The translations under genes and the position numbers were made by a program. A stretch of DNA of 64,000 nt from Alcaligenaceae bacterium CGII-47 (GTDB lineage: Bacteria > Pseudomonadota > Gammaproteobacteria > Burkholderiales > Burkholderiaceae_B). The DNA lies in assembly GCA_019166125.1 (NCBI GenBank), contig JAHTBO010000004.1, positions 148,602 through 212,601 of the forward strand. The letters run 5' to 3'. The notes under the pieces are model-generated. The model saw only the letters and a program-made list of their open reading frames with translations. It had not been told where the DNA came from and made no database searches. Numbering within the stretch: position 1 is the first letter of the stretch; the number at the start of each line of letters is the position of its first letter. This document shows, in pieces, positions 1 through 64,000 of the stretch.

Positions 1-465
1 TCTCTCGACCATAACGATGGCATGAGCATGATGGTCAATGGCCAGCTCGATGCACTGTTCTTTCTTGGCGGTGCGGCATCCATCATCATGAGTCTAGAGA
101 CGAATCCAGGTGTACGTCTGCTGCCCGTCGGCGGAGAACTGCGCGACAAGATCCTCAATTCACCTGCCAATAGCGACAAGATCTATTTTGCAGATGAAAT
201 CACCAACAAAATGTATCCCAGCCTGCAACAACCTATCCCTACTGTGAGCGTCATGCAGGTCTTTATTGTCAATAAAGATTTGCCAGAGGCTGTGGCCTAT
301 GAAATGACAAAATTGCTCTACGAAAAGGGTGATGGCCTGAAGGATTTGTTTAGTGGCCAACAAGACGAGACATTCAATGTCAAAGACGTTGCCAAGGGCG
401 CTGTGATCCCCATGCATCCGGGTGCCAAGCGCTATGTCGAAGAGCAAGGGATCAAGGTCAACTGA
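1..465 (+). CDS. TAXI-type TRAP transporter solute-binding protein (3' part)
   Basis: The reading frame is open from base 1, so only the last ~154 residues of a protein that is usually about 320 residues are present. The visible part (GQLDALFFLGGAAS near the start, then the conserved run around YPSLQQPIPTVSVMQVFIVNKDLP and a C-terminal HPGAKRYVEEQGI) is typical of the C-terminal lobe of TAXI family periplasmic binding proteins. These deliver a carboxylate or amino acid to a fused TRAP permease, and such a permease is the next gene. The ligand cannot be read from the sequence. The downstream CoA-pathway genes suggest an organic acid. The signal peptide lies outside the window. Confidence 0.85.
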   Translation, partial: SLDHNDGMSMMVNGQLDALFFLGGAASIIMSLETNPGVRLLPVGGELRDKILNSPANSDKIYFADEITNKMYPSLQQPIPTVSVMQVFIVNKDLPEAVAYEMTKLLYEKGDGLKDLFSGQQDETFNVKDVAKGAVIPMHPGAKRYVEEQGIKVN

Positions 466-474
466 TTCCGTCTT

Positions 475-510
475 GATGGATAGCCGAAAAATTGCTTTCG
501 GCTATCCATC
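475..510 (+). terminator. Strong intercistronic hairpin after the TAXI binding protein
   Basis: A perfect 15-bp stem (475-489 pairs with 496-510) with a 6-nt loop starts ten bases after the binding-protein stop codon. It is followed only by TTGCATTTC, not a full T-tract, so it may be a partial terminator or an mRNA-stabilising hairpin. Such structures commonly make a binding protein more abundant than its permease. The base pairing is seen; the role is inferred. Confidence 0.7.
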
Positions 511-546
511 TTGCATTTCAATTATTAACGGTGCTATGTCAAGAAG

Positions 547-2427
547 ATGAAGACATTTAATCACTTGAAGTCAGTACAGTTTATTATTCTGTTCCTGGCT
601 GTGTTTTTCTCGCTGTACCACGTGTACTTCGGATACTACCCGGTACCTGGGGCGATGAGCCTGAGAATCACTCATGTCTGCCTCGCATTGATGCTGTGTT
701 ACCTCGTGATGCCAGCTAAAAAAGGCATCAGCAGTCTTATCGGGCAACGCCTGGATGTTGGTGTCAGAATAATCGCCACGATACTGAGTTTGGCTGTGCT
801 TCTGTATGTTGTACGCGACACCGAAGCCTTCGAAATGCAAACGGGCTATCTGAATAGCGCCGATATCGTGATGGGAACAATACTCATCTTTTTGGTGCTA
901 GAGGCCACCCGTCGATCCGTCGGCGCCGCCATGACGATCCTGGCAGTGTTGCTGATGCTGCATGCACTGTTCTCTGGCAATATGACGGGCCTCTTTGGGG
1001 GCACCAGCATTAGTTGGGCCGAGTTTATCGATACGAACTTTGTTCAAACCTCAGGCTTGCTCGGTATTCCCGTATCGGTGACTGCAGGCTATGTGGTGCT
1101 CTTTTTGTTTTTTGGGACCCTGCTTCTTAAGACTGGTGTCGGTGATCTGCTTATGGAAATCGCCACCGCTGCGACCGGCCGCTATGCGGGTGGTCCCGCC
1201 AAGGCGGCAGTGATCTCTAGTGCTGCGATGGGCACGATGAGCGGCAGCGTGATCGCCAATGTCGTGACCACCGGGACCATCACCATCCCGCTGATGAAGC
1301 GATGTGGCTATAAGCCCGAGATGGCAGCTGCAATTGAGGCGGCCGCCTCGACGGGCGGGGTCATCATGCCGCCTGTCATGGGGGCTGCTGCCTTTATTCT
1401 GGCGCTATTCGCCGGCGTTCCCTATCGTGACGTGATGCTGGCTGCGGCCATTCCATCCATATTGTATTTCTGGTCGATCTTTATGACCGTCCATCTCGAG
1501 GCTAAAAAAACAAACATCGGTACCTTCCCTGCTGATGAGGTTCCGCGCGCCTGGCCGATTATCAAGTCTCGTGGCTATATGCTATTGCCCATCGTCGTGA
1601 TTACGACTTTGCTGCTGCTGGGATATACACCGATGATTGCGGCATTTTATGGCTGTATTACGGTCATCATCCTGTCGTACGTTCGGCGTGACACGCGACT
1701 CACCGCGCGCAAATTTATGGAGTGCCTGCAGGAAACCGCCCACGCCTCTGTGCCGGTGGTGATTGCGTGTGCCACGGCGGGGATCATCATTGGATCCGTT
1801 ATGCTGTCGGGTCTGGGATTAAGAGTCAGTGGCCTTATTCTTGAACTCTCGCATGGCAGCCTGTTTTTTGCCCTGCTTTTGACAGCCGTGGCTGCGATCA
1901 TCCTCGGGATGGGGATGACCACGACTGCTGTCTACGTAACGTTGGCAGCGCTGATTATTCCGGGTCTTGAGCGCACTGGGATTGAACCGCTAGCAGCCCA
2001 TCTATTCGTGCTGTATTTTGGCGTGGTGTCCTATGTGACGCCGCCCGTTGCACTCGGTGCATTTGCTGCTGCCGGTGTTGCGCGGACAAAACCTGGAAAA
2101 ACAGCCTTGGTGGCATTCCGGGTTTCGGCCGCAGCATTTATCGTTCCGTTCATGTTTGTTTACGGCCCCGAGCTGTTGCTGATCGGTAAGCCCATCGATA
2201 TTGTCGCTGCATTTATTACGGCTTTGATTGGGGTCACCTGCCTATCGTCCGCCTTGTCTGGATGGTTGCTGTATCGCCTGAACTTTGTCGCTCAGATTCT
2301 TATGTTTTTGGCTGCGATATTCCTGATGTTTCCAGGCTGGACATCTGATGCTTTAGGGCTTGTCATACTTGTATTGATATTTGGTTTCCAAAAATATCGG
2401 ATGCGTTCAATGAACCTGAGCGTTTAG
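547..2427 (+). CDS. TRAP transporter fused permease (DctQM fusion, TAXI type)
   Basis: This 626-residue, strongly hydrophobic protein has the size and layout of TAXI-associated TRAP permeases, in which the small 4-helix DctQ-like part is fused to the 12-helix DctM-like part. The DctM part carries typical conserved stretches: GPAKAAVISSAAMGTMSGS around residue 215-230, the AAASTGGVIMPPVMGAAAF loop around 260, and GMGMTTTAVYVTLAALIIPG around 455. It acts in the inner membrane as a sodium-driven secondary importer with the upstream binding protein. It lies 81 bases after that gene, beyond the hairpin at 475-510. The start is the ATG at 547, preceded by AAGAAG. The substrate is unknown; an organic acid is suggested by the CoA transferase and dehydrogenases downstream. 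Confidence 0.9.
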   Translation: MKTFNHLKSVQFIILFLAVFFSLYHVYFGYYPVPGAMSLRITHVCLALMLCYLVMPAKKGISSLIGQRLDVGVRIIATILSLAVLLYVVRDTEAFEMQTGYLNSADIVMGTILIFLVLEATRRSVGAAMTILAVLLMLHALFSGNMTGLFGGTSISWAEFIDTNFVQTSGLLGIPVSVTAGYVVLFLFFGTLLLKTGVGDLLMEIATAATGRYAGGPAKAAVISSAAMGTMSGSVIANVVTTGTITIPLMKRCGYKPEMAAAIEAAASTGGVIMPPVMGAAAFILALFAGVPYRDVMLAAAIPSILYFWSIFMTVHLEAKKTNIGTFPADEVPRAWPIIKSRGYMLLPIVVITTLLLLGYTPMIAAFYGCITVIILSYVRRDTRLTARKFMECLQETAHASVPVVIACATAGIIIGSVMLSGLGLRVSGLILELSHGSLFFALLLTAVAAIILGMGMTTTAVYVTLAALIIPGLERTGIEPLAAHLFVLYFGVVSYVTPPVALGAFAAAGVARTKPGKTALVAFRVSAAAFIVPFMFVYGPELLLIGKPIDIVAAFITALIGVTCLSSALSGWLLYRLNFVAQILMFLAAIFLMFPGWTSDALGLVILVLIFGFQKYRMRSMNLSV

Positions 2428-2467
2428 GCAATACCCACGCACGCATATTAATTTTTGGAGGCCCATC

Positions 2468-2704
2468 ATGAATTCAAAAGGTTTCTTTGTAGCACTGATC
2501 ATTGGTCTATCACTGTTAGTCTATAGCGGACAAAGTTACTTGTTCTTCTCCGATTATCTGATGTTTATGATCGTGTTTGCCCTTGCCTCATTAATCGTAT
2601 CGATTGCGGCAGTTCTATCCAAAACGATCGAACTATCACCGCCGGAAGAGTATTCCGCCGATGACAGAGCAAAACAGCAAGCGGGTGTGCAGCGCCGAGG
2701 ATAA
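2468..2704 (+). CDS. Small two-helix membrane protein of unknown function
   Basis: A 78-residue protein with two predicted membrane segments (about residues 7-28 and 32-52) and a charged C-terminal tail rich in Glu, Asp and Arg. A good ribosome site (TTTGGAGG, 2454-2461) sits seven bases before the ATG, which supports real translation. It lies between the TRAP permease and the CoA transferase on the same strand, so it is probably part of that operon. No family is recognised. It could be an accessory subunit of the transporter, but nothing in the sequence proves that. Confidence 0.6.
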   Translation: MNSKGFFVALIIGLSLLVYSGQSYLFFSDYLMFMIVFALASLIVSIAAVLSKTIELSPPEEYSADDRAKQQAGVQRRG

Positions 2705-2731
2705 ACCTCATTTACATATAGGATATCTGTA

Positions 2732-4000
2732 GTGTTTGATCGTAATTTCATAGACAGCCTTCCGGCCCACGACACAAGCAAGTCGGACGACGCGCCCTTG
2801 AATGGTATTTTGGTGTTAGACCTGACTCATTATCTGGCAGGCCCCTTGGCAAGTATGTTGTTGGCTGACATGGGCGCCACGGTCATCAAGATCGAATCCC
2901 CGGGGGGTGATCGCTTTCGCTCTTATCCTCCTCACGACGAAAGCGCCCCCGAGGAGGGCGCGGCATACCTATGGGCCAATAGAAATAAGCTCGGCATCGA
3001 GCTAGATCTTAAGCACCCCGCAGGGAAAAAAGCATTGTGGGACTTGGTGCGCAAGGCCGATGTGCTGATCGAAAACTTTGCGACCGGCGTGATGGATAGA
3101 CTGAATTTTGGCTACGAGGCGGTGGCAGCGGCGCAACCATCGCTGGTCTATTGTTCCGTCTCGGCCTACGGAAGAAAGGGCGCCTTCGCCAGTCGCCCTG
3201 GGTTTGATTCGGTTGTTCAGGCCGAGAGCGGCTTTGTGTCCATGAATGGCTACGCCGACCGTGATGGGGTGCGCAGCGCCTCATCCGTCATGGATATTGG
3301 TACGGCGCTGCTGGCGTCAAACGGGATTCTGGCGGCCTTGAACCAGAGGCATACCACAGGAAAGGGACGTCACGTCGAGGTATCGCTCTACGGTAGCGCG
3401 CTATTGATGGCTGGCTATGGCGGGTTGCAAACGCTGTGTCGCGGTACGTCTGCGGGGCGCTTCGGTAATACCAGCCCGGATAGTTGCCCGACTGGTGTTT
3501 TCCAATGTGCGGATTCAAGCTTTTTCCTGCATTGTGGCAATACAGAGATATTCGTGCGTCTGATGCGCGATGTCGTGCAGCGTGAGGACGTGGCCCTGTC
3601 TGCGCAATACCAGAGCGCTCGAGGGCGCCTGGACAATAAAGATGTGCTATTCAAGATTTTGCAGGAACATTTTTCTCGCTATGCCTGGCATGAGCTCAAT
3701 GCCAAGCTGGCGGCTGCAAAGGTGCCCGCCGGAGAGGTCCGCGATATGAAGGCGGCCTTGCTTAGCGAAGAGACCGCATCCCTTGGCTTGGTGGGCAAAA
3801 TCCCCCACCCCACTCTGGGCTGGGTGCCTAATATTCAAACGCCTATCTTATTTGATGGGGTGCCTTCGGTAGCATCCAAGGCGGCACCGCTTAGGGGCGA
3901 GGACAGTAAACGTGTTTTGACTGATTTAGTTGGTTACTCTGAATCGGAAATGAATGAGGCCTTGCACAGCGGCGCTTTTTATATCAGGAATGACCTATAA
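2732..4000 (+). CDS. CaiB/BaiF family (class III) CoA transferase
   Basis: A 422-residue protein of the family III CoA transferases, which move CoA between an acyl-CoA donor and a carboxylic acid through an aspartyl-CoA thioester. The N-terminal signature (GILVLDLTHYLAGPLASMLLADMGATVIKIE, residues 25-55) is clear. The nucleophilic Asp is expected at D188 in SSVMDIGTALLASNG, and the GRHVEVSLYGSALL segment follows. Start is GTG at 2732. It follows the TRAP genes and precedes an acyl-CoA dehydrogenase and an aldehyde dehydrogenase, so it probably activates the imported acid to its CoA ester. Donor and acceptor are not known; assignments within this family by sequence alone are unreliable. Confidence 0.88.
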   Translation: MFDRNFIDSLPAHDTSKSDDAPLNGILVLDLTHYLAGPLASMLLADMGATVIKIESPGGDRFRSYPPHDESAPEEGAAYLWANRNKLGIELDLKHPAGKKALWDLVRKADVLIENFATGVMDRLNFGYEAVAAAQPSLVYCSVSAYGRKGAFASRPGFDSVVQAESGFVSMNGYADRDGVRSASSVMDIGTALLASNGILAALNQRHTTGKGRHVEVSLYGSALLMAGYGGLQTLCRGTSAGRFGNTSPDSCPTGVFQCADSSFFLHCGNTEIFVRLMRDVVQREDVALSAQYQSARGRLDNKDVLFKILQEHFSRYAWHELNAKLAAAKVPAGEVRDMKAALLSEETASLGLVGKIPHPTLGWVPNIQTPILFDGVPSVASKAAPLRGEDSKRVLTDLVGYSESEMNEALHSGAFYIRNDL

Positions 4001-4057
4001 GGCCTGTTAGTCGCTTTTTCAGTCATTCTTATCATTCAATTTTGGAATAAATCTATC

Positions 4058-5233
4058 ATGGCTTTAGATGCTGAATCGTTTGGCTTGTTGCAATCGGCTG
4101 TTCAACGTTTTATTAATGAACGCTTGATTCCGGCAGAGGATATTGTTGAAGAAATGGATGAAGTTCCCGAAGATATCGTGTCAGATATCAAGGAACTTGG
4201 TCTGTTTGGACTCTCGTTGCCAGAGGAATACGGTGGCATCGGCTTGTCGATGGAGCAAGAGGCTGGTGTCATCTGTGATATAGGACATACTTCCTTTGCG
4301 TTCCGTTCCGTGTTTGGCACAAATGTCGGCATCGGATCCCAAGGTGTCCTGATGGATGGTACCGAGGAACAAAAGGCCTTTTGGTTGCCAAAATTTGCCT
4401 CAGGCGAAATCACCGTGTCATTTGCGCTGACCGAGCCCCAGACCGGTTCGGATGCGGCCTCATTGGTCACCCGCGCAGTCAAGGACGGCGATCATTATAT
4501 TTTGAATGGCACCAAGCGATTCATTACCAACGCCAGTCGAGCAGGTGCCTTTACCCTCATGGCCAGGACGGGGGAGGCGGGCGCGCGCGGTATATCGGCT
4601 TTTATTGTTCCGGCAGAGTCCGAAGGCTTATCCATTGGTAAGCCGGATAAGAAAATGGGTCAAAAGGGCACACGTACGGCTGATGTGATCTTGGAGAACG
4701 TCCGGGTTCCCGCCGAAAACATCATCGGCGGGGTGCCAGGCAAGGGTTTTTATACCGCGATGAAAGTGCTCGACAGAGGACGATTGCATATTGCGGCCCA
4801 AGCCTGCGGGATGGCTGATCGGCTGATACGGGATGCGACCGTTTATGCCCGAGATCGGAAGCAGTTTGGCCAGTCAATTTCGCAGTTTCAGCTTATTCAG
4901 GGTATGTTGGCAGATAGCCAGGCCGAGTATTACGCATCCAGGGCGATGCTGATGGACGCAGCTCGAATTTATGACCGTGTTCCCTTGGGGGCGCGTAATG
5001 ATGAATTGAGCATGGCTGCCGCATGCACCAAGATGTTTTGCACCGAAATGGTCGGCCGGGTGGCGGATAGGGCAGTGCAAATTCATGGGGGTTCTGGCTA
5101 CATGAGGGAATACAAGGTCGAGCGCTTTTATCGGGATGTTCGACTGTTGCGCCTCTACGAGGGAACAACACAGATCCAACAGGTCATTATTGCCAAGCAC
5201 TTATTGAATCGGGATAACGGGATTTTTGCCTAA
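4058..5233 (+). CDS. Acyl-CoA dehydrogenase
   Basis: A 391-residue flavoprotein of the acyl-CoA dehydrogenase superfamily, making a 2,3-enoyl-CoA and passing electrons to ETF. Visible hallmarks are the FAD and substrate motif ALTEPQTGSDAAS around residue 128-140, the C-terminal helix QIHGGSGYMREYKVERFYRD, and the catalytic base Glu near residue 368 in RLYEGTTQIQQ. Length and order of domains are normal. It follows the CoA transferase by 57 bases and probably acts on its product. Substrate chain type cannot be told from sequence; short-chain, branched or dicarboxylic substrates are all possible. Confidence 0.9.
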   Translation: MALDAESFGLLQSAVQRFINERLIPAEDIVEEMDEVPEDIVSDIKELGLFGLSLPEEYGGIGLSMEQEAGVICDIGHTSFAFRSVFGTNVGIGSQGVLMDGTEEQKAFWLPKFASGEITVSFALTEPQTGSDAASLVTRAVKDGDHYILNGTKRFITNASRAGAFTLMARTGEAGARGISAFIVPAESEGLSIGKPDKKMGQKGTRTADVILENVRVPAENIIGGVPGKGFYTAMKVLDRGRLHIAAQACGMADRLIRDATVYARDRKQFGQSISQFQLIQGMLADSQAEYYASRAMLMDAARIYDRVPLGARNDELSMAAACTKMFCTEMVGRVADRAVQIHGGSGYMREYKVERFYRDVRLLRLYEGTTQIQQVIIAKHLLNRDNGIFA

Positions 5234-5298
5234 GCAGGGATTCTAGCGGCGCGGTATGGTGGCCAGTAGCAGATTGATAAATTGAAAGAGGTGTGGCG

Positions 5299-6735
5299 AT
5301 GACGGATTATCTTAAGTTTTATATTGATGGCAAGTGGGTAGATCCTGTCACGCCACGCGTCGGCAATATTATCGATCCCTATACCGAGCAGGCGGTCGCT
5401 CAGATCAGCTACGGCAGTGCCGAGGATGTCGAGGCAGCCGTTCAGGTGGCACGCCGTGCATTCGAGTCTTTTTCTCAAACGTCAGTGGCTGACCGGATCG
5501 CGCTCTTAGAGGCGGTGTTGGCTGAATATAAGCGGCGTGCGGCGGACATTGCGGGGGTTCTGCCGCAGGAAATGGGCGCACCACCCTGGCTCTGTGTGTC
5601 GGCGCAGGTCCCAGTGGGCATTGCCCATCTGAAGCAGACCATAGAGGTGTTGCGTGAATTCAGTTTTACACAGCTTAGGGGGTCGACGGCGATTTGCTTT
5701 GAGCCCATCGGCGTGGTTGGCATGATAACGCCCTGGAATTGGCCGCTTAACCAGATGATGTGCAAGATCGCCCCAGCGCTGGCTGCGGGCTGCACGATGA
5801 TTTTAAAACCATCGGAAAGCGCACCGCTCAGCGCGATGCTACTTGCAGAGGTCTTGCATGCTGCAGGGGTTCCGCCCGGCGTATTCAACCTTGTGAACGG
5901 TACCGGTGCCGATGTTGGGGCCGCGTTGGCGGCGCACCCGGGCATCGACATGATAACGGTGACGGGTTCGACGCGTGCAGGTATTGCCGTGGCGCTGGCG
6001 GCAGCCGCTTCCGTTAAACGCGTGACGCAGGAACTCGGTGGGAAATCCGTCAATATCATATTGGATGACGCCGATTTGCAGAAATCCGTCAAGCAAGGTG
6101 TGTTAGCTTGCTTTCTGAACTCGGGCCAGAGCTGCAATGCACCCACGCGCATGTTGGTGCCGCGTCACCTGCAGTCAGAGGCGATCGAGATCGCGGCAGC
6201 GGTGGCAAACGGCGTCAGGTTTGCCTCAGCCGGATCTGAAGCCAAATATACCTTGGGTCCGCTCGCCAGCAAGGCACAATTTGTTCGGGTACAGGCATAC
6301 ATACAGACGGGTATGGATGAAGGGGCCACATTGGTCGCTGGGGGGCTTGGGCGCCCGGACGGATTAGAGCTCGGCTATTTCGTGAAGCCGACCATATTTG
6401 CCGACGTCAACAATGATATGGTGATCGCCCGCGAAGAAATCTTTGGTCCAGTTCTGTCGATTCTGCCCTATGACAGTGTGGATGAGGCCATTCGCATCGC
6501 CAATGATTCGCCATTCGGCTTATCCGCTTACGTACAGTCCGATAGCCTCGAGCGCGCCAAGCAGCTTGCCAGTCAGCTACGAACCGGCATGGTGCACCTG
6601 AATGGCGCGCCCCAGGATGTCTCTGCCCCATTTGGTGGCTATAAGCAGTCGGGCAATGGCCACGAATGGGGGGATTATGGCTTTAGAGAGTTTCTAGAGA
6701 TAAAGTCCGTGATGGGGTATGCGCCAGTCGGCTAG
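5299..6735 (+). CDS. NAD(P)-dependent aldehyde dehydrogenase
   Basis: A 478-residue ALDH superfamily enzyme oxidising an aldehyde to an acid. The general base Glu is at E245 (RVTQELGGKS) and the nucleophile Cys at C279 (NSGQSCNAPTR); the MITPWNWPL motif and the C-terminal PFGGYKQSGNG are also present. A GTG at 5293 is in frame, but the ATG at 5299 has the better spacing to AAAGAGG (5285-5291), so 5299 is chosen. It is the last gene of the + strand catabolic set. Its TAG stop overlaps by two bases the stop codon of the opposite-strand heme protein gene. Substrate unknown. Confidence 0.9.
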   Translation: MTDYLKFYIDGKWVDPVTPRVGNIIDPYTEQAVAQISYGSAEDVEAAVQVARRAFESFSQTSVADRIALLEAVLAEYKRRAADIAGVLPQEMGAPPWLCVSAQVPVGIAHLKQTIEVLREFSFTQLRGSTAICFEPIGVVGMITPWNWPLNQMMCKIAPALAAGCTMILKPSESAPLSAMLLAEVLHAAGVPPGVFNLVNGTGADVGAALAAHPGIDMITVTGSTRAGIAVALAAAASVKRVTQELGGKSVNIILDDADLQKSVKQGVLACFLNSGQSCNAPTRMLVPRHLQSEAIEIAAAVANGVRFASAGSEAKYTLGPLASKAQFVRVQAYIQTGMDEGATLVAGGLGRPDGLELGYFVKPTIFADVNNDMVIAREEIFGPVLSILPYDSVDEAIRIANDSPFGLSAYVQSDSLERAKQLASQLRTGMVHLNGAPQDVSAPFGGYKQSGNGHEWGDYGFREFLEIKSVMGYAPVG

Positions 6736-6959
6736 CGCCAATATCCATTCGCTGCGGCAATGGTCTGGAAATTCGTTGCGACCACCTGCGACGAGGCAAT
6801 CAATGCGTTGGCGTCCTCGCCGTAGACGGGGCGCAGCTTATCGCGTACTTCGGCAGACGGTTGCGTGTATTTAACACCCATGCGCGCCAGCTTTATCGCC
6901 AGCTCGAAGCCTTCTTGGGGGGTAGCGGTTGTGAGTGTGGTAAGCCAGATATCAGCCAT
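6732..6959 (-). CDS. Hexameric tyrosine-coordinated heme protein (HTHP)
   Basis: A 75-residue protein recognisable as HTHP, a small cytoplasmic heme protein first solved from Ruegeria (Silicibacter) pomeroyi, where six subunits each bind heme through a tyrosine and show peroxidase and catalase-like activity. Conserved blocks seen are TATPQEGFELAIKLAR (residues 11-26), RPVYGEDANALIAS (43-56) and VVATNFQTIAAANGYW. The heme ligand Tyr45 of the known protein corresponds to Y46 here, counting the initiator Met, and the nearby Arg is R26. The ATG at 6959 is chosen over a longer in-frame start at 7004 because AGGAGG lies eight bases upstream of it. It is tail to tail with the aldehyde dehydrogenase. 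The physiological role is not established in the family. Confidence 0.88.
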   Translation of the reverse strand: MADIWLTTLTTATPQEGFELAIKLARMGVKYTQPSAEVRDKLRPVYGEDANALIASSQVVATNFQTIAAANGYWR

Positions 6960-7048
6960 GTAGCGTTCCTCCTGTGGATCGTGTAAATCCTGACAGGATG
7001 CCATAAAACTTGGCTGATTGACCGCATGGTCGGGTTATTCCTAGGGGT

Positions 7049-7972
7049 TTAGCGCTTGTTCGAGTAGGCGAGCATAATAATGCAGCCCAACACGATGGCC
7101 CCACCGACAAGCTGCGTGTCATTAAAGAACTGATTCAGAAGCAACGCCCCCAGAATCAGACTGGCGACGGGTTCGATATTCATTACGGGGGCATTGCGCG
7201 CCATGTCCAGCCTGGGTACGTAGACGAACAAAATAGAAAACCCGGTGGCATAGAGCAGCGATAGCGTGACAAGTGCCATCCAACCGGTACTGCTGGCGGG
7301 TAGTGCCATGCCCCCTGGAAGAACACCTGCCACACCCGCCACGACCATGCTGCAGAATACGACCAAAATGGTATACATGCTGCGCACGGGGCCAAGCAGG
7401 CCAGAGAGCCGATGTTCGGTAATCCATAGACCACAAGCAAAGAAAAATGCCCCGCTGAAGGCAAAAGCGATGCCGCTTAGCCACGTGGGTCCGACCTCAG
7501 TTGTCGAGGCCAGTCTGGCGGGCAGGTCAAGCACAAATATCAGGCCGATTAGAATCACGCCCATCAGCACGCTGGCGCGACGGGTAGGCGGGCGCCCACC
7601 CAGTGCCCACGTCAGCAAAGCCAGGATGATGGGAAATAAATTGCCGATCAACAAGGCCAAGGCGACCGGAATACGGGCGACGGCAGAATACAGGCATAGG
7701 CTTTGTACTGTGATCAATAGCCCCAGCGCCAGTTGCCAGAGCCCCAAGGAGGTGGGCAGGCGAAGGCTGTGTTGCTGCCAGAGGATAATACCTAGCAACG
7801 TCACGAGGCTCAGCCCAGAGCGGCACAGAATGGCAAGCAATAAACCCGCCTGGTCATCAAAGGCGATACGCGCAGCGATATGGTTGCTGGCAAAGACACA
7901 ACCGATAAATAACAGAATGCCGACAGCGGCAAGACGGGGTAGGGGAGCGGGGCGGGCAGTAAGCGGCGTCAA
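7049..7972 (-). CDS. DMT-family transporter with two EamA domains
   Basis: A 307-residue, very hydrophobic protein with about ten membrane helices in two repeats, as in EamA/RhaT-type drug/metabolite transporters. N-terminal half: FASNHIAARIAFDDQAG, VQSLCLYSAVARIPVALALLIGNLFPII. C-terminal half: the second EamA repeat with APVMNIEPVASLILGALLLNQ. It starts nine bases after the ung stop on the same strand, so it is probably cotranscribed with ovoA, the SMP-30 gene and ung. Members usually export amino acids or small metabolites. The substrate here is unknown. Confidence 0.85.
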   Translation of the reverse strand: MTPLTARPAPLPRLAAVGILLFIGCVFASNHIAARIAFDDQAGLLLAILCRSGLSLVTLLGIILWQQHSLRLPTSLGLWQLALGLLITVQSLCLYSAVARIPVALALLIGNLFPIILALLTWALGGRPPTRRASVLMGVILIGLIFVLDLPARLASTTEVGPTWLSGIAFAFSGAFFFACGLWITEHRLSGLLGPVRSMYTILVVFCSMVVAGVAGVLPGGMALPASSTGWMALVTLSLLYATGFSILFVYVPRLDMARNAPVMNIEPVASLILGALLLNQFFNDTQLVGGAIVLGCIIMLAYSNKR

Positions 7973-7981
7973 GAAACCTTC

Positions 7982-8758
7982 CTAGGTGTTCAACCAGTTT
8001 ATTCCCGTCTGTTCATGCTCGCGCAGCCACACATTTGCCTGCTCAAAATGGCCACAGCCGATAAAGGGGCAGGGGGGACGCCGTGCTGACAGCGGGGACG
8101 GGTGGTTGCATTTTAGGATAGTTACCGGCCCTTTTGGGGGATGACTGTGCAACAAAGCTTGCTTGGATTGGGCATGGTTGCCCCACAACATAAATACCTT
8201 GGGGCGCGCCTCGCCCAGTACGTGTATCAGGATCGCATCAGTGAGTGCTGACCAGCCGCACTTGGCATGTGAGGCGGGCTGGTGTGCGCGCACAGTCAAT
8301 GTGGTGTTCAGCAGCAGTGTGCCCTGGCGCGCCCAGCGCGCGAGGTTGTTGCTTTGTGGCGTCTCGTTCCACGGGTATTCGCGCTGAAGCTCGGCGAACA
8401 TATTGCGCAGGCTGGGCGGGGTGCGGCAGGTGTCCGGAACTGAGAACGCCAGGCCTTGTGCCTGATTGGGACCGTGATAGGGGTCCTGCCCAATCACGAC
8501 GACTTGCACATCGTGGGGGGCGACTTCAAGTAGGGCACGTAGCGGGCGTGATGGGAAAATCTGCATCCCTTGTGTGAGTTCGTCCTGTAAAAAGTCATTC
8601 ACGTCATGCAGGATGCGCTGAGTCGCGGGGGACGCGAATGCCCCTTGCCAAGCCGTGGGCAAGTCCCGAATATGCGCCATGAGATCGCCCTGGAAGGCGT
8701 TCTGTGCACGTGCTGGGTTGGGCTTGCTGGCTGCTTGCGAGGCGGGCGTCCGATTCAT
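7982..8758 (-). CDS. ung: Uracil-DNA glycosylase (family 1)
   Basis: A 258-residue UDG that removes uracil from DNA at the start of base excision repair. The catalytic water-activating motif GQDPYHGPNQAQGLAFSVP and the distal HPSPLSARR loop with the C-terminal FIGCGHFEQANVWL are all present, so the enzyme looks intact. The open frame extends upstream to 8899, but the ATG at 8758 is chosen because it overlaps the stop of the SMP-30 gene in an ATGA arrangement, which indicates translational coupling, and because homologues begin near here. The roughly 30-residue N-terminal tail before the catalytic domain is not conserved. Confidence 0.92.
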   Translation of the reverse strand: MNRTPASQAASKPNPARAQNAFQGDLMAHIRDLPTAWQGAFASPATQRILHDVNDFLQDELTQGMQIFPSRPLRALLEVAPHDVQVVVIGQDPYHGPNQAQGLAFSVPDTCRTPPSLRNMFAELQREYPWNETPQSNNLARWARQGTLLLNTTLTVRAHQPASHAKCGWSALTDAILIHVLGEARPKVFMLWGNHAQSKQALLHSHPPKGPVTILKCNHPSPLSARRPPCPFIGCGHFEQANVWLREHEQTGINWLNT

Positions 8759-9672
8759 GGCCGGTAGGCGGGCTCGGCGATACCGCACACGCCCGGATGC
8801 AGTGCAAATACGCCGCCGTCCAAGGCATCCGGTGGCGTAGACGGACGTCGCAGCGACGTCACATACAGCGTATCGAGCTGGGCGCCGCCAAATGCACACA
8901 TCGTGGGCTTAGGTACGGGTACATTCAGGCTGCGGTCCAGACGCCCATCGGGTGTATAGCGATGAATCTGCCCGCTATCCGTGGCGCATATCCAGTAGCA
9001 GCCCGCCTCGTCGATGGCTGCACCATCTGGGCGGCCACTGGCAAGTTTTTCAATAAAAATGCGGCGCTTACTTGGTAAGCCCGTATCGATATCGTAATCA
9101 AACGCCCAGACGGTTTGCCTAGACGGGGTGGTGTCCGCCAGGTACATGGTGCGCCCATCTGGGCTGAAGGCGATGCCGTTTGGCACGACCAGATCATCCA
9201 GAACCTGTACCAGCTGATGCGCGGTGCCTGCACCGCCCAGGCGATAAAGCGCACCCACGGGGGCGAGCTGGGCCATGTCCAGTAGCATCGTGCCTGACCA
9301 CAGTCTGCCTTGTCGATCACAGCGCCCGTCGTTGAAACGCATGCCGGGGCGCGCGTGGGCCACCGCTGCCACCAATGAGGCCGCCAGGCGCCCATTTGCA
9401 CCGGGCGTCAGCATGTATACGCCGCGCTCCATCCCCGCAATCCACTGGCCATTCGGGGCGGGCGCGATGCAGGCAATCTGTTCATCGGCATGCCAAATAT
9501 CGTGCGCCTGATCGGCAGCGCGCCAGCGATGTAGTGCGCACGCAGGAATATCAACCCAGTACAGCGCCTGCTCGGCAACGTGCCAGACCGGGCTCTCGCC
9601 CGTGCGATTGCGGGCATCCAGAATCAATTCGGCCTGGGGGGCGACGTGGTGCGATTTCCTGGATGTGTTCAT
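8755..9672 (-). CDS. SMP-30/gluconolactonase family protein
   Basis: A 305-residue six-bladed beta-propeller of the SMP-30/gluconolactonase/LRE family, calcium or zinc enzymes that open sugar lactones. The metal-binding Glu lies in TGESPVWH near residue 23. The substrate and metal region PGMRFNDGRCDRQGRLWSGTM and the VVPNGIAFSPDGRTMYLADT blade are clear. It lies 23 bases after ovoA and overlaps ung by four bases, so these are cotranscribed. The physiological lactone is unknown; L-arabinono-, gluconolactone and similar substrates are common in the family. Confidence 0.87.
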   Translation of the reverse strand: MNTSRKSHHVAPQAELILDARNRTGESPVWHVAEQALYWVDIPACALHRWRAADQAHDIWHADEQIACIAPAPNGQWIAGMERGVYMLTPGANGRLAASLVAAVAHARPGMRFNDGRCDRQGRLWSGTMLLDMAQLAPVGALYRLGGAGTAHQLVQVLDDLVVPNGIAFSPDGRTMYLADTTPSRQTVWAFDYDIDTGLPSKRRIFIEKLASGRPDGAAIDEAGCYWICATDSGQIHRYTPDGRLDRSLNVPVPKPTMCAFGGAQLDTLYVTSLRRPSTPPDALDGGVFALHPGVCGIAEPAYRP

Positions 9673-9695
9673 ATTCCGCCCAAATAGCTATGTGG

Positions 9696-11852
9696 CTAAT
9701 CCGTGCATTCCCATATCGTTGTTTCAGACAGGGTGTGCTGGAACTTGTGCTGCGTCTCGCGGATGACAAACGGCACCTTGATGGGGCCGCCCACCAGGCG
9801 GAAGTGCCTGCCTAGATGCTGCTTGAGGCCATCGAGCGTTGTGTAGCTTTCGCCGTCTTGTTTAAAGCCGCCAATCCACGCCTTGCGTGGCGTGTGCTCT
9901 TCTAGCCAAGTATAGGGGGAAGCAATCATCAATAGGCCGCCTGGGGCCATACGTGTGTGGATCGTATTCAAAAAGCGCGCTGGGCTATACAGACGATCAA
10001 TCAGATTCGCGGCCAGAACGAAATCGTAGCCGGTGAACTGCGGCTTGAGGTTGCAGGCGTCCCCTTGATAGAACGCGACCTTGTCCTTGACGCCTGCCAG
10101 ATCCAGCTCGGCCAGGCTGCGCGATTTGTATGAAACCAGCTCGCCTTCGTCAGTCAAGGTATAGCGCAGCGTGCCATCGTTGGCGAGTTGGATGCCCTGG
10201 CCGATGAAGCGTGCGGAAAAATCGACCCCGGTGACCTGATCGAAGTAACGCGCCAGCTCGAAGGCCGCACGACCCGAGGCGCACCCCAGATCCAGTGCGT
10301 TGGTACGGGGCCGATCAGCCAGATACTGCATGGCCAGCTCGACTAAGCTGCGCGGAAAATTCGGCACACCAAAATACTCGTCACCATAGTGGAACTCGGC
10401 GTATTCGGACAATAATTTATCCGTTTCGTAATAAGGGCTGCTTGGCACCTTGATGTCTCCGGAGACGACATAGCGAAAGCCCGCATGCTGGAAAAAATGA
10501 CGACGAAAGGCGTAGCGTGAGGCGCGTACCGACTCGTTACCGCATGAAATCCACGAGCCGCCCTTAATCAAATTATGACGCCCATCAAAGGTCGGTGTGG
10601 TGAAGTCATCATAGATCGGGTGGACGTCAAACCCATCAAAGGGATAGGTTGGTGTCTCGGTCCATTGCCATACATTGCCGACAACGTCATACCATTGACC
10701 ATGCCAAAATCGATTCACCGGGCAGGGCGAGGCCCAGTGATCGAGATGGATATTAGCGGCCGTGCGCTGCGCACCGATATCTTCCAGGCCTGCGGCATCG
10801 TACAGACGATACCACTCGTCCTCGGTCGGCAGGCGCACGTTCAGGCCAGTCTCGGACTTTTTCCAATTACAAAAGGCCTTGGCCTCGTGATAGTTCACCT
10901 CGGCAGGCCAATCCCACGGCATGGCGACCTCTTCGGTCATCAGGCGCAGAAACCAGCCCTGGGTTTTCTTAAGCCAGAAGCTCGGGTGCCGGGCCTCGCT
11001 GTAGGCCAACCAGCTTTTGCCTTCCTCTTCCCAGTTATGCGCATTCAGGTAGCCGCCCGCCTCGACGAAGGCGAGGAACTCTTGGTTGCTGACCAGGTAG
11101 CGGCTTGCTTCAAAACTGTCGATGTCGGCCTGGTGTTGGCCGTATTCATTGTCCCAACCATATTGGGACGAGGCGAAATCCTTACCAATATTGACCTGAC
11201 CTGCAGGCACGGTGACCAGGGCGTTGGTGGGTGCTTCACCGCTTTCGGTCAGTGCTGGCCAACGTGTACTGGGCTGCACATAATGCAGGGCGTGCTGGCG
11301 GATCAGCACCGAGGAGGTTTCCAAATGGATGCGTTCGTGCTCGATACCCATGATGATCGCCCACCAGGGATTGCTCCAGTTGATCGGTGAGGTAAGTGGC
11401 GCGTGGTCGATCAGTTCGGTCACCAGCGCGCGGACCTTATTGCGGTAGGCCTGTACCTCGGCCACACTGGGCCACTCGTAGTGGGTGTCCTCGGTGTCAT
11501 CCCAGCTCATCTCGTCCACACCCACTGCGAAAATCGATTCGATGCGCTGATCGATACGGGTATCGATCATGTGGGTGAGCAGCAGCTTATTGACAAAAAA
11601 TGTTGCGGTGTGACCGTAATAGAAAATCAGGGGGTGGCGCAGCGCAATAGGCTTGACCAGATAGGCCTCGTCATTGGCCAGGCACTCGAACAGCGACTCG
11701 TAGCGCTCGAACGTATCCAGGAAATAGTGACGCAGGCTTGCCCGCAGTCTATCCGTATCGGGATCAGCTAGATTTGGGGTGCGTGAAAACAAAGGCAAGG
11801 CCGTTGTGACGGCGTCTGGTTGGACGGGCAATGGTTTGTTGGTCAAGGGCAT
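9696..11852 (-). CDS. ovoA: OvoA: 5-histidylcysteine sulfoxide synthase with C-terminal methyltransferase
   Basis: A 718-residue bifunctional enzyme of ovothiol A synthesis. The N-terminal DinB-like and formylglycine-enzyme-like domains couple cysteine to histidine with O2 and iron. The C-terminal Rossmann domain is the putative SAM-dependent N-methyltransferase. Seen in order: LRHPLIFYYGHTATFF (iron ligand His), VDEMSWDD, GIEHERIHLETSS (the other two His), the FGE-type block DVVGNVWQWTETP with GGSWISCGN, then SPYYETDKLLSEYAEFHYG and a SAM motif ALDLGCASGRAAFELARYFD. Length and order match full OvoA, distinguishing it from EgtB. A separate PLP sulfoxide lyase (OvoB) is needed to finish the pathway and is not in this window. 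Confidence 0.93.
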   Translation of the reverse strand: MPLTNKPLPVQPDAVTTALPLFSRTPNLADPDTDRLRASLRHYFLDTFERYESLFECLANDEAYLVKPIALRHPLIFYYGHTATFFVNKLLLTHMIDTRIDQRIESIFAVGVDEMSWDDTEDTHYEWPSVAEVQAYRNKVRALVTELIDHAPLTSPINWSNPWWAIIMGIEHERIHLETSSVLIRQHALHYVQPSTRWPALTESGEAPTNALVTVPAGQVNIGKDFASSQYGWDNEYGQHQADIDSFEASRYLVSNQEFLAFVEAGGYLNAHNWEEEGKSWLAYSEARHPSFWLKKTQGWFLRLMTEEVAMPWDWPAEVNYHEAKAFCNWKKSETGLNVRLPTEDEWYRLYDAAGLEDIGAQRTAANIHLDHWASPCPVNRFWHGQWYDVVGNVWQWTETPTYPFDGFDVHPIYDDFTTPTFDGRHNLIKGGSWISCGNESVRASRYAFRRHFFQHAGFRYVVSGDIKVPSSPYYETDKLLSEYAEFHYGDEYFGVPNFPRSLVELAMQYLADRPRTNALDLGCASGRAAFELARYFDQVTGVDFSARFIGQGIQLANDGTLRYTLTDEGELVSYKSRSLAELDLAGVKDKVAFYQGDACNLKPQFTGYDFVLAANLIDRLYSPARFLNTIHTRMAPGGLLMIASPYTWLEEHTPRKAWIGGFKQDGESYTTLDGLKQHLGRHFRLVGGPIKVPFVIRETQHKFQHTLSETTIWECTD

Positions 11853-11935
11853 AACAAGAATATCCGCTGAAAACGCGATGGAAATAACAATCTAGACTAC
11901 CACGGTGAGGCCCAAGAGGGCAGATCAACCCTTGA

Positions 11936-12652
11936 TCAGTATCCGTAGAATCCTTCGCTACGAATATCATCGTCATTCACACCGAGTCCGCGTAGCGCAT
12001 CGGTCAGGGCTTCGACCATGCCGGGTGCGCCGACCAGATAATAAATCGGTTCATGCAGACTGCTCGTTGCATTTTTTATGGTGCTTGCATCTAGCGGTGC
12101 GGTCATACCCGACCAGGCAGCCCCTTGGAGCGCGGTCATCGTGGCCTGCATGTGGACATTCGGATTATGCGCGACGAGTGTCTGCAAAGTGTCCAGAAAC
12201 GCGGCATCGTCGGGATTGCGGTTGCTATACAGCAACAGCAATTTGTGCTCGAGCTTTTCATGTGTCGTGTGCTGCAACATGCTCATGTAAGGGGTGATGC
12301 CGATTCCGCCCGCAATCAGGACGATGGGTCGCTGCGTCTGGGCGGGTAGGGTCAGCTTGCCGTACGGGCCACTGAATTGAAAGGCCGCACCAGGTTTCAG
12401 CGCGCCAAGTGCGCGCTTGAACTCGCTATCGCGCATGCGGGTGGCCACGCATAGATCATCCTGATAGGGCGCACTGACCAGCGAAAACGTATGCTTTTGG
12501 CTTGCGCCCTGGGCGTCATCGGCCTTGGGTAAAATCATCGATATCGTCTGGCCGGGCTCGTAGATAAAGCCCTCAGGCTTGCGAAAATGAAATGCGGTGG
12601 TGCCCCGTGCGACGGATGCGGTTTTTATCAGGCTGGTATCGTAGGTGGCCAT
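11936..12652 (-). CDS. Ferredoxin-NADP reductase-like FAD oxidoreductase
   Basis: A 238-residue protein with an FNR-type FAD domain followed by an NAD(P) domain. The FAD-binding stretch is HTFSLVSAPYQ, the nucleotide motif is GGIGITPYMSML around residue 115-126, and the chain ends in an aromatic EGFYGY, as in stand-alone reductases. There is no 2Fe-2S domain or heme domain, so it is a two-domain reductase whose electron partner must be another protein. Start 12652 is preceded by AAGGA with good spacing. It is separated from ovoA by 83 bases. A role in supplying electrons to a neighbouring iron enzyme is possible but unproven. Confidence 0.82.
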   Translation of the reverse strand: MATYDTSLIKTASVARGTTAFHFRKPEGFIYEPGQTISMILPKADDAQGASQKHTFSLVSAPYQDDLCVATRMRDSEFKRALGALKPGAAFQFSGPYGKLTLPAQTQRPIVLIAGGIGITPYMSMLQHTTHEKLEHKLLLLYSNRNPDDAAFLDTLQTLVAHNPNVHMQATMTALQGAAWSGMTAPLDASTIKNATSSLHEPIYYLVGAPGMVEALTDALRGLGVNDDDIRSEGFYGY

Positions 12653-12752
12653 CTTCAGTCCTTAGTGATCGGCATAGTGTAATAGACGTCGGTCCGCCCG
12701 CTAGCGTTCCCAATGTCCAGCACAACGATGATCCCAGACCGACCTCAGGTGC

Positions 12753-13517
12753 CTAGACCAGCACTATTTCATCGATACACGCGGCCAACTCCTCGAATCC
12801 CTCGCGGTGACTGGCATTGGTATTGCTGATCAGTACGTTGATCTCTTGTACCGGGCAATAGGTCTCGCGGCTGTGCGTGCCGATCTTGTTGTGATCAGCA
12901 AGAATCCAGGTCTGGTGGGCGCTCTCGGACATGGCACGGGCGATACTCGCCTCGTCATGGTGAAAACTGCTTGCGCCATGACGCGCGTCGATGCCCACAG
13001 GCGAGAGCAGGGCGATATCCGCATGAAAACGCTGAATATGCGCGATCGTCGACGAACCCGTCGTGGCTGCCAGGTGGCCGCTTAGCTCGCCACCCAGGAT
13101 AATGATCTGGTTGTTCTGCGTAGGGGCCTGTTGCCGGAAGCTCTCTGCCGCATCCAGCGAATTCGTGATGATGGTCAGCTCCGAGAGCAGCGACAGTTCC
13201 TTGGCGAGCAGTGTCGTGGTGCTGCCCGCGTCCATGAATAGCGTCAGGGGGCGGTTAATGCGCTGCGCAGTGGCCTTGGCGATGGCCTGCTTGGCGGCGA
13301 CACGCAGGGTACTGCGCTTATCGATAGGCGGCTCGTCACTGATATGGACGGCGCCGCCATGCACGCGCTTGAGCAGGCCAATGGCCTCCAGTTCAAGAAA
13401 GTCGCGGCGCACGGTCTCGCGCGAGACCTCTAGCGCCGCCATCACCTGGGTGGTGGTCACGCGCTCGTAGCGCTGCAGCATGAGTTGAATACGTTGGTGG
13501 CGGGCTTCAGACCACAT
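12753..13517 (-). CDS. DeoR/GlpR-family transcriptional regulator
   Basis: A 254-residue regulator with an N-terminal DeoR winged helix (HQRIQLMLQRYERVTTTQVMAALEVSRETVRRDFLELEAIGLLKRVHGGA, residues 8-57) and a C-terminal sugar-phosphate isomerase-like sensor domain (FMDAGSTTTLLAKEL and SPVGIDARHGASSFHHDEASIARAM). The family usually represses sugar or polyol catabolic genes and responds to phosphorylated sugars. Its ATG immediately follows the stop of the ABC permease gene, so it is the last gene of that transport operon and probably controls it. This favours a phosphorylated carbohydrate as the transporter ligand. A palindrome at 17428-17443 is a candidate operator. Confidence 0.88.
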   Translation of the reverse strand: MWSEARHQRIQLMLQRYERVTTTQVMAALEVSRETVRRDFLELEAIGLLKRVHGGAVHISDEPPIDKRSTLRVAAKQAIAKATAQRINRPLTLFMDAGSTTTLLAKELSLLSELTIITNSLDAAESFRQQAPTQNNQIIILGGELSGHLAATTGSSTIAHIQRFHADIALLSPVGIDARHGASSFHHDEASIARAMSESAHQTWILADHNKIGTHSRETYCPVQEINVLISNTNASHREGFEELAACIDEIVLV

Positions 13518-15215
13518 CTACATCATTCCCTGTGCAAGATTCGGACGAAAGTGATGCACCAGGCCGCGCATCAGCAGCATGGCCACACTTACGACCAGGA
13601 TGATGATTGTAGAGAAGGCCGCCGCCTGCGAGACAAAGCCAGCTTCGTTCAAGTGCATGACCGAGACCGCTGCGATATTAAGCTGCGGTGTGACCAAAAA
13701 GATCACGGCCGATAGGGTCACCATCGAACGCATGAACAGGAAAAAGAACACCGCAAGAACGGTCGAAGCGATAAAGGGCAGGATGGCATCGGTCAGAACA
13801 TGGCGCGCGCCCCCGCCCAGGCAGCTTACCGCTTCTTCTAGCGCCTGGGGCACCGCGCGCATGCCTGTCGCCATCGTAAGGAAGCCCTGTGTGTGATAGT
13901 GATAGAAATTACACAAGGCAATTAGGATGGCCGTGCCATACAGCCAGTACAGCGGGGTGGACGGATCATTAAAGGCAAAGATATACGAGATGCCCAGCAC
14001 CAGCCCAGGCACGCCCACGGGCAACACAGCCAGCAGATAGATGGCCTTGGCGATGGGCCCCTGGATGTGCCGCGAACCGTAGGCCAGGCAAAACAGCAGG
14101 AACACACCAAATACCGCGGCCAGAATCGAGACATACAGCGTCGTCCAGATGGGCGCATAGCCGCTACTGATATTGACATTGAAGTTCGCGAGTGTAAGCG
14201 TCATATTGTAGGGCCAGAGCTTGACGAAGCTTGCAAAGATCACCACCACGATGATGGCGAGGATGCAGAACACGCTTAGATACGTCACCGCGCCGAATAT
14301 CGTATCGCGCCATCGTGCCCGGCCCGGTTGTAGCGGGATCTGGTTCTCGGAGGCGACGCCGAATTGCTTTTGCCGGGCGACACGCTCGATATAGACCGAT
14401 ATCAGTGCCGGTGTGAGAAGGATGATACCTACCACCGAGCCCATGCCGAAGTTCTGCTGGCCCGAGACCTGATTAAATATCTCGGTGGCCAGCACCCGGT
14501 AGTCGCCAGCAATCACTGCCGCGTTACCGAAATCCGTAATCGTGATGGTAAACACCACGAAGGCTGCACTTAGGACCCCGAACTTGCAGTTGGGCAGCGT
14601 GATATGAAAAAACTGCTGCACAGGATTGGCACCCATGACCGTTGCGGCATCGTAATAGCGCATATCGGCGTTGCGTAGGGTCGCCTGGATAATCATGACG
14701 GCCTGGGGCAGCGCATAAAACACATCCGACAGCAGCAAGCCCCAGAACCCATAAATATCCTGTTCGATACCCGTCCAGCGATAGATCAGGCCATTGCGTC
14801 CGAGGATGAACAGCAGCCCCAGGCCCTGTACCAGCGAGGGGGCAAGCAAGGGAAGCAACAGCCCAACCCGCACAATTGATTTGCCCGGGATGCAGGTGCG
14901 CTCGAGCGCATAGGCAATGGCAAAGCCCAGGACGATACATACCACCGTGGTGCTTACACTGATTGCCAGGCTATTGATGCCAGCCTGGATCAGGCCGGGC
15001 GTATCGGGAATCGCAGCATAGTTATCCAGGCCCAGCGAGCCGTCTAAAAGCGTAAAGCTCTGCCAGAAAATAGTCGTAAGGGGGAAGACAAAAAATATAA
15101 GTAACGCCAGCGTGGGAAACACCAGGCACGAGAACACCAGCCATTGCTCGGCGCTTTGTGGGATGAGTCGTGACACGCCGGTGCGTGGTGCGGGCAAAGA
15201 GAGGGTGGATGACAT
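13518..15215 (-). CDS. Iron(III)/2-aminoethylphosphonate-type ABC transporter permease (duplicated)
   Basis: A 565-residue inner-membrane protein with two complete permease halves, each with a binding-protein-dependent transport domain (first EAA-like loop around ADMRYYDAATVMGANPVQQFFHITLP, second around ALEEAVSCLGGGARHVLTDAILPF). This fused layout is typical of the FbpB/SfuB/AfuB and PhnU2 families. It sits between the ATPase and the DeoR gene on the same strand. Automatic annotation would probably call it a 2-aminoethylphosphonate permease, but no phosphonate-cleaving enzyme is nearby. Compare AfuABC, which imports hexose phosphates. The ligand is therefore open. Confidence 0.87.
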   Translation of the reverse strand: MSSTLSLPAPRTGVSRLIPQSAEQWLVFSCLVFPTLALLIFFVFPLTTIFWQSFTLLDGSLGLDNYAAIPDTPGLIQAGINSLAISVSTTVVCIVLGFAIAYALERTCIPGKSIVRVGLLLPLLAPSLVQGLGLLFILGRNGLIYRWTGIEQDIYGFWGLLLSDVFYALPQAVMIIQATLRNADMRYYDAATVMGANPVQQFFHITLPNCKFGVLSAAFVVFTITITDFGNAAVIAGDYRVLATEIFNQVSGQQNFGMGSVVGIILLTPALISVYIERVARQKQFGVASENQIPLQPGRARWRDTIFGAVTYLSVFCILAIIVVVIFASFVKLWPYNMTLTLANFNVNISSGYAPIWTTLYVSILAAVFGVFLLFCLAYGSRHIQGPIAKAIYLLAVLPVGVPGLVLGISYIFAFNDPSTPLYWLYGTAILIALCNFYHYHTQGFLTMATGMRAVPQALEEAVSCLGGGARHVLTDAILPFIASTVLAVFFFLFMRSMVTLSAVIFLVTPQLNIAAVSVMHLNEAGFVSQAAAFSTIIILVVSVAMLLMRGLVHHFRPNLAQGMM

Positions 15216-15246
15216 GGTGTGGCCCCTGAATATGGCGTGCGCTGGC

Positions 15247-16254
15247 TTAGCAGCTCACCCAGCAGCTATGGGTGGGGTCGATGTCCAGGCTCACACGTGC
15301 GCCCTCGTGTACGCCTTCTGCCGAGCGTCGTTCAACGATAAAGGGGCGCTCGGCCCACTGAACCCGAACGTGGCACAGATTGCCCAGGAACGTCACCGAC
15401 TGGATGATTGCCGGGCCGTCTGCATCGTTACGAACCGCGATGTGCTCGGGGCGCACGCATAGTTCTAGCGCCTCGGGGGCGCCGGCGGGGCGTTGCGCCA
15501 TCAGCCTGGGCTGATGGGCCTGCACCCAGTCGGTAGGCAGCAGATTGCTGATGCCCACGAAATCCGCCACATAGCGGGTCAGTGGTCGCAGGTACAGATC
15601 CTCGGGTGAGCCGACCTGCTCGATCGTGCCGTTGTTCATGCAAACAATGGTATCGGCCAGCATCAGGGCTTCCTCCTGATCATGGGTCACCATAATGGTT
15701 GGAATGCCCAGACGCCGCTGGACATCGTGAATCTCTTGGCGCATTTCATTGCGTACGCGCGCATCCAGGGCCGAGAGCGGCTCGTCGAGCAGAATCAGGC
15801 GTGGGTCCACAGCCAGGGCGCGAGCAAGCGCAACGCGTTGCTGCTGGCCGCCAGACAGTTGCCACGGATAGCGATCCATCAGATGCGACATCTTGATCAA
15901 TGTCAGCAGCTCGGTGACGCGTTGATCGATGTGGGCCTTGGCCTCGTTGCGTATGCGCAGACCGTAGCCGATGTTTTGGGCGACCGTCATATTGGGAAAT
16001 AGGGAATAGGACTGGAAAACAATGCCAAAATTGCGCTCGCGCGCAGGCGTCTGGCTTAGGTCGCGGCCTTCAAAGAGCAACTGTCCGGTGTCCGCCTCGA
16101 GCAGGCCGGCAATGACGCGCAGCAGCGTTGTCTTACCGCAACCGCTGGGGCCAAGCAGGCAGACGAACTCGTGTTCGCCCACGGTCAGGTTGATATCGTG
16201 GAGCGCCACGTAGTCGTCGAATGTCTTACTGATATTGGAGATTTCTAAAGCCAT
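15247..16254 (-). CDS. ABC transporter ATP-binding protein
   Basis: A 335-residue ATPase of the iron(III)/spermidine/phosphonate importer class. Walker A GPSGCGKTT, the Q-loop FQSYSLFPNMTV, the signature LSGGQQQRVALARALA and Walker B LILLDEPLSALD are intact, followed by a C-terminal TOBE-like domain. The open frame extends to 16437, but the ATG at 16254 gives the normal MALEISNISKTF start and has a purine-rich site (CACGGGGACAC) before it. It energises the permease encoded 31 bases downstream. The stretch between it and the binding-protein gene holds a large nested hairpin. Confidence 0.9.
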   Translation of the reverse strand: MALEISNISKTFDDYVALHDINLTVGEHEFVCLLGPSGCGKTTLLRVIAGLLEADTGQLLFEGRDLSQTPARERNFGIVFQSYSLFPNMTVAQNIGYGLRIRNEAKAHIDQRVTELLTLIKMSHLMDRYPWQLSGGQQQRVALARALAVDPRLILLDEPLSALDARVRNEMRQEIHDVQRRLGIPTIMVTHDQEEALMLADTIVCMNNGTIEQVGSPEDLYLRPLTRYVADFVGISNLLPTDWVQAHQPRLMAQRPAGAPEALELCVRPEHIAVRNDADGPAIIQSVTFLGNLCHVRVQWAERPFIVERRSAEGVHEGARVSLDIDPTHSCWVSC

Positions 16255-16278
16255 TGTGTCCCCGTGTGATGCGAGGGT

Positions 16279-16334
16279 GGGCGGGCATAATACGTGCCGG
16301 TGGACCAACCCACCGGTGAATCGTGCGCCCGCCC
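16279..16334 (-). other. Nested intercistronic stem-loop between binding-protein and ATPase genes
   Basis: Outer stem GGGCGGGC (16279-16286) with GCCCGCCC (16327-16334); inner perfect 7-bp stem CCGGTGG (16297-16303) with CCACCGG (16310-16316) and a 6-nt loop. It has no T-tract on the transcribed strand. Its place just after the binding-protein stop suggests protection of the upstream mRNA segment, giving more binding protein than ATPase and permease. Structure is seen; role inferred. Confidence 0.65.
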
Positions 16335-16342
16335 GATCCCGA

Positions 16343-17359
16343 TTACTTAGCCGTGACTTGTTGCCAGGTCTTGATGATCTGGTCGCGTGCCTTGGCCGAT
16401 TGCTCGAAGTTGATAGGGAACAGAACCTTAGAGACATCTGCTGGCAGGCCTGCCTTAATGGACTGCTCTGAGGGATCGAGGCCTGGGATGGTGATGATTT
16501 CCTTGTATTTCTTATACATATTGGCGGCGTCGGGTGACAAGGTCCAGTCCAGGAAACGCTTGGCGTCCTTCAGGTTCTTGGTCGTGGCCATGACGCCCGA
16601 GGCCTCTAGCTCATAGCCCTCCCAGTCCGAAGGGATCACCATTTTGACCGGAAAGCCCGCCTCAATGGATTGCATGGCAGGGAAGGCGAATGAGGCGCCG
16701 ATCGTGTATTCGCCGGTGCGCGCCATCTTGCATGGCTTGGAGCCCGAGGACGTGTACTGCGCGATATTCTGATTCAGGCGTTTAATCAGATCCCAACCCT
16801 TATCGCCTTCCATGCCCTGCAGGATGGCGGCGATCTGCAGATAGCCTGTGCCCGAGGCCGCAGGGCTGGGCATGACGACCTCGCCCTTATAGACAGGATT
16901 AGTCAGGTCCTCCCAACTTGTGGGCATGGGTAGATTTTTGCTTTTTAGTCTTTCGGTATTCACGCAAAACGCGGCCATATAGCCCGTCGCGGCGAACCAC
17001 CGGCCGTCCTTGGCCTTATACAGATCGGGAAGCTGGGCCGCCGCAGCGGGCAGGTAAGGCTGTAGGCTGTCGTGGATACGTGGATCAAGCATATTGGTGA
17101 CGGCAAACCCCCAGATCACATCGTTACGCGGGTTCTTGCCTTCGGCCAGCATGCGTGCGGCCAGATCGCCCGTAGACAGGCGCAATACGTGGAACTCGAC
17201 ATCGGGCATGGCTTTCTTTGCCACGGTCATATAGTCGGATACTTCGTCATCCTCGAGTGCGGTGTAGATCGTCAAGGGGTCAGCGCTTGCGACGTGGGTG
17301 ACCCCGATGCCCAGCGTAGTGATTGCTGCCGCCAGGATACTTCTGGTCAAGATATGCAT
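16343..17359 (-). CDS. ABC transporter periplasmic binding protein (AfuA/PhnS2/FbpA-like)
   Basis: A 338-residue secreted binding protein with a Sec signal peptide (residues 1 to about 26, cleavage near VASADP), of the iron(III)/2-aminoethylphosphonate/hexose-phosphate binding family. Conserved stretches include LTIYTALEDDEVSDYM, GTGYLQIAAILQGMEG and ANMYKKYKEIITIPGLDP. The ATG at 17359 is chosen over 17374 because GGAG lies six bases upstream. It is the first gene of the operon and faces the phosphatase gene across a short promoter region. Aminoethylphosphonate is the usual family label, but the DeoR and IMPase neighbours suggest a phosphorylated sugar or polyol. Confidence 0.85.
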   Translation of the reverse strand: MHILTRSILAAAITTLGIGVTHVASADPLTIYTALEDDEVSDYMTVAKKAMPDVEFHVLRLSTGDLAARMLAEGKNPRNDVIWGFAVTNMLDPRIHDSLQPYLPAAAAQLPDLYKAKDGRWFAATGYMAAFCVNTERLKSKNLPMPTSWEDLTNPVYKGEVVMPSPAASGTGYLQIAAILQGMEGDKGWDLIKRLNQNIAQYTSSGSKPCKMARTGEYTIGASFAFPAMQSIEAGFPVKMVIPSDWEGYELEASGVMATTKNLKDAKRFLDWTLSPDAANMYKKYKEIITIPGLDPSEQSIKAGLPADVSKVLFPINFEQSAKARDQIIKTWQQVTAK

Positions 17360-17427
17360 GGTTGTCTCCTGCATTGTGGGGAAAATTGTGCGGGTCTATG
17401 CCTGCTATGTTGCTATTTTGTGTAAAT

Positions 17428-17443
17428 TTGCATATTTATGCAA
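17428..17443. promoter_or_regulatory. Palindromic candidate operator in divergent promoter region
   Basis: A perfect inverted repeat TTGCATA-TT-TATGCAA lies in the 127-bp region between the ABC binding-protein gene and the phosphatase gene, which point away from each other. The placement suits a repressor site controlling both units; the DeoR-family protein encoded at the end of the operon is the obvious candidate. Binding is not shown by sequence. Confidence 0.5.
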
Positions 17444-17486
17444 GCTCATTCACAATGATTCCGAAACTTCTCAGGAGTCCAGCGTG

Positions 17487-18281
17487 ATGAAAAGTAGCGG
17501 CCTTGAACCACAGATTGCAGAAATGTTCGATTTTGCGCAGACAACGGTGACGCAGGCGCGTGAGGTCGCCTTGAAATGGTTCAGGCAGGCGCCCGAGATC
17601 ATGACCAAGGATGACGAAAGCCCAGTCACGATTGCGGATCGCTCGGTCGAGCAGTTCCTGCGTGACGCCATTTTGCAGCGTTACCCCGATCACGGCATGC
17701 TGGGTGAGGAATTTGGCCTCAGCCATCTGGATGCCCAGTACATCTGGTCGATCGATCCGATTGATGGCACACGCAGCTTTATCTCGGGCAATCCCCTGTG
17801 GGGCTGCCTGGTCGCTCTATTGCGTGATGGCGTGCCGGTTTTCGGGATTATCGACATTCCATTTACGGGCGAGCGCTGGGTGGGCGCGCACGGGCAGGGT
17901 TGCCAGTATGGCGGCGTGGCGTGTCGTACCCGCCAGAGCACGCGCCTCGAGGACGCGATCCTGTATGCCACCTCGCCGGATATTTTTACGCAACAAGAGC
18001 AAGGGGTCTTTGATGCCCTGACGCAGGCGGTGTATTTGCGCCGGTTCGGCGGCGACTGCTATAGCTATGCCTTGCTGGCCTTGGGGCAGGTGGATCTGGT
18101 TGTTGAGGCGGGCTTGCAGCCCTACGATTACCTGGCCTTGCGTCCCGTCATCGAGGAGGCGGGTGGCGTCATTACGGATTGGACCGGGCAGCCCGTGACC
18201 ATGCACTCGGACGGGCGGGTGATTGCCGCCGCCAATCTGGCCATCCATCGTGCCGCGCTTGAAATAATTGCTACAAAATAG
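17487..18281 (+). CDS. Inositol monophosphatase-family phosphatase (HisN-like)
   Basis: A 264-residue magnesium-dependent phosphatase of the IMPase fold. Metal and catalytic motifs are MLGEEFG (metal Glu), WSIDPIDGTRSF around residue 86-97, and YDYLALRPVIEEAGGVITDWTG near the C-terminus with the last metal Asp. Frames extend upstream to 17298, but AGGAG at 17473-17477 and homology support a start at ATG 17487 (GTG 17484 is possible). It is divergent from the ABC importer. Substrates in this family include inositol phosphate, histidinol phosphate and sugar phosphates; the transporter link suggests it dephosphorylates the imported compound. It overlaps the M81 gene tail to tail by 11 bases. Confidence 0.86.
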   Translation: MKSSGLEPQIAEMFDFAQTTVTQAREVALKWFRQAPEIMTKDDESPVTIADRSVEQFLRDAILQRYPDHGMLGEEFGLSHLDAQYIWSIDPIDGTRSFISGNPLWGCLVALLRDGVPVFGIIDIPFTGERWVGAHGQGCQYGGVACRTRQSTRLEDAILYATSPDIFTQQEQGVFDALTQAVYLRRFGGDCYSYALLALGQVDLVVEAGLQPYDYLALRPVIEEAGGVITDWTGQPVTMHSDGRVIAAANLAIHRAALEIIATK

Positions 18282-19731
18282 TCACGCCGGGCCGTAGCCG
18301 ACGATAGGTCAAGGCGTGCAGGTCGGCCGTGTTTTCCCCGGGTGCGGCAACAACCAGGATCTTGTCGGCCAAGGCAGCGAAATCCGCCCGGAAATGGACT
18401 GAACTCTTTAGGACCAGCACCCGATATTGCGTGGGCTCGGCCCCCAGGTGTCTGAACATCGCCTGATCGGCGGCCTGCTGCTTCTTGCTGGACACCAGGA
18501 TTTCGATCGTGCCATAACGTACGCGGGCCATGCGCCCCAGCGCCATATGGCATCCCAGATAAAACGGCCCCGTGCCGGTAAAGTGTCCATCGCCCGTTGC
18601 CAGCACATGAAACTCACCAATGAGGGGGCCAGCGCCCATACCGCTATGTCCGCCCAAAGCGCCGTGCAGGCGGTGGCCCGTTCCCGCTTGATGGGCCGCC
18701 TGGGCGAAGGCTGGATCGCAGACGATGCCTGCGCAGACCCCATGCATGGCCTGCTGGGCCAGCGCGTGCAGAAGATCGGTGGTGTCCCCCGTGCCGCCGC
18801 CGCCCGGGTTGTCCTGGGTGTCTGCAAGCAGTATGCGCTGCTCGGGATGCGCCTGGATAAAGGCGATCGCCTCGGCGATGCTCAATAGCTGGCCCCGAAA
18901 TGCCTGGCGTGAGGCCTGAACCCGAGCACAAAGCAGATCGGCGGCCTGATCGGCCTGCGCCTGGGTGCGGCCATACGCCAGAATAGTGGGCCCACTATCG
19001 TGAATATCTGCAAGCGGAAAGCCCGGGATGAATTGCACCTCGGGGGTATCCGGCCCTTCCAGTGCGCGCGCAACGCTCATGATCGAGCGTGCTGGCTCGG
19101 CCAGCGTGCTTTGCCAGGGCATAGGGATCAGGATATCGACCTGACGGGCGGCGTAATACAGCGGTTCAGCCGCAAGCAGGCGCAAGAGCATTTGTGCGGC
19201 GCGCTCGCCGGTCTGCGCGATGTCTACGTGCGGGTAGCTGCGGTAGGCAACCAGCCCATTGGCCTGACGCAGCATGGCCGTGCTTACATTGGCGTGAAAG
19301 TCCAGCGCTGCCACCATGGGAAGCGCTGCGCCCAGACGTGTACGCAGCCGGGTCAGCAGCTCGCCCTCGGCATCCTCGTACGAAACCGTGACCATTGCCC
19401 CATGCAGATCCAAAAACAAGGCATCCAAAGGGGGGGCCTGATCGATCAGCGTCAGAATCTGCTCGACCACCGCCTCGAAGGCGGCGTCTTCGACCGCAGC
19501 AGACGGGTTGGCCGAACACCAAAGCAAGGGCACCAGGGTATGACCATGACCTTGCATCGCGCTGACAAAGCCGCTGAACGCCAGATTCATCCCCTGCGTG
19601 GCGCGAAGAATTTCGTCACCCGTGATCAGACCCGGCCAGGCATCGGCCTCGACAAATTGCGCCAGGGTCGTGACCCCGGGCGCAAAGGTATTGGTTTCAT
19701 GCAAAAAACCCAGCAGGCCAATATGTGCCAT
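18271..19731 (-). CDS. M81 family metallopeptidase (MlrC-like)
   Basis: A 486-residue protein of the MlrC family: N-terminal M81 catalytic domain (IGLLGFLHETNTFAPG at the start with a metal His, DLHGAMVT and ALDFHANVS further on) and the C-terminal MlrC domain (ILLADTQDNPGGGGTGDTTDLL). The prototype MlrC hydrolyses an amide bond in linearised microcystin. Here the gene is the last of a unit with a glutamine-synthetase-like ligase and two dehydrogenases; its ATG shares one base with the TAA of the alcohol dehydrogenase (TAATG). This suggests an amidohydrolase step on a pathway intermediate, for example releasing glutamate from a gamma-glutamyl acid. That role is inference. Confidence 0.87.
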   Translation of the reverse strand: MAHIGLLGFLHETNTFAPGVTTLAQFVEADAWPGLITGDEILRATQGMNLAFSGFVSAMQGHGHTLVPLLWCSANPSAAVEDAAFEAVVEQILTLIDQAPPLDALFLDLHGAMVTVSYEDAEGELLTRLRTRLGAALPMVAALDFHANVSTAMLRQANGLVAYRSYPHVDIAQTGERAAQMLLRLLAAEPLYYAARQVDILIPMPWQSTLAEPARSIMSVARALEGPDTPEVQFIPGFPLADIHDSGPTILAYGRTQAQADQAADLLCARVQASRQAFRGQLLSIAEAIAFIQAHPEQRILLADTQDNPGGGGTGDTTDLLHALAQQAMHGVCAGIVCDPAFAQAAHQAGTGHRLHGALGGHSGMGAGPLIGEFHVLATGDGHFTGTGPFYLGCHMALGRMARVRYGTIEILVSSKKQQAADQAMFRHLGAEPTQYRVLVLKSSVHFRADFAALADKILVVAAPGENTADLHALTYRRLRPGVTIL

Positions 19732-20894
19732 TACAGTTTTCCGGTCAAGGCGTGTTCCAGGATCTGACTGTATTGGGCAGGTGTGAATGGGATCGGGTTG
19801 GTCGCAGCCGAGCCGTCAGCCACCGCCATATGTCCAATATCCTCGGTGCGATCGTCGGGAATACCGATCTGGGCCAAGGTGTGGGGGATACCTACCGATT
19901 CACGCAAGTGCAGAACCCAGTCCAAAAAGCCCTCGAAACTGCATTTTGGCAGATTCAGGTAACGCGATAAGGTGGTGAGGCGATCTTCAATCGCAGCCTG
20001 GTTGGCGCGCAGTACATACGGCATCAAAATCGCATTAAGCATCCCGTGGTGCGCGTCGTACACCGCGCCCAGCGGGTGGGCCAGGGCGTGCATGGCGCCC
20101 AGTCCTTTTTGGAAGGCGGTGGCACCCATGCTGGAGGCCACCAGCATATGATGGCGTGCGTGGATATTGTGCCCGTCCGCCACGGCGTCAGGCAGGTGCT
20201 GCTGCACCAGGCGTATGCCCTCGAGTGCAATGCCCGCGGCCATCGGATGAAAGACCGGCGAACACAGGGCCTCTAGATTGTGCGATAAGGCATCCATACC
20301 GGTTGCTGCGGTCAGGCGCGCCGGCAGACCCACAGACAGTTCCGCATCCAGGATCACCACTGCGGGCAACATATTGGCGTGAAAGATAATCCGCTTGATG
20401 TGCTCGTGTTCGTCCGTGATCACCGAGGCGCGTCCGACCTCCGAGCCCGTGCCCGCCGTCGTGGGAACCGCGACCACCGGCGCCATGCCGGCGACATTGA
20501 CCCGCAGGTAGTTATCGCCAACATCTTCAAAATCCCACAGGGGGCGATCCTGACCCACCATCAGCGCGATGGCTTTGGCCGCGTCCAGTGCCGAGCCGCC
20601 GCCAAAGGCGATCACGCCATCGTGCCTGGCGGCACGATAGGCCTTCACGCCGTTGTCGACATTGCTGCCTGTCGGATTGCCCTTGATGTCGGAAAAAATG
20701 TCGCATGCCAGTCCCGCCTGGGTGCAGGCGGCCACCGCCGCCGCGACCATCGGCAGCCCGGCCAAACCGGGATCAGTGATCAACAGGGGGCGTGTCATGC
20801 CAAGCTGGCGGCAATATTGTGGCAGCTCCTGGATGCGTCCAGGGCCAACTTTCATTGCAGTGGGGTAATTCCAGTTAACGTTCAGAGATTTCAT
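19731..20894 (-). CDS. Iron-containing alcohol dehydrogenase
   Basis: A 387-residue group III alcohol dehydrogenase. The NAD site GGGSALDAAKAIAL (about residue 100), GTGSEVGRASVITD, and the iron ligand region TGMDALSHNLEALCS and ALAHPLGAVYDAHHG are intact. The frame extends to 21032, but the ATG at 20894 gives the normal N-terminus and lies 13 bases after the ALDH stop. Adjacent genes encode a gamma-glutamyl ligase-like protein and an ALDH, so it probably oxidises a primary alcohol, possibly carried on a gamma-glutamylated amino alcohol, to the aldehyde. Confidence 0.9.
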   Translation of the reverse strand: MKSLNVNWNYPTAMKVGPGRIQELPQYCRQLGMTRPLLITDPGLAGLPMVAAAVAACTQAGLACDIFSDIKGNPTGSNVDNGVKAYRAARHDGVIAFGGGSALDAAKAIALMVGQDRPLWDFEDVGDNYLRVNVAGMAPVVAVPTTAGTGSEVGRASVITDEHEHIKRIIFHANMLPAVVILDAELSVGLPARLTAATGMDALSHNLEALCSPVFHPMAAGIALEGIRLVQQHLPDAVADGHNIHARHHMLVASSMGATAFQKGLGAMHALAHPLGAVYDAHHGMLNAILMPYVLRANQAAIEDRLTTLSRYLNLPKCSFEGFLDWVLHLRESVGIPHTLAQIGIPDDRTEDIGHMAVADGSAATNPIPFTPAQYSQILEHALTGKL

Positions 20895-20907
20895 GATGGG
20901 GTCACCG

Positions 20908-22293
20908 CTAGTGTTGGCGCAAGTGAAAGGATTTTGCCCGCGTGAGGGCCTGGTATCCCAGCGTCGAGAGGGAAATGCCATGTCCGGTATTTTTGACCCC
21001 TGTCCAGGCCAGAGCCGGGTCCAGGTAGTCACAGCGATTCATATAAAACGTGCCGGTTTGCACCTGGCTGCCTATGCGTACGGCTGCTTCGGTATCCTGG
21101 GTAAAGACCGCCGCAGTCAGCCCGTAGTTGCTATCGTTCATCAGCTCGATAGCGCGCGCCTCTGAGGGCACGGGCATGATGCCGACGACCGGGCCAAAGC
21201 ACTCCTCATTCATGACCAGCATATCGTGGTCCACCTCGGTGAGCAGCGCGGGCGCAATATACGTGCTGCCGGGCTGGGCACGGGGGAATTTGGCCGAATC
21301 AATGCGGTTGCGTGCCCCGCGGTTCAGGGCCTGATCCAGCACCTGATGGATCTCGTTTGCAGCCTTGGCGCGTACCACTGGGCCCAGCGTGGTGTTGGGG
21401 TCCAGCGGGTCGTCAAGCACGTATTGCTCGGTCAGGGTGACCGCCCGATCGACAAATTCCTGGTAGACGCTCTGGTCGACATAGATACGCTGAATGCCGC
21501 AGCAGGATTGTCCTGAATTGAAAAAGGCGCCATCCACCAGCGTGTCCACGGCGTGTCCCAAATCCGCATCTGCGCGCACATAGGCCGGATCGTTGCCGCC
21601 TAGCTCCAGGCCCTTGCCGATGAATCGTCCCGTGGCGGCTTCCTCGATCGCGGTGCCGCCGCGTACCGATCCGGTAAACGAGACATAGTCGATATAGGGC
21701 GATTGAATAATCTGACGGATAGTGTCGTGCGTCGCGTGGATGTATTGAAACAAGCCGGCAGGCAGGCCCGCGCTGGCAAACGCCTCGACCAGTTGCTCGG
21801 CACACAAGGGGGTCTGGTCCGAGTGCTTGAGGATCACACTATTGCCGGCGACCAGGGCGGGCACGATACTGTTGACAGCCGTCAAAAGGGGGTAATTCCA
21901 GGGTGCCACCGTTAGCACCGTCCCCACCGGTTCGCGCAGGATATAGCGATCGAGCTTGTCCAGCGGGGCGGGGCGCACGGGTGCCAAGGCCTCGGGGGCA
22001 ATCGCAATCATGTGGCGTGCGCGCTCTTCGAAGCCACGCAGCTCGCCTGGCGTGTAGCGGATCGGGCGGCCCATCTGCTGGGTAATAGACTGGGCCATGG
22101 CCTCGCTACGGGCCATGACGGCATCGACGCAAGCGCCGACCAAGGCACAACGTTGTGCCAGCGGTACGCGTGCCCAGTCGCGCTGCGCCTGGCGCGCGCT
22201 GCGCAAGACCCGTGCAATATCCGCCTCGCCGGTGTAGGGGCGACGCACGAGCTCACGCCCATCGATAGGGCTAATAGTGATCAGTTCATTCAT
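20908..22293 (-). CDS. Aldehyde dehydrogenase
   Basis: A 461-residue ALDH superfamily protein. The base Glu is in KGLELGGNDPAYV and the nucleophile is the first Cys of NSGQSCCGIQRIYV; the VAPWNYPLLTAVN motif is present. The C-terminus departs from the common PFGG form: it reads DPALAWTGVKNTGHGISLSTLG, as in several short-type ALDHs. Its ATG follows directly after the TGA of the ligase gene with no gap, indicating coupling. It likely takes the aldehyde produced by the iron alcohol dehydrogenase to an acid. Substrate specificity is inferred only from neighbours. Confidence 0.9.
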   Translation of the reverse strand: MNELITISPIDGRELVRRPYTGEADIARVLRSARQAQRDWARVPLAQRCALVGACVDAVMARSEAMAQSITQQMGRPIRYTPGELRGFEERARHMIAIAPEALAPVRPAPLDKLDRYILREPVGTVLTVAPWNYPLLTAVNSIVPALVAGNSVILKHSDQTPLCAEQLVEAFASAGLPAGLFQYIHATHDTIRQIIQSPYIDYVSFTGSVRGGTAIEEAATGRFIGKGLELGGNDPAYVRADADLGHAVDTLVDGAFFNSGQSCCGIQRIYVDQSVYQEFVDRAVTLTEQYVLDDPLDPNTTLGPVVRAKAANEIHQVLDQALNRGARNRIDSAKFPRAQPGSTYIAPALLTEVDHDMLVMNEECFGPVVGIMPVPSEARAIELMNDSNYGLTAAVFTQDTEAAVRIGSQVQTGTFYMNRCDYLDPALAWTGVKNTGHGISLSTLGYQALTRAKSFHLRQH

Positions 22294-23676
22294 TCAGATA
22301 ATCTCGAAATAGCGCTGGAGTTCCCAGTCGGTCACGTATTCACGGAATTTACGCTCTTCCCACTCACGTGTCGCGACCATGTGTTCAACAAACGGTACGC
22401 CAAAGAGTGTGCGGGCGGCCTCGGAGGCGCGCAGCCGTTGGGCGGCCTCCCAGAGGGTGCCGGGGAATTTCAGGCGCTCGGGGAAGGTTTGAGTATAGGC
22501 GTTGCCAGATGTGAATTCCGGCTCTAGACCCTGCTCGATGCCCAGCAATCCCGCGCCCAGGCCTGCTGCCAACGCGATGTAGGGGTTGGCATCCGCCGAT
22601 CCGATGCGGATCTCGACGCGTTGGGCCTTTTCCGAACCTGGAATGATGCGCAGCGCTGTGGTGCGGTTCTCGACCCCCAGACTGGCCTCTAGGGGCGCCC
22701 AATAGCCCGGCACCAGGCGCGTGTAGCTATTGATGGTCTGTGCGTACATCGCCATCATCTCGGGCATATAACGCTGCTGGCCGGCGACGAAATGGCGCTG
22801 CACATCACTCATGCAGTGATCCTTGGCGGCGTCATAGAATACATTCCGCCCCGATGTCAGATCGCACAGCGACATGTGGATATGGCCGCTTTGGCCCGCG
22901 TGCTTATGGGACCACTTGGCCATAAACGTTGCCATCAGGCCCTGCTGCTCGGCCAAGGCCTTGGTAAAGGTCTTGAACAAGAACCCCTTGTCAGCGGCCG
23001 CACTGATCCGGTCAACCGCGATGGCGGCCTCGAGTACGCCAGGCCCCGTCTCGGTATGCAGGCTCTCGATGGGGATGTCCATCTGTTCAGATAGATCGAT
23101 CAGCTGGGTGTAAAAATCCGAGTTCACCGTGCTGCGCAGCACAGAATAGCCAAAATTGCCGGGCGTCCATGACTCCAGATTACGGTATTGCTTTTCGCGG
23201 ATGGTCTTTGGGGTCTCGTTGAACATGAAAAATTCATATTCAAGTGCGGCGAACACATCAAACCCCATGCCGCTGGCCTTGTCCACCATCCGGTGCAGTA
23301 AGCGGCGCGGGCACACGCCTGCCGCCGGGCCGTCAAGCTCTGCAATAAAAAACAGCATGGCCTCGCCATTGGCCCCGTGCTCTAGCGGCAGGCGCCGACA
23401 GCTCGTCGGGTCGATGCGCACATGCGCATCCGGGTAGGCAGTGTGCCAGCCGGTGAATGCGGTGTTGTCGTAGAGCTCGTCATTCGAGTCCCAGCCCATC
23501 ACCACATCACAGAATGCGAAACCGTCGCGCAGGGCACCGAGGAACTTGTCCTTGCGCATGTATTTACCACGTATCACCCCATCGATGTCGGACAAGCCTA
23601 GCTTGATGTGGGTCAGCCCACTGGCCTGGACGAACTGGATGGCGTCTTCGATTGTTTTGATGCAGCGTTCTTGCAT
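22294..23676 (-). CDS. Glutamine synthetase-family ligase (probable gamma-glutamyl amine ligase)
   Basis: A 460-residue protein of the glutamine synthetase fold: N-terminal beta-grasp (THIKLGLSDIDGVIRGKYMRKDKF), ATP and metal residues in AALEYEFFMF and LHTETGPGVLEAAI, GQSGHIHMSLCD, and NRTTALRIIPGSEKAQRVEIRI. Sequence style and context fit the PuuA/IpuC/GlnA4 type, which joins glutamate to an amine instead of ammonia, and it sits with ALDH and iron ADH genes rather than nitrogen-control genes. Under this reading it would make a gamma-glutamyl amide from an imported amine such as ethanolamine. A biosynthetic glutamine synthetase is less likely. Confidence 0.85.
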   Translation of the reverse strand: MQERCIKTIEDAIQFVQASGLTHIKLGLSDIDGVIRGKYMRKDKFLGALRDGFAFCDVVMGWDSNDELYDNTAFTGWHTAYPDAHVRIDPTSCRRLPLEHGANGEAMLFFIAELDGPAAGVCPRRLLHRMVDKASGMGFDVFAALEYEFFMFNETPKTIREKQYRNLESWTPGNFGYSVLRSTVNSDFYTQLIDLSEQMDIPIESLHTETGPGVLEAAIAVDRISAAADKGFLFKTFTKALAEQQGLMATFMAKWSHKHAGQSGHIHMSLCDLTSGRNVFYDAAKDHCMSDVQRHFVAGQQRYMPEMMAMYAQTINSYTRLVPGYWAPLEASLGVENRTTALRIIPGSEKAQRVEIRIGSADANPYIALAAGLGAGLLGIEQGLEPEFTSGNAYTQTFPERLKFPGTLWEAAQRLRASEAARTLFGVPFVEHMVATREWEERKFREYVTDWELQRYFEII

Positions 23677-23710
23677 GATGAGCCTTCGACTGTCTTAGTG
23701 AAGATGGTCC

Positions 23711-23733
23711 AGATCGGGCGTATTGCCCGATCT
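23711..23733 (-). other. Intercistronic hairpin after dctP
   Basis: A perfect 9-bp stem AGATCGGGC/GCCCGATCT with a 5-nt loop lies 13 bases past the dctP stop and before the ligase gene. On the transcribed (-) strand no T-tract follows, so it more likely stabilises the dctP mRNA than stops transcription. Confidence 0.6.
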
Positions 23734-23745
23734 GTTTACTTTGGG

Positions 23746-24792
23746 TTATGAAAAACGGTAAGGGGGGCCAGCCTGTTCCATGATCTTGGCGTAGTCCTTG
23801 AGGATCTCCACGACCTTGGCGCTACGCGGGCTTTTCTTGGCGATCTCATCCCAGAAAACATGCGCCTCGGTCTCGACGGCCTTCCACTCGGCCTCGGGAA
23901 TCGTCGTGAGCTTAAGCTTGCCACCCTGAGTGCGGTAGTGCGCCTCGCCCCACCAATACCAGTGTTGCCGGTAATAATGCGAACTATCCATGCACAGTTT
24001 GAACAGCGTCTGGAGGTGCTCGGGCACCGCATTCCACTTTTCAGTATTGGCGATATAAGAACCCGCCCAGGCGCCCGAGATATTGTTCGTCAAATAGTAT
24101 TTGGTGACGTCCGCCCAGCCTACGGTATAGACCTCGGTAATCCCTGACCAAGCCACCCCATCGAGCTCGCCCGTCTGGATGGCAACCTGCACATCCTCGT
24201 AGGGCAGGGTGACGGGCACAACCCCCAGGCGTTGCAGGAAACGGCCGCCCGTGGGGAAGGTATAAAGCCTCAGCCCCTTAAGATCCGCCAGGCTATTGAT
24301 AGGCTTGGTCGTGGCCAGGTTGCAAGGGTCCCAAGCACCCGTACTGAGCCAGGTAACGTTGGGGACCTCGTCATAGGCCTCTTTCCAGATTTTATCCAGG
24401 CCGTACCAGTTCCATAAGGCCGGCACGTCCAGGCTATAGCGTGAGGCAAGCGGAAAATAAGCTGCAAAAATGGCGGTATCGATGGGTGCGGCCATGGAAT
24501 CGTCGTCGCTTTGGGCCGCATCGATCGTGCCTTTTTGCACGGCACGAAACAACTCCCCCTGCGGGACGAGCTGATCCGCCGTATATAGTTCGATCTCCAT
24601 GGCGCCATTGGCTGCTTTGTTAAAGGCATCGATCGAAGGTTTGATGACGTGTTCGGCCAACGCCGGGCCGGCATAGGTCTGCAGACGCCATTTGATTGGG
24701 GCTTGCGCCCGGACGATGGCTGGCGCACTCAGGGTGGCCGCGCCTATCGCGGCGGTCCCTGCGTGCTTCAGAAAATCTCGTCTTTGTGTCAT
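23746..24792 (-). CDS. TRAP transporter binding protein (DctP family)
   Basis: A 348-residue periplasmic protein with a Tat-type leader (RRDFLKHAG followed by a hydrophobic segment, cleavage near VRAQA). The DctP fold is shown by LKGLRLYTFPTGGRFLQRLGVVPVTLPYEDVQVAIQTGELDGVAW, where the conserved Arg that pairs with the ligand carboxylate is expected. It lies between dctM and the ligase gene on the same strand. The family generally binds carboxylates, so the imported compound may carry an acid group; an amine substrate for the downstream ligase would be unusual but is not excluded. Confidence 0.9.
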   Translation of the reverse strand: MTQRRDFLKHAGTAAIGAATLSAPAIVRAQAPIKWRLQTYAGPALAEHVIKPSIDAFNKAANGAMEIELYTADQLVPQGELFRAVQKGTIDAAQSDDDSMAAPIDTAIFAAYFPLASRYSLDVPALWNWYGLDKIWKEAYDEVPNVTWLSTGAWDPCNLATTKPINSLADLKGLRLYTFPTGGRFLQRLGVVPVTLPYEDVQVAIQTGELDGVAWSGITEVYTVGWADVTKYYLTNNISGAWAGSYIANTEKWNAVPEHLQTLFKLCMDSSHYYRQHWYWWGEAHYRTQGGKLKLTTIPEAEWKAVETEAHVFWDEIAKKSPRSAKVVEILKDYAKIMEQAGPPYRFS

Positions 24793-24862
24793 GGCTACAT
24801 CTCCTCTAGTGTTGGCAAGGCTTGGGTACGCGCTGTCCGCCTTGCTGGGGAACAGGGTGCCG

Positions 24863-26191
24863 CTACCGAGCTCGGTTGGTATACAGATCTGGTAGCCACA
24901 ACGCGATTTGTGGAAAGATCATGATGACGGCCAAGGTCACCATCATGATTAATGCAAAGGGGGTGATTGATCGGTAAATATCGGCCAAGGTGATCTCGGG
25001 CGGCGCCATGGCACGCATCAGGAACAGGTTGTAGCCGAAGGGCGGGATGATGTAGGCCAACTGGCAGGTAATGGTGTACAGAATGCCAAACCAGATTGGG
25101 CTAAATCCCAGTGTCTTAACTAATGGGATATACAAAGGCGCTACGATAACCAGCATTGCCGTATCGTCCAGGAACATGCCCAGCACGATAAAGGACAACA
25201 TCATGATCGTCAGGATGGTCCAGCGGTTCAGCTCCAGGTCACTAAGCAGCAGCGTCTCGATCGCCTTGATCGCGCCCAGACCATCGTAGACCGCCCCAAA
25301 GCACAGGGCCGCCAGAATGATCCACATGAACATACAGCTCACGCTAAGCGTCTTGCGTACGGTCTCCTCCATGACGTGGCGTGTCAGCTTGCGCTTAAGT
25401 GCCGCCGCCAGCGTGGCCAGGCCCGCGCCCAAGCTGGAGGTCTCGGTCAGGTTGGTCACACCCGTCATGAAACTGCCCATCATCAAGACAAAGATCAACA
25501 AGGGCAGCAGGCCTTCGCCCAGTAGACGCCACCGATTTGGCCATTCGCGCGCGTGTTCCTCTGCCGAGATAGGCGGGCCCAGCTCGGGCTGTAGACGGCA
25601 GCGGATGTAGATATAGATGATGAACAGGGTGGCCATCAATAAGCCCGGCATGATCCCCGCCAGCCAAAGCTGCAACACCGGCTGGCGGGCGATCATGGCG
25701 TACAGCACCAACACGACGCTTGGGGGGATCAGTATCCCCAGCGAGCTGCCGCCCTGGATGACGCCGGTAATCATGATCTTGTCGTAGCCACGCGCCAGCA
25801 TCTGCGGCAGCGCCACACTTGCCCCAATCGCCATTCCTGCCACGCTTAGCCCATTGATGGCCGAGATCAGCACCATCAAGCCGATGGTGCCAATCGCCAG
25901 GCCACCGCGCACCGGGCCCATCCAGACGTGGAACATCTTGTACAAATTGTCGGCCAGGCCCGACTCGGACAACATAAAGCCCATGTAGATAAACAACGGC
26001 AGGGTAAGCAGGGCATACCAGTTCAGCACGGTAAAGCTGGCATTGAAGGGCATCTCGATATCGTTGCCCCCCCACAGGAAATACGCCGCTGTGGCCCCAA
26101 TGAATCCAATAATGCCGTAAACCCGTTGACCCAAGGTCATCAGCACCAGCAAGGACGAGAACATGAGGAGAGTAATCAGCTCGTGACTCAT
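24863..26191 (-). CDS. TRAP transporter large permease (DctM)
   Basis: A 442-residue protein with about 12 membrane helices. DctM signatures include INGLSVAGMAIGASVALPQML, VIQGGSSLGILIPPSVVLVLYAMIARQPV and LGMFLDDTAMLVIVAPLYIPL, and ITCQLAYIIPPFGYNLFLMRAM. It is the sodium-coupled transport subunit. Its start overlaps the dctQ stop by four bases (ATGA). It serves with the DctP and DctQ neighbours as one importer. Confidence 0.93.
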   Translation of the reverse strand: MSHELITLLMFSSLLVLMTLGQRVYGIIGFIGATAAYFLWGGNDIEMPFNASFTVLNWYALLTLPLFIYMGFMLSESGLADNLYKMFHVWMGPVRGGLAIGTIGLMVLISAINGLSVAGMAIGASVALPQMLARGYDKIMITGVIQGGSSLGILIPPSVVLVLYAMIARQPVLQLWLAGIMPGLLMATLFIIYIYIRCRLQPELGPPISAEEHAREWPNRWRLLGEGLLPLLIFVLMMGSFMTGVTNLTETSSLGAGLATLAAALKRKLTRHVMEETVRKTLSVSCMFMWIILAALCFGAVYDGLGAIKAIETLLLSDLELNRWTILTIMMLSFIVLGMFLDDTAMLVIVAPLYIPLVKTLGFSPIWFGILYTITCQLAYIIPPFGYNLFLMRAMAPPEITLADIYRSITPFALIMMVTLAVIMIFPQIALWLPDLYTNRAR

Positions 26192-26700
26192 TCAATCGTC
26201 TCCCCGCGGGCCACGGCCAGGTCTCTGAAAAATGTCGCGATCGTCTGCAGCAACATCATAAAAATCCCGAACGTCATGATGGCCTTGATGGGGGCCATGG
26301 GCGGCGCCCACGCGGTGTAGTTGCGCTGGTCGTTGACAATGGCGTACTCCGTGCTCGAAATACCGCCCATCAACAAAATAAAGAGAAAAATGATCACCAT
26401 CCAGATCGTGAACGCATCCACCGTCGCGCGCCGTTTGGGGCTCCAGCGTGAATAGAACAAGTCCATGCGTACGTGTGAATCCAGTTGCATGGAATAGCCC
26501 CCGCCCAGCAGGTAATAGGCCGAGAGCAGAAACTGAGCGGCCTCCATCAACCAATTGATATGGACATTGAATAAGGACCGCATGATCGCCGAGTAGAGAA
26601 AGCCTGCCATCATGATCAGGACGAAATACATGGCAAAGCGTCCGATGATGCGGTTGATCTTATCTACCCATCGGACGTAGGCTCTGATGGCTGTATGCAC
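26188..26700 (-). CDS. TRAP transporter small permease (DctQ)
   Basis: A 170-residue protein with four predicted membrane helices, matching the DctQ family, including the SAYYLLGGGYSMQLDSHVRMDLFYSRWSPKRRATVD region with the typical conserved R-D motif between helices 2 and 3. The start is GTG at 26700, preceded by GGGAG seven bases upstream. It is the first gene of the dctQ-dctM-dctP-ligase-aldehyde dehydrogenase-alcohol dehydrogenase-M81 unit. The promoter region directly before it carries a tandem repeat that fits an AraC-type binding site. Confidence 0.9.
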   Translation of the reverse strand: MHTAIRAYVRWVDKINRIIGRFAMYFVLIMMAGFLYSAIMRSLFNVHINWLMEAAQFLLSAYYLLGGGYSMQLDSHVRMDLFYSRWSPKRRATVDAFTIWMVIIFLFILLMGGISSTEYAIVNDQRNYTAWAPPMAPIKAIMTFGIFMMLLQTIATFFRDLAVARGETIE

Positions 26701-26779
26701 GATGTGTCTCCCTTTCTGGCGCCAATGGCCAAGGCCGCGCCTGCTATGACCTCATGGTCGCGCGTGGGGAGAATGCCTG

Positions 26780-26816
26780 CTATCGGAAAATGGCACACCA
26801 CTATCGGATTTCGGCA
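26780..26816. promoter_or_regulatory. Tandem bipartite direct repeat, candidate AraC/EutR binding site
   Basis: The pattern CTATCGGA-N4-GGCA occurs twice in the same orientation, at 26780-26795 and 26801-26816, exactly 21 bp apart, that is, two helical turns. It lies 80-116 bp upstream of the dctQ GTG and just downstream of the AraC-family gene. Spaced direct repeats, each with two boxes for the two helix-turn-helix units of a monomer, are typical AraC-family sites. Binding is inferred. Confidence 0.6.
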
Positions 26817-26830
26817 ATTACTGGCGCCGT

Positions 26831-27820
26831 TCAGGGCGTGCTGGCTTGGGTGACCGTGTGGGACGGCACCTCGCCGAACAGCTTGCGGTAGTCCGCCGAG
26901 AATTGACCCAGGTGATAAAAGCCCCAGGACAGGGCCGCCTGGGTGACCGGATTACGCTGCGTGCTGCCGGTACGCAGATCACGGCGTACCTGATTAAGCT
27001 TCAGAATGCGTAAATAATTCAGGGGCGCCATGCCCACGACATCCTGAAAGCAGTATTGCAGGGTGCGGCGGCTGACATGCAGCGCGCGGCATAGCTCGGG
27101 AATCGAAATGCTTTCTGTGGGCGCGCCCAGTACGATGTCGCGCGCCCGCTCGACGATACGGTGGCGGTTGACGTGCCGCGGGGTGCTGGCGGCGGGCGTG
27201 ATGCCGGTATAAAGCAAGGGTGCCAGGTAAGAGAGGATGCGATCCTCGAACGAATGATAAGGGGGTGCGTGCATCGACGCGTGCCGGTGGACGCCATCGA
27301 CCACCTGATTGGCCTTGAGCATGTGGATCAGGGCGCCGCAGACCTCGACCTTGGCCTGGGGGCTGACCGCCATCACACCCTGCTTACGAGTGATCTGACT
27401 GCTGTCGGTGTGCTCGACTTCCTGAAGGTAGCGCGCAAATACATCCTCGTCGATGACGATGCCGATAATGTCAAAATCAGCCGGGGTGAATAACTCGAAC
27501 TGCGTACCGCCTTGTTTAAAGGCAATGCTGTGTTCAGGAATCTGAGTCGTCCCCATGCGTGCGCCGTCTGTGCGCGAGACCGGAATACCAAACCAGAGTG
27601 CCTTGGACCAGGCCGCACAGGATTGGTGGAGCACCTGATTGGTGGATTCCAGGAATAATTGTGTATGCGGCAGCCACAGTTCGGTAATTTGGCCCACAAA
27701 CGTGCCTGCCGAAAATTGGTTGTACTCTTGTACCCAACGACTTAGATTATGTGCATGGTCGTCCGCGTCGCTAGACGTCGTCATACGCCACTGGGCATTG
27801 TGCCCGTGCTTTGCCTGCAT
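26831..27820 (-). CDS. AraC-family regulator resembling EutR
   Basis: A 329-residue activator. The N-terminal part (FVGQITELWLPHTQLFLEST, LHQSCAAWSKALWFGIPVSR, IAFKQGGTQFELFTPADFDIIGIV, then DEDVF) follows the pattern of enterobacterial EutR, the ethanolamine regulator, as I recall it. The C-terminal HTH (LCRALHVSRRTLQYCFQDVVG, then LSWGFYHLGQFSADYRKLFGE) matches too. The frame extends to 27916, but the ATG at 27820 has GGAG seven bases upstream. It precedes the TRAP and gamma-glutamyl-type gene set on the same strand. This suggests that it senses ethanolamine or a related amino alcohol, although no eutBC lyase is present and the effector may differ. Confidence 0.87.
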   Translation of the reverse strand: MQAKHGHNAQWRMTTSSDADDHAHNLSRWVQEYNQFSAGTFVGQITELWLPHTQLFLESTNQVLHQSCAAWSKALWFGIPVSRTDGARMGTTQIPEHSIAFKQGGTQFELFTPADFDIIGIVIDEDVFARYLQEVEHTDSSQITRKQGVMAVSPQAKVEVCGALIHMLKANQVVDGVHRHASMHAPPYHSFEDRILSYLAPLLYTGITPAASTPRHVNRHRIVERARDIVLGAPTESISIPELCRALHVSRRTLQYCFQDVVGMAPLNYLRILKLNQVRRDLRTGSTQRNPVTQAALSWGFYHLGQFSADYRKLFGEVPSHTVTQASTP

Positions 27821-27870
27821 AATAATGCTCCAGATCCTGGTGCAGGTTAACGCGTAAACCTTCACGACTG

Positions 27871-27952
27871 AATCAGGGTAAGTACGGTCAGACGCCCTGA
27901 TTAGCCACGCTATCAACGTGGTTGACCATAGTTACATCAGGGATGACCCTGA
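27871..27952. promoter_or_regulatory. Repeated inverted TCAGGG/CCCTGA motifs upstream of serA
   Basis: Two dyads share one motif: AATCAGGG (27871-27878) with CCCTGATT (27895-27902), and TCAGGG (27937-27942) with CCCTGA (27947-27952). A further CCACG/CGTGG pair lies between them. All lie in the region between the divergent AraC-family gene and serA. They may be operator half-sites for one of these genes or RNA structure in the serA leader. Seen in sequence; function unknown. Confidence 0.4.
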
Positions 27953-28005
27953 CTGCGGCGCGGAAATGCGTCACAATAGCTGTTTATTCTTGCTTGGGAA
28001 GCTTC

Positions 28006-29205
28006 ATGACTCGGATAGTCCTGTTCGAAAACATACACGCTAGCGCCAAAGAAGTCTTTGTGGCGGCCGGCTTTGACGATATTGTCACCTACGCGGGCGC
28101 CTTGCCTGCGGATCAGTTGCTCGAGGCGATGCGCGGCGCCCAGGTCGTGGGTATCCGCTCCCGCACGCACCTGGACCCGGCAATATTCTCGGCGCTGCCA
28201 GACCTCCAGGCGGTGGGTTGTTTTTGCATCGGGACCAACCAGGTTGATCTCGAGGCCGCAGCCCTAAAGGGCGTACCCGTATTTAATGCGCCGTTCTCTA
28301 ATACCCGTTCGGTCGCCGAGATGGTATTAGGCGAGGCAATTTTGCTATTGCGCCGCATCCCCGAGAAAAACGCCCGGGTGCACGAAGGCTTCTGGGACAA
28401 GACTGCCGACGGCGCCTACGAGGCACGCGGTAAGACGCTTGGGATCGTCGGCTACGGCAATATCGGTTCGCAGGTCGGGATTCTGGCCGAATCCGCCGGC
28501 ATGCGCGTGCTCTACCACGACATCGAGGCAAAGTTGCCCCTGGGTAATGCCCACGCCACCAGCACCCTCAAAAAATTCCTCGCGCAGGTCGACGTTGTCA
28601 CCTTGCACGTCCCAGGCGGTAGGGAAACCGAAAACCTGATGAATGCCGAGGCGATCGCCGCGATGAAGCCCGGCGCCATCCTCATCAACGCCTCACGCGG
28701 GACCGTGGTCGATATTGCAGCCTTGCATCGTGCCCTTAAATCCGGGCACCTGTCAGGTGCCGCCATCGATGTCTTTCCCACCGAACCCAAAAGCCGCGAC
28801 GAGCCGCTCGATAGCCCGCTACGCGGCCTGCCCAACGTCATCCTCACACCACACATTGGCGGCAGCACACAGGAATCCCAAGAAAACATCGGTCGCGAGG
28901 TAGCCGAAAAGCTGCGCCGCTACCTCGGCAGTGGCACCACGAAAGGGGCAGTGAATTTCCCCGAGATCGCCTATCACGAGCAAATGGGTGCGGCCCGCAT
29001 CGTGCATATCCACCACAACGTACCCGGTGCCATGGGCGCGCTGACAAACCTGATGGGCGAATACGGTCTGAATATCGTCAGCCAGCAGCTCCAGACACGC
29101 GGCAAGATCGGCTACGCCATCACCGATGTGGATGGCGAGGTCACCGATCAGTTTATCGAAGGCTTGCGCGCACATCCCGTCACGGTGCGCTGCGCTCGGG
29201 TGTGA
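28006..29205 (+). CDS. serA: D-3-phosphoglycerate dehydrogenase
   Basis: A 399-residue NAD-dependent dehydrogenase catalysing the first step of serine synthesis. It has the split 2-hydroxyacid dehydrogenase fold, NAD motif LGIVGYGNIGSQVGILAESAGMRVLYHD (about residues 145-172), the catalytic Arg, Glu and His in LINASRGTVVD, AAIDVFPTEP and LTPHIGGSTQES, and a C-terminal ACT domain (GAMGALTNLMGEYGLNIVSQQLQ) as in the E. coli type. The frame runs upstream to 27922, but the ATG at 28006 gives the standard MTRIVLFENIH start. It stands alone between the AraC-family gene and hicB. Confidence 0.93.
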   Translation: MTRIVLFENIHASAKEVFVAAGFDDIVTYAGALPADQLLEAMRGAQVVGIRSRTHLDPAIFSALPDLQAVGCFCIGTNQVDLEAAALKGVPVFNAPFSNTRSVAEMVLGEAILLLRRIPEKNARVHEGFWDKTADGAYEARGKTLGIVGYGNIGSQVGILAESAGMRVLYHDIEAKLPLGNAHATSTLKKFLAQVDVVTLHVPGGRETENLMNAEAIAAMKPGAILINASRGTVVDIAALHRALKSGHLSGAAIDVFPTEPKSRDEPLDSPLRGLPNVILTPHIGGSTQESQENIGREVAEKLRRYLGSGTTKGAVNFPEIAYHEQMGAARIVHIHHNVPGAMGALTNLMGEYGLNIVSQQLQTRGKIGYAITDVDGEVTDQFIEGLRAHPVTVRCARV

Positions 29206-29207
29206 GT

Positions 29208-29543
29208 TTAAGCATCGGCCGCTTCACGGATAGCATCAGCGACCCATTGGTTTAGGCTCTCTCCGCTGGCCGCTGCTGCAATAGCAGCGGCCTCATGGAT
29301 TTTCGGAGCCAGCCGCAAAATAAATTTCCCTGAAAAATTTTTGCGAGGCTCAATTCCAAGCCTTGCGCACTCGGTCAAAAAAACGTTAAGGGAGATTTCT
29401 CCTTCGCGATGTAGTCCAGCTACGTCTGCAGCATAGAAGTCCGCGCCTCCGTTGAGACCGATAAATTCTCCCCGAAACATTTCAATATCCGGGTCGTAGG
29501 CAATAACAGCCTGCTGGCCGTCGATAATCATCGTGTTTCTCAT
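29208..29543 (-). CDS. hicB: HicB antitoxin
   Basis: A 111-residue antitoxin: a degraded RNase H-like N-terminal domain (IDGQQAVIAYDPDIEMFRGEFIGLNGGADFYAADVAGLHREG) and a C-terminal ribbon-helix-helix DNA-binding part (KNFSGKFILRLAPKIHEAAAIAAAASGESLNQWV). The start at 29543 overlaps the hicA stop (ATGA) and is preferred over 29570. HicB neutralises HicA and represses the operon. Its stop lies two bases from the serA stop, so the two genes converge with almost no gap. Confidence 0.92.
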   Translation of the reverse strand: MRNTMIIDGQQAVIAYDPDIEMFRGEFIGLNGGADFYAADVAGLHREGEISLNVFLTECARLGIEPRKNFSGKFILRLAPKIHEAAAIAAAASGESLNQWVADAIREAADA

Positions 29544-29803
29544 GGTTTCACTCCGTTTTCTTCGAGCCATTTTCGAATAGAAGCTACGGCACCTTTATCT
29601 ATTTCAGGCAGTGGATGAGGGCGGTGCATGACTTTCACTTGTCCAAAAAGGAATACGGCAACACGGGAGCCTTCCCGTTCGACAATTTCAGCGCCAAGTT
29701 CCGTGAAGAGACCTACTGCATCGCTCCATCTCACCCCTGCTGGGGTTGGACGGGAAAAAATCAGCTCCAATGTTTTTCGTGGTTTGGCTCTCATATCAAG
29801 CAT
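29540..29803 (-). CDS. hicA: HicA mRNA interferase toxin
   Basis: An 84-87 residue toxin with the double-stranded-RNA-binding-like HicA fold, cleaving mRNA. The conserved C-terminal block HRPHPLPEIDKGAVASIRKWLEENG is present, as in the longer HicA subtype with GSRV in place of the more common GSH. Two ATGs are possible, at 29803 and 29794; neither has a clear ribosome site. The first lies directly beside the operator palindrome, which raises the chance of a leaderless mRNA. Gene order hicA-hicB is the usual one. Confidence 0.88.
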   Translation of the reverse strand: MLDMRAKPRKTLELIFSRPTPAGVRWSDAVGLFTELGAEIVEREGSRVAVFLFGQVKVMHRPHPLPEIDKGAVASIRKWLEENGVKP

Positions 29804-29822
29804 GATACTAATATACAGTATC
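29804..29822. promoter_or_regulatory. hicAB operator/promoter palindrome
   Basis: GATACT-N7-AGTATC is a perfect 6-bp inverted repeat abutting the hicA ATG at 29803. On the - strand the spacer contains TATATT, a good -10 hexamer, with six bases between it and the ATG. This is the expected place for HicB autorepression. The promoter reading is inferred. Confidence 0.5.
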
Positions 29823-29857
29823 AAAAACAAGCGAGCCTCTAGCGTATTTACCCGCCT

Positions 29858-30301
29858 TCAGGCGCGGGCGCGCGCCACAATGCGTACGGGCGTATCCGAG
29901 ACGATGGGGGGCAGGATATCGGCGAGGGTGTGCCGATCCAGATGGTCCATAAAGACCTGCAGCGCACCCTGGATGATATGGGTTAGGCCACAATGGCCGC
30001 TCAGTGTGCAGGTGTTGTGCGCGCCCAGGCACTCCACCAGCGCCAGGTCATTTTCCATATCGCGGATGACCGCCCCCAGAGGAATATCACTCGGGGCGTG
30101 AGCGAGTTCCATCCCGCCGTTCTTACCGCGCACGGTGCGGATCCAGCCGCTCAGTGCCAGACGGTGGGTGATTTTCATCAGGTGCGGCTCAGAGATCTCG
30201 TACGCCCGCGCCACCTCGGCTATCGTACACAAACGATCAGGATGCCTGCCCAAATACATGAGCAGGCGCATCGCATAATCGGTCATATTGGTCAGGCGCA
30301 T
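29858..30301 (-). CDS. nsrR: NsrR-type Rrf2-family nitric oxide-sensing repressor
   Basis: A 147-residue Rrf2 regulator with an N-terminal winged helix (TNMTDYAMRLLMYLGRHPDRLCTIAEVARAYEISEPHLMKI) and three cysteines at C91, C98 and C104 (ECLGAHNTCTLSGHC) spaced as in NsrR proteins, which hold a nitric-oxide-sensitive Fe-S cluster. It lies 11 bases after nnrS on the same strand, and an NsrR-like operator sits upstream of nnrS. So the pair is probably autoregulated: NO damages the cluster and releases repression. IscR and RirA have different cysteine patterns. Confidence 0.9.
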   Translation of the reverse strand: MRLTNMTDYAMRLLMYLGRHPDRLCTIAEVARAYEISEPHLMKITHRLALSGWIRTVRGKNGGMELAHAPSDIPLGAVIRDMENDLALVECLGAHNTCTLSGHCGLTHIIQGALQVFMDHLDRHTLADILPPIVSDTPVRIVARARA

Positions 30302-30312
30302 GGCTCGGTGCC

Positions 30313-31572
30313 CTAATTGGCCTGGGTCTGGGCGGACGCAGAAGGGGCGGCCTTCGCGACGACGGGCTGGGGCTTATCGGCACGAGGCCGGATCAGCAGC
30401 GGTACAAAGCGCCACAGGTACAGGCCCATCGCTAGCACCCAGGCCAGGCCGGCTAAGTGCAGCAAATTCGCGCTGGCCGCGCTGGGCCACAGTGCCGCCA
30501 GCCGGAAAACGACGGCCGCAATCATCAGGTAATAGCTCGTGAGCATGCTGGTATCGAGTGCCAGCGGCAGACCGACGTGTCCCAAGGCCGTGCGGGTAAG
30601 CATGCCAATGATCAGGACGCAAAAGCCTGCCATGCCGATCAGGTGGACGTGGGTGGCGCTGCGCGCCCAGACGCCGGTGCCCAGGCCGCTAAGCTGGACG
30701 CTGGCGGCAAGCAGACCGATGCCGATAAAGGCATAGCCCAGATACAGAATCCACAGCATGGGTTTACGCAGCACCGCCAGGGGCCGCCAGTAGGCGATCT
30801 GGCCCAGGCTGATGACCCCAACAATGGCCAGCGCGACGGCCATGACAATATTTTGTTGTGCCAGCCCCGCCAGTAGGGCGATGACACTTACGACCATCTG
30901 TGCGTGACCTGAACGGGTCAGCATGGGTAGCTTTAAGCCCGGCACCATACGCATGGAAAAGAACGGAATGACGCGGCGCGCAATAAGTAGGGCGACGACT
31001 GCCATGCCGATCAAGCCCAGATCAAAACGCTGCATGAGCAATAGGTAATTACCGTCTAGGGCGGCAAGCAGGTACAGCGCGTTAGCAACGCCCAGACCCA
31101 ATATCAGCAGCGGTATGCCGTAATTGCGGCGGCTGCGCCCCTTGACCATGACGCGTGCCAGGCTTGCGGCAGCGATCAGGAAAAACAGCCCCTCGGCGAT
31201 GCTGGCAAGGGTGAACCCGGTCATCCCGCCAAACAAATAGCCGATACGGGCCACAATCCACAGCACGCACAGCCCACCCAATGCGCGACCATGTATGGGG
31301 TTAAAGCCCGTCCAGGTCGCACTTGCCGTCAGCAAAAAGCCCACCGCGATAGTGATGATGAAGCCCCAGAGCATTTCATGCGCATGCCAGAACACGCCCG
31401 ATAAGGGGGCACCAATGAATTGCGGGGCAAACACCCATAGGGCAATCGAAATCAGCGCCCACGCGGCGCCTGCAATATAAAGCGGACGAAACCCGAGTGC
31501 GAGAAACGCCTTCATCGAGGGGGTGGGGGCAGACGCGCTGGGCGCCTCCTCAATGTGCATCAGTTTGGGCAT
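30313..31572 (-). CDS. nnrS: NnrS family heme- and copper-containing membrane protein
   Basis: A 419-residue protein with about 12 membrane helices, matching NnrS (FLALGFRPLYIAGAAWALISI near the start, FWHAHEMLWGFI, PFFSMRMVPGLKLPML, ATHVHLIGMAGFCVLIIGMLTRTALGHVG). NnrS proteins relieve nitrosative stress and are commonly controlled by NO regulators; histidines in WHAHE and HVH are probable metal or heme ligands. It is followed at once by nsrR. The start at 31572 lies 48 bases after the NsrR-like operator. The exact chemistry of NnrS remains unsettled. Confidence 0.9.
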   Translation of the reverse strand: MPKLMHIEEAPSASAPTPSMKAFLALGFRPLYIAGAAWALISIALWVFAPQFIGAPLSGVFWHAHEMLWGFIITIAVGFLLTASATWTGFNPIHGRALGGLCVLWIVARIGYLFGGMTGFTLASIAEGLFFLIAAASLARVMVKGRSRRNYGIPLLILGLGVANALYLLAALDGNYLLLMQRFDLGLIGMAVVALLIARRVIPFFSMRMVPGLKLPMLTRSGHAQMVVSVIALLAGLAQQNIVMAVALAIVGVISLGQIAYWRPLAVLRKPMLWILYLGYAFIGIGLLAASVQLSGLGTGVWARSATHVHLIGMAGFCVLIIGMLTRTALGHVGLPLALDTSMLTSYYLMIAAVVFRLAALWPSAASANLLHLAGLAWVLAMGLYLWRFVPLLIRPRADKPQPVVAKAAPSASAQTQAN

Positions 31573-31619
31573 GATCGGACTCCACGGGCGGTTGGTCGCA
31601 AGACTTGATGATGTTTATA

Positions 31620-31642
31620 AAGATGAATATTATAGTTATCTT
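31620..31642. promoter_or_regulatory. NsrR operator-like 23-bp dyad
   Basis: The 23-bp site has left arm AAGATGAATAT, centre T and right arm ATAGTTATCTT. This matches the 11-1-11 NsrR consensus built on AAGATGCATTT and its complement: the outer AAGAT and ATCTT boxes are exact. It is placed between nnrS (48 bases away) and the divergent glycosyltransferase gene (120 bases away), so it can repress nnrS-nsrR and could influence the divergent genes. Confidence 0.72.
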
Positions 31643-31762
31643 ATGTGTTTGAGGCAAAAGCTTCTCGTTTCGCATGGATTTGCAGGACGCAGTTCAGGTA
31701 TTATGAAAGTTTTCCTGCGCGATGTATCTAATGCCCTCGGTTTGGGCGGGTACAGGAGCCCC

Positions 31763-32722
31763 ATGCCGACGCTTATTTCCATATCCTGCATCATTCCCTG
31801 CTTAAACGAACAGGACAATCTCAACGCCTTGTTGCCCGAGCTGCTTGCCATGCTGCAGGCGCAGAATTGCGCGTACGAAATCCTGGTCGTCGACGATGGC
31901 AGCACCGACGCCACCCCCCAGACCATGCGCCACTGGACGAGTCTGCACCCGCAGATCATCTATCTGCGCTTGTCCCGTAATTTTGGTAAAGAGGCGGCGC
32001 TGACAGCCGGCCTGGAGGCCGCCCAAGGCCAGGTGGTGGTCTGTCTGGACGCGGATATGCAGCACCCGCCATCGCTGATACCCGCGATGCTTGATCGCTG
32101 GCGCGAAGGGGTGCAGATGATCTATGCCGTACGCGCCACGCGTGAGGACGAGACCCTCTTTAAGCGTGTCGGGACGCGGGTGTTCTATAAGCTTATGCGC
32201 ACCTCCAATGGCTTGCATGTGCCTGAAAATGCGGGGGACTTTCGCCTGATGGATCGCGCTGTCGTGGACGCCTTGCTGCGCCTGCCCGAGCGGGATCGTT
32301 TTATGAAGGGTCTGTTTGCCTGGGTGGGATTCGAGGCCGAGGCGATATCCTATACCCCGCCCGAACGGCTGTATGGCAGTTCGCGCTTTAAGCCCATTAA
32401 GTTATTCCGATTTGCAGTCGATGGTCTGACGGCCTTTACCACCTGGCCTTTGCGCCTGCTAAGCATTATGGGTTTGGTGCTGTCGATGCTGTCGTTTGCC
32501 TATGGTCTGTACATTGTCCTGAGCTCGTGGATGTTTGGCGACCCGGTGCGCGGCTGGCCGACGCTGATCACCGTTGTTCTGTTTTTTGCTGGCGTAAACC
32601 TGATTTCGATTGGTGTGGTGGGCGAGTACGTCGCCCGCATTTTCACTGAGGTCAAGGGGCGCCCCGTCTATCTGCTGCGAGACCGGCAGGGCCGTGGCTT
32701 ATCTGATTCGGAGGCTTCCTGA
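31763..32722 (+). CDS. lgmA: Polyprenyl-phosphate glycosyltransferase (LgmA/ArnC/GtrB-like)
   Basis: A 319-residue family 2 glycosyltransferase: nucleotide-sugar domain (SCIIPCLNEQDNLNALLPELL, VVDDGSTDATP, VCLDADMQHPPSLIPAM) and two C-terminal membrane helices as in ArnC, GtrB and FlmF. It makes an undecaprenyl-phosphate sugar on the cytoplasmic face. ATG 31763 is chosen with AGGAG four bases before it; longer frames exist but are not conserved. With the ArnT-like, GtrA-like and ChbG-like neighbours it matches the Bordetella lgm set that puts glucosamine on lipid A, as I recall it. Symbol by context; the sugar is inferred. Confidence 0.78.
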   Translation: MPTLISISCIIPCLNEQDNLNALLPELLAMLQAQNCAYEILVVDDGSTDATPQTMRHWTSLHPQIIYLRLSRNFGKEAALTAGLEAAQGQVVVCLDADMQHPPSLIPAMLDRWREGVQMIYAVRATREDETLFKRVGTRVFYKLMRTSNGLHVPENAGDFRLMDRAVVDALLRLPERDRFMKGLFAWVGFEAEAISYTPPERLYGSSRFKPIKLFRFAVDGLTAFTTWPLRLLSIMGLVLSMLSFAYGLYIVLSSWMFGDPVRGWPTLITVVLFFAGVNLISIGVVGEYVARIFTEVKGRPVYLLRDRQGRGLSDSEAS

Positions 32723-34386
32723 TGTCTGTTCCTGGGCTTGGCCGCATCCGCTCGGGTATGGTCGTACTCTATGAATTCACCCGTCGAGGCCTGGCGCATC
32801 TGCTTGCCCTCCAGTCCGTCTGGTGGATAAGTATCCTGACCTTTGTGTGGCTGGCCGCGACGACCTGGGCCTATCCCTTGTTACTGCCCGATGAGGGCCG
32901 ATATGTCGGCGTCGCCTGGCATATGCTGGGCACTGGGGATTACCTGACGCCCATGCTCAATGGCATGCCGTTTTTTCATAAACCGCCGCTGTTTTACTGG
33001 CTCACGGCAGCGTCTCTGTCGGTATTTGGCGTCAACGCCTGGGCGGCGCGTTTGTGCTCGGTCTTGATCGCCGCCTTGCTGGTGGGGCTGCTGTATCGAT
33101 TTCTTCGGATCTATGCGAACCAACGTATCGCCATCCTAAGCGCGGTGATTCTGTCGGTTCAGCCATTTTTGTTTGGCGCAGCGCATTATGCCAATCTGGA
33201 TATGCTTGTGGGCGGCATCATGAGCATGACGGTGATTGCAGGGGCGACGGCGGTCTTTCAGCGCGAGGCGATGCGCTCGGATCGGGTCGCCGTGCTGTGC
33301 ATGATGGCCGCGGCGGCGCTGGGGTTTCTGGCCAAGGGGCTGATCGGTGTGGTGCTGCCGGGGGGCGTACTGTTTTTCTGGTTACTGGGGCGCAGGCGCT
33401 TTGCCGCCATGCGGCATCTGCTTTGGTGGCCGGGGATTGTGCTGTTTTTTGCGCTGTCCCTGCCCTGGATGGTCATCATGGAGGTTCGCTATGGCGGCTT
33501 TTTTGATTACTACATCGTCTACCAGCATTTCGAGCGTTTCCTCGAGACGGGCTTTAATAATCCGCATCCATTCTGGTTTTATATACCGGTCATCCTGGGC
33601 TTGACGCTGCCCTGGTCGGTGCAGCTGTGGCGCTGGGCCCGCGCAGACGGGCCGCGTGATACCTCGTTTGTGCCGCCCGCCGAACGCATCGAGCAGGTCG
33701 GGCGCGGGGTGATGCGCGGCCTGATGCTGTCGTGGTTGCTGGTCATCCTGGTGTTTTTCTCGATCCCAAGCTCCAAGCTCGTCGGCTATGTGATTGCCGC
33801 CTTACCCCCCTTGGCGTGGTTTATTGCCGAGGTCTTTGAAGCACGTTGGGTGCGCGATCCCCTGCGCGCCGAGCGTACGCTGGTGATCAGCATATTAATT
33901 GCAGTGGGAATATGCGGGCTCGCCGTCCTGGCGATGGTGTTTTTTCCGCAACCTTCAAATAGGCCACTTGCCCAATTGCTGGCGCAATCCGCGCGCCCCG
34001 GTGATCGCCTGGTGATGCTAGAGCGCTATGCCTACGACGTCCCGCTTTATGCCGGGCGCACAGAGCCCGCAATTGTGGTGACAAACTGGCAGGATCCTGA
34101 CCTGCTGCATTCCGATGACTGGCGCCGGGAACTCTACGATGCCGGCACCTTTGTGCCCGCGCTTGCGCAGCGCATCCTCTGGCAGCCCGAGCGTCTGCGT
34201 GCCGCCCTATGCGAGGCCGATCGCCCGACCTACTGGATTCTGGGACGGCGCAGCGTCGTCGATCAATACCCGTTTTTGCAGCGTAGCGAAACCTTTGACA
34301 CCGGCGGGCGGATGCTGCTTTGGCGCTTGTCCTCGGATACGCCCCTTAAGCTTTGTGCCGAAACGCCCAAAACCGACCCAGAATAA
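32722..34386 (+). CDS. lgmB: ArnT-like lipid A glycosyltransferase (LgmB-like)
   Basis: A 554-residue integral membrane glycosyltransferase of the PMT/ArnT group: N-terminal membrane domain with DEGRYVGVAWHMLGTGDYLTPMLNGMPFFHKPPLFYW (the acidic residue and ExxY-like catalytic region), many helices, and a C-terminal periplasmic part. It uses a polyprenyl-phosphate sugar on the outer face of the inner membrane. ATG overlaps the stop of the upstream gene (TGATG). It is most likely the enzyme that moves an amino sugar to lipid A phosphate. Its 3' end overlaps the opposite-strand GtrA gene by 41 bases. Confidence 0.82.
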   Translation: MSVPGLGRIRSGMVVLYEFTRRGLAHLLALQSVWWISILTFVWLAATTWAYPLLLPDEGRYVGVAWHMLGTGDYLTPMLNGMPFFHKPPLFYWLTAASLSVFGVNAWAARLCSVLIAALLVGLLYRFLRIYANQRIAILSAVILSVQPFLFGAAHYANLDMLVGGIMSMTVIAGATAVFQREAMRSDRVAVLCMMAAAALGFLAKGLIGVVLPGGVLFFWLLGRRRFAAMRHLLWWPGIVLFFALSLPWMVIMEVRYGGFFDYYIVYQHFERFLETGFNNPHPFWFYIPVILGLTLPWSVQLWRWARADGPRDTSFVPPAERIEQVGRGVMRGLMLSWLLVILVFFSIPSSKLVGYVIAALPPLAWFIAEVFEARWVRDPLRAERTLVISILIAVGICGLAVLAMVFFPQPSNRPLAQLLAQSARPGDRLVMLERYAYDVPLYAGRTEPAIVVTNWQDPDLLHSDDWRRELYDAGTFVPALAQRILWQPERLRAALCEADRPTYWILGRRSVVDQYPFLQRSETFDTGGRMLLWRLSSDTPLKLCAETPKTDPE

Positions 34387-34738
34387 AGGTCATGCCCGCG
34401 ATTCCAATCAGAATAAGTGCTAGCAAAAGATCATAGCGCAGCGGCGTGAGGCGCAGGAGCACGGCGTAGGCGGCCTCGTTTACGGCAAAGCCCAAGGCCG
34501 ATACCGTAAAAAATCGCCAAGCTGCCTGCGCCAGTGGCGCGCGTTGATGGCGAAAGGTAAGCTGATAATGTCCCGTGAATGACACAAAAAAGGCAATGAT
34601 CCAACCGATAAAATTGGCCCATAGCGGACTGAACCCAACGAAGGCAACACAGGCGACGGCAAACGCCCAGTGCGTGGCGGCGGCGGCGCAGCCAACGATC
34701 ACGAACCAACCGATTTGCTCAGCAAGTTTTTTCAGCAT
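34346..34738 (-). CDS. GtrA-family membrane protein, candidate flippase
   Basis: A 130-residue protein with four predicted helices of the GtrA/DPMS3 family (WFVIVGCAAAATHWAFAVACVAF, FIGWIIAFFVSFTGHYQLTFRH). GtrA proteins are thought to flip undecaprenyl-phosphate sugars. It is read on the - strand inside an otherwise + strand cassette and overlaps the end of the ArnT-like gene by 41 bases. In the Bordetella lgm model such a protein (LgmD) could move the lipid carrier across the membrane; the exact correspondence is not certain. Confidence 0.8.
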   Translation of the reverse strand: MLKKLAEQIGWFVIVGCAAAATHWAFAVACVAFVGFSPLWANFIGWIIAFFVSFTGHYQLTFRHQRAPLAQAAWRFFTVSALGFAVNEAAYAVLLRLTPLRYDLLLALILIGIAGMTFILGRFWAFRHKA

Positions 34739-34774
34739 GGTGCGAAGGCGACAGCATGATGGTAAGGAAGGTGC

Positions 34775-35581
34775 ATGGTAGGTAAGGCGCGGCGCATTGT
34801 GGTGTGTGCGGATGATTTTGGCATGAATCGGGCAGTTGATGCCGGCATCCTCGCCTTAGGCGTGGCGGGCCGCGTCTCGGCGACAAGTTGCCTGGTGGAC
34901 GGGCCAGCGTGCGAGGCGGACATATCAGCCTTGTTGGACACGCCCCTGCAAATCGGCCTGCACTTGAATTTTACCGAAAGGCTCGGCCAGCCCGATCTTT
35001 GTCTGGCGCTGCCCCGTCTGATCCTGGCGAGTTACGCCAGACGCCTTGCGCCAGCCGACTTGCGCCAGGCGATCGAGCGCCAGCTGGATCGCTTTGAGGC
35101 CCTAACGGGCCGCGCGCCACACTATATTGACGGCCATCAGCATGTTCATCAATTACCGCAAATCCGCGATGCCTTGCTGGCCGTCCTGGCGCGACGCTAT
35201 ACGCGCCAGCGGCCCTGGCTGCGTTATACGGGACGTGCGCGCATCGCTGGCCTGCCGTGGCGCTTACAAGCCAAGGCGCGGATCATTGCGGGGCTCGGTT
35301 CGACGGCATTGCGCCGCCAGGCGATGGCGCAGGGCATTCAGATGAATCCAGGTTTTATGGGGGTCTATGATTTCCAGGGCGGCGCGCCGGCTTATCTGCG
35401 CTGGATGGGCGTGTGGCTTGCCCAATGCCAGGATGGCGACGTATTGATGTGTCACCCCGCCCAGGGCCTGGATCCCGCCGAAGCGCTCGCCGCGCAGCGG
35501 CAGGCCGAGTTCAGCGTGCTAGGGGGGCCGGCATTGGCCGACTTGTTGAACCGCCAGCAGATTGTTATCCAGGGTGCCTGA
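34775..35581 (+). CDS. ChbG/HpnK (YdjC) family deacetylase, NaxD/LgmC-like
   Basis: A 268-residue YdjC-fold carbohydrate deacetylase with metal-binding Asp-Asp in VVCADDFGMNRAVDAGI (near residue 11), HLNFTE and the catalytic region IDGHQHVHQLPQIRDALL, and a late CHPAQ. In Francisella NaxD and its Bordetella counterpart, this family removes the acetyl group from undecaprenyl-phosphate N-acetyl-hexosamine before transfer to lipid A. The GT2, ArnT-like and GtrA genes beside it fit that pathway. GGAAGG precedes the start. Chitooligosaccharide or hopanoid roles are possible but less supported by context. Confidence 0.82.
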   Translation: MVGKARRIVVCADDFGMNRAVDAGILALGVAGRVSATSCLVDGPACEADISALLDTPLQIGLHLNFTERLGQPDLCLALPRLILASYARRLAPADLRQAIERQLDRFEALTGRAPHYIDGHQHVHQLPQIRDALLAVLARRYTRQRPWLRYTGRARIAGLPWRLQAKARIIAGLGSTALRRQAMAQGIQMNPGFMGVYDFQGGAPAYLRWMGVWLAQCQDGDVLMCHPAQGLDPAEALAAQRQAEFSVLGGPALADLLNRQQIVIQGA

Positions 35582-35638
35582 AGGGCCACACTTGCGTGAT
35601 GCCAAGCGCGGCCCTACTATTTTCAAAAGGAGAAAAGC

Positions 35639-36001
35639 ATGACTTTTTCATATCATTCGCTTAGCGAGACCTTCGCGGTGGCACCGCAGCTTGCACCCGA
35701 GGATATGCGCGCCTTGGCCGATGCGGGCTTTAAGGCCGTCATCATCAACCGGCCCGATGGCGAAGGCGGGGCCGAACAGCCCACGTCCAAGGCCGTCATC
35801 GATGCCGCGCGCGCAGCGGGTCTGGAAGCGCGCTACCAGCCCGTGGTCAGCGGCTCGATCACACAGGCAGATGTTGCCACGTTCGCTGAACTGCTGCATG
35901 CGCTGCCCACACCCATCCTGGCCTATTGCCGCTCGGGTGCGCGGTGCTCTAATTTGTACCAAAGCGCGCAAGCGCTTGATGCGCCTCAAAACCCGGACTA
36001 A
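35639..36001 (+). CDS. TIGR01244-family phosphatase / sulfur-transferase-like protein
   Basis: A 120-residue protein of the small DSP-like family called TIGR01244 (also the BLH domain). It has the conserved FAVAPQLAPEDMRALADAGFKAVIINRPDGE start and the active-site loop LAYCRSGARCSNLY with a nucleophilic Cys. A strong site AAAAGGAG precedes ATG 35639. In other bacteria such domains are fused to or beside sulfide-detoxifying enzymes; here none is adjacent. It probably acts as a phosphatase or in sulfide handling, which the sequence does not decide. Confidence 0.8.
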   Translation: MTFSYHSLSETFAVAPQLAPEDMRALADAGFKAVIINRPDGEGGAEQPTSKAVIDAARAAGLEARYQPVVSGSITQADVATFAELLHALPTPILAYCRSGARCSNLYQSAQALDAPQNPD

Positions 36002-36068
36002 TACCCACTGTATTTGTGCCGGTTTAGCGGTTATGCTGGCTTATTTACGTAGATCAATGGACGGCATT

Positions 36069-36530
36069 ATGTTTAAGAAAATTCTGATACCCACTGACGG
36101 CTCTAAGCTCTCTGCCCAGTCCGCCAATAAAGGCGTCTGTTTTGCTCGCTCTATTGGTGCGGAAATCGTCGCCTTGCATGTAACCCAGCCTTTCGCGGCG
36201 ACGGTTGGCTTCGATGGCATGGCGGCCGCCTACGCCATCACCGACGAGGATTACGATCGGACCGCTGCCGAACAGGCACAAAAATACATTCAGGCCGTGC
36301 TGGATCGGGCCGCCACCGCGGGCGTTAAGGCAACTGGCCGCTCTGTGTCCAACTTCAATGTGGCCGATGGCCTGGTGCAGGCCGCCCAGGACGAGGGCTG
36401 TGACCTGATCTTTATCGGCAGTCATGGGCGCAGCGGCCTGTCGCGCTTGCTCTTAGGCAGTGTGACGGTCAAGGTCCTGGGCCTGTCGCGCGTCGCAACC
36501 CTGGTCTATCGGGTGAAGGAATCCGACTGA
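36069..36530 (+). CDS. Universal stress protein (UspA family)
   Basis: A 153-residue single-domain UspA protein ([22 protein letters not shown] start) with the ATP-binding pattern [22 protein letters not shown] at the C-terminus. ATG 36069 is the family-typical start; an ATG at 36057 (adding MDGI) is in frame. It lies seven bases before moaA on the same strand and may be cotranscribed. Usp proteins support survival under stress; the specific role is unknown. Confidence 0.9.
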
Positions 36531-36537
36531 ACCGGCC

Positions 36538-37632
36538 ATGAGCACTGTTATCTTTCACGACCCCCAGGATGATCTGGGGGGCAAACCGGTCACGGGCTTG
36601 CCTGAGGCCGGAATGCCGGTGCAGGATCGTCGTAACCGCCCCTTGCGCGACCTGCGCATCTCTGTGACGGATCGCTGTAACTTTCGCTGTACCTACTGCA
36701 TGCCACGTGAGGTATTCGGTAAGGACCATGTTTTTTTGCCGCACTCGGCCCTACTGACCTTCGAAGAGATCGCGCAGGTCGCGCGCATTGCCGTCAGCCT
36801 GGGTGTCGAGAAAATCCGCCTGACGGGCGGCGAACCCCTGCTGCGTAAGCAGATCGAGGTGCTGGTCGGGATGCTCGCGCAGCTGCGCACGCCGCAGGAT
36901 AAGCCGGTCGAGCTCACGCTGACGACAAACGGCACCTTGCTTGCCCGTAAGGCGCAGGCGCTCGCCGATGCGGGCCTGAGCCGCGTAACAGTAAGCCTGG
37001 ATGCCCTGGACGAGGCCTTGTTCCAGCGCATGAGCGATAGCGATGTCACGGCGGCCACCGTGCTGGCCGGGATCGATGCAGCGGCGCGGGCGGGCCTTGC
37101 GCCCGTCAAGGTCAATATGGTGGTGCGTAAGGGCATGAACGAGCACGAGATCCTGCCCATGGCACGCCATTTCCGGGGCTCGGGGCATATTCTGCGGTTC
37201 ATCGAGTTCATGGATGTGGGCAATACCAACGGCTGGCGTATGGACGAGGTGATGACCGGCGCCCAGATCATCGAGCAGATCGCGACAGAGTTTGCACTAC
37301 AGCCGGTGCAGCCGCGCTACCGAGGCGAGGTCGCAGCACGCTGGACCTATGCGGATGGTGCGGGCGAGATCGGTGTCATCACAAGCGTGTCCCAGCCTTT
37401 TTGCGGAAACTGTACACGCTTGCGGGTGTCACCCGAGGGGCGCCTGTTTACGTGTTTATTCGCCGATCACGGCCATGATTTACGTGGCTTGCTGCGTACC
37501 GGGGCAAGCGACGAGGTGCTGCGCCAGCGCATGGGCGGGATCTGGACGCAGCGCGATGACCATTACTCCGAACAACGGGGCGAGGCGCATCGGCGTGAAC
37601 ATAAAATAGAGATGAGTTATATCGGGGGGTGA
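36538..37632 (+). CDS. moaA: GTP 3',8-cyclase MoaA
   Basis: A 364-residue radical SAM enzyme that starts molybdenum cofactor synthesis from GTP. The N-terminal 4Fe-4S motif CNFRCTYC (around residue 43-50), the SAM-binding RLTGGEPLL, and the C-terminal cluster residues [21 protein letters not shown] are intact, and the chain ends in the conserved Gly-Gly needed for activity (SYIGG). It is on the + strand, while moeA, moaE, moaD and moaC face it on the - strand across a repeat-rich gap. Confidence 0.94.
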
Positions 37633-37710
37633 GTCGCCTGGTACGTTCGATCGGCTTGATCACCGTTGATATCGCTGGTCGCTATCGCTGGCGTGGCGTC
37701 GGGGCTGGCC

Positions 37711-37832
37711 GTGCCGGGCTAAGGTTGGGTGGGTCGGCCTTGCGGCCGACTTCCCGCGTGAATGCCGATCCGGCGGGGTGGGGCCAAACTCACCCCTTCG
37801 GGGTTCAAACAGTGGCCCCACTTTATCCCGCC
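37711..37832 (-). repeat. Composite palindromic repeat, copy A
   Basis: Read on the - strand, this copy has two parts. Part 1 is a nested hairpin: GGCGGG/CCCGCC outer, TGGGGCCA/TGGCCCCA middle, CCCC/GGGG inner, at 37772-37832, with the words CACTGTTTGA and GAGTTTGG flanking the inner stem. Part 2 is a REP-like hairpin, GTCGGCC/GGCCGAC (37733-37750), preceded by GGGAA. Copy B, 180 bp away, has the same two parts in the same order in inverted orientation. Confidence 0.7.
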
Positions 37833-38009
37833 TCCTCGTCATTCCCCCGGCCCCCCAAATACGCCCGTCCCCGCCAACCCCGACACCCCACCCGGTGCAG
37901 CGTATTGCGCAGATGGGCGGGAGACCTCTTCTGATATTCATCAGACGTTTCTTGGTGCCACGGGACCAGGCGCATTTGGGCGGCCGATTGAATCGTGGCG
38001 AGGCGAGAT

Positions 38010-38121
38010 CAGGGGGACGCACTGTCTGAGCGGCGCAGCCGCGAGTTTTGCGTTCCCCCTCGCAGCGACATGATTCAGTCGGGAAGTCTGCCGCAGGCAG
38101 ACCCGCCCGACTAAGCCTGGG
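38010..38121 (+). repeat. Composite palindromic repeat, copy B
   Basis: Part 1 (38011-38060): outer stem AGGGGGACGCA paired with TGCG-T-TCCCCCT (one bulge), inner GCGGC/GCCGC hairpin, flanked by CACTGTCTGA and GAGTTTTG. Part 2 (38077-38112): AGTCGGG/CCCGACT around GTCTGCC-GCA-GGCAGAC. Part 2 aligns closely over about 45 bases with part 2 of copy A read on the other strand. The whole moaA-moeA gap (37633-38155) holds no convincing gene. Confidence 0.7.
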
Positions 38122-38155
38122 TACGTGGCACCAAGCAACGGCGTGCTACCACCCC

Positions 38156-39361
38156 CTACCGTAACCAATCAGCCAGGGCGTACCAATCCAACGGCGTCCC
38201 ATCAGATACCGGCTCTCCGCTAGGGACTCGGGCCAGTCCATGAGCCCAGGCGAGGCTGCTCATTGCCCCTGAGCTTTGTTGCACATGCGGGGTCAAAGCA
38301 GGCAGAGCATCGCCATACGCCACCTGGACCCGCAGAAAATCGTCCCGAGTGCCCCCTCCCCAGGGTTTTTCCGAGCGCAGGGTTCCGCGCTGTACGGGCG
38401 GGAATATATCGATACGGCCTTGTAGCGCACGGATCAGTGGCGTGACCAATAAGGTAAACACCACAAAGGCAGAGACCGGATTGCCCGGCAGGCAGACGAT
38501 TGGGCGTCCACCGATATCCGCGAGGGCGACGGGTTTGCCGGGCTTCATGCTGACGCGCCATAGATCAAGCGCGCCGCCTAAGGCTTCGATCGCGGGTTTG
38601 ATCAGGTCCTTTTCACCCACCGATGCGCCGCCGATGCTTAGCACCAGATCGCAGTCTGCAAGCAAGGTGCGTAAGGCGGCCTCGGTTTGGGCGGGTTGGT
38701 CGGGCACGTGCAGGACGTGGCACACCTCGGTGTTCATCTGTTGGCACAGGGCCGTCAGCATGGGGCCGTTAGAGTTATAGATGGCGGCAGGGGGCAGGGG
38801 CTCGCCCGGTGCGATCAGCTCGTCACCCGTGGTCAGCAGGCCCAGGCGCAGCCGTGGGTAGACTGCGGCATGGTCCAGCCCCTGGGCAGCCAGGATGGCG
38901 ATGTGTGCTGGCCCGAGCAGCGTGCCGCGTGGCAGCACAATCGTGTTTCGCGCCATGTCCTCGCCGCGACGGCGGATATGTAAGCCTCGCTGGGGGGGCT
39001 GGAGGATCTGCACGGCCTCATCCGCCTCGTGGCAATCCTCCTGCATGACGACGGTATCGGCGCCCGCAGGGAGCAGGCTGCCGGTAAAAAGGCGGATTGC
39101 CTGACCGGGGCGCAAGGCCTCGGGCGTCTCGCCGGCATAGCAACGCTGCTGGATGGGCAGACTGCGGCCCGGCGCATAGTCCGCCAGGCGTAGCGCATAG
39201 CCGTCCATGGCACTGTTATCGGCTGGGGGCAGATCCAGCGTGGCAATCATGTCCTGGGCGAGCACGCGTCCGGCAAGTGCATCGAGCGGCGCGCTCAGCG
39301 TTGCGGTGGGTGCCTGCCCACGCGCAGCGATCTGTGCCTGGGCGGTATCAAAATCCAACAT
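38156..39361 (-). CDS. moeA: Molybdopterin molybdenumtransferase
   Basis: A 401-residue MoeA that inserts molybdenum into adenylylated molybdopterin. Seen are DLPPADNSAMDGYAL (active-site region), LFTGSLLPAGADTVVMQEDC, LLTTGDELIAPGEPLPPAAIYNSNGPML, LSIGGASVGEKDLIKPAIEALGG and SMKPGKPVALADIGGRPIVCLPGNPVSAFV. Domain order is normal. It is the last gene of a moaC-moaD-moaE-moeA operon on the - strand, three bases after moaE. Confidence 0.93.
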   Translation of the reverse strand: MLDFDTAQAQIAARGQAPTATLSAPLDALAGRVLAQDMIATLDLPPADNSAMDGYALRLADYAPGRSLPIQQRCYAGETPEALRPGQAIRLFTGSLLPAGADTVVMQEDCHEADEAVQILQPPQRGLHIRRRGEDMARNTIVLPRGTLLGPAHIAILAAQGLDHAAVYPRLRLGLLTTGDELIAPGEPLPPAAIYNSNGPMLTALCQQMNTEVCHVLHVPDQPAQTEAALRTLLADCDLVLSIGGASVGEKDLIKPAIEALGGALDLWRVSMKPGKPVALADIGGRPIVCLPGNPVSAFVVFTLLVTPLIRALQGRIDIFPPVQRGTLRSEKPWGGGTRDDFLRVQVAYGDALPALTPHVQQSSGAMSSLAWAHGLARVPSGEPVSDGTPLDWYALADWLR

Positions 39362-39364
39362 GGT

Positions 39365-39829
39365 TCAGTCCTCTGTGGCGTCCCATTGGGCGGTCTTATG
39401 GGCGTCGGCGTCGTGTTGTTGCACCCAGAACTGCTCGCCCGTACGCAGGGTCTCGCGCTTCCAGAAGGGGGCGCGGGTCTTAAGTGCGTCAATGATGTAT
39501 TCGCAGGCGCGAAAGGCATCGCCTCGATGGGCACTGGCCACTGCGACAAACACGATCTGCTCCCCCCGATGCAGCTCACCCACGCGATGGACGACGCTGC
39601 ACTCGAGGATGCGCCAGCGGCGCTGGGCGGTGGCGCATAGTGCCTCGATTTCGCGCTCGCACATGCCGGGGTAATGCTCTAAAAACAGGCTCTCGGTGGC
39701 CGTGCCCTCAGCGTAGTCACGCACTGTTCCGATGAAATTTACGACCGCACCCGCCTGGTCCGCGGTGCGCGCATGTAAGGCTGCCAGCAGTTGGGTGGCG
39801 TCAAAATCCTCGGTTTGAATCCGAACCAT
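39365..39829 (-). CDS. moaE: Molybdopterin synthase catalytic subunit MoaE
   Basis: A 154-residue MoaE, the large subunit that converts cyclic pyranopterin monophosphate to molybdopterin with MoaD. Conserved: GAVVNFIGTVRDYAEG, LEHYPGMCEREIEAL, VVHRVGELHRGEQIVFVAVASAHRGDAF and the active-site lysine stretch LKTRAPFWKRE. The frame runs to 39979, but ATG 39829, two bases after the moaD stop, is the correct start by family length. Confidence 0.93.
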   Translation of the reverse strand: MVRIQTEDFDATQLLAALHARTADQAGAVVNFIGTVRDYAEGTATESLFLEHYPGMCEREIEALCATAQRRWRILECSVVHRVGELHRGEQIVFVAVASAHRGDAFRACEYIIDALKTRAPFWKRETLRTGEQFWVQQHDADAHKTAQWDATED

Positions 39830-39831
39830 AT

Positions 39832-40071
39832 TCACCCCCCGGTCACGGGCTCGAACACGGCCACCTCGTCGCCTGGCTGGATCATCGCCGCATGAGGGGT
39901 GTGCTCCTGGTTGATCGCGAGCTTCAGGCGTGTGATGGGGGCCAACGCCGGACAGCGGGCCTCGAGTGCCGCCAACCATTGTGTGGCAGGTATGGGGGCG
40001 TCAAGCGGCTGCGATTCCTCGCGGCAGCCCATGTGCTCGGCGACCTGGGCAAAGTACAGAACGCGAATCAT
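39832..40071 (-). CDS. moaD: Molybdopterin synthase sulfur carrier MoaD
   Basis: A 79-residue ubiquitin-like protein ending in the Gly-Gly (FEPVTGG) that becomes a thiocarboxylate and supplies sulfur to MoaE. It begins with the typical IRVLYFAQVAEHMG. The start overlaps the moaC stop by four bases, and moaE follows after two bases, which is the usual moaCDE coupling. Confidence 0.92.
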   Translation of the reverse strand: MIRVLYFAQVAEHMGCREESQPLDAPIPATQWLAALEARCPALAPITRLKLAINQEHTPHAAMIQPGDEVAVFEPVTGG

Positions 40072-40559
40072 GGCGTGGCCCGCCAGTCACCGCTCTTACC
40101 CCCTGATTTAGAGAGCAGGTGAATGTCCTCGATGACGATCCCCTTATCGGCGGCCTTACACATATCGTAAATCGTCAGGGCCGCGACGCTGCAGGCAGTC
40201 ATGGCCTCCATCTCGACCCCGGTCTGATGGGCGGTACGGCAGGTAGCGACGATGGTGATGTGGTGCGCCGCGTCATTCAGGGTAAAATCCACGCCGACAA
40301 AGCTTAAGGGCAGACTGTGGCACAGCGGGATGAGTTCAGCACAGCGTTTGGCCGCCAGGATCGCCGCAATGCGTGCGGTATTCAGCACCTCGCCCTTCGC
40401 GTTAGCCTGGGCCGACAGAAGCTTATACGCGGCGGGGCTGAGGCGTACACGTGCCTGCGCCACTGCGCAGCGCGGCGTGCTGGGCTTAGCGCCCACATCG
40501 ACCATGCGCACCTGTCCGGATTCGTCCAGGTGGGTCAGTGTAGGTGAAGTTTCAAGCAT
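40068..40559 (-). CDS. moaC: Cyclic pyranopterin monophosphate synthase MoaC
   Basis: A 163-residue MoaC, which forms cyclic pyranopterin monophosphate from the MoaA product. Conserved motifs: MVDVGAKPSTPRCAVAQARVRL, ELIPLCHSLPLSFVGVDF, GVEMEAMTACSVAALTIYDMCKA and LLSKSGGKSGDW. The frame extends to 40628, but ATG 40559 gives the standard start. It is the first gene of the - strand moa-moe operon and diverges from the MFS carrier; the 80-bp gap has a weak ATAGGT/ACCTAT dyad. Confidence 0.93.
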   Translation of the reverse strand: MLETSPTLTHLDESGQVRMVDVGAKPSTPRCAVAQARVRLSPAAYKLLSAQANAKGEVLNTARIAAILAAKRCAELIPLCHSLPLSFVGVDFTLNDAAHHITIVATCRTAHQTGVEMEAMTACSVAALTIYDMCKAADKGIVIEDIHLLSKSGGKSGDWRATP

Positions 40560-40639
40560 TTTAATTACCGTTGGAATAGGTACATCATCGACGGATAGAT
40601 GACCTATGATATACGCAAACCCGCACACCTGGCAGGCCC

Positions 40640-42076
40640 ATGTTCAAAACCCTAGGCTCGTTTTTTTCTCTGTACCTGGCGACGCTGATTCTGCTGCTTG
40701 GTGCGGGGCTGTTCAATACCTATATGGGTTTGCGCCTGACCGCGCTGTCGGTGGCCGAAACCTGGGTCGGGGGCCTGATCGCCATTTACTACCTGGGCCT
40801 GGTGTTTGGCGCACGCGTCGGGCACAAGCTTATCCTGCAGATTGGCCATATCCGCGCCTACGCCGCCAGTGCGGCACTTGTGACCATTACCGTCCTCGCC
40901 CAGGCGCTGATTGATAACCTGGGAATATGGCTGGGATTTCGTTTTATCGCTGGTGTAGCGATGGTCACGCAGTTCATCGCCATCGAGAGCTGGCTAAACG
41001 AGCAGACCGAGAATCAGTCACGCGGTACGGTATTCGCCTTTTATATGCTGTTTTCCGGGCTGGGGACGGTGCTCGGGCAGCTCGCCGTGGCCATGTTCCG
41101 CAACCTGAACTACGAACCGCTGATTTTTGTGGCAATTTGCTGTGTGCTTAGCCTCATGCCGATCGCGCTGACGCGCCGCCTGCACCCGGCCCTGCAGGTA
41201 CCGGCACCGCTGGCCCCGCGCTACTATCTGGCGCGTGTGCCGCTATCCATGACGGTGCTGTTCATCGCCGGGATGCTGACCGGTGCCTTTTACGGTCTGG
41301 CGCCCGTCTATGGCTTACAGCATGGCTTGAGCAATAACCAGGTGGGTCTGTTCCTGGCGGCATCGGTGGCGGCCGGCCTGCTGTCCCAGTGGCCGCTGGG
41401 CTGGCTGGCGGATCGGATGAGTCGGGTTACCCTGATTCGCATTAATGCCGCAATCCTCGTGCTGCTGGTGGTGCCGCTGTGGGGCTGGTTCGAGTTTCCG
41501 TTCTGGGCGCTGGTGGTGTTTTCGGCCTGCCTCGGGATTCTACAATTCACGCTCTACCCCTTAGGCGCGGCATTTGCCAACGATAACGTCGATCCCGAGC
41601 GCCGCGTGGGCCTCAGCGCCATCCTGTATATGGTGTATGGCCTGGGTGCCTGTATCGGGCCGCTGCTCGCCGGGGTACTGATGCGCACCTGGGGTGGGGA
41701 TGTGTATTTCATGTTTGTCTCGGCCTGTGCCGTGGTGCTGGTGCTGTTTATCCGCACGCAGCGCGTCAGTGGCACCCACCTGAGCGAGGATGCCCCCACG
41801 CAGTTCGTGCCCATGTATGACAGCCTGCAAAGCTCGAACGTGATGGCCGTGCTCGATCCCCGGGTGGACATTGAAAAGGATATTTCCCATGATCCGATCA
41901 TCGAGGATCCCCTGGCGTCCCCAGCGGATCCAGTGGCGCCTACCCCGGATCCTTCAGTCGACCCCTTAGCGGGGCAAGAGCAGGACGATGGCGGACAGGG
42001 CGAGGGCGATGCCCAGGGCATTGATCCAACTGAGTCGTTCCCGGAACACCCCGGCCCCGATCAGCGTACCCAGTGA
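40640..42076 (+). CDS. MFS transporter
   Basis: A 478-residue major facilitator with 12 helices. The loop after helix 2 (GLVFGARVGHKLILQIGHIRAYA) and the first half (FRFIAGVAMVTQFIAIESWLNEQTENQSRGTVFAFYMLFSGLGTVLGQLAVAMF) resemble the YcaD-like MFS group. After about residue 395 a long hydrophilic tail rich in Pro, Asp and Glu is appended. That tail is read through DNA that also encodes the C-terminus of the opposite-strand DMT gene (111-bp overlap), so the tail probably arose by loss of an earlier stop. Substrate unknown. Confidence 0.85.
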   Translation: MFKTLGSFFSLYLATLILLLGAGLFNTYMGLRLTALSVAETWVGGLIAIYYLGLVFGARVGHKLILQIGHIRAYAASAALVTITVLAQALIDNLGIWLGFRFIAGVAMVTQFIAIESWLNEQTENQSRGTVFAFYMLFSGLGTVLGQLAVAMFRNLNYEPLIFVAICCVLSLMPIALTRRLHPALQVPAPLAPRYYLARVPLSMTVLFIAGMLTGAFYGLAPVYGLQHGLSNNQVGLFLAASVAAGLLSQWPLGWLADRMSRVTLIRINAAILVLLVVPLWGWFEFPFWALVVFSACLGILQFTLYPLGAAFANDNVDPERRVGLSAILYMVYGLGACIGPLLAGVLMRTWGGDVYFMFVSACAVVLVLFIRTQRVSGTHLSEDAPTQFVPMYDSLQSSNVMAVLDPRVDIEKDISHDPIIEDPLASPADPVAPTPDPSVDPLAGQEQDDGGQGEGDAQGIDPTESFPEHPGPDQRTQ

Positions 42077-42838
42077 AATAACGCCGATATTCATCGCTGA
42101 GAACACCAGAGTCGGATTATCCGGGTAGGCCTGATGGGCGCGAATATAGAAATAGATATTGCCAAAATTCAATAGACCCAGCAGCAGGCCCGAGACCAGG
42201 CTGCGAGGGCTCCAGACTGTGCCCTTACGCCCAATCAGCCAGGCGAACATCAACACGGCAGCCAGCACAAAGCTGAGCAGCAGACTGCTAGAGAAGGCCG
42301 CGCCGCTCTTAGCCAGTTGCTTAAACAAAATATCGATCGTGCCATAGCCCAGCCATACGCCCAGCAGCAGCAGAAGCGGGCCCATGCCTGCATGAGCGGA
42401 TGAATTCGCGTGGGCGCCCTCGGCGGCGCGGGGCTTCGCCAAGAGGCAGACCAGGGCGAGCAGCGCCACACCGATCCCAGCCAGCTTCATCTGCGAAAAC
42501 ACCTCGCCAAAGATCAGAAACGCCGCGAGCAGCGGAATGATGAGTGAGAGGCGTTGCGCCGTGTCGCTGAGCACAATCCCAGCCTGACGCACCGCGCCCG
42601 CCATGATCAGGAACACCGCCGGCAGCAGCACACCCAGCAGCCCGAGGATCCACCAGGCGGTGGGCGTGTTGTTCGGGATGGATTGCAGATTCGGTTGTAA
42701 CAGCACCAGGCACAGCGTGGATGCCGTCAGATAGTTAACCGCGATCGCTTGTTCGACCTGGATCGCGTGTCGCCGCGCCAGTTTGAGGAAAACAGATACG
42801 GCGACGCTGCACGCGATGCTGAGGATAAGAATGATCAT
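41966..42838 (-). CDS. EamA/DMT-family transporter
   Basis: A 290-residue protein with about ten helices in two repeats, the EamA/DMT type (MIILILSIACSVAVSVFLKLARRH, IVLSDTAQRLSLIIPLLAAFLIFGEVFSQMKLAGIGVALLAL, and AMNIGVISLGTLIGAGVFRERLSWINALGIALALSAIVLL). A longer frame starts at 42874; ATG 42838 gives the more typical start directly at the first helix. Its last 111 bases overlap the MFS gene on the other strand. Substrate unknown. Confidence 0.82.
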   Translation of the reverse strand: MIILILSIACSVAVSVFLKLARRHAIQVEQAIAVNYLTASTLCLVLLQPNLQSIPNNTPTAWWILGLLGVLLPAVFLIMAGAVRQAGIVLSDTAQRLSLIIPLLAAFLIFGEVFSQMKLAGIGVALLALVCLLAKPRAAEGAHANSSAHAGMGPLLLLLGVWLGYGTIDILFKQLAKSGAAFSSSLLLSFVLAAVLMFAWLIGRKGTVWSPRSLVSGLLLGLLNFGNIYFYIRAHQAYPDNPTLVFSAMNIGVISLGTLIGAGVFRERLSWINALGIALALSAIVLLLPR

Positions 42839-43199
42839 GGATGAGACCGCTTGAAGTGAAATAAACCGCCACATCGTATGGGCCGAGATCGCGTCCGTGC
42901 AAGCAGTATTTTCTGCTATTCAATCCGTACGATGCGTCATCGTCGGGCAATGTTCGCTAATGTTCTGCTAAAAAACGGCCCGACTGTATTTTGCGAGGTG
43001 AGTGATCCGCTCGGACAGGGTTGTTACAAAAAGTAATGATATGGCTGTCTGAGGGCGTTACAGGCGGGTATCTCTCGGAGGTGGCGTTAAAATGTCTAGA
43101 TGGCCGGATGTTATGATGCAGGCCGGTAACACTACCTTGCATTTGAAATTATTTCGCTCACTTTGTGGGCGAATGCGCACGCCGATCGTGACACGGTGG
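42839..43199. other. Intergenic leader region before polysaccharide locus
   Basis: About 360 bases without a convincing gene. The first half is GC-rich backbone; the second becomes AT-richer. A TATGAT box at 43112-43117 could be a -10 element but has no clear -35. The words CTAGATGG occur twice (about 43095 and 43213). The region must hold the promoter of the downstream polysaccharide genes, since the ops element at 43200 works only in transcribed leader DNA. Confidence 0.4.
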
Positions 43200-43212
43200 G
43201 GCGGTAGCGTGC
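43200..43212 (+). promoter_or_regulatory. ops element (RfaH recruitment site)
   Basis: GGCGGTAGCGTGC is an exact match to the 12-base ops core (GGCGGTAGCGTG) that pauses RNA polymerase and recruits RfaH in long polysaccharide operons. It lies 99 bases upstream of the first gene of a surface polysaccharide locus and on the coding strand, exactly where ops is found in enterobacterial JUMPstart leaders. Function in this organism needs an RfaH homologue, which is not in the window. Confidence 0.75.
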
Positions 43213-43310
43213 CTAGATGGTTCTATATTATGACTATCGTCGTTGAACTATAGTGACATCTCTTTTTCTGCCATACCTGAAACCTCTCCGGATCAAATAG
43301 ACTATTCATA

Positions 43311-44843
43311 ATGTGCGGATTTATATTCATATCTCAATCATCTTCGAACAGAGTTTCAATAAATAACTTCGTGCGTGCGCTAAAAAGTCAAGATTGGCGC
43401 GGTCCAGACGCAATACATCATATCGCTTTGAAAAATGAAAGAATTCTAATTGGTCATAATCGACTTTCAGTTCTCGATTTGAGGGCAAATGCTGACCAAC
43501 CTATGATATCCAATAATGATCGCTATGTCATCGTCTTCAATGGGGAAATATATAATCACCAGTTACTTAGAAAGGAATTAAAGCTTCAGTGCAGAACATC
43601 ATCAGATACCGAAACAATTTTAGAAGGCTATGCGCAGATAGGAGAAAAAATAATTGACTTGTTGGAAGGAATGTTTGCTTTTGTGATTTATGACAAGCTT
43701 GCTGATACGTGGGTTTGCGCTCGGGATAGTCTCGGAATAAAACCGCTATACATATATCAAACAAATAATCTGACTGTTATTGGATCAGAGCCCGGAATAA
43801 TAGCAGATCTTTGCAAGTTATCGGTGGATCAGGTTGCTGTAGAAGAATGGAAAGTAGCGAGGAGGCCAACACCCGGAGCTTCTTACTTTCTCGGTCTAAA
43901 AGAGCATTTACCTGGAATGTTATCCCGAAGTGATACCTCTACAACAAGTTACTGGAAGTTGAAGCCTAGTGATAAATCATATAGTCAAGAGGAATTCGAA
44001 TCGCTGTTGCAAGAAAGCATCACAACGCATGAGATCAGTGACGTGGTTAATGTGGCATTACTAAGCGGTGGGTTGGACAGTGCAGTTATCACCGGGCTAT
44101 CTAATATCAAAAAGACGTACTGTATTGGTTTGTCCGAAAATAATGAGTTTGCAGGAGCTAAGGATACGGCAGATACGCTCGGTAGAGAGCTTGTCAAGGT
44201 GGTTGTAGATAATAATGATTTAGTGCAATCTTGGCGCTTGCTCACCTCTATGCGAAAAGAGCCGCTATCTGTTCCTAATGAGGGCTTGATCTATCTGGTA
44301 TGCAAAAGCATGAATAAAGATGAAAAAGTGGTACTCACTGGAGAAGGTGCCGATGAGTTACTGTTTGGCTATGACGGAATATACCGTTGGGCTTGTGGAG
44401 ATGTTTGGAATGGCGCGGAATCCTTTCTTCGTAGATATGGCTATTCGGACGAAATAAAGATTCCAATGCGTTTGCTGCAATTTGTTGATGATGAGAAAGA
44501 AGGAAAATCAGTTATTGAATTTGTAGAAGATTTTTTTTATAAATTTCATTTACCAGGATTGCTACGACGTATGGATTTCTCCTCTATGGCTGCCTCAAAG
44601 GAAGCTCGAGTTCCATTTGTTAATAGGAAGATAATTTCCTATATGTATCGCAGACCTCCTGAGTTGAAACTAAGTAGGTTAGAGTCGAAAATTCCTTTAC
44701 GCCGTCTTTCAATGAAAATCGGTTTGATCGGTGCGTTAAATAGAAAAAAGGTCGGGTTTAGTGCTTCAATCAATACCAGTAATAATAAAACAATGGAATA
44801 CAAATCATTTCAAAAAATCATTCTTGAGGAACTCGAATGGTAA
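43311..44843 (+). CDS. Asparagine synthase-like glutamine amidotransferase
   Basis: A 510-residue class II amidotransferase: N-terminal glutaminase with Cys2 (MCGFIFIS), HNRLSVLDLRANADQPM and FNGEIYN, then the AMP-forming synthetase domain with the pyrophosphate loop SGGLDS (residues 252-257) and GEGADELLFGYDG. It is shorter than the usual AsnB, as often in polysaccharide clusters, where such proteins are thought to amidate uronic acid or other acid groups. It opens the AT-rich block behind the ops element and overlaps the next gene by seven bases. Confidence 0.85.
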   Translation: MCGFIFISQSSSNRVSINNFVRALKSQDWRGPDAIHHIALKNERILIGHNRLSVLDLRANADQPMISNNDRYVIVFNGEIYNHQLLRKELKLQCRTSSDTETILEGYAQIGEKIIDLLEGMFAFVIYDKLADTWVCARDSLGIKPLYIYQTNNLTVIGSEPGIIADLCKLSVDQVAVEEWKVARRPTPGASYFLGLKEHLPGMLSRSDTSTTSYWKLKPSDKSYSQEEFESLLQESITTHEISDVVNVALLSGGLDSAVITGLSNIKKTYCIGLSENNEFAGAKDTADTLGRELVKVVVDNNDLVQSWRLLTSMRKEPLSVPNEGLIYLVCKSMNKDEKVVLTGEGADELLFGYDGIYRWACGDVWNGAESFLRRYGYSDEIKIPMRLLQFVDDEKEGKSVIEFVEDFFYKFHLPGLLRRMDFSSMAASKEARVPFVNRKIISYMYRRPPELKLSRLESKIPLRRLSMKIGLIGALNRKKVGFSASINTSNNKTMEYKSFQKIILEELEW

Positions 44844-45262
44844 TAGGATATACCACAGGGGTTTATGATCTATTTCATATAGGTCATGTAAATATTCTTA
44901 GAAATGCTAAAGCTCTTTGTGATAAATTAATTGTAGGCGTGACCGTTGATGAATTAGTCGCTTATAAGAATAAGAAGGCTGTCGTGCCATTCGAGGAGCG
45001 TATAGAAATTATACGAGCTTGTCGTTATGTTGATCTCGCTGTGCCACAGACCACAATGGACAAGTTAGATGCATATAGACGCTATAAATATGATGTTATG
45101 TTCGTGGGAGACGATTGGTATAAAACTGATAAGTGGAAGGAAATCGATGATGAACTAAAAAGAAATTCCGTTAAGGTGATTTATTTTCCATATACAAAAT
45201 CCACTTCATCGACATTAATTAATGAGACCTTGAGATTGTTGAGGATGGATGCCTTTAATTAA
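44837..45262 (+). CDS. TagD-like cytidylyltransferase
   Basis: A 141-residue nucleotidyltransferase with the HxGH motif (GVYDLFHIGHVN, H14 and H17), the RYVD segment and the late STSSTLINE that stands for the RTxGISTT signature. Family members make CDP-glycerol, CDP-ethanolamine or CDP-choline from the phosphate. The glycerophosphotransferase-like gene two positions downstream favours CDP-glycerol or a related CDP-polyol. It overlaps the amidotransferase upstream and shares its last base with the Wzx start. AT-rich. Confidence 0.83.
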   Translation: MVIGYTTGVYDLFHIGHVNILRNAKALCDKLIVGVTVDELVAYKNKKAVVPFEERIEIIRACRYVDLAVPQTTMDKLDAYRRYKYDVMFVGDDWYKTDKWKEIDDELKRNSVKVIYFPYTKSTSSTLINETLRLLRMDAFN

Positions 45263-46500
45263 TGATTAAACGTCTGGTTAAGAGTAGTATAGTCAAAAAT
45301 ACATTTTGGCTGACTTTATTACAAGTAGGCTCTTATGCTGCTCAAATCTTATTAATTCCGGTGCTGACAAGGCGACTGAGCATCGAGGAGTTTGGGGCAA
45401 CGATGGCTGCTTTAGCTGTTAATCAGTTGGCTTTTGTGGTTACTGATTATGGATTCTCTTTATCTGGAACTTATGAAGTTTCAAAGTCGAAAGGGAATAG
45501 ATCAGCAATTCAAGGTATCATCAACAGGATTCACAGTGCCAAATTTATTTTGGTTGTGTTGGCGATATCGTTAACAATCATCGTATCATATATTCCAACA
45601 TATTATCCTTATCAGAGTATCTTTGTGATCTCGATAATCTCTATTATCGGTAGAGCATTTCAGCCAGTTTGGTTTTTTCAGGGTATCGAAGATATGCGGT
45701 TCTACGCTACCTATATGTCATTAGTGAAATTTATTTATGTCTTCGTTGCTATCTCAATCGTTCAGGGCCCAGGAGACGGATATTTGGTTTTATTATCCCT
45801 TGGAGTTGCAGATGTATTTGGTGCGAGTATCGGCTTGTGGGGTATTTATAAGCTGAGTTATGAAGTGCATAGACTATCTATTGCGGATTCGGTAGCTGGG
45901 TTAGCAAAATCTTTCGAGTATTTCTTATCGAGATTGGCTGTGGCTGTCTACACTTCTGCAAGCGCCATAATTGTAGGGCTTTCTGGTCTGACTCAAGTTG
46001 CGGTATATGCTTCCGCCGAACAGGTTTATAGAGCTGGGCAAAGCGTAACCGTACCAATTAATCAGGCGTTATATCCTTTTATGGCAAGAACTAAAGAATT
46101 TGATCTTTTGATAAAGATCATTCCTTATATAATAATCGTGCTGTTTATTGGCTCTCTTGTAATCGGGTATTTTGCGTATCCGATTGTAGAACTTGTTTTT
46201 GGTCCTAAATATGTTAATGCGGTGCCCGTATTGCGAGTTTTTCTGTTGACAGTTATCATAAATTATATTGGAATCAGTTTTGGATATCCAATGTTTGCAG
46301 CTTTAGGACGCCCTAATTTGGTAAATAAAACTGTACTTATTGGCTGTGCAACTCATTTTGTCTTTATTGTTTTTTTATTTATCACGAACTCTATTAGTGC
46401 GATAAATATTGTTATTTGTATGGCATTTACAGAATCTATTGTTGCTTGTTTGAGGGTTTCAATAGCATTCCGCTTGATAAATAAGTGTCCACCTGAATGA
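45262..46500 (+). CDS. Wzx-type oligosaccharide flippase
   Basis: A 412-residue protein with about 12 membrane helices of the MOP/polysaccharide transport family (NTFWLTLLQVGSYAAQILLIPVLTRRLSIEEFGATMAALAVNQ at the start; FEYFLSRLAVAVYTSASAIIVGLSGLTQVAVYASAEQVYRAGQ in the middle). It would flip undecaprenyl-pyrophosphate-linked repeat units to the periplasm for Wzy. Its ATG overlaps the stop of the cytidylyltransferase gene (TAATG). Sequence divergence is usual for Wzx, so the repeat unit cannot be predicted from it. Confidence 0.85.
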   Translation: MIKRLVKSSIVKNTFWLTLLQVGSYAAQILLIPVLTRRLSIEEFGATMAALAVNQLAFVVTDYGFSLSGTYEVSKSKGNRSAIQGIINRIHSAKFILVVLAISLTIIVSYIPTYYPYQSIFVISIISIIGRAFQPVWFFQGIEDMRFYATYMSLVKFIYVFVAISIVQGPGDGYLVLLSLGVADVFGASIGLWGIYKLSYEVHRLSIADSVAGLAKSFEYFLSRLAVAVYTSASAIIVGLSGLTQVAVYASAEQVYRAGQSVTVPINQALYPFMARTKEFDLLIKIIPYIIIVLFIGSLVIGYFAYPIVELVFGPKYVNAVPVLRVFLLTVIINYIGISFGYPMFAALGRPNLVNKTVLIGCATHFVFIVFLFITNSISAINIVICMAFTESIVACLRVSIAFRLINKCPPE

Positions 46501-46524
46501 ATATAAATTTTACCTTGAATCTTT

Positions 46525-47718
46525 TTGAATGAAATGAAACTCAAATCTATTAATCGGCTTTTCAAGGCATGCTTACTGATTTTACTCTGCCCGATCCTGT
46601 GGGCCTTGTGTTTTTGTTCGAGTTTCATATCGAGAAATACGAGGACGCATGTGTATGGCTCGTCTGGAGGGCGTTTTTCAGATAATGCAATGTACGCATT
46701 TTTAGAACATTGTCATGAAAATGCAACAGATGAAATTTATTGGATATCCAATAACAAACATCTAGTCTATAAATTAAGGAATTTAGGTTATAAAGCATTA
46801 TATAAGTGGTCTATTGAAGGAGTGTTAACTTGTTTAATAGCGAGTGAATATCATTATTCGTCATATTTGAGTGATATAAATGAGTGGACAGCGAGAGGAG
46901 CGAGGAAAGTAAACTATTGGCATGGCTGTCCGTTCAAAATGATAGAGTATGACATCATATCTGGTTATCTACGGAAATACTATAACCCGATAGGGGTTTT
47001 GGAGCATTTAGCTTTTTTTGTCAAGTCTGTTATACACCCTGCGTCTAGGATCTCGCCGGATAAGATTTTTTCTCCTTATCCTTTTTTTGATAAATATATC
47101 AAAAGTGCTTTCCGAGTTTCAGATTCTCATCTTGTAAGAGAAGAACTTCCGAGAATTAAATATGTGAAGGGAAATCTTTGTTATGGAGGAAATGAGTATC
47201 TTGGGTCGGAAAGCTTACTCGATGATCCATTTCTCTCCGGTGGAAATAGAGTCGTTCTCTATGCTCCGACTTTCAGAGACGGAAATTCTAACTGGTTCGA
47301 GGAGCATATATTATCTGATATAGGCATTGCTCAGCCTTTATTAGCTGCATCTAATATATTATTAATAATCAAATTGCATCCAAATGAAAGCTTTAAGGAG
47401 AAATTAATCTCGGATAATATAAAAGTGATAGATTCATCTGTCGATATCCATTTGATTTTGTCAAAAATTGAATTTCTTATAACAGACTATTCGTCTATTG
47501 CAGTTGATGCTGCTATGTCTGGTATAGATGTCTATCTTATGTGGCCAGATCTTGGTGAATATACCTGTTCTTCTAGAGATTTTTATATCGATATAGATCA
47601 ATTTTACGATGGAAGATCATATTCATCTATAAGTAATCTTATTTTTGATATTACAAACAACAATGCGTCTTACATGAGCGTCAAGGATATCATTTTGAAT
47701 AATATCAAGCCTAATTGA
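46525..47718 (+). CDS. CDP-glycerol:polymer glycerophosphotransferase-like protein (TagF/TagB type)
   Basis: A 397-residue protein of the glyphos_transf family known from teichoic acid synthesis. The motif KVNYWHGCPFKMIEYD (around residue 130) and the C-terminal VVLYAPTFRDGNSNW, IIKLHPNE, FLITDYSSIAVDAAMSG and VYLMWPDLGEY match the family, whose catalytic His lies in the WHG motif. It would move glycerol phosphate, or a similar polyol phosphate, from the CDP form onto a glycan. An N-terminal hydrophobic helix suggests membrane attachment. Good partner for the TagD-like gene upstream. Confidence 0.85.
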   Translation: MNEMKLKSINRLFKACLLILLCPILWALCFCSSFISRNTRTHVYGSSGGRFSDNAMYAFLEHCHENATDEIYWISNNKHLVYKLRNLGYKALYKWSIEGVLTCLIASEYHYSSYLSDINEWTARGARKVNYWHGCPFKMIEYDIISGYLRKYYNPIGVLEHLAFFVKSVIHPASRISPDKIFSPYPFFDKYIKSAFRVSDSHLVREELPRIKYVKGNLCYGGNEYLGSESLLDDPFLSGGNRVVLYAPTFRDGNSNWFEEHILSDIGIAQPLLAASNILLIIKLHPNESFKEKLISDNIKVIDSSVDIHLILSKIEFLITDYSSIAVDAAMSGIDVYLMWPDLGEYTCSSRDFYIDIDQFYDGRSYSSISNLIFDITNNNASYMSVKDIILNNIKPN

Positions 47719-47976
47719 TGATATTGATCTCTATTTTAAGTAACTTCTTGTGATAACTTAATAAAAAGATACTTAGTTGACCCCGATTTATTGATTGTGT
47801 TAATAAATATAGCTGTTAGATGGCCACCGTACTGATCGACGAAGCTGTGGTTGGCCGGGGGCGGTAGATGTCAACAATGATGTCCGGTTTTTCATGCAAC
47901 AAGCTTTACGATTTCAGGCGTTTCCTGGTGATCTCTATCTGGGGTAAGCCAGACGGCACCAATAGGAGCGCAGTTG
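47719..47976. other. Non-coding stretch left of the IS element
   Basis: The first ~100 bases are AT-rich like the polysaccharide genes; from about 47820 the composition shifts to GC-richer DNA up to the IS end. On the - strand a short frame (about 27 codons) is open right into the IS end, so this may be the tail of a gene broken by an insertion. No family recognised. Confidence 0.35.
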
Positions 47977-48004
47977 TGTAATGACCCAGCAGTTTCTGCT
48001 CAGA

Positions 48005-48826
48005 TTATGCGGCTAATGCAAATGCTTCAGCCGGGGTTTTCATCTTCAGCGCCTGATGGGGCCGTCGATGGTTATAAAAACGTATCCAGTCGCCAATCAC
48101 ACGGCTGGCATGCTGCAAGGTTTCGAATCGGTGCCGATGGGTACATTGCTCTTTAAGCGTCCTGATGACCCGCTCGACCATACCGTTCTGCTGCGGGCAA
48201 TGCGGAGTGATGAACTCCTGGCGAGGGCCGTAGCTGCGCACCAATGCGGTATAGCTTCGCGAGGTAAAAACGAGCCCGTTGTCCGATCGTAGAAGGAAGG
48301 GTGCGGGAACTCGACCTAAGGTACCAAACCGGGCGATTAAAGCGTGCTCCAGAGCGCTGCTTGCTGTGGTGGACTTGCCGCTACGAGATAGGTGCCAGCC
48401 GAGCAGCTCACGGGTGTGGCAGTCGATCACCAGCGCCAACGTGGCCCAGTTGTCCCGCCCTGCCCAGATCCGGCATAGATCCGTGGACCAGCGCTCATTC
48501 GGGGCACTCGCCACTGACGGCAACGCCTGGATACGAGGCCTAAAGCCAATCGCCCGTTTCTTCACCTGCCAGCCCTTGAGTTGGAAGATTCGCTGCACGG
48601 TGTTCTTGTTAAAACTCAATAAATGCGCCACGGTTCAGTAGCCAAATGAGGGCGACTCCTCGATCATGGCCTTGATCGGTTCGACGAACCTCGGGTTGAC
48701 CTTGGGAGCAGCCTTTATGGGCTTGTAGTACACCGTGCGCCGAGGGATATTGAACCACTGGGACAGTTTGGCGATCGAGACGGTATACCCGTCGGCATTA
48801 AGTCCCTGGCGGATCGTTTCGATCAT
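48005..48826 (-). pseudogene. IS3-family transposase OrfB, interrupted by a nonsense codon
   Basis: The DDE integrase domain (RWSTDLCRIWAGRDNW with the first Asp, FLLRSDNGLVFTSRSY with the second, PQQNGMVERVIRTLKEQ with the Glu, and YNHRRPHQALKMKTPAEAF at the end) is complete. A TGA at 48635-48637 follows SPSFGY, after which the same frame continues with TVAHLLSFNKNTVQRIFQLKGWQV. This is a single stop, probably from CGA to TGA. Without readthrough the protein lacks its catalytic part. Confidence 0.88.
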
Positions 48827-49137
48827 CTCTCGTCCTCGCCCAACAGGGACTGCAATTTTTTTCTGGCACGTAGCTCCAACATCGCTTCGCCATAGGCATC
48901 TTGGAGATCCTTGAGCTGGCGTTCATATTGCTCTCGGATGTCTTCTGGCTTGGTCCTCAGTGCGTTTTCCATGCCTCGCTTGGCATCGTCCATCCAGTTC
49001 TCGATCTCTGAGGGAGGCAGATCGTACGATCTGCTCGCCTCAGCGACTGTCGTCTTGCCCTGGATGATGTCCAGCACCAGCGCACTTTTACGCTTGGCCG
49101 TCCAACGTTTAATCTCGTCTGTCATCTTCGTACTCAT
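48823..49137 (-). CDS. IS3-family transposase OrfA
   Basis: A 104-residue helix-turn-helix protein (KRWTAKRKSALVLDIIQGKTTVAEASRSYDLPPSEIENWMDDAKRGMENAL) with a C-terminal leucine-rich helix (YERQLKDLQDAYGEAMLEL) for dimerisation. It is the DNA-binding half of the IS3 transposase. Its stop overlaps the start of OrfB (ATGA). AGGAAA precedes the start. Confidence 0.88.
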   Translation of the reverse strand: MSTKMTDEIKRWTAKRKSALVLDIIQGKTTVAEASRSYDLPPSEIENWMDDAKRGMENALRTKPEDIREQYERQLKDLQDAYGEAMLELRARKKLQSLLGEDER

Positions 49138-49186
49138 GGTGATTTCCTAAATTATCACCTGGGCAGGCTTTTACTGGGTCAGTACA

Positions 49187-49579
49187 GGCCGGCGCGTGGG
49201 TGCTGTACTTCGTACCTAGTACAACACCTAGCGTCGTCATAGCGGTATTCGATTCATCACGCAAGTGCAACTCCTCGCAGGTATTGACAGCGTGAGGTCT
49301 TGGTAGGCCACGTTGTTGTATAGAAGCCGCTAAGCAGGCGGAGCCTGCACGATGGTGTAGTCGGTTGATGAGAAACTGGACGGCTATCGATATGGCCTAA
49401 ATCGAACGGAAAAACTACGAAACACTACCGAGAAAAACAGAGTGCGTTGTGTGGAAAATCGAGCACAATTGTTTACCGATTACTACAAGGAAGCGTCTAC
49501 ATTTAATACATAGATTAAACAAATGGCATTAGACTATTGTATTATAATGTGATGAGAATGAAAACCTGAGCGATAAAAT
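49187..49579. other. Non-coding remnant right of the IS element
   Basis: About 390 bases with no convincing gene. The part next to the IS is GC-richer than the polysaccharide genes, then it drops to AT-rich near 49440. A perfect hairpin GCAGGC-GGA-GCCTGC lies at 49334-49348. A short - strand frame (reading HLRDESNTAMTTLGVVLGTKYSTHAP) runs to the IS end. Together with the left flank this looks like debris of an earlier insertion or a broken gene. Confidence 0.35.
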
Positions 49580-50419
49580 ATGAAATATTCTCTGATATTA
49601 TGTACGATCAATCGAAAAAAAGAAGTTATAAATCTTCTAAACTCATTGGTTAATCAAACCTACAAAGATTTCGAGTTGATCATAGTGGACCAAAATGATC
49701 CAGATTACCTTAATGACGTAATAAGTATCTACAATAAGAAATTAAAAATAAAGAGGATATATAGTGAGATCGGCTTGTCTAGAGCAAGAAACACTGGTTT
49801 AAAGGCTTGTAACGTCAATACTGATGTAGTTTGTTTTCCTGATGATGATTGCGAGTATTTTACGAATGTATTGGAGATGGTTGAAAATGCATTTCTATCT
49901 AGTAATTCTAATATAGTAATTGGGAGATCAGTCGATAAAAATGGAGAGCCATCATGCATACCGTTTTCGGAAAATAATAAGATATTTAACGTTAATGATA
50001 TAATAAGTCATGCGATATCATATACGATATTCATAAAAATAAGAGATAAATCGGATATAGTGTTTGATGAAGATCTAGGAGTAGGGTCGGGAAGCGGATT
50101 CGAATCAGGTGAAGAAACAGATTGTTTATTGAATTTATATTCAAGAAAATATATTATGATTCATAATGAAAATGTGTTGATATATCACCCTAATAAAACT
50201 TGGAAGAAGGAAAAGCCAACTCGTGCTCTAGAATATGGTCGTGGCTTCGGGTATGTTTTGAGAAAGAATAGAGTTAGCCATTTTATTCTTATAAGAGTTT
50301 TATTTCGACCATTAATTGGTATTGTGCTTTCACTAATATCTTTCAACTCAAAGAGAGCTAAATATTATTTAAATTCATTTGCAGGCAGATTAATAGGTAT
50401 GTTTTCACGTGTACGATAA
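49580..50419 (+). CDS. Family 2 glycosyltransferase
   Basis: A 279-residue GT-A type enzyme: LILCTINRKKEVINLLNSLVNQTYKDFELIIVDQND at the N-terminus, the SRARNTGLK stretch and a DxD-like metal site FPDDDCEYF near residue 95. It likely adds one sugar of the repeat unit at the cytoplasmic face. No strong ribosome site is seen before ATG 49580. Very AT-rich, like its neighbours. It is separated from the upstream polysaccharide genes by the IS insertion. Confidence 0.82.
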   Translation: MKYSLILCTINRKKEVINLLNSLVNQTYKDFELIIVDQNDPDYLNDVISIYNKKLKIKRIYSEIGLSRARNTGLKACNVNTDVVCFPDDDCEYFTNVLEMVENAFLSSNSNIVIGRSVDKNGEPSCIPFSENNKIFNVNDIISHAISYTIFIKIRDKSDIVFDEDLGVGSGSGFESGEETDCLLNLYSRKYIMIHNENVLIYHPNKTWKKEKPTRALEYGRGFGYVLRKNRVSHFILIRVLFRPLIGIVLSLISFNSKRAKYYLNSFAGRLIGMFSRVR

Positions 50420-51743
50420 ATTATTATGTATGTCATTTGTGTTTATCATGTTTTTTGAATACACGTTCTTTACTTATGGCGGAATAGATATATCTGTGCA
50501 AAAACTAGTCTTTATGTTGTTGCTTCCAATTATTATAGTTTATGAGAGGCGGAGCAAGTTTCCAATCAGTATATTGGTTATGTTTACTCTCTTTTGCTCA
50601 CTATTTTTATATAGTAGCATAGTACATAATACCCTCTCTGGCTTTGCTTTGTTTATAAGTAGTGTGTTTTCATATTTTTTTTCAACAATATTGTTTGCAA
50701 AATTTAAAGAAAATCCACGTCTATTTAATTTTCTACTTGCTTCTTGGATTTCAGTTGCTGTTATTTGTGCCTTCCTGGCGGGGCTGCAGTTCTTTGATAT
50801 TATAGGATATTATAATATTAGTGATAATATTATTTTTAGACGTGAAGGGATTTTGGGATTTTATAGAGGTGTTGGCTTTAAGAGAGATCCAAATTTCGCT
50901 GCACTTCTTTTGGTTTTGAGTTTACCTGCTCTTCTTTATTTGAAACTCAGAGTAAAGATAATAAATAGTGTTTATTATTTCAGTCATGCGATGTTGCTTT
51001 TTGGGGTAATTTTTACTCAATCTAGAATGGGGATCATTCTCTATTTATTAACTCTGTTTTTATGGCACTGCTCTTTCGATAAGGTTAATATTAAAAATAT
51101 ATTAAAGATATTATTACTCGGCATAATTGTGGTTTCCCCTGCTGTTTTTATTTCTTCCGGTCACTTTGTTGAAAAGCTCGATGAAAGATTTGTGGAGCTA
51201 GCGGATACATTAAAGAATGGGATTTATGCTGGTCTCAATGAAGATGGGAACATAACATCCACCACTGCTAGGTATATTCTTTTCACTTCCGGAATAGAAG
51301 TTGCAAACGAAAAGTTTTTCACTGGATGGGGGGTGGGGAACAGTGTTGAAGCAATCGAATCTGCTTCTCCTATTAGTATTAATAATGTGGCTCATAATAC
51401 ATACGTAGAGTTTTATATAATTTTTGGGTTTTCAGGTGCGTTATTTTTAATAATATATTTATTGTATACTTGGCCTAGGGCAATAAATGTAATGGATGTA
51501 GAGCTGCGCTTCGCACGAGTGTTTTATGTAATATATTTCCTGTCTTTTCTATTTTTGAGCAATGTCTTCACGATTGTATTTTGGATGCCTATTGTTTTTG
51601 TATTGGGTGCCATTCGAGCGGGTTCTATTCCTCCAGCTGGAAGAGTCACTAGATCATTTACGATAGGCAGTAATATTCCAACTTTTAGTGACAGTCAGAA
51701 TGGATCGATGTCTGTCGGTAATCCTCTCCTTAAGTCGCAGTAG
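50409..51743 (+). CDS. Wzy-type polysaccharide polymerase (O-antigen ligase/polymerase family)
   Basis: A 444-residue protein with about 11 hydrophobic helices and the large periplasmic loop typical of the Wzy_C fold, including VGFKRDPNFAALLLVLSLPALLYL and FTQSRMGIILYLLTLF. It would join repeat units by the Wzy pathway with Wzc as length regulator. GTG 50409 overlaps the GT2 gene by 11 bases; internal ATGs at 50430 and nearby are alternatives. The hydrophilic tail after residue ~415 is less typical. Confidence 0.82.
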   Translation: MYDKLLCMSFVFIMFFEYTFFTYGGIDISVQKLVFMLLLPIIIVYERRSKFPISILVMFTLFCSLFLYSSIVHNTLSGFALFISSVFSYFFSTILFAKFKENPRLFNFLLASWISVAVICAFLAGLQFFDIIGYYNISDNIIFRREGILGFYRGVGFKRDPNFAALLLVLSLPALLYLKLRVKIINSVYYFSHAMLLFGVIFTQSRMGIILYLLTLFLWHCSFDKVNIKNILKILLLGIIVVSPAVFISSGHFVEKLDERFVELADTLKNGIYAGLNEDGNITSTTARYILFTSGIEVANEKFFTGWGVGNSVEAIESASPISINNVAHNTYVEFYIIFGFSGALFLIIYLLYTWPRAINVMDVELRFARVFYVIYFLSFLFLSNVFTIVFWMPIVFVLGAIRAGSIPPAGRVTRSFTIGSNIPTFSDSQNGSMSVGNPLLKSQ

Positions 51744-52051
51744 GCTTGAGTGGGATTTCGTCACAGAGGAAGTTTACAATGGGGGCATCAATATTTGTCG
51801 GTGACTACATTATTGACGGTGCAGCTATATGGAGATTTAGCTTGAACAGAGTTCTCTTTTATTTTATGGACGAGCATCTCATGATGATATCTTCTGTTCT
51901 TGAGGATTGGATCTTACACTTTAGCAGGAGTAGATGTGCCAACTATTTTGGTAGAAATGGAGGTGAATTTTGGTATCTGTCTTTCGGAAGGTGAGCTATT
52001 AATTTTATGTTAATTAATCTACAATAAACGTCATATTTATACTGAATTTTC
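51744..52051 (+). other. Gap with a small unrecognised frame (51746-51994)
   Basis: Between Wzy and the next glycosyltransferase lies a frame of 82 codons from 51746 (internal ATG at 51779 preceded by GAGGAAG), reading MGASIFVGDYIIDGAAIWRF and so on. It matches no family I recognise. The clear ribosome-like site speaks for translation; the odd composition and lack of family speak for a gene remnant. The remaining 57 bases hold nothing obvious. Confidence 0.35.
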
Positions 52052-53050
52052 TTGCGAAATATATTTTTTGATAATCGCTGGAACGGATCTCATGGGATAG
52101 GCCGTGTTTCTCGTATGCTTGAATCTAGACTGTTGTTGCGAAGATTAAATCTGTCAGGATCTCCAGTATCTCCATTTGACCCGATTAGGTTTGCTTGGCG
52201 AACATTGTTTTTACCGGCTGATTCATTGGTTTTTAGTCCTGGTTATAATTCGCCTTTATTTTGTCGGTTGCAGTTTATCTTTATTGTGCATGATTTAAAT
52301 CATATAGATAGATTAGAAAATACAAGCTTTTTAAAACGTGCATATTACCGTTTCGTTCTCAGAAGAGCTTGTAAATTTGCGCAAATAGTTTTTACGGTAT
52401 CTGAATTTTCGCGTAAGCGTATTATAGAATGGGCTGAAGTATCAGAGGATAAAGTAATAAATATTAGTAATGGAGTAGATGATATTTTTACTCCATTTGG
52501 TGAGTTATTTAGTCCTGGCTATCCCTATCTTCTGTGCGTAAGTAATCGAAAGCAACATAAAAATGAGATTAGGCTTATTCAGGCTTTCTCTGCTGCCAGT
52601 ATAGACAATAGCATTCATTTGATTTTTACGGGGAAACCTAATGAAGAGCTAATTGAATTGATAAAAACATTAGATCTTTGCGCTAAGATAGGATTTACGG
52701 GAAATATATCTGACGAGGACTTACCGAAACTTTATCGTGGAGCGTTAGCGCTGGTCTTTCCGTCGCTTTACGAAGGATTTGGTTTGCCTGTAATTGAAGC
52801 GATGGCTAGTGGCACGCCAGTGCTGACCTCAAATACTAGTGCTTTGCCCGAGGTGGCTGGAGATATTTCGGTTTTAGTCGATCCTACCTCCGTATCTGCA
52901 ATTGCTGGAGGAATTCAGAGCTTATGTAACGACTCCATATTGCGACAAGAACTTCGAGATAGAGGATTAGTGTGGGCGCAGAAATTTAGTTGGGATGTCG
53001 TGGCGTCGCGTGTGAAAGAAGCGATAGAAGCGTTGCCAGCAAAGAATTGA
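52052..53050 (+). CDS. Family 4 glycosyltransferase
   Basis: A 332-residue GT-B glycosyltransferase: N-terminal FFDNRWNGSHGIGRVSRMLESR, the middle FIVHDLNHID, and the C-terminal donor-binding FPSLYEGFGLPVIEAMASGTPVLTSNTSALPEVAGD with the E-x7-E pattern. The start is TTG at 52052, the only initiator giving the conserved N-terminus; no clear ribosome site is visible. Donor sugar unknown; with manC nearby, GDP-mannose is reasonable. Confidence 0.84.
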   Translation: MRNIFFDNRWNGSHGIGRVSRMLESRLLLRRLNLSGSPVSPFDPIRFAWRTLFLPADSLVFSPGYNSPLFCRLQFIFIVHDLNHIDRLENTSFLKRAYYRFVLRRACKFAQIVFTVSEFSRKRIIEWAEVSEDKVINISNGVDDIFTPFGELFSPGYPYLLCVSNRKQHKNEIRLIQAFSAASIDNSIHLIFTGKPNEELIELIKTLDLCAKIGFTGNISDEDLPKLYRGALALVFPSLYEGFGLPVIEAMASGTPVLTSNTSALPEVAGDISVLVDPTSVSAIAGGIQSLCNDSILRQELRDRGLVWAQKFSWDVVASRVKEAIEALPAKN

Positions 53051-53063
53051 GGAATTCCTGTAT

Positions 53064-54185
53064 ATGAAACTTGCGATTGTACACGACTGGCTGATCACTT
53101 ATTCCGGGGCTGAGCGTGTGTTAGCTGAAATGCTGCATATTTGGCCTGATGCAGATTTGTTTTCTGTAATTGATTTTCTGTGTAACTCTGATCGCGAAAT
53201 TATAGGAGGGAAGAGTTCTACTACGACCTTTATTCAACGAATGCCTGGCGCGCGTAAGTATTATCAATTATATTTGCCATTGATGACTTTAGCCATCGAA
53301 CAATTGGATCTATCTGGCTATGATGTGATTCTTAGTAGCAGTCACGCTGTTGCTAAGGGTGTTTTGGTCGGACCGGATCAGCTTCATATCTGTTATTGCC
53401 ACTCGCCGATACGTTACGCTTGGGATATGCAACATCAGTATCTTTCGGAGTCGGGACTTAGTCAGGGGATAAAGAGCATTCTTGCGAGAATGATGTTATA
53501 TAAGATTCGTAATTGGGATCATAGAACATCTAATGGGGTTGATTATTTTATATCAAATAGCAACTATATTGGACGACGAATTGCTAAAGCTTATCGGCGG
53601 AAATCTAAGACAATTTACCCGAATGTTGCAGTAGATGATTTCCCTCTACGCTCTGATAAGGATGATTTTTATCTGACTGCCTCCCGATTAGTTCCGTATA
53701 AAAAGGTGGATTTAATAGTGCGTGCTTTCGCAGGGATGCCGCAACGTCGATTGATAGTGATCGGGGATGGTCCGCAGGCTAAGCGAATCCGGGAATCGGC
53801 AACGTCTAACATCACGATGCTTGGCCATCGGCCATTTTCTGAGTTGTGCGATCACATGCAGCGTGCGCGAGCCTTTGTTTTTGCTGCAGAGGAAGACTTC
53901 GGTATTGTTTCGGTTGAAGCGCAGGCTTGCGGGACACCGGTTATAGCATTTGGGCGCGGGGGGTCTCGGGAAACCGTGATCGATGGCGTGACTGGAGTTC
54001 TGTTCGATGAGCAATCAGAGACATCAATCCGTAATGCAATTGAGAGCTTCGAAACGAATTTTAAGGGGGACGGTGAGGTGATTCGGAGACACGCTCAGCA
54101 GTTTTCAGCTACTCGATTTCGCAAAGAAATAGAGAGCTTTGTCGATGAAAAATATAAACTCTTTTTAACTGATAGTGGGCTATAA
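53064..54185 (+). CDS. Family 4 glycosyltransferase (WbaZ-like)
   Basis: A 373-residue GT-B enzyme with the start KLAIVHDWLITYSGAERVLAEMLHIWPDADLFSV found in WbaZ-like mannosyltransferases, then LHICYCHSPIRYAWDMQHQYL, FYLTASRLVPYKKVDLIVRAF, and EDFGIVSVEAQACGTPVIAFGRGGSRETVIDG. It is followed directly by manC, with no gap between stop and ATG. A GDP-mannose donor is therefore likely but not proven. Confidence 0.86.
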   Translation: MKLAIVHDWLITYSGAERVLAEMLHIWPDADLFSVIDFLCNSDREIIGGKSSTTTFIQRMPGARKYYQLYLPLMTLAIEQLDLSGYDVILSSSHAVAKGVLVGPDQLHICYCHSPIRYAWDMQHQYLSESGLSQGIKSILARMMLYKIRNWDHRTSNGVDYFISNSNYIGRRIAKAYRRKSKTIYPNVAVDDFPLRSDKDDFYLTASRLVPYKKVDLIVRAFAGMPQRRLIVIGDGPQAKRIRESATSNITMLGHRPFSELCDHMQRARAFVFAAEEDFGIVSVEAQACGTPVIAFGRGGSRETVIDGVTGVLFDEQSETSIRNAIESFETNFKGDGEVIRRHAQQFSATRFRKEIESFVDEKYKLFLTDSGL

Positions 54186-55604
54186 ATGGATGTAATAATA
54201 TCTCGGCCGATTATTTTAGCTGGAGGTTCCGGCACCCGCCTCTGGCCTTTATCGCGCGAGCATAAGCCCAAGCAGTTCCTGTCGTTGTTGGGCAGGGATT
54301 CTATGCTACAGCAGACTTTGCAGCGGCTGGAGGGTTTGGATGGCCAATCGCCCATCATTATCTGTAACGAGCAGCATCGCTTTCTAGCTGCTGAGCAGCT
54401 GCGGCAGAGCCTCGTTGAGGGTGCCAGTATCCTGTTGGAGCCTTGTGGTCGAAACACTGCGCCAGCAGTTGCTCTCGCAGCGCTGCATGCGATGCATGAT
54501 GGTGACGATCCACTGCTACTGGTACTGGCAGCTGACCACATCATCCAGGATGTATCGGCGTTCCAGCATGCTGTGTCCCAGGCTGCTGTATTGGCTATGC
54601 AAGATAAGCTCGTGACCTTTGGTATTGTTCCGACCAGGGCTGAGACCGGTTACGGTTATATCGAGCAGGGTGATCCTATCGGAGGGTTCGGTGCGCACGT
54701 GAGTCGTTTCGTCGAAAAGCCCGATGCCGATCACGCTGCAGAATATCTCGCCTCAGGGCGGTATTTCTGGAATAGTGGGATGTTTGTATTTAGAGCCAGC
54801 GTTTATCTGCAGGAGCTGGAGCGTTATCAACCCGCCATATTGGCTGCATGCCGTCAGGCGCTGGAGGCGGGCGCTCGCGATATGGATTTCGTACGTATCG
54901 ATAGATCCTCGTTTGAGGCTTGCCCTGCAGACTCCATCGATTATGCGGTCATGGAGCACACCGATGCGGCTGTCATGGTGACTCTGGGTGCTGGCTGGAA
55001 TGATTTAGGCGCTTGGGACGCTCTGTACGATATCCTGGATAAGGATGACAGTGGCAACACACTGCGTGGTGATGTGCTAGCCGAGCAGACGCAGAATACC
55101 CTGGTGCGCGCTGATAGTAGGCTAGTCGCGACGGTCGGTGTACAGGACCTGGTGGTGGTCGAGACCAAGGACGCAGTGTTGGTCGCCCATAAGGACCACG
55201 TGCAGGATGTCCGACAGATCGTAGAGCGCCTGCGGGCCGCGAATCGCACCGAGCACATCGTTCACCGTGAGGTCTATCGGCCCTGGGGGCTCTACGATTC
55301 GATCGATAAGGGCCATCGTTATCAGGTAAAACGCATCACGGTTAAGCCAGGCGCGAAGCTATCCGTACAAATGCACCATCACCGGGCCGAGCATTGGGTG
55401 GTGGTCAGCGGTACCGCGAAGGTCACGAATGGGGATAAGACCTATATCGTCACTGAAAACCAGTCTACCTATATACCGATCGGTCAGGTCCATTCGCTCG
55501 AGAACCCCGGCATGATTCCGTTGGAACTGATCGAGGTGCAGTCGGGATCCTATCTGGGTGAGGATGATATCGTGCGTTTTGAGGATCAGTACGGTCGAGT
55601 GTAG
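54186..55604 (+). CDS. manC: Mannose-1-phosphate guanylyltransferase / mannose-6-phosphate isomerase
   Basis: A 472-residue bifunctional enzyme: N-terminal nucleotidyltransferase ([53 protein letters not shown]) and C-terminal type II phosphomannose isomerase cupin ([47 protein letters not shown]). It supplies GDP-mannose. GC content rises strongly from here, marking the return to backbone composition. Its ATG follows the stop of the preceding glycosyltransferase; the opposite-strand wbaP gene ends 13 bases beyond it. Confidence 0.93.
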
Positions 55605-55617
55605 GGGGGCTTTACCT

Positions 55618-57177
55618 CTAATACGCTCCATCCTTCCCCAACACCACCCTCACCGTCTTGAACAATATTGCAATATCATGCCAGAGAGACCAGTTTTTAA
55701 CATACCAAGCATCAAAATAAACTCTGGTGTCGTAATCAACATCACTCCGCCCGCTAACCTGCCATAGGCCTGTCATGCCCGGCTTGATCATCAGATAGTA
55801 GTCGGCCTGCTCGCCGTATCGTTGCAATTCGTCTTCAACGACGGGGCGTGGGCCGACCAGACTCATGTCACCGCGCAGCACATTCCAAAGCTGCGGCAGT
55901 TCGTCCAGGCTGGTCCGTCGAAGGAATTGTCCAATTCGCGTGACGCGCGGGTCATCCTTGAGCTTATAGCTGGTTTCCCATTCTGCGCGTGCTGCTGGAT
56001 CATTGGCGAGCAATGCTTGTAGCCGTTCCTGCGAATCCAGCACCATCGATCGGTACTTCAGACATTTGAATCGGCGAAAGTCACGACCAATACGCTCGTG
56101 CCCGTAGATCGGTTGGCCACCGTCCCGATATATGTGTAGCCACAGGTAGGCTAAAAGCGGAGACAGCACAATCATCAGACTTACTGATCCGACAATGTCG
56201 AAAGTGCGCTTGATTATCCGTGCGGATCGCTTGCGTAAATTTTCGTGAATACGAAGGATCAAGATGTCGTGGCTGAATATGAACGACATGTCCGTACTAT
56301 TAAGCGGAACCCCACGGGTGGTTGGTATAACAGAGACTGCTCGGCAGTGCTGCAGCGTGGTCAACCTTATCCAGTCGTCGCGCTCCCGCGCCTGTTCATA
56401 TTCGACGGCGATAAAGTAGTGCGTATCCTCAGGATCGGTGTGAGCCCATAGGGCATTCTCGGTATGGAGGGTGGGAATGCCTAGGGTGGCGGGAATATCA
56501 TGTGCCGTACCTGACGCCACATGATAAAAATAGTGGACGTCGAGTCCCAATGAGCGTTCCTGGAGCAGTGCAGCGTGGGTATCCAGTGCGTTCTGACCTG
56601 AGCCAATAATGACACACTGCTTGCGCCATAGGTTTAGGCGGGTCAGCAGCCACTTCAGGCTGAATCGTGTCACCGGCAATAGGATTAGTACGGCGATCCA
56701 CGTATAGACCCAGGCATGCCGCGAGATCTGCCATTTCAGCAGGGCGCTGATCGCCAGATCGATGAACGCGAACACGAAAATCGTTATCAGCATCTGACGG
56801 AGCTCGAACCAAAAGGGGCGACGGTAGTTATAGTGGCGTAGTTGCACCCAAAACCACGCAACGCAACCGACCGATAGAGCGAGATGTAGCTTTAACCGTG
56901 CCTGGAACGTATCCACTGGAAAATAGGCATCTGGGTCACCTCGTATTAGAACGGCTAACCCTAATGCGACCCACAATCCTAGGTTGAATGCTGCGAGATC
57001 AGCCATCACCTGTATCCATGGGACGGCAACGCGCAGACGGGCACTGCGTGCTCTTGCGGGCAGCATGATGCCTGGCATTGATACCGATTTCTCTAATTCC
57101 ATGGCTCGTGGCAGTTCAGGTGTATTGGAAGTATGATGTGCAGTATTGTACCAATACATTTCAATCGTATCGTACAC
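55618..57177 (-). CDS. wbaP: Undecaprenyl-phosphate glycosyl-1-phosphate transferase (WbaP type)
   Basis: A 519-residue initiating transferase that puts a sugar-1-phosphate on undecaprenyl phosphate. Four or five N-terminal helices, a degenerate Rossmann (CoA-binding-like) middle domain ([20 protein letters not shown]), and the catalytic C-terminus: [68 protein letters not shown], ending GKDGAY as in WbaP. The start is uncertain: GTG 57177, ATG 57159 and ATG 57102 are in frame, none with a clear ribosome site. It is on the - strand, convergent with manC and divergent from the export genes. Galactose or glucose phosphate is the usual substrate. Confidence 0.9.
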
Positions 57178-57187
57178 CGTTACGAGA

Positions 57188-57217
57188 TTGACAGTTCAGG
57201 GCGATATGCGCTCTAAT
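57188..57217 (+). promoter_or_regulatory. Sigma70-type promoter for the yjbE-like and export genes
   Basis: TTGACA (57188-57193), an exact -35 hexamer, is followed after 18 bases by TCTAAT (57212-57217), a 5/6 match to the -10 hexamer. It lies 41 bases before the yjbE-like ATG and inside the divergent gap with wbaP. Computed by eye. Confidence 0.6.
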
Positions 57218-57257
57218 CTGTAATCAAATATCACAGCAGGCACAGGGGGCCATTCTA

Positions 57258-57578
57258 ATGATTACCTTTAAGCAAATTTCGCTGCTCGTGGCCGCCTTGG
57301 CCTTTTCTGCTGTCGCGGCGGCTCAGGGTGCGGGTGAGGCCGGTGCCGCAGCAGGTGCCAGCGGTGGTGCGGGTGGTGGGGCGGGCGCCGCAGCAGGTGC
57401 TGCAGGCGCGGGCGCGGGCGGTGCCGCAGCGGGTGCGGGCGTCGCAGGGATTGCCGGTCTTTCCACTGGCATGGTCGTCGCAGGTGTTGCCGTCGCTGCT
57501 GGGGTGGCTGCTGCCGTGGCCAGTTCCTCAGGCGGCAGTGATACACCCTCCAGCCACACGCCGACCTCCCACCACTAA
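57258..57578 (+). CDS. Small Gly/Ala-rich secreted protein (YjbE/GfcA-like)
   Basis: A 106-residue protein with a Sec signal peptide (MITFKQISLLVAALAFSAVAAAQ), an extreme Gly-Ala segment (residues 24-65), a second hydrophobic stretch with glycine spacing (STGMVVAGVAVAAGVAAAVAS), and a Ser-Thr-His tail. Position before a yjbH gene and overall make-up match YjbE/GfcA of exopolysaccharide and group 4 capsule operons; low complexity makes sequence identity weak evidence. AGGGGG precedes the ATG. A terminator-like hairpin follows, so this gene may be expressed above the rest. Confidence 0.72.
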   Translation: MITFKQISLLVAALAFSAVAAAQGAGEAGAAAGASGGAGGGAGAAAGAAGAGAGGAAAGAGVAGIAGLSTGMVVAGVAVAAGVAAAVASSSGGSDTPSSHTPTSHH

Positions 57579-57596
57579 TCGATATCGTTCTCCCCG

Positions 57597-57628
57597 ACGC
57601 GCGGGCATCACCCGCGCGTTGTTTTGTC
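57597..57628 (+). terminator. Intrinsic terminator or attenuator after the yjbE-like gene
   Basis: A perfect 9-bp GC stem ACGCGCGGG/CCCGCGCGT (57597-57605 with 57611-57619), 5-nt loop, then TGTTTTGTCTTGT. It lies 19 bases past the stop codon and before yjbH, so it probably reduces readthrough into the export genes. Confidence 0.75.
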
Positions 57629-57679
57629 TTGTCGAGTTCCGGCTGAATTTACATGCATAGTGTGACAACGGGCGGGCAG

Positions 57680-59860
57680 ATGTCCGCTCGGTGGATTGTT
57701 CTGTGCGCTTTTGGCTTTTTATTGGTCATCGGGGTAGTCGCGGGGTCGATTGCCCGGGCGGACGTGCCCACGAGCATCGGCCTCACGGGTCTGATCAATA
57801 TGCCCTCTGGCCGCGCGGCGCCCGAAGGCACCTTATATGTGGGCTATAGCCGCGATGAACCCTATGGGGCGACCTACGGCGTGATGCAGCTGCTGCCGGG
57901 TCTGCAGCTTAGCGGCCGTTACACGCGTATTTCTGGGGTGCAGGGTTTTACCGATCCCAATACCGCCTATGGTTCGTTTAAGGATAAATCGGCAGGCTTT
58001 AAGTTGCGCCTGATCGAGGAAAATGCGTGGGGTCAGGGCTGGTTGCCAGAGGTCTCGGTAGGGATTGAGGACGTCCAGGGGACGTCTTTGTTCCGTAGCG
58101 AATTTATTGCTGCGACTAAACGTATCGAGGTAGGCAGTTTCGGCGCGATCGACGCGACGGTGGGCTATGGGCGTAAGCGTATCGATGGCCTATACGCAGG
58201 CGCGCGCTTCCGGCCGCGTGCGTGGCCCGCCTGGGCATTGGTGGCGGAATATGACCGCACGGATTATCGAGGTGATCTGTTCGCAGCGAGGACGGGTTTG
58301 AATCAGCGCAACACAGGTAGCCTAGGCCTGGGCCTCGAATACACCTGGGGGCCACTGACCCTTCAGGTGGCACGCCATCAGGATCGCTCTTCGTTTAACG
58401 TGTCGGTCGCGATTCCACTGCAAAGTCGTGAGTTCATTCCTAAGGTCGATGAGGTCGGTCCCTTTGCCGGGGGCGCCTGGGTGAGCGCTGCACCGCGTCC
58501 GACGGCGGCCATGTGGAGCGATGATCGCACCTATCGCCAGGGCTTGCTCTCGGATTTGCAGACCGAGGGCTTGCGTAGCGTACGCATGGCCTGGGTGCAG
58601 GGGGTGATGTCGCTGTCGGTGAGTAGTGGGCGCTATCGCTATCCCTCGCGCGGGGTGGGGCGCGTGGCGCGCCTGGCCATGGCCTATGCGCCGCTAGAAA
58701 CCCATACGCTAGAGATCACCTGGGAGGCCTCGGGTGTCGCGGGCATGACCTGGACGTTCTTTGATACGGCCACGCTACAGCGCTATTTCGCGGGCACGGC
58801 CACGCGTGCCGATCTGGCACAGGCCGTGACGGTGAGCTACGCTAATCCCGATGGCCGGACGCTGGCCAGTCGTGCCAATGATCTCGATATGGCGTTAGAT
58901 AGCATTGCGCTAGAACGTGCGGCGGGTGGCTCGGAGCTGCGTTGGGGGCTGGCGCGCTTTAGTATGGAGTCGCATCGCCAGACGTCATTTGGGGTGTCAC
59001 CGACGCTCAGCACGATTCTGAACGATCCCAGCGGGATTTTTAAATATGATCTGGGGGTGGCCGCCTCCGCTAACGTCAATCTGGCGCGTGGCCTGTGGCT
59101 GCGCGGTACGGTGCAGGGCTCGGTGTTGGAGAACGTCAGTGATGTGACGCAGTTATCCAATTCGGCCTTGCCTCATGTACGCTCGGATCTGGCGCTGTAT
59201 CGGCGCGCGGCTAAGGTTAAGGTCGGGCGGCTGTTGATCAATAAGTTCTGGCAGCCGGCCGAGCGGGTCTATGTGCGCGGCTCCGCCGGACTGTATGAGG
59301 AGATGTTTGCCGGGGCGGGCGCGCAGGTGCTGTATCTGGCGCCGGGCGGACGCTGGGCCTTTGACGGGGCGGTGGATGTGCTGCGTCAGCGCGATTATAA
59401 GGGCACGGGGTTCTTATCCTATCGTACGCATACCGCGATCGCGTCGGCCCATTACCGCCTGCCCTGGATCGAGGGCGCAACGGCCACGGTGCGCGCCGGG
59501 CGTTTCCTGGCCGGGGATCTGGGGGCGCGTCTGGAGTTGAAGCGCACCTTTAAGTCAGGCGTAGAGTTCGGCCTGTGGTACACGCGCACCAATGGCAATG
59601 ATGTGACCTCGCCGGGTACGCCGGATTCCCCGTATTTTGATAAGGGGCTATTTGTGCGGATCCCCTTAGGGACGATTCTAACGCGTGATACGAGTTCGTC
59701 AGCGTTTTTCTCGCTGGCGCCGTGGAATCGCGACGTCGGCCAGATGGTGGCCTCGCCGACTGATCTCTATGATCTGGCCGAGCATAGCTGGCTGGATAAT
59801 GCCTTGGATAACGACGGTTTGCGTGGCTTTGGTGACATACCGACAGAGGACACGCCATGA
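57680..59860 (+). CDS. yjbH: YjbH-domain outer-membrane protein
   Basis: A protein of about 726 residues of the YjbH/GfcD family: an outer-membrane beta-barrel lipoprotein-like family linked with exopolysaccharide secretion. Signal peptide MSARWIVLCAFGFLLVIGVVAGSIARA; then PTSIGLTGLINMPSGRAAPEGTLYVGYSRDEPYGATYGVMQLLPGLQLSGRYTR, and a late region with PYFDKGLFVRIPLGTILTRDTSS. No lipobox Cys is seen. ATG 57680, with GGGCGG shortly before it, gives a normal signal peptide; ATG 57653 adds nine polar residues. It overlaps the MORN gene by four bases. Confidence 0.85.
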   Translation: MSARWIVLCAFGFLLVIGVVAGSIARADVPTSIGLTGLINMPSGRAAPEGTLYVGYSRDEPYGATYGVMQLLPGLQLSGRYTRISGVQGFTDPNTAYGSFKDKSAGFKLRLIEENAWGQGWLPEVSVGIEDVQGTSLFRSEFIAATKRIEVGSFGAIDATVGYGRKRIDGLYAGARFRPRAWPAWALVAEYDRTDYRGDLFAARTGLNQRNTGSLGLGLEYTWGPLTLQVARHQDRSSFNVSVAIPLQSREFIPKVDEVGPFAGGAWVSAAPRPTAAMWSDDRTYRQGLLSDLQTEGLRSVRMAWVQGVMSLSVSSGRYRYPSRGVGRVARLAMAYAPLETHTLEITWEASGVAGMTWTFFDTATLQRYFAGTATRADLAQAVTVSYANPDGRTLASRANDLDMALDSIALERAAGGSELRWGLARFSMESHRQTSFGVSPTLSTILNDPSGIFKYDLGVAASANVNLARGLWLRGTVQGSVLENVSDVTQLSNSALPHVRSDLALYRRAAKVKVGRLLINKFWQPAERVYVRGSAGLYEEMFAGAGAQVLYLAPGGRWAFDGAVDVLRQRDYKGTGFLSYRTHTAIASAHYRLPWIEGATATVRAGRFLAGDLGARLELKRTFKSGVEFGLWYTRTNGNDVTSPGTPDSPYFDKGLFVRIPLGTILTRDTSSSAFFSLAPWNRDVGQMVASPTDLYDLAEHSWLDNALDNDGLRGFGDIPTEDTP

Positions 59861-60558
59861 TACGGTGCTGGATCGCGTGCATCGGTGCGTGGGCGGTGGT
59901 GTGGGCTCTGGCCGCGCCTGCAGCGGCGTCCCCGGCCTGTCGGGTCATCGATGCGGAGTTGCAGAATGAATATATCGGTGCCTGTCAGGATGGGCTGGCC
60001 CAGGGGCAGGGTATTGCGCGTGGGGGCGATGGCGCCTGGTATCGCGGCGGTTTTGATCAGGGCATGAAATCTGGCTACGGCGTGAAACTCTACGCCAATG
60101 GGGATGGCTATGCGGGTGATTGGCGTGAGGATCGACGCGAGGGGCAAGGGCGCTACGAGTATGGTGCGCGCTCACCCTGGCGCGGGGATGTCTATCAGGG
60201 CAGTTGGCGTAACGATCAGTTCAATGGCGAAGGGGTTTATATCTTTTTTCCTTCGGGGGATCGGTTTAAGGCCCAGTGGGTGGATGGCGGTACGCAGGAT
60301 ACCGGTACCACGACGGTGACGCGCCGTAAGCGCGCGCTCGAAACACTGGCACCTGTGCTGGGTCAACCCGGTCTGGCGGTATGCTCGGTGACAACGCAGG
60401 GTGCGGGACCGGATAATATTGCCCGCGGGCGGGTGGTCGATGCCTTGTCGGATCGTCTGCTTGTGGATATCGAGACCTCGGCAGTACTGGCGCGCTCGCC
60501 TGATCCTGCTTTGAACCCCCGCTGGGAGGTATTGACGGAATGGATGCAATGCCCGTAG
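59857..60558 (+). CDS. Secreted MORN-repeat protein
   Basis: A 233-residue protein with a signal peptide (about residues 1-24, cleavage near AAASP) and at least three MORN repeats: WYRGGFDQGMKSGYGVKLYANG, YAGDWREDRREGQGRYEYG and YQGSWRNDQFNGEGVYIFFPSG. The C-terminal 80 residues have no recognised domain. MORN repeats are usually scaffolds or membrane-binding. It is coupled to yjbH (ATGA) and overlaps the phosphatase gene by 19 bases, so it belongs to the polysaccharide export unit. Its role there is unknown. Confidence 0.8.
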   Translation: MIRCWIACIGAWAVVWALAAPAAASPACRVIDAELQNEYIGACQDGLAQGQGIARGGDGAWYRGGFDQGMKSGYGVKLYANGDGYAGDWREDRREGQGRYEYGARSPWRGDVYQGSWRNDQFNGEGVYIFFPSGDRFKAQWVDGGTQDTGTTTVTRRKRALETLAPVLGQPGLAVCSVTTQGAGPDNIARGRVVDALSDRLLVDIETSAVLARSPDPALNPRWEVLTEWMQCP

Positions 60559-61034
60559 ATCCACCTTTGATTCTCGTGATGTGTACCGGCAATATATGCC
60601 GCAGCCCCATGGCCGAGGCGCTGATGCGTCATCGTCTGGCCGAGCGCGGGATCGATGCCCGCGTGCTGTCGCGCGGCCTGGGGGCGCCTGTCGGGCGTGC
60701 GCCGCACCCTTTTGCGCTAAGCACAGCACTGCATTTTGGGGTGCCGATCGCCGACGATAAGCGCGCCGCCCAGGTGAATCCGGTAGACTTGCGCGTGGCG
60801 AGCGTGGTGCTGGTGATGGATACCGGTCATCGCCGCGAGGTCCAGCAGCGCTATCCGGCGGCGGGCGGTAAGACCTTTTTACTGCGCCATTGGGTCGACG
60901 GTCAGGATATTCCTGATCCCGTACGTGAGCCCGAGGCGGTATTCAGACAACAATGGCCCCTGATTGACGAGGGCTGCAGCAGCTGGATTGACCAGTTGCT
61001 GCAGGCACGCATGCTCTCACTCGCCAGACCCTGA
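60540..61034 (+). CDS. wzb: Low-molecular-weight protein-tyrosine phosphatase (Wzb-like)
   Basis: A 164-residue LMW-PTP with active-site loop VMCTGNICRSPMAEALM (Cys15, Arg21) and the general-acid Asp in DIPDPV. Such enzymes dephosphorylate the tyrosine cluster of Wzc and control polymer length or export. It lies just before wza and wzc, the normal partner genes. The start overlaps the MORN gene; ATG at 60549 is an alternative. Confidence 0.9.
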   Translation: MDAMPVDPPLILVMCTGNICRSPMAEALMRHRLAERGIDARVLSRGLGAPVGRAPHPFALSTALHFGVPIADDKRAAQVNPVDLRVASVVLVMDTGHRREVQQRYPAAGGKTFLLRHWVDGQDIPDPVREPEAVFRQQWPLIDEGCSSWIDQLLQARMLSLARP

Positions 61035-61055
61035 ACCAGAATATTTCATAATACG

Positions 61056-62237
61056 ATGATGGCCCTAATGATGAACTTACCTCACTCCGCCCCCATTCAT
61101 ATCCCGCCTGCTGGGCGCCGAACATCCGTGCGTCGTGCGCTGGGTGTGCTGCTGCTGGCACCGGCCCTGTTATTGGCCGGATGTACGGGCATGTACCTGG
61201 GCGCCCAAGGCGAGCGTCCGACCAGTAGTGGCGCCTTGGATGAGGACATCACCGCGCGTGCGGATATTTATACGATCACCCCCGAGGCGGTTTATCGTCT
61301 GCGCACGGAACGACAGGCGGCGACCGAGTTGGGCCAGGCGCGCCGGGAGGCCCGGGTTGCGCCTGCGCCCGAGGCCAATTATCAATATTTGGTGGCGCCT
61401 CAGGACATATTGAATATTACGGTGTGGAATCATCCTGAACTGAATAACCCGGCAGGTCAGCTATCCAGCGATCTGGCGGGACGCACGGTTGGGGCGGATG
61501 GGTATTTCTTTTACCCCTACGCAGGTCGGGTCCAGGCGGCGGGGCGCACCGTGGGGGCGATTCGTCAGGAACTGGCGGGTCGTCTGACCCAGTACCTGAC
61601 CGAGCCGCAGGTGGATGTATCGGTGCTGCAGTATCGCGGACGCAAGGCGTTTGCGGTGGGTGAATTCCAAAAGCCCGGTCCGCAGCCGATCTCGGATGTG
61701 CCTTTGCGCATCACGGATCTGGTCACCCGCGCGGGCGGACTGACCGAGCGCGCCGATCAACGCGAGGTGGTCCTCACGCGTGAGGGACTGACCCGCAGGA
61801 TCGATCTCTATGCGCTTTATCACGGTGGGGACCTGTCGCAGGACGTCTTGCTACAGGATGGCGATATTCTGAATGTGCCCGAGCAACGCTATAACAAGGT
61901 CTTTGTTCTGGGTGAGGTGGATAAGCCTCAATCCATTCTGTTGCCTTATGGCGACTATAGTCTGGCCGAAGCGCTCACCGATGCGGGAGGGCTGAATCCA
62001 GTCACGGCCAATGGCGGCCAGGTCTACGTGATGCGCGCCGCTGACAGCGGTCGGCCACAGATCTGGCACCTCAATGCCAATAGTCCCGATGCCTTGGTCC
62101 TCGCCGATGGTTTTGGTCTGCAGGCGCGTGATGTCGTGTTCGTCGATGCGGCGTCGGTGACACGCTGGTCGCGTGTGCTCAATCAGCTCTTGCCCTCGGT
62201 GAGTGGCGTGGGCAGCTTGCGTAGTATTACGCGCTAG
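61056..62237 (+). CDS. wza: Outer-membrane polysaccharide export lipoprotein (Wza)
   Basis: A 393-residue Wza-type translocon: lipoprotein signal with lipobox LLLAGC (Cys near residue 43), poly_export domain (YQYLVAPQDILNITVWNHPELNNPAGQ, GYFFYPYAGRVQAAGRTVGAIRQELAGRL) and two SLBB repeats (FAVGEFQKPGPQPISDVPLRITDLVTRAGGL and VFVLGEVDKPQSILLPYGDYSLAEALTDAGGL). It forms the octameric channel through the outer membrane. The start is ATG 61056, but 61068 and 61071 are possible. Confidence 0.92.
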   Translation: MMALMMNLPHSAPIHIPPAGRRTSVRRALGVLLLAPALLLAGCTGMYLGAQGERPTSSGALDEDITARADIYTITPEAVYRLRTERQAATELGQARREARVAPAPEANYQYLVAPQDILNITVWNHPELNNPAGQLSSDLAGRTVGADGYFFYPYAGRVQAAGRTVGAIRQELAGRLTQYLTEPQVDVSVLQYRGRKAFAVGEFQKPGPQPISDVPLRITDLVTRAGGLTERADQREVVLTREGLTRRIDLYALYHGGDLSQDVLLQDGDILNVPEQRYNKVFVLGEVDKPQSILLPYGDYSLAEALTDAGGLNPVTANGGQVYVMRAADSGRPQIWHLNANSPDALVLADGFGLQARDVVFVDAASVTRWSRVLNQLLPSVSGVGSLRSITR

Positions 62238-62284
62238 GTCTGTCTGAAAAATATGTCTGAATATTCAAGGGTTTTGGTGTAAAG

Positions 62285-64000
62285 ATGGAAGCACAACAAG
62301 CACAAGCCGCACAGCCGCTGCAATACAGCGCATCGGACCTGCAGGACGAGATCAATCTGGGTGAGTTGTTCAATATTATTGCCCAGCGCATCTGGCTGGT
62401 CACGGCAGTCTTTGTCGTGGTGCTGGTCGCGGGCTTGGCTTATGCCATCCTCGCCCGACCGATTTATCAGGCGGATGCCTTGATCCAGGTCGAGGACCAA
62501 AAAGGTGCGGCGCTGGGTGGTTTATCCATGCTTACCGAGTCGCTGGGCATGCAGCAAAGCTCTGCAGCGGGTGAGTTAGAAATCCTGCGCTCGCGCGAGG
62601 TCCTGATGAAGGCGATGGCCGTGACTCAGGCGAATGTTGAGGTCCAGGTTGATAACCATTTTCCGCTGATTGGTGCCTGGCTTGCACGCCGCAATGAGGC
62701 AGCCGGCCCGGGTCTGGCTGATCCACAGTGGGGGATGGACAGTTATGCCTGGGGGGGGGAGGCCTTGGTCTTTGCCGAGGTGAATCTACCGCGTCGTCAG
62801 TGGGGCGAGGACTTTTATCTGACCATCACCGATAACGGTTATGTCGTGCGCGATGATGATGGCGAGCAATTGGTCGAGGGTGTCGTGGGCCAGCGTGCCC
62901 CCTTTACCATCAATGGCGCGGATGCCTCGGTCGCGGTCAAGACCCTGACGGGGCGGCCCGGTACCCGTTTTCGTTTTGTCGAGCAGTCGTCGATTCAGGC
63001 GGTTGAGGATTTGCGTAAGGACCTGAACGTATCCGAGGCGGGTAAGCAGAGCAATATTATCCGCATGAGCTTCAAACACCCGGACGATATGTTCGCGACC
63101 GAGTTGGTCAATGCCATTGCCAGCGCCTATCTGGCACAGAATGTAGAGCGCCGTAGCGCCGAGGCGCGCAGCAGCCTGAAGTTCCTCGAGCAGCAGTTGC
63201 CCGAGATCCGGCGTAACGTGACCGTTGCCGAGGATGCGCTGTCGCAATACCGTTCGCGCAGCAGCACGATTGCGATCGATAAGGAGGCCGAGGGCCTGCT
63301 GCAGCAGGCGATCAAATTGGAAAACGGTCGCCTCGAGCTGCGTATGAAGCGTGACGAGATGCTGCAGCGATTCAAGCCCGAGCACCCAGAGATTAAGTCC
63401 CTGAATCAGCAGATGGCAGCGATCGATAAGGCCGTGGCTGAACTGAATAAAAACATCGACCATCTGCCCCAGGCTCAGCGCGATCTGCTGCCCTTTGAGC
63501 GCGATGTGCGCGTGAGCAACGCGCTCTATACCTCATTGCTGAATAATGCCCAGGAGTTCCGCGTGGCCGAGGCGGGGGCGATCGGCAATGTGCGCATCAT
63601 TGACTATGCCGTGCATAATGACAAGCCCGTCGAGCCGCGCAAGGCGCTGGTGGTCGGTATCGCTGGCATGCTGGGTGTGCTGCTGGGGATTCTGTCGGCT
63701 TTCTTTGCCTATTTTCTACGACCCGCTGTTCAGCGTGCTGCGCAGATCGAGCAGGCGACCGGCCTCAATACCTATGTGACGGTGCCCGAATCCCCCAACC
63801 AGCGCCAGTTCCTGCGGGTAGGGCGCTTATCAAAACGCCAGCCCGCCGAACAAGGGGTATTGGCCTCGGCGCGCCCGGATGATCCGGCCATCGAGAGCCT
63901 GCGTTCGCTGCGCACCGGGCTGACCTTTGCCATGATGGGCGCGCCAGGGAAGGTGATTGTGATTACGGGCGCCACCAGCGGTATCGGAAAGAGCTTTATC
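62285..64000 (+). CDS. wzc: Polysaccharide co-polymerase and tyrosine autokinase Wzc (5' part)
   Basis: The frame is open from ATG 62285 to the window end (572 codons seen of about 720-750 usual). N-terminal Wzz domain (INLGELFNIIAQRIWLVTAVFVVVLVAGLAYAIL with the first helix), a long periplasmic coiled-coil stretch (about residues 290-400), a second helix (ALVVGIAGMLGVLLGILSAFFAYFL) and the start of the BY-kinase domain with the Walker A loop GATSGIGKS at the very end. The Tyr-rich C-terminus lies outside the window. It regulates chain length and export with Wza and Wzb. Confidence 0.92.
   Translation, partial: MEAQQAQAAQPLQYSASDLQDEINLGELFNIIAQRIWLVTAVFVVVLVAGLAYAILARPIYQADALIQVEDQKGAALGGLSMLTESLGMQQSSAAGELEILRSREVLMKAMAVTQANVEVQVDNHFPLIGAWLARRNEAAGPGLADPQWGMDSYAWGGEALVFAEVNLPRRQWGEDFYLTITDNGYVVRDDDGEQLVEGVVGQRAPFTINGADASVAVKTLTGRPGTRFRFVEQSSIQAVEDLRKDLNVSEAGKQSNIIRMSFKHPDDMFATELVNAIASAYLAQNVERRSAEARSSLKFLEQQLPEIRRNVTVAEDALSQYRSRSSTIAIDKEAEGLLQQAIKLENGRLELRMKRDEMLQRFKPEHPEIKSLNQQMAAIDKAVAELNKNIDHLPQAQRDLLPFERDVRVSNALYTSLLNNAQEFRVAEAGAIGNVRIIDYAVHNDKPVEPRKALVVGIAGMLGVLLGILSAFFAYFLRPAVQRAAQIEQATGLNTYVTVPESPNQRQFLRVGRLSKRQPAEQGVLASARPDDPAIESLRSLRTGLTFAMMGAPGKVIVITGATSGIGKSFI

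Follow-up and report, generated by a model that had tools for sequence, protein, structure and literature searches.

A candidate phosphoethanolamine-to-glycine gene cluster with a putative M81 gamma-glutamylglycine hydrolase in Alcaligenaceae bacterium CGII-47

Gene content and organization of the locus

The window, the whole 64,000-nucleotide stretch of DNA that was analysed, contains eight genes on the - strand that encode an AraC-family regulator, a three-part TRAP transporter, a ligase of the glutamine synthetase (GS) fold, an aldehyde dehydrogenase (ALDH), an iron-containing alcohol dehydrogenase (ADH) and an M81 metallohydrolase (Table 1). The families assigned to these genes in a first-pass annotation were confirmed, with every match above the Pfam gathering score. 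The regulator can start at the ATG at 27820, and its open frame extends to a TTG at 27916. The longest open frame of the ADH gene takes in too much upstream sequence, and the likely start is the ATG at 20894, 13 nt past the ALDH stop.

The junctions described earlier are present: an ATGA overlap between dctQ and dctM, a zero-gap TGAATG between the ligase and ALDH genes, and a TAATG overlap between the ADH and M81 genes. The tight spacing claimed for the unit does not hold throughout, as gaps of 130 nt (regulator-dctQ), 70 nt (dctM-dctP) and 69 nt (dctP-ligase) occur. The last of these holds a hairpin, and the entire gap folds at -24.2 kcal/mol. The limits first given to the unit, 18271-27820, proved too short, since relatives show that the neighbourhood also takes in the region 12753-18281, with its ABC transporter, DeoR-type regulator and HisN-like phosphatase.

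Table 1. Features of the operon and the adjoining transporter module, in window positions.
Feature	Position	Strand	Evidence
DeoR/GlpR-type regulator, directly after ABC permease gene	12753-13517	-	PF00455 + PF08220; 48% to DeoR beside ABC in locus L131
ABC permease, two fused permease halves, PhnU2-like	13518-15215	-	PF00528; TIGR03262 498 bits, cut-off 593
ABC ATPase, PhnT2-like, ATG 16254 likely start	15247-16254	-	PF00005; TIGR03265 412 bits, cut-off 458
ABC substrate-binding protein, proposed phosphoethanolamine binder	16343-17374	-	PF13343; TIGR03261 324 bits, cut-off 393
HisN/inositol-monophosphatase-family phosphatase, proposed phosphoethanolamine phosphatase	17487-18281	+	PF00459; TIGR02067 286 bits, cut-off 275
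M81 metallohydrolase, proposed gamma-glutamylglycine hydrolase	18271-19731	-	PF07364, PF07171; metal-site residues E12 H110 D144 H146 H168
Iron-containing ADH (Fe-ADH), proposed gamma-glutamylethanolamide dehydrogenase	19731-20894	-	PF00465
ALDH, proposed gamma-glutamyl-aminoacetaldehyde dehydrogenase	20908-22293	-	PF00171; GQSC motif at C264
GS-fold ligase, proposed gamma-glutamylethanolamide synthetase	22294-23676	-	PF00120 (Gln-synt_C); conserved residues
Intergenic hairpin, dctP/ligase gap, possible attenuator or processing site	23677-23745	-	10-bp stem in folded gap
TRAP solute-binding protein DctP, EtoX/Csal_0678 type (ethanolamine)	23746-24792	-	480.6 bits to 4uab/4xf5; E220 kept 10/10 rows
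TRAP large permease (DctM)	24863-26191	-	PF06808
TRAP small permease (DctQ)	26188-26700	-	PF04290
EutR-like AraC-family regulator	26831-27820	-	PF12833; NF007522 EutR 227 bits, cut-off 319

The operon and the gamma-glutamyl ethanolamine route

The GS catalytic residues checked in the ligase (E146, E148, E209, E216, H265, R320, R338, E355 and R357) are kept in 115/115 aligned rows, which include repeat copies of some genomes, and in all of these rows W326 replaces the ammonium-site Glu (E329 of housekeeping GlnA). A plain glutamine synthetase was rejected on the strength of this tryptophan, and a separate GlnA is encoded in the same genome. The ligase fell below the cut-offs of both the housekeeping GlnA model TIGR00653 (208 bits, cut-off 429) and the gamma-glutamylputrescine synthetase PuuA model NF045547 (177 bits, cut-off 650). 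The best NCBIfam model is 4-hydroxybutyrate dehydrogenase for the ADH (340 bits, cut-off 500) and succinic semialdehyde dehydrogenase for the ALDH (322 bits, cut-off 521), and the ligase scores best with GlnA; such matches would suit an operon for a carboxylate or hydroxyacid that carries an ordinary or spare glutamine synthetase. We regard such an operon as highly improbable, since all three cut-offs are missed, the ammonium-site substitution and the second GlnA argue against a spare synthetase, and DctP groups with an ethanolamine binder. A carboxylate TRAP system was rejected on this last ground.

By far the nearest match to DctP is Csal_0678 of Chromohalobacter salexigens (PDB 4uab/4xf5), the next-best match reaching only 81.7 bits; the Csal_0678 pathway was reportedly described by Vetting et al. 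in 2015. The second structure entry of this relative, 4xf5, which we take to be an L-alaninol complex, and the often broad substrate range of GS-fold ligases favour the same pathway with another small amino alcohol (L-alaninol, serinol or 1-amino-2-propanol) as physiological substrate. We consider this unlikely, since the relatives described in print are ethanolamine systems, and related loci repeatedly hold a protein matching an ethanolamine permease model and genes specific to ethanolamine. Ethanolamine is the most likely substrate. According to PMC12410723, Csal_0678 holds ethanolamine through a platform glutamate; in DctP the aligned ITE motif has its Glu at position 220, which was equated with that paper's Glu220 by hand counting.

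The regulator had been called EutR-like, and EutR (NF007522) is indeed its best-scoring family, but the model cut-off is missed, so the protein is not EutR by that model. It would be the likely switch of the operon, with ethanolamine as its putative ligand.

The first-pass annotation proposed glutamylation of an amino alcohol, oxidation by the ADH and ALDH, and release of glutamate by a hydrolase. This proposal is supported: it is a published route, and its importer, its ligase and its two dehydrogenases each have a homologue in the window. Both the gamma-glutamyl ethanolamine route and TRAP import are already in print (PMC10132767, PMC6529630, PMC9397018). The chemistry assigned here would be that of these homologous systems. 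The TRAP transporter would import ethanolamine, which the ligase would join to glutamate at the expense of ATP to give gamma-glutamylethanolamide. The iron ADH and then the ALDH would oxidize its alcohol end to gamma-glutamylglycine, and the M81 enzyme would release glycine and glutamate, the latter re-entering the next round. Nitrogen would be delivered as glycine, and free acetaldehyde and cobalamin would be unnecessary. The suggested bypass of EutBC agrees with the genome, in which EutB (PF06751) gave no match and the E. coli control was positive; EutB was also absent from 17/17 genomes searched.

The excerpts of PMC10132767 describe homologous sets of TRAP, ligase, ALDH and ADH genes acting on ethanolamine in Phaeobacter and C. 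salexigens. In Phaeobacter sp. MED193 the ethanolamine operon encodes EtoVWX, ETAGA, GAADDH, GETADH and GGAH, and EtoX binds ethanolamine with a Kd of 7.9 uM (PMC10132767). Similarly, the locus described here places a TRAP importer, a gamma-glutamylating ligase, an ALDH and an ADH in one operon, with EutBC unneeded. The Phaeobacter operon, as described there, differs in having an RpiR regulator in place of a EutR-like AraC protein, another gene order and no adjoining ABC and HisN-like module. The likeness to C. salexigens extends to the close ethanolamine-binding TRAP homologue and to PF00120, PF00465 and PF00171 enzymes (PMC9397018, PMC12410723, PMC4646407, as available), and ligase, ADH and ALDH of these three families stand together in our operon. 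The GlnA4 pathway of Streptomyces coelicolor also runs from a gamma-glutamylethanolamide synthetase through dehydrogenases to an amidohydrolase, but there the hydrolase is of the formylglutamate amidohydrolase family, the regulator is EpuRI and the excerpt names no TRAP transporter (PMC6529630).

Among 80 related loci the ALDH was found in 71, the ADH in 73, TRAP genes in 9 and an APC permease in 16; these counts come from tblastn because long antisense frames masked some genes in ORF calling. One such permease, encoded in locus L066, scores 550 bits with the ethanolamine permease model TIGR00908, above the cut-off of 382. TRAP import had been called unusual, which it is not, since Csal_0678 and Phaeobacter EtoX serve the same route. 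Among the family genomes examined, the TRAP transporter next to the ligase is specific to this genome, because TRAP genes adjoin the ligase in none of 14 other ligase-bearing genomes (a fifteenth, G049, was left out). Together, the genes, conserved residues and gene order observed in this operon make it very likely that we are dealing with an inducible ethanolamine catabolic operon that follows the gamma-glutamyl route and is closed by the M81 enzyme.

An M81 metallohydrolase as the putative last enzyme

The M81 family is known mainly through microcystin breakdown. Our M81 protein shares the fold family and all five zinc-site residues with the microcystinase MlrC, and the residues E12, H110, D144, H146 and H168 around the zinc (compared with PMC12474180) are kept in 18/18 rows. 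Another substrate is expected, and the score against the MlrC model is 151 bits, with a cut-off of 999.

The choice of M81 had been singled out as unusual, and the comparison agrees. In the available excerpts, the hydrolase of C. salexigens is listed as PF05013 (PMC9397018), for which reason M81 is best seen as a substitution and not as a conserved pathway member, and that of Phaeobacter sp. MED193 is GGAH, of a family left unnamed (PMC10132767). A terminal PF05013 amidohydrolase is not found in our operon, which ends in M81. A single PF05013-type query, taken from L083, was run against 119 loci and hit none but the one it came from, one query being a weak test. The neighbourhood search that had been proposed for ligase-ADH-ALDH-M81 sets found M81 after the ADH gene in 11 of the 80 related loci; another 33 have a class I glutamine amidotransferase instead, and the two never occur together. 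The Fisher value of 2.9e-4 does not count independent events, because M81 versus amidotransferase is a single switch on the ligase tree.

Of the 55 loci with a complete core and 6 kb or more of downstream sequence, 17 had neither enzyme, which means that an unlinked hydrolase has to be possible. These 17 loci favour an M81 enzyme that cuts some other amide or peptide, with gamma-glutamylglycine hydrolysed by an enzyme encoded elsewhere. We give this arrangement a low probability: the TAATG junction joins M81 to the ADH, M81 stands at the operon end in the 11 loci and excludes the amidotransferase, and the linked copies form a distinct, more similar group than the unlinked ones. Across 121 family genomes, M81 copies of at least 60% identity adjoin the ligase in 6/6 cases, a search that missed a seventh ligase-linked copy at 57% identity, while 16 copies at 43-48% all lie elsewhere. 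Thus we infer that M81 carries out the last step of the gamma-glutamyl ethanolamine route. This role looks new; a search of openly licensed PMC papers for M81 or MlrC with gamma-glutamyl found no M81 gamma-glutamyl hydrolase.

The adjoining ABC transporter and HisN-like phosphatase

The three ABC proteins lie nearest to the "putative 2-aminoethylphosphonate" models PhnS2, PhnT2 and PhnU2 (TIGR03261, TIGR03265 and TIGR03262), and the phosphatase passes the HisN cut-off, with a second protein above that cut-off in no genome searched. These matches would fit a 2-aminoethylphosphonate importer and a housekeeping histidinol phosphatase, both present by chance. However, none of the three ABC cut-offs is reached, and PhnW is above its cut-off in 2/17 genomes and not in this one; 2-aminoethylphosphonate was rejected on these grounds as the substrate in this genome, within a search that covered PhnW. 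A housekeeping HisN is disfavoured because 6/17 genomes have no HisN above the cut-off and the close form is limited to ligase-bearing genomes (11/11 vs 16/121). Chance placement is at odds with the neighbourhoods of the ABC relatives, which adjoin an ethanolamine-phosphate phospho-lyase (3 loci), HisN and EutBC (2 loci) or the ligase, such genes standing beside the ABC in 6/14 further loci. We consider the chance reading improbable. The neighbourhood points to another amino-alcohol phosphate, and not histidinol phosphate, as the putative substrate of the HisN-like phosphatase.

The nearest solved structures to the ABC binding protein include AfuA and P5PA, whose ABC systems import sugar phosphates and pyridoxal phosphate, and the phosphate-holding residues are shared (PMC4546632, PMC8427247, in the text available). 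Where AfuA has its sugar-holding His205 and Asp206, the protein has Phe and Pro, which calls for a ligand other than that of AfuA. The phosphate-cradle residues are kept even in 39-41% binding-protein relatives and therefore cannot tell phosphate esters and phosphonates apart, a point on the side of the 2-aminoethylphosphonate reading. In 6/14 further loci only a phosphatase lies near the ABC, and in 2/14 the vicinity has neither a phosphatase nor an ethanolamine gene: in L140 the neighbours are TonB genes, and in L141 there is a glycerol-1-phosphate-dehydrogenase-like PF13685 match. The ABC of L135 adjoins glycerol-3-phosphate oxidation genes. The binding proteins of L133 and L136, which have only a HAD gene, and of L140 differ at pocket position 231. 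Part of the >45% ABC group may carry other phosphate esters.

For the locus described here, the gene neighbourhood makes a complete route from phosphoethanolamine to glycine probable. The ABC transporter would bring in intact phosphoethanolamine, the HisN-like phosphatase would strip the phosphate, and ethanolamine would pass to the gamma-glutamyl operon closed by a gamma-glutamylglycine hydrolase of the M81 family; elsewhere the same importer would feed EutBC or ethanolamine-phosphate phospho-lyase. The membership of the ABC genes and phosphatase in an ethanolamine system looks new. Our search of openly licensed PMC papers, which does not imply absence from print, found no phosphoethanolamine ABC importer, no HisN-type phosphatase and no match for phosphoethanolamine import combined with glutamylation.

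Ethanolamine and phosphoethanolamine derive from phosphatidylethanolamine and are widely available sources of nitrogen, carbon and phosphorus, and the most common phospholipid of bacteria has phosphoethanolamine as its head group. If the proposed route is correct, it would offer a direct candidate for the step that takes up this lipid head group intact, a point that the 2023 Phaeobacter paper leaves unresolved in its discussion (PMC10132767). Furthermore, the annotations of an ABC group near the phosphonate models and of "histidinol phosphatases" would be wrong in many genomes, and the M81 family would gain a defined metabolic job.

Composition of the operon

The eight minus-strand operon genes were confirmed in the window with the families and junctions proposed in the first-pass annotation; the gene set stands, and only the start of the iron-type alcohol dehydrogenase (ADH) was corrected, to ATG 20894. 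The source genome comprises 3.45 Mb in 41 contigs, and the nearest named relative of its ligase among the best 80 loci fetched by the ligase is that of Allopusillimonas ginsengisoli (91%). EutB was found neither in this genome nor in any of the 17 genomes searched.

The ligase reached no NCBIfam cut-off. With the genome's own GlnA as reference, 9 of 9 mapped metal-, glutamate- and nucleotide-site residues are kept in 115/115 rows; the window itself is among these rows, and some genomes are represented more than once. GlnA-E329, the ammonium-site glutamate (E327 in Salmonella numbering), corresponds to W326 of the ligase in all 115 rows. The other ammonium-site position (D70), where the alignment is poor, is D in 111 rows, E in 3 and G in 1.

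Among solved structures, DctP matched 4uab/4xf5 with 480.6 bits, the runner-up reaching 81.7. PDB 4UAB shows Csal_0678, from Chromohalobacter salexigens, in complex with ethanolamine; Glu220 and aromatic side chains hold the ligand (PMC12410723). A JBC paper describes this protein as having no usual carboxylate-binding Arg (PMC4646407). In DctP the aligned ITE motif has its Glu at residue 220, equated by hand count with the published Glu220; this Glu is kept in 10/10 linked TRAP proteins. An operon of the same kind is described in Phaeobacter MED193, where it is induced on phosphorylethanolamine and EtoX binds ethanolamine at 7.9 uM, according to the cited passages (PMC10132767). For C. salexigens, a review lists the route enzymes as PF00120, PF00465, PF00171 and PF05013 (PMC9397018), and the window has the first three of these four.

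Several further features lie in the window. The SerA gene (NF008759, 593 bits against a cut-off of 404) is divergent from the EutR-like gene, a position that puts serine/glycine metabolism beside a putatively glycine-forming pathway. The 718-aa protein has DinB_2, FGE-sulfatase and methyltransferase domains, the domain make-up of OvoA-type ovothiol synthases. The 157-aa frame adjacent to the HicB-family gene had no Pfam match. The low-G+C stretch (0.34-0.50, against about 0.6 over most of the rest) holds several large frames and is perhaps a surface-polysaccharide or acquired island.

Further features of the window
Feature	Coordinates	Strand
718-aa multidomain protein	9696-11852	-
Binding protein, ATPase, fused permease, DeoR-type regulator	12753-17374	-
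HisN-like phosphatase	17487-18281	+
SerA phosphoglycerate dehydrogenase	27922-29205	+
HicB-family antitoxin	29208-29570	-
157-aa frame	29628-30101	+
Glycosyltransferase genes	31523-34386	
Low-G+C stretch	about 42000-54000	

The last enzyme and the transporters on the ligase tree

Neighborhoods were surveyed in the best 80 loci fetched by the ligase, with the aldehyde dehydrogenase (ALDH) present in 71 and ADH in 73. The ligase-ADH-ALDH-M81 sets that the first-pass annotation proposed to look for do recur: M81 follows ADH in 11 of these loci, 33 carry a class I glutamine amidotransferase in that place and none carries both. A quick tree built from 85 ligase rows needs only one change between the two enzymes: the mainly betaproteobacterial side (33 rows, SH-aLRT 98) bears M81 or neither, and the sister side bears the amidotransferase or neither. 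The exchange is thus a single replacement, and the Fisher p of 2.9e-4 for the 55 loci that have both the full core and 6 kb or more of downstream sequence (M81 11, amidotransferase 27, neither 17) counts no independent events.

Among 121 genomes of the family, all six M81 copies at 60-100% identity adjoin the ligase, and all 16 copies at 43-48% lie elsewhere; a seventh ligase-linked copy (genome G063, 57%) carries an insertion. The residues around the zinc of MlrC, Glu56, His150, Asp184, His186 and His208 (PMC12474180), correspond to M81 E12, H110, D144, H146 and H168, kept in 18/18 rows. We infer that M81 is the gamma-glutamylglycine hydrolase.

The 85-row tree calls for 19 changes of transporter type. 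TRAP genes occur in 9 of the best 80 loci, an APC permease in 16 and the ABC transporter in 16; the APC protein of locus L066 passes the ethanolamine permease model. Legionella/Legionellaceae loci (L051, L052, L068, L069, L071, L076 and L087, the last typed from annotation only) show ligase-ALDH-ADH-amidotransferase with no adjacent TRAP, APC or ABC match. On the M81 side of the tree only the window's row bears TRAP, and TRAP genes adjoin the ligase in 0/14 other ligase-bearing family genomes looked at (G049 lies outside this set). The TRAP genes in the window are probably a recent addition.

The ABC transporter and the HisN-like phosphatase

Near the ligase in the best 80 loci, the ABC transporter was found in 16, the phosphatase in 17 and both in 15. 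At an identity of at least 59%, a cut set after the gap was seen, the phosphatase occurs in 11/121 family genomes, all within the 16 that bear the ligase (chance 3.4e-12, uncorrected for relatedness). It lies within about 5 kb of the ligase in 10 of these 11 and is the gene directly upstream, on the same strand, in 8. The ABC binding protein is present in 7/121 genomes, six of them ligase-bearing, with the phosphatase adjoining in those six. Genome G013 is telling, as its ABC-phosphatase pair lies 0.55 Mb away from the ligase operon. The window's genome has a second gene of the inositol-monophosphatase family (G000:C38:158052-158861); one search read it with a single in-frame TGA, and another, which covered a shorter stretch, read none.

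Among the solved structures closest to the binding protein are AfuA, which binds hexose phosphates, and P5PA, which binds pyridoxal phosphate. AfuA holds phosphate through Ser37, Gly38, Ser148, Gly149, Thr150 and Gly185 (PMC8427247); matched by hand from printed alignments, these correspond to T68, G69, S174, G175, T176 and G211, which are kept in 22/22 linked rows, repeats included; Thr60 is not kept (A91). His205 and Asp206, which hold the sugar in AfuA (PMC4546632), correspond to F231 and P232, and Glu229 to E255. Because the phosphate cradle is also kept, save one Ser, in relatives at 39-41% identity, it points to phosphate or phosphonate binding, not to phosphoethanolamine by itself.

Outside the linked family set, 14 further ABC loci (binding protein at 45-64% identity) were compared: L060, G008/L119, two from a class-wide search (match in 5/369 genomes), three from an order-wide search (5/399) and seven from the 25 plasmid rows that were listed out of 137 matching records, a choice made for variety and not at random. 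An ethanolamine- or phosphoethanolamine-specific enzyme adjoins the transporter in 6/14. The class III aminotransferase of L132 has ethanolamine-phosphate phospho-lyase 6tor (E 9.6e-102) and phospholyase 5g4i as best structures, and 74% homologues of it adjoin the ABC genes in L119 and L127. In L131 (Azospirillum argentinense) hisN-eutB-eutC is divergent from the transporter, HisN, EutB and EutC adjoin it in L139, and in L060 (Desulfocapsa) a PHP phosphatase, HAD hydrolase, amidotransferase, ABC, ligase and ALDH run in one direction. A phosphatase only is found in 6/14 (HisN-like in L126, L134, L135 and L137; HAD in L133 and L136), and neither kind of enzyme in L140 and L141 (2/14). One importer family is thus joined to three different ways of using the ethanolamine part, and mostly to a phosphate-removing enzyme. 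None of the four 39-41% relatives (L128, L129, L130, L138) has a HisN-like match, EutB, ligase or close phospho-lyase; the class III aminotransferase of L129 is a distant one (29%).

L132 is the conjugative Klebsiella pneumoniae plasmid pCAV1344-250, which carries the proposed phosphoethanolamine transporter with the phospho-lyase. In L119 the gene for the binding protein is separated from that for the ATPase by a phospholipase C gene (PF04185 + PF05506; L119:11695-13914), as though a single operon served both to cleave the lipid and to take up its head group. A glycine cleavage P-protein gene (L060:159-1493) adjoins the Desulfocapsa ligase cluster, which fits glycine as product.

Proposed route

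The core gamma-glutamyl ethanolamine route is already known. Within the openly licensed literature, our search found no description of the M81 replacement or the phosphoethanolamine module, and no phosphoethanolamine ABC importer. In the Phaeobacter paper, transport of the intact head group before catabolism "remains to be determined", as the cited passage puts it (PMC10132767).

In the route proposed here, the ABC transporter would import phosphoethanolamine and the HisN-like enzyme would remove its phosphate. Histidinol phosphate is an amino-alcohol phosphate too. The freed ethanolamine, together with that imported by TRAP, would then enter the gamma-glutamyl route and yield glycine.
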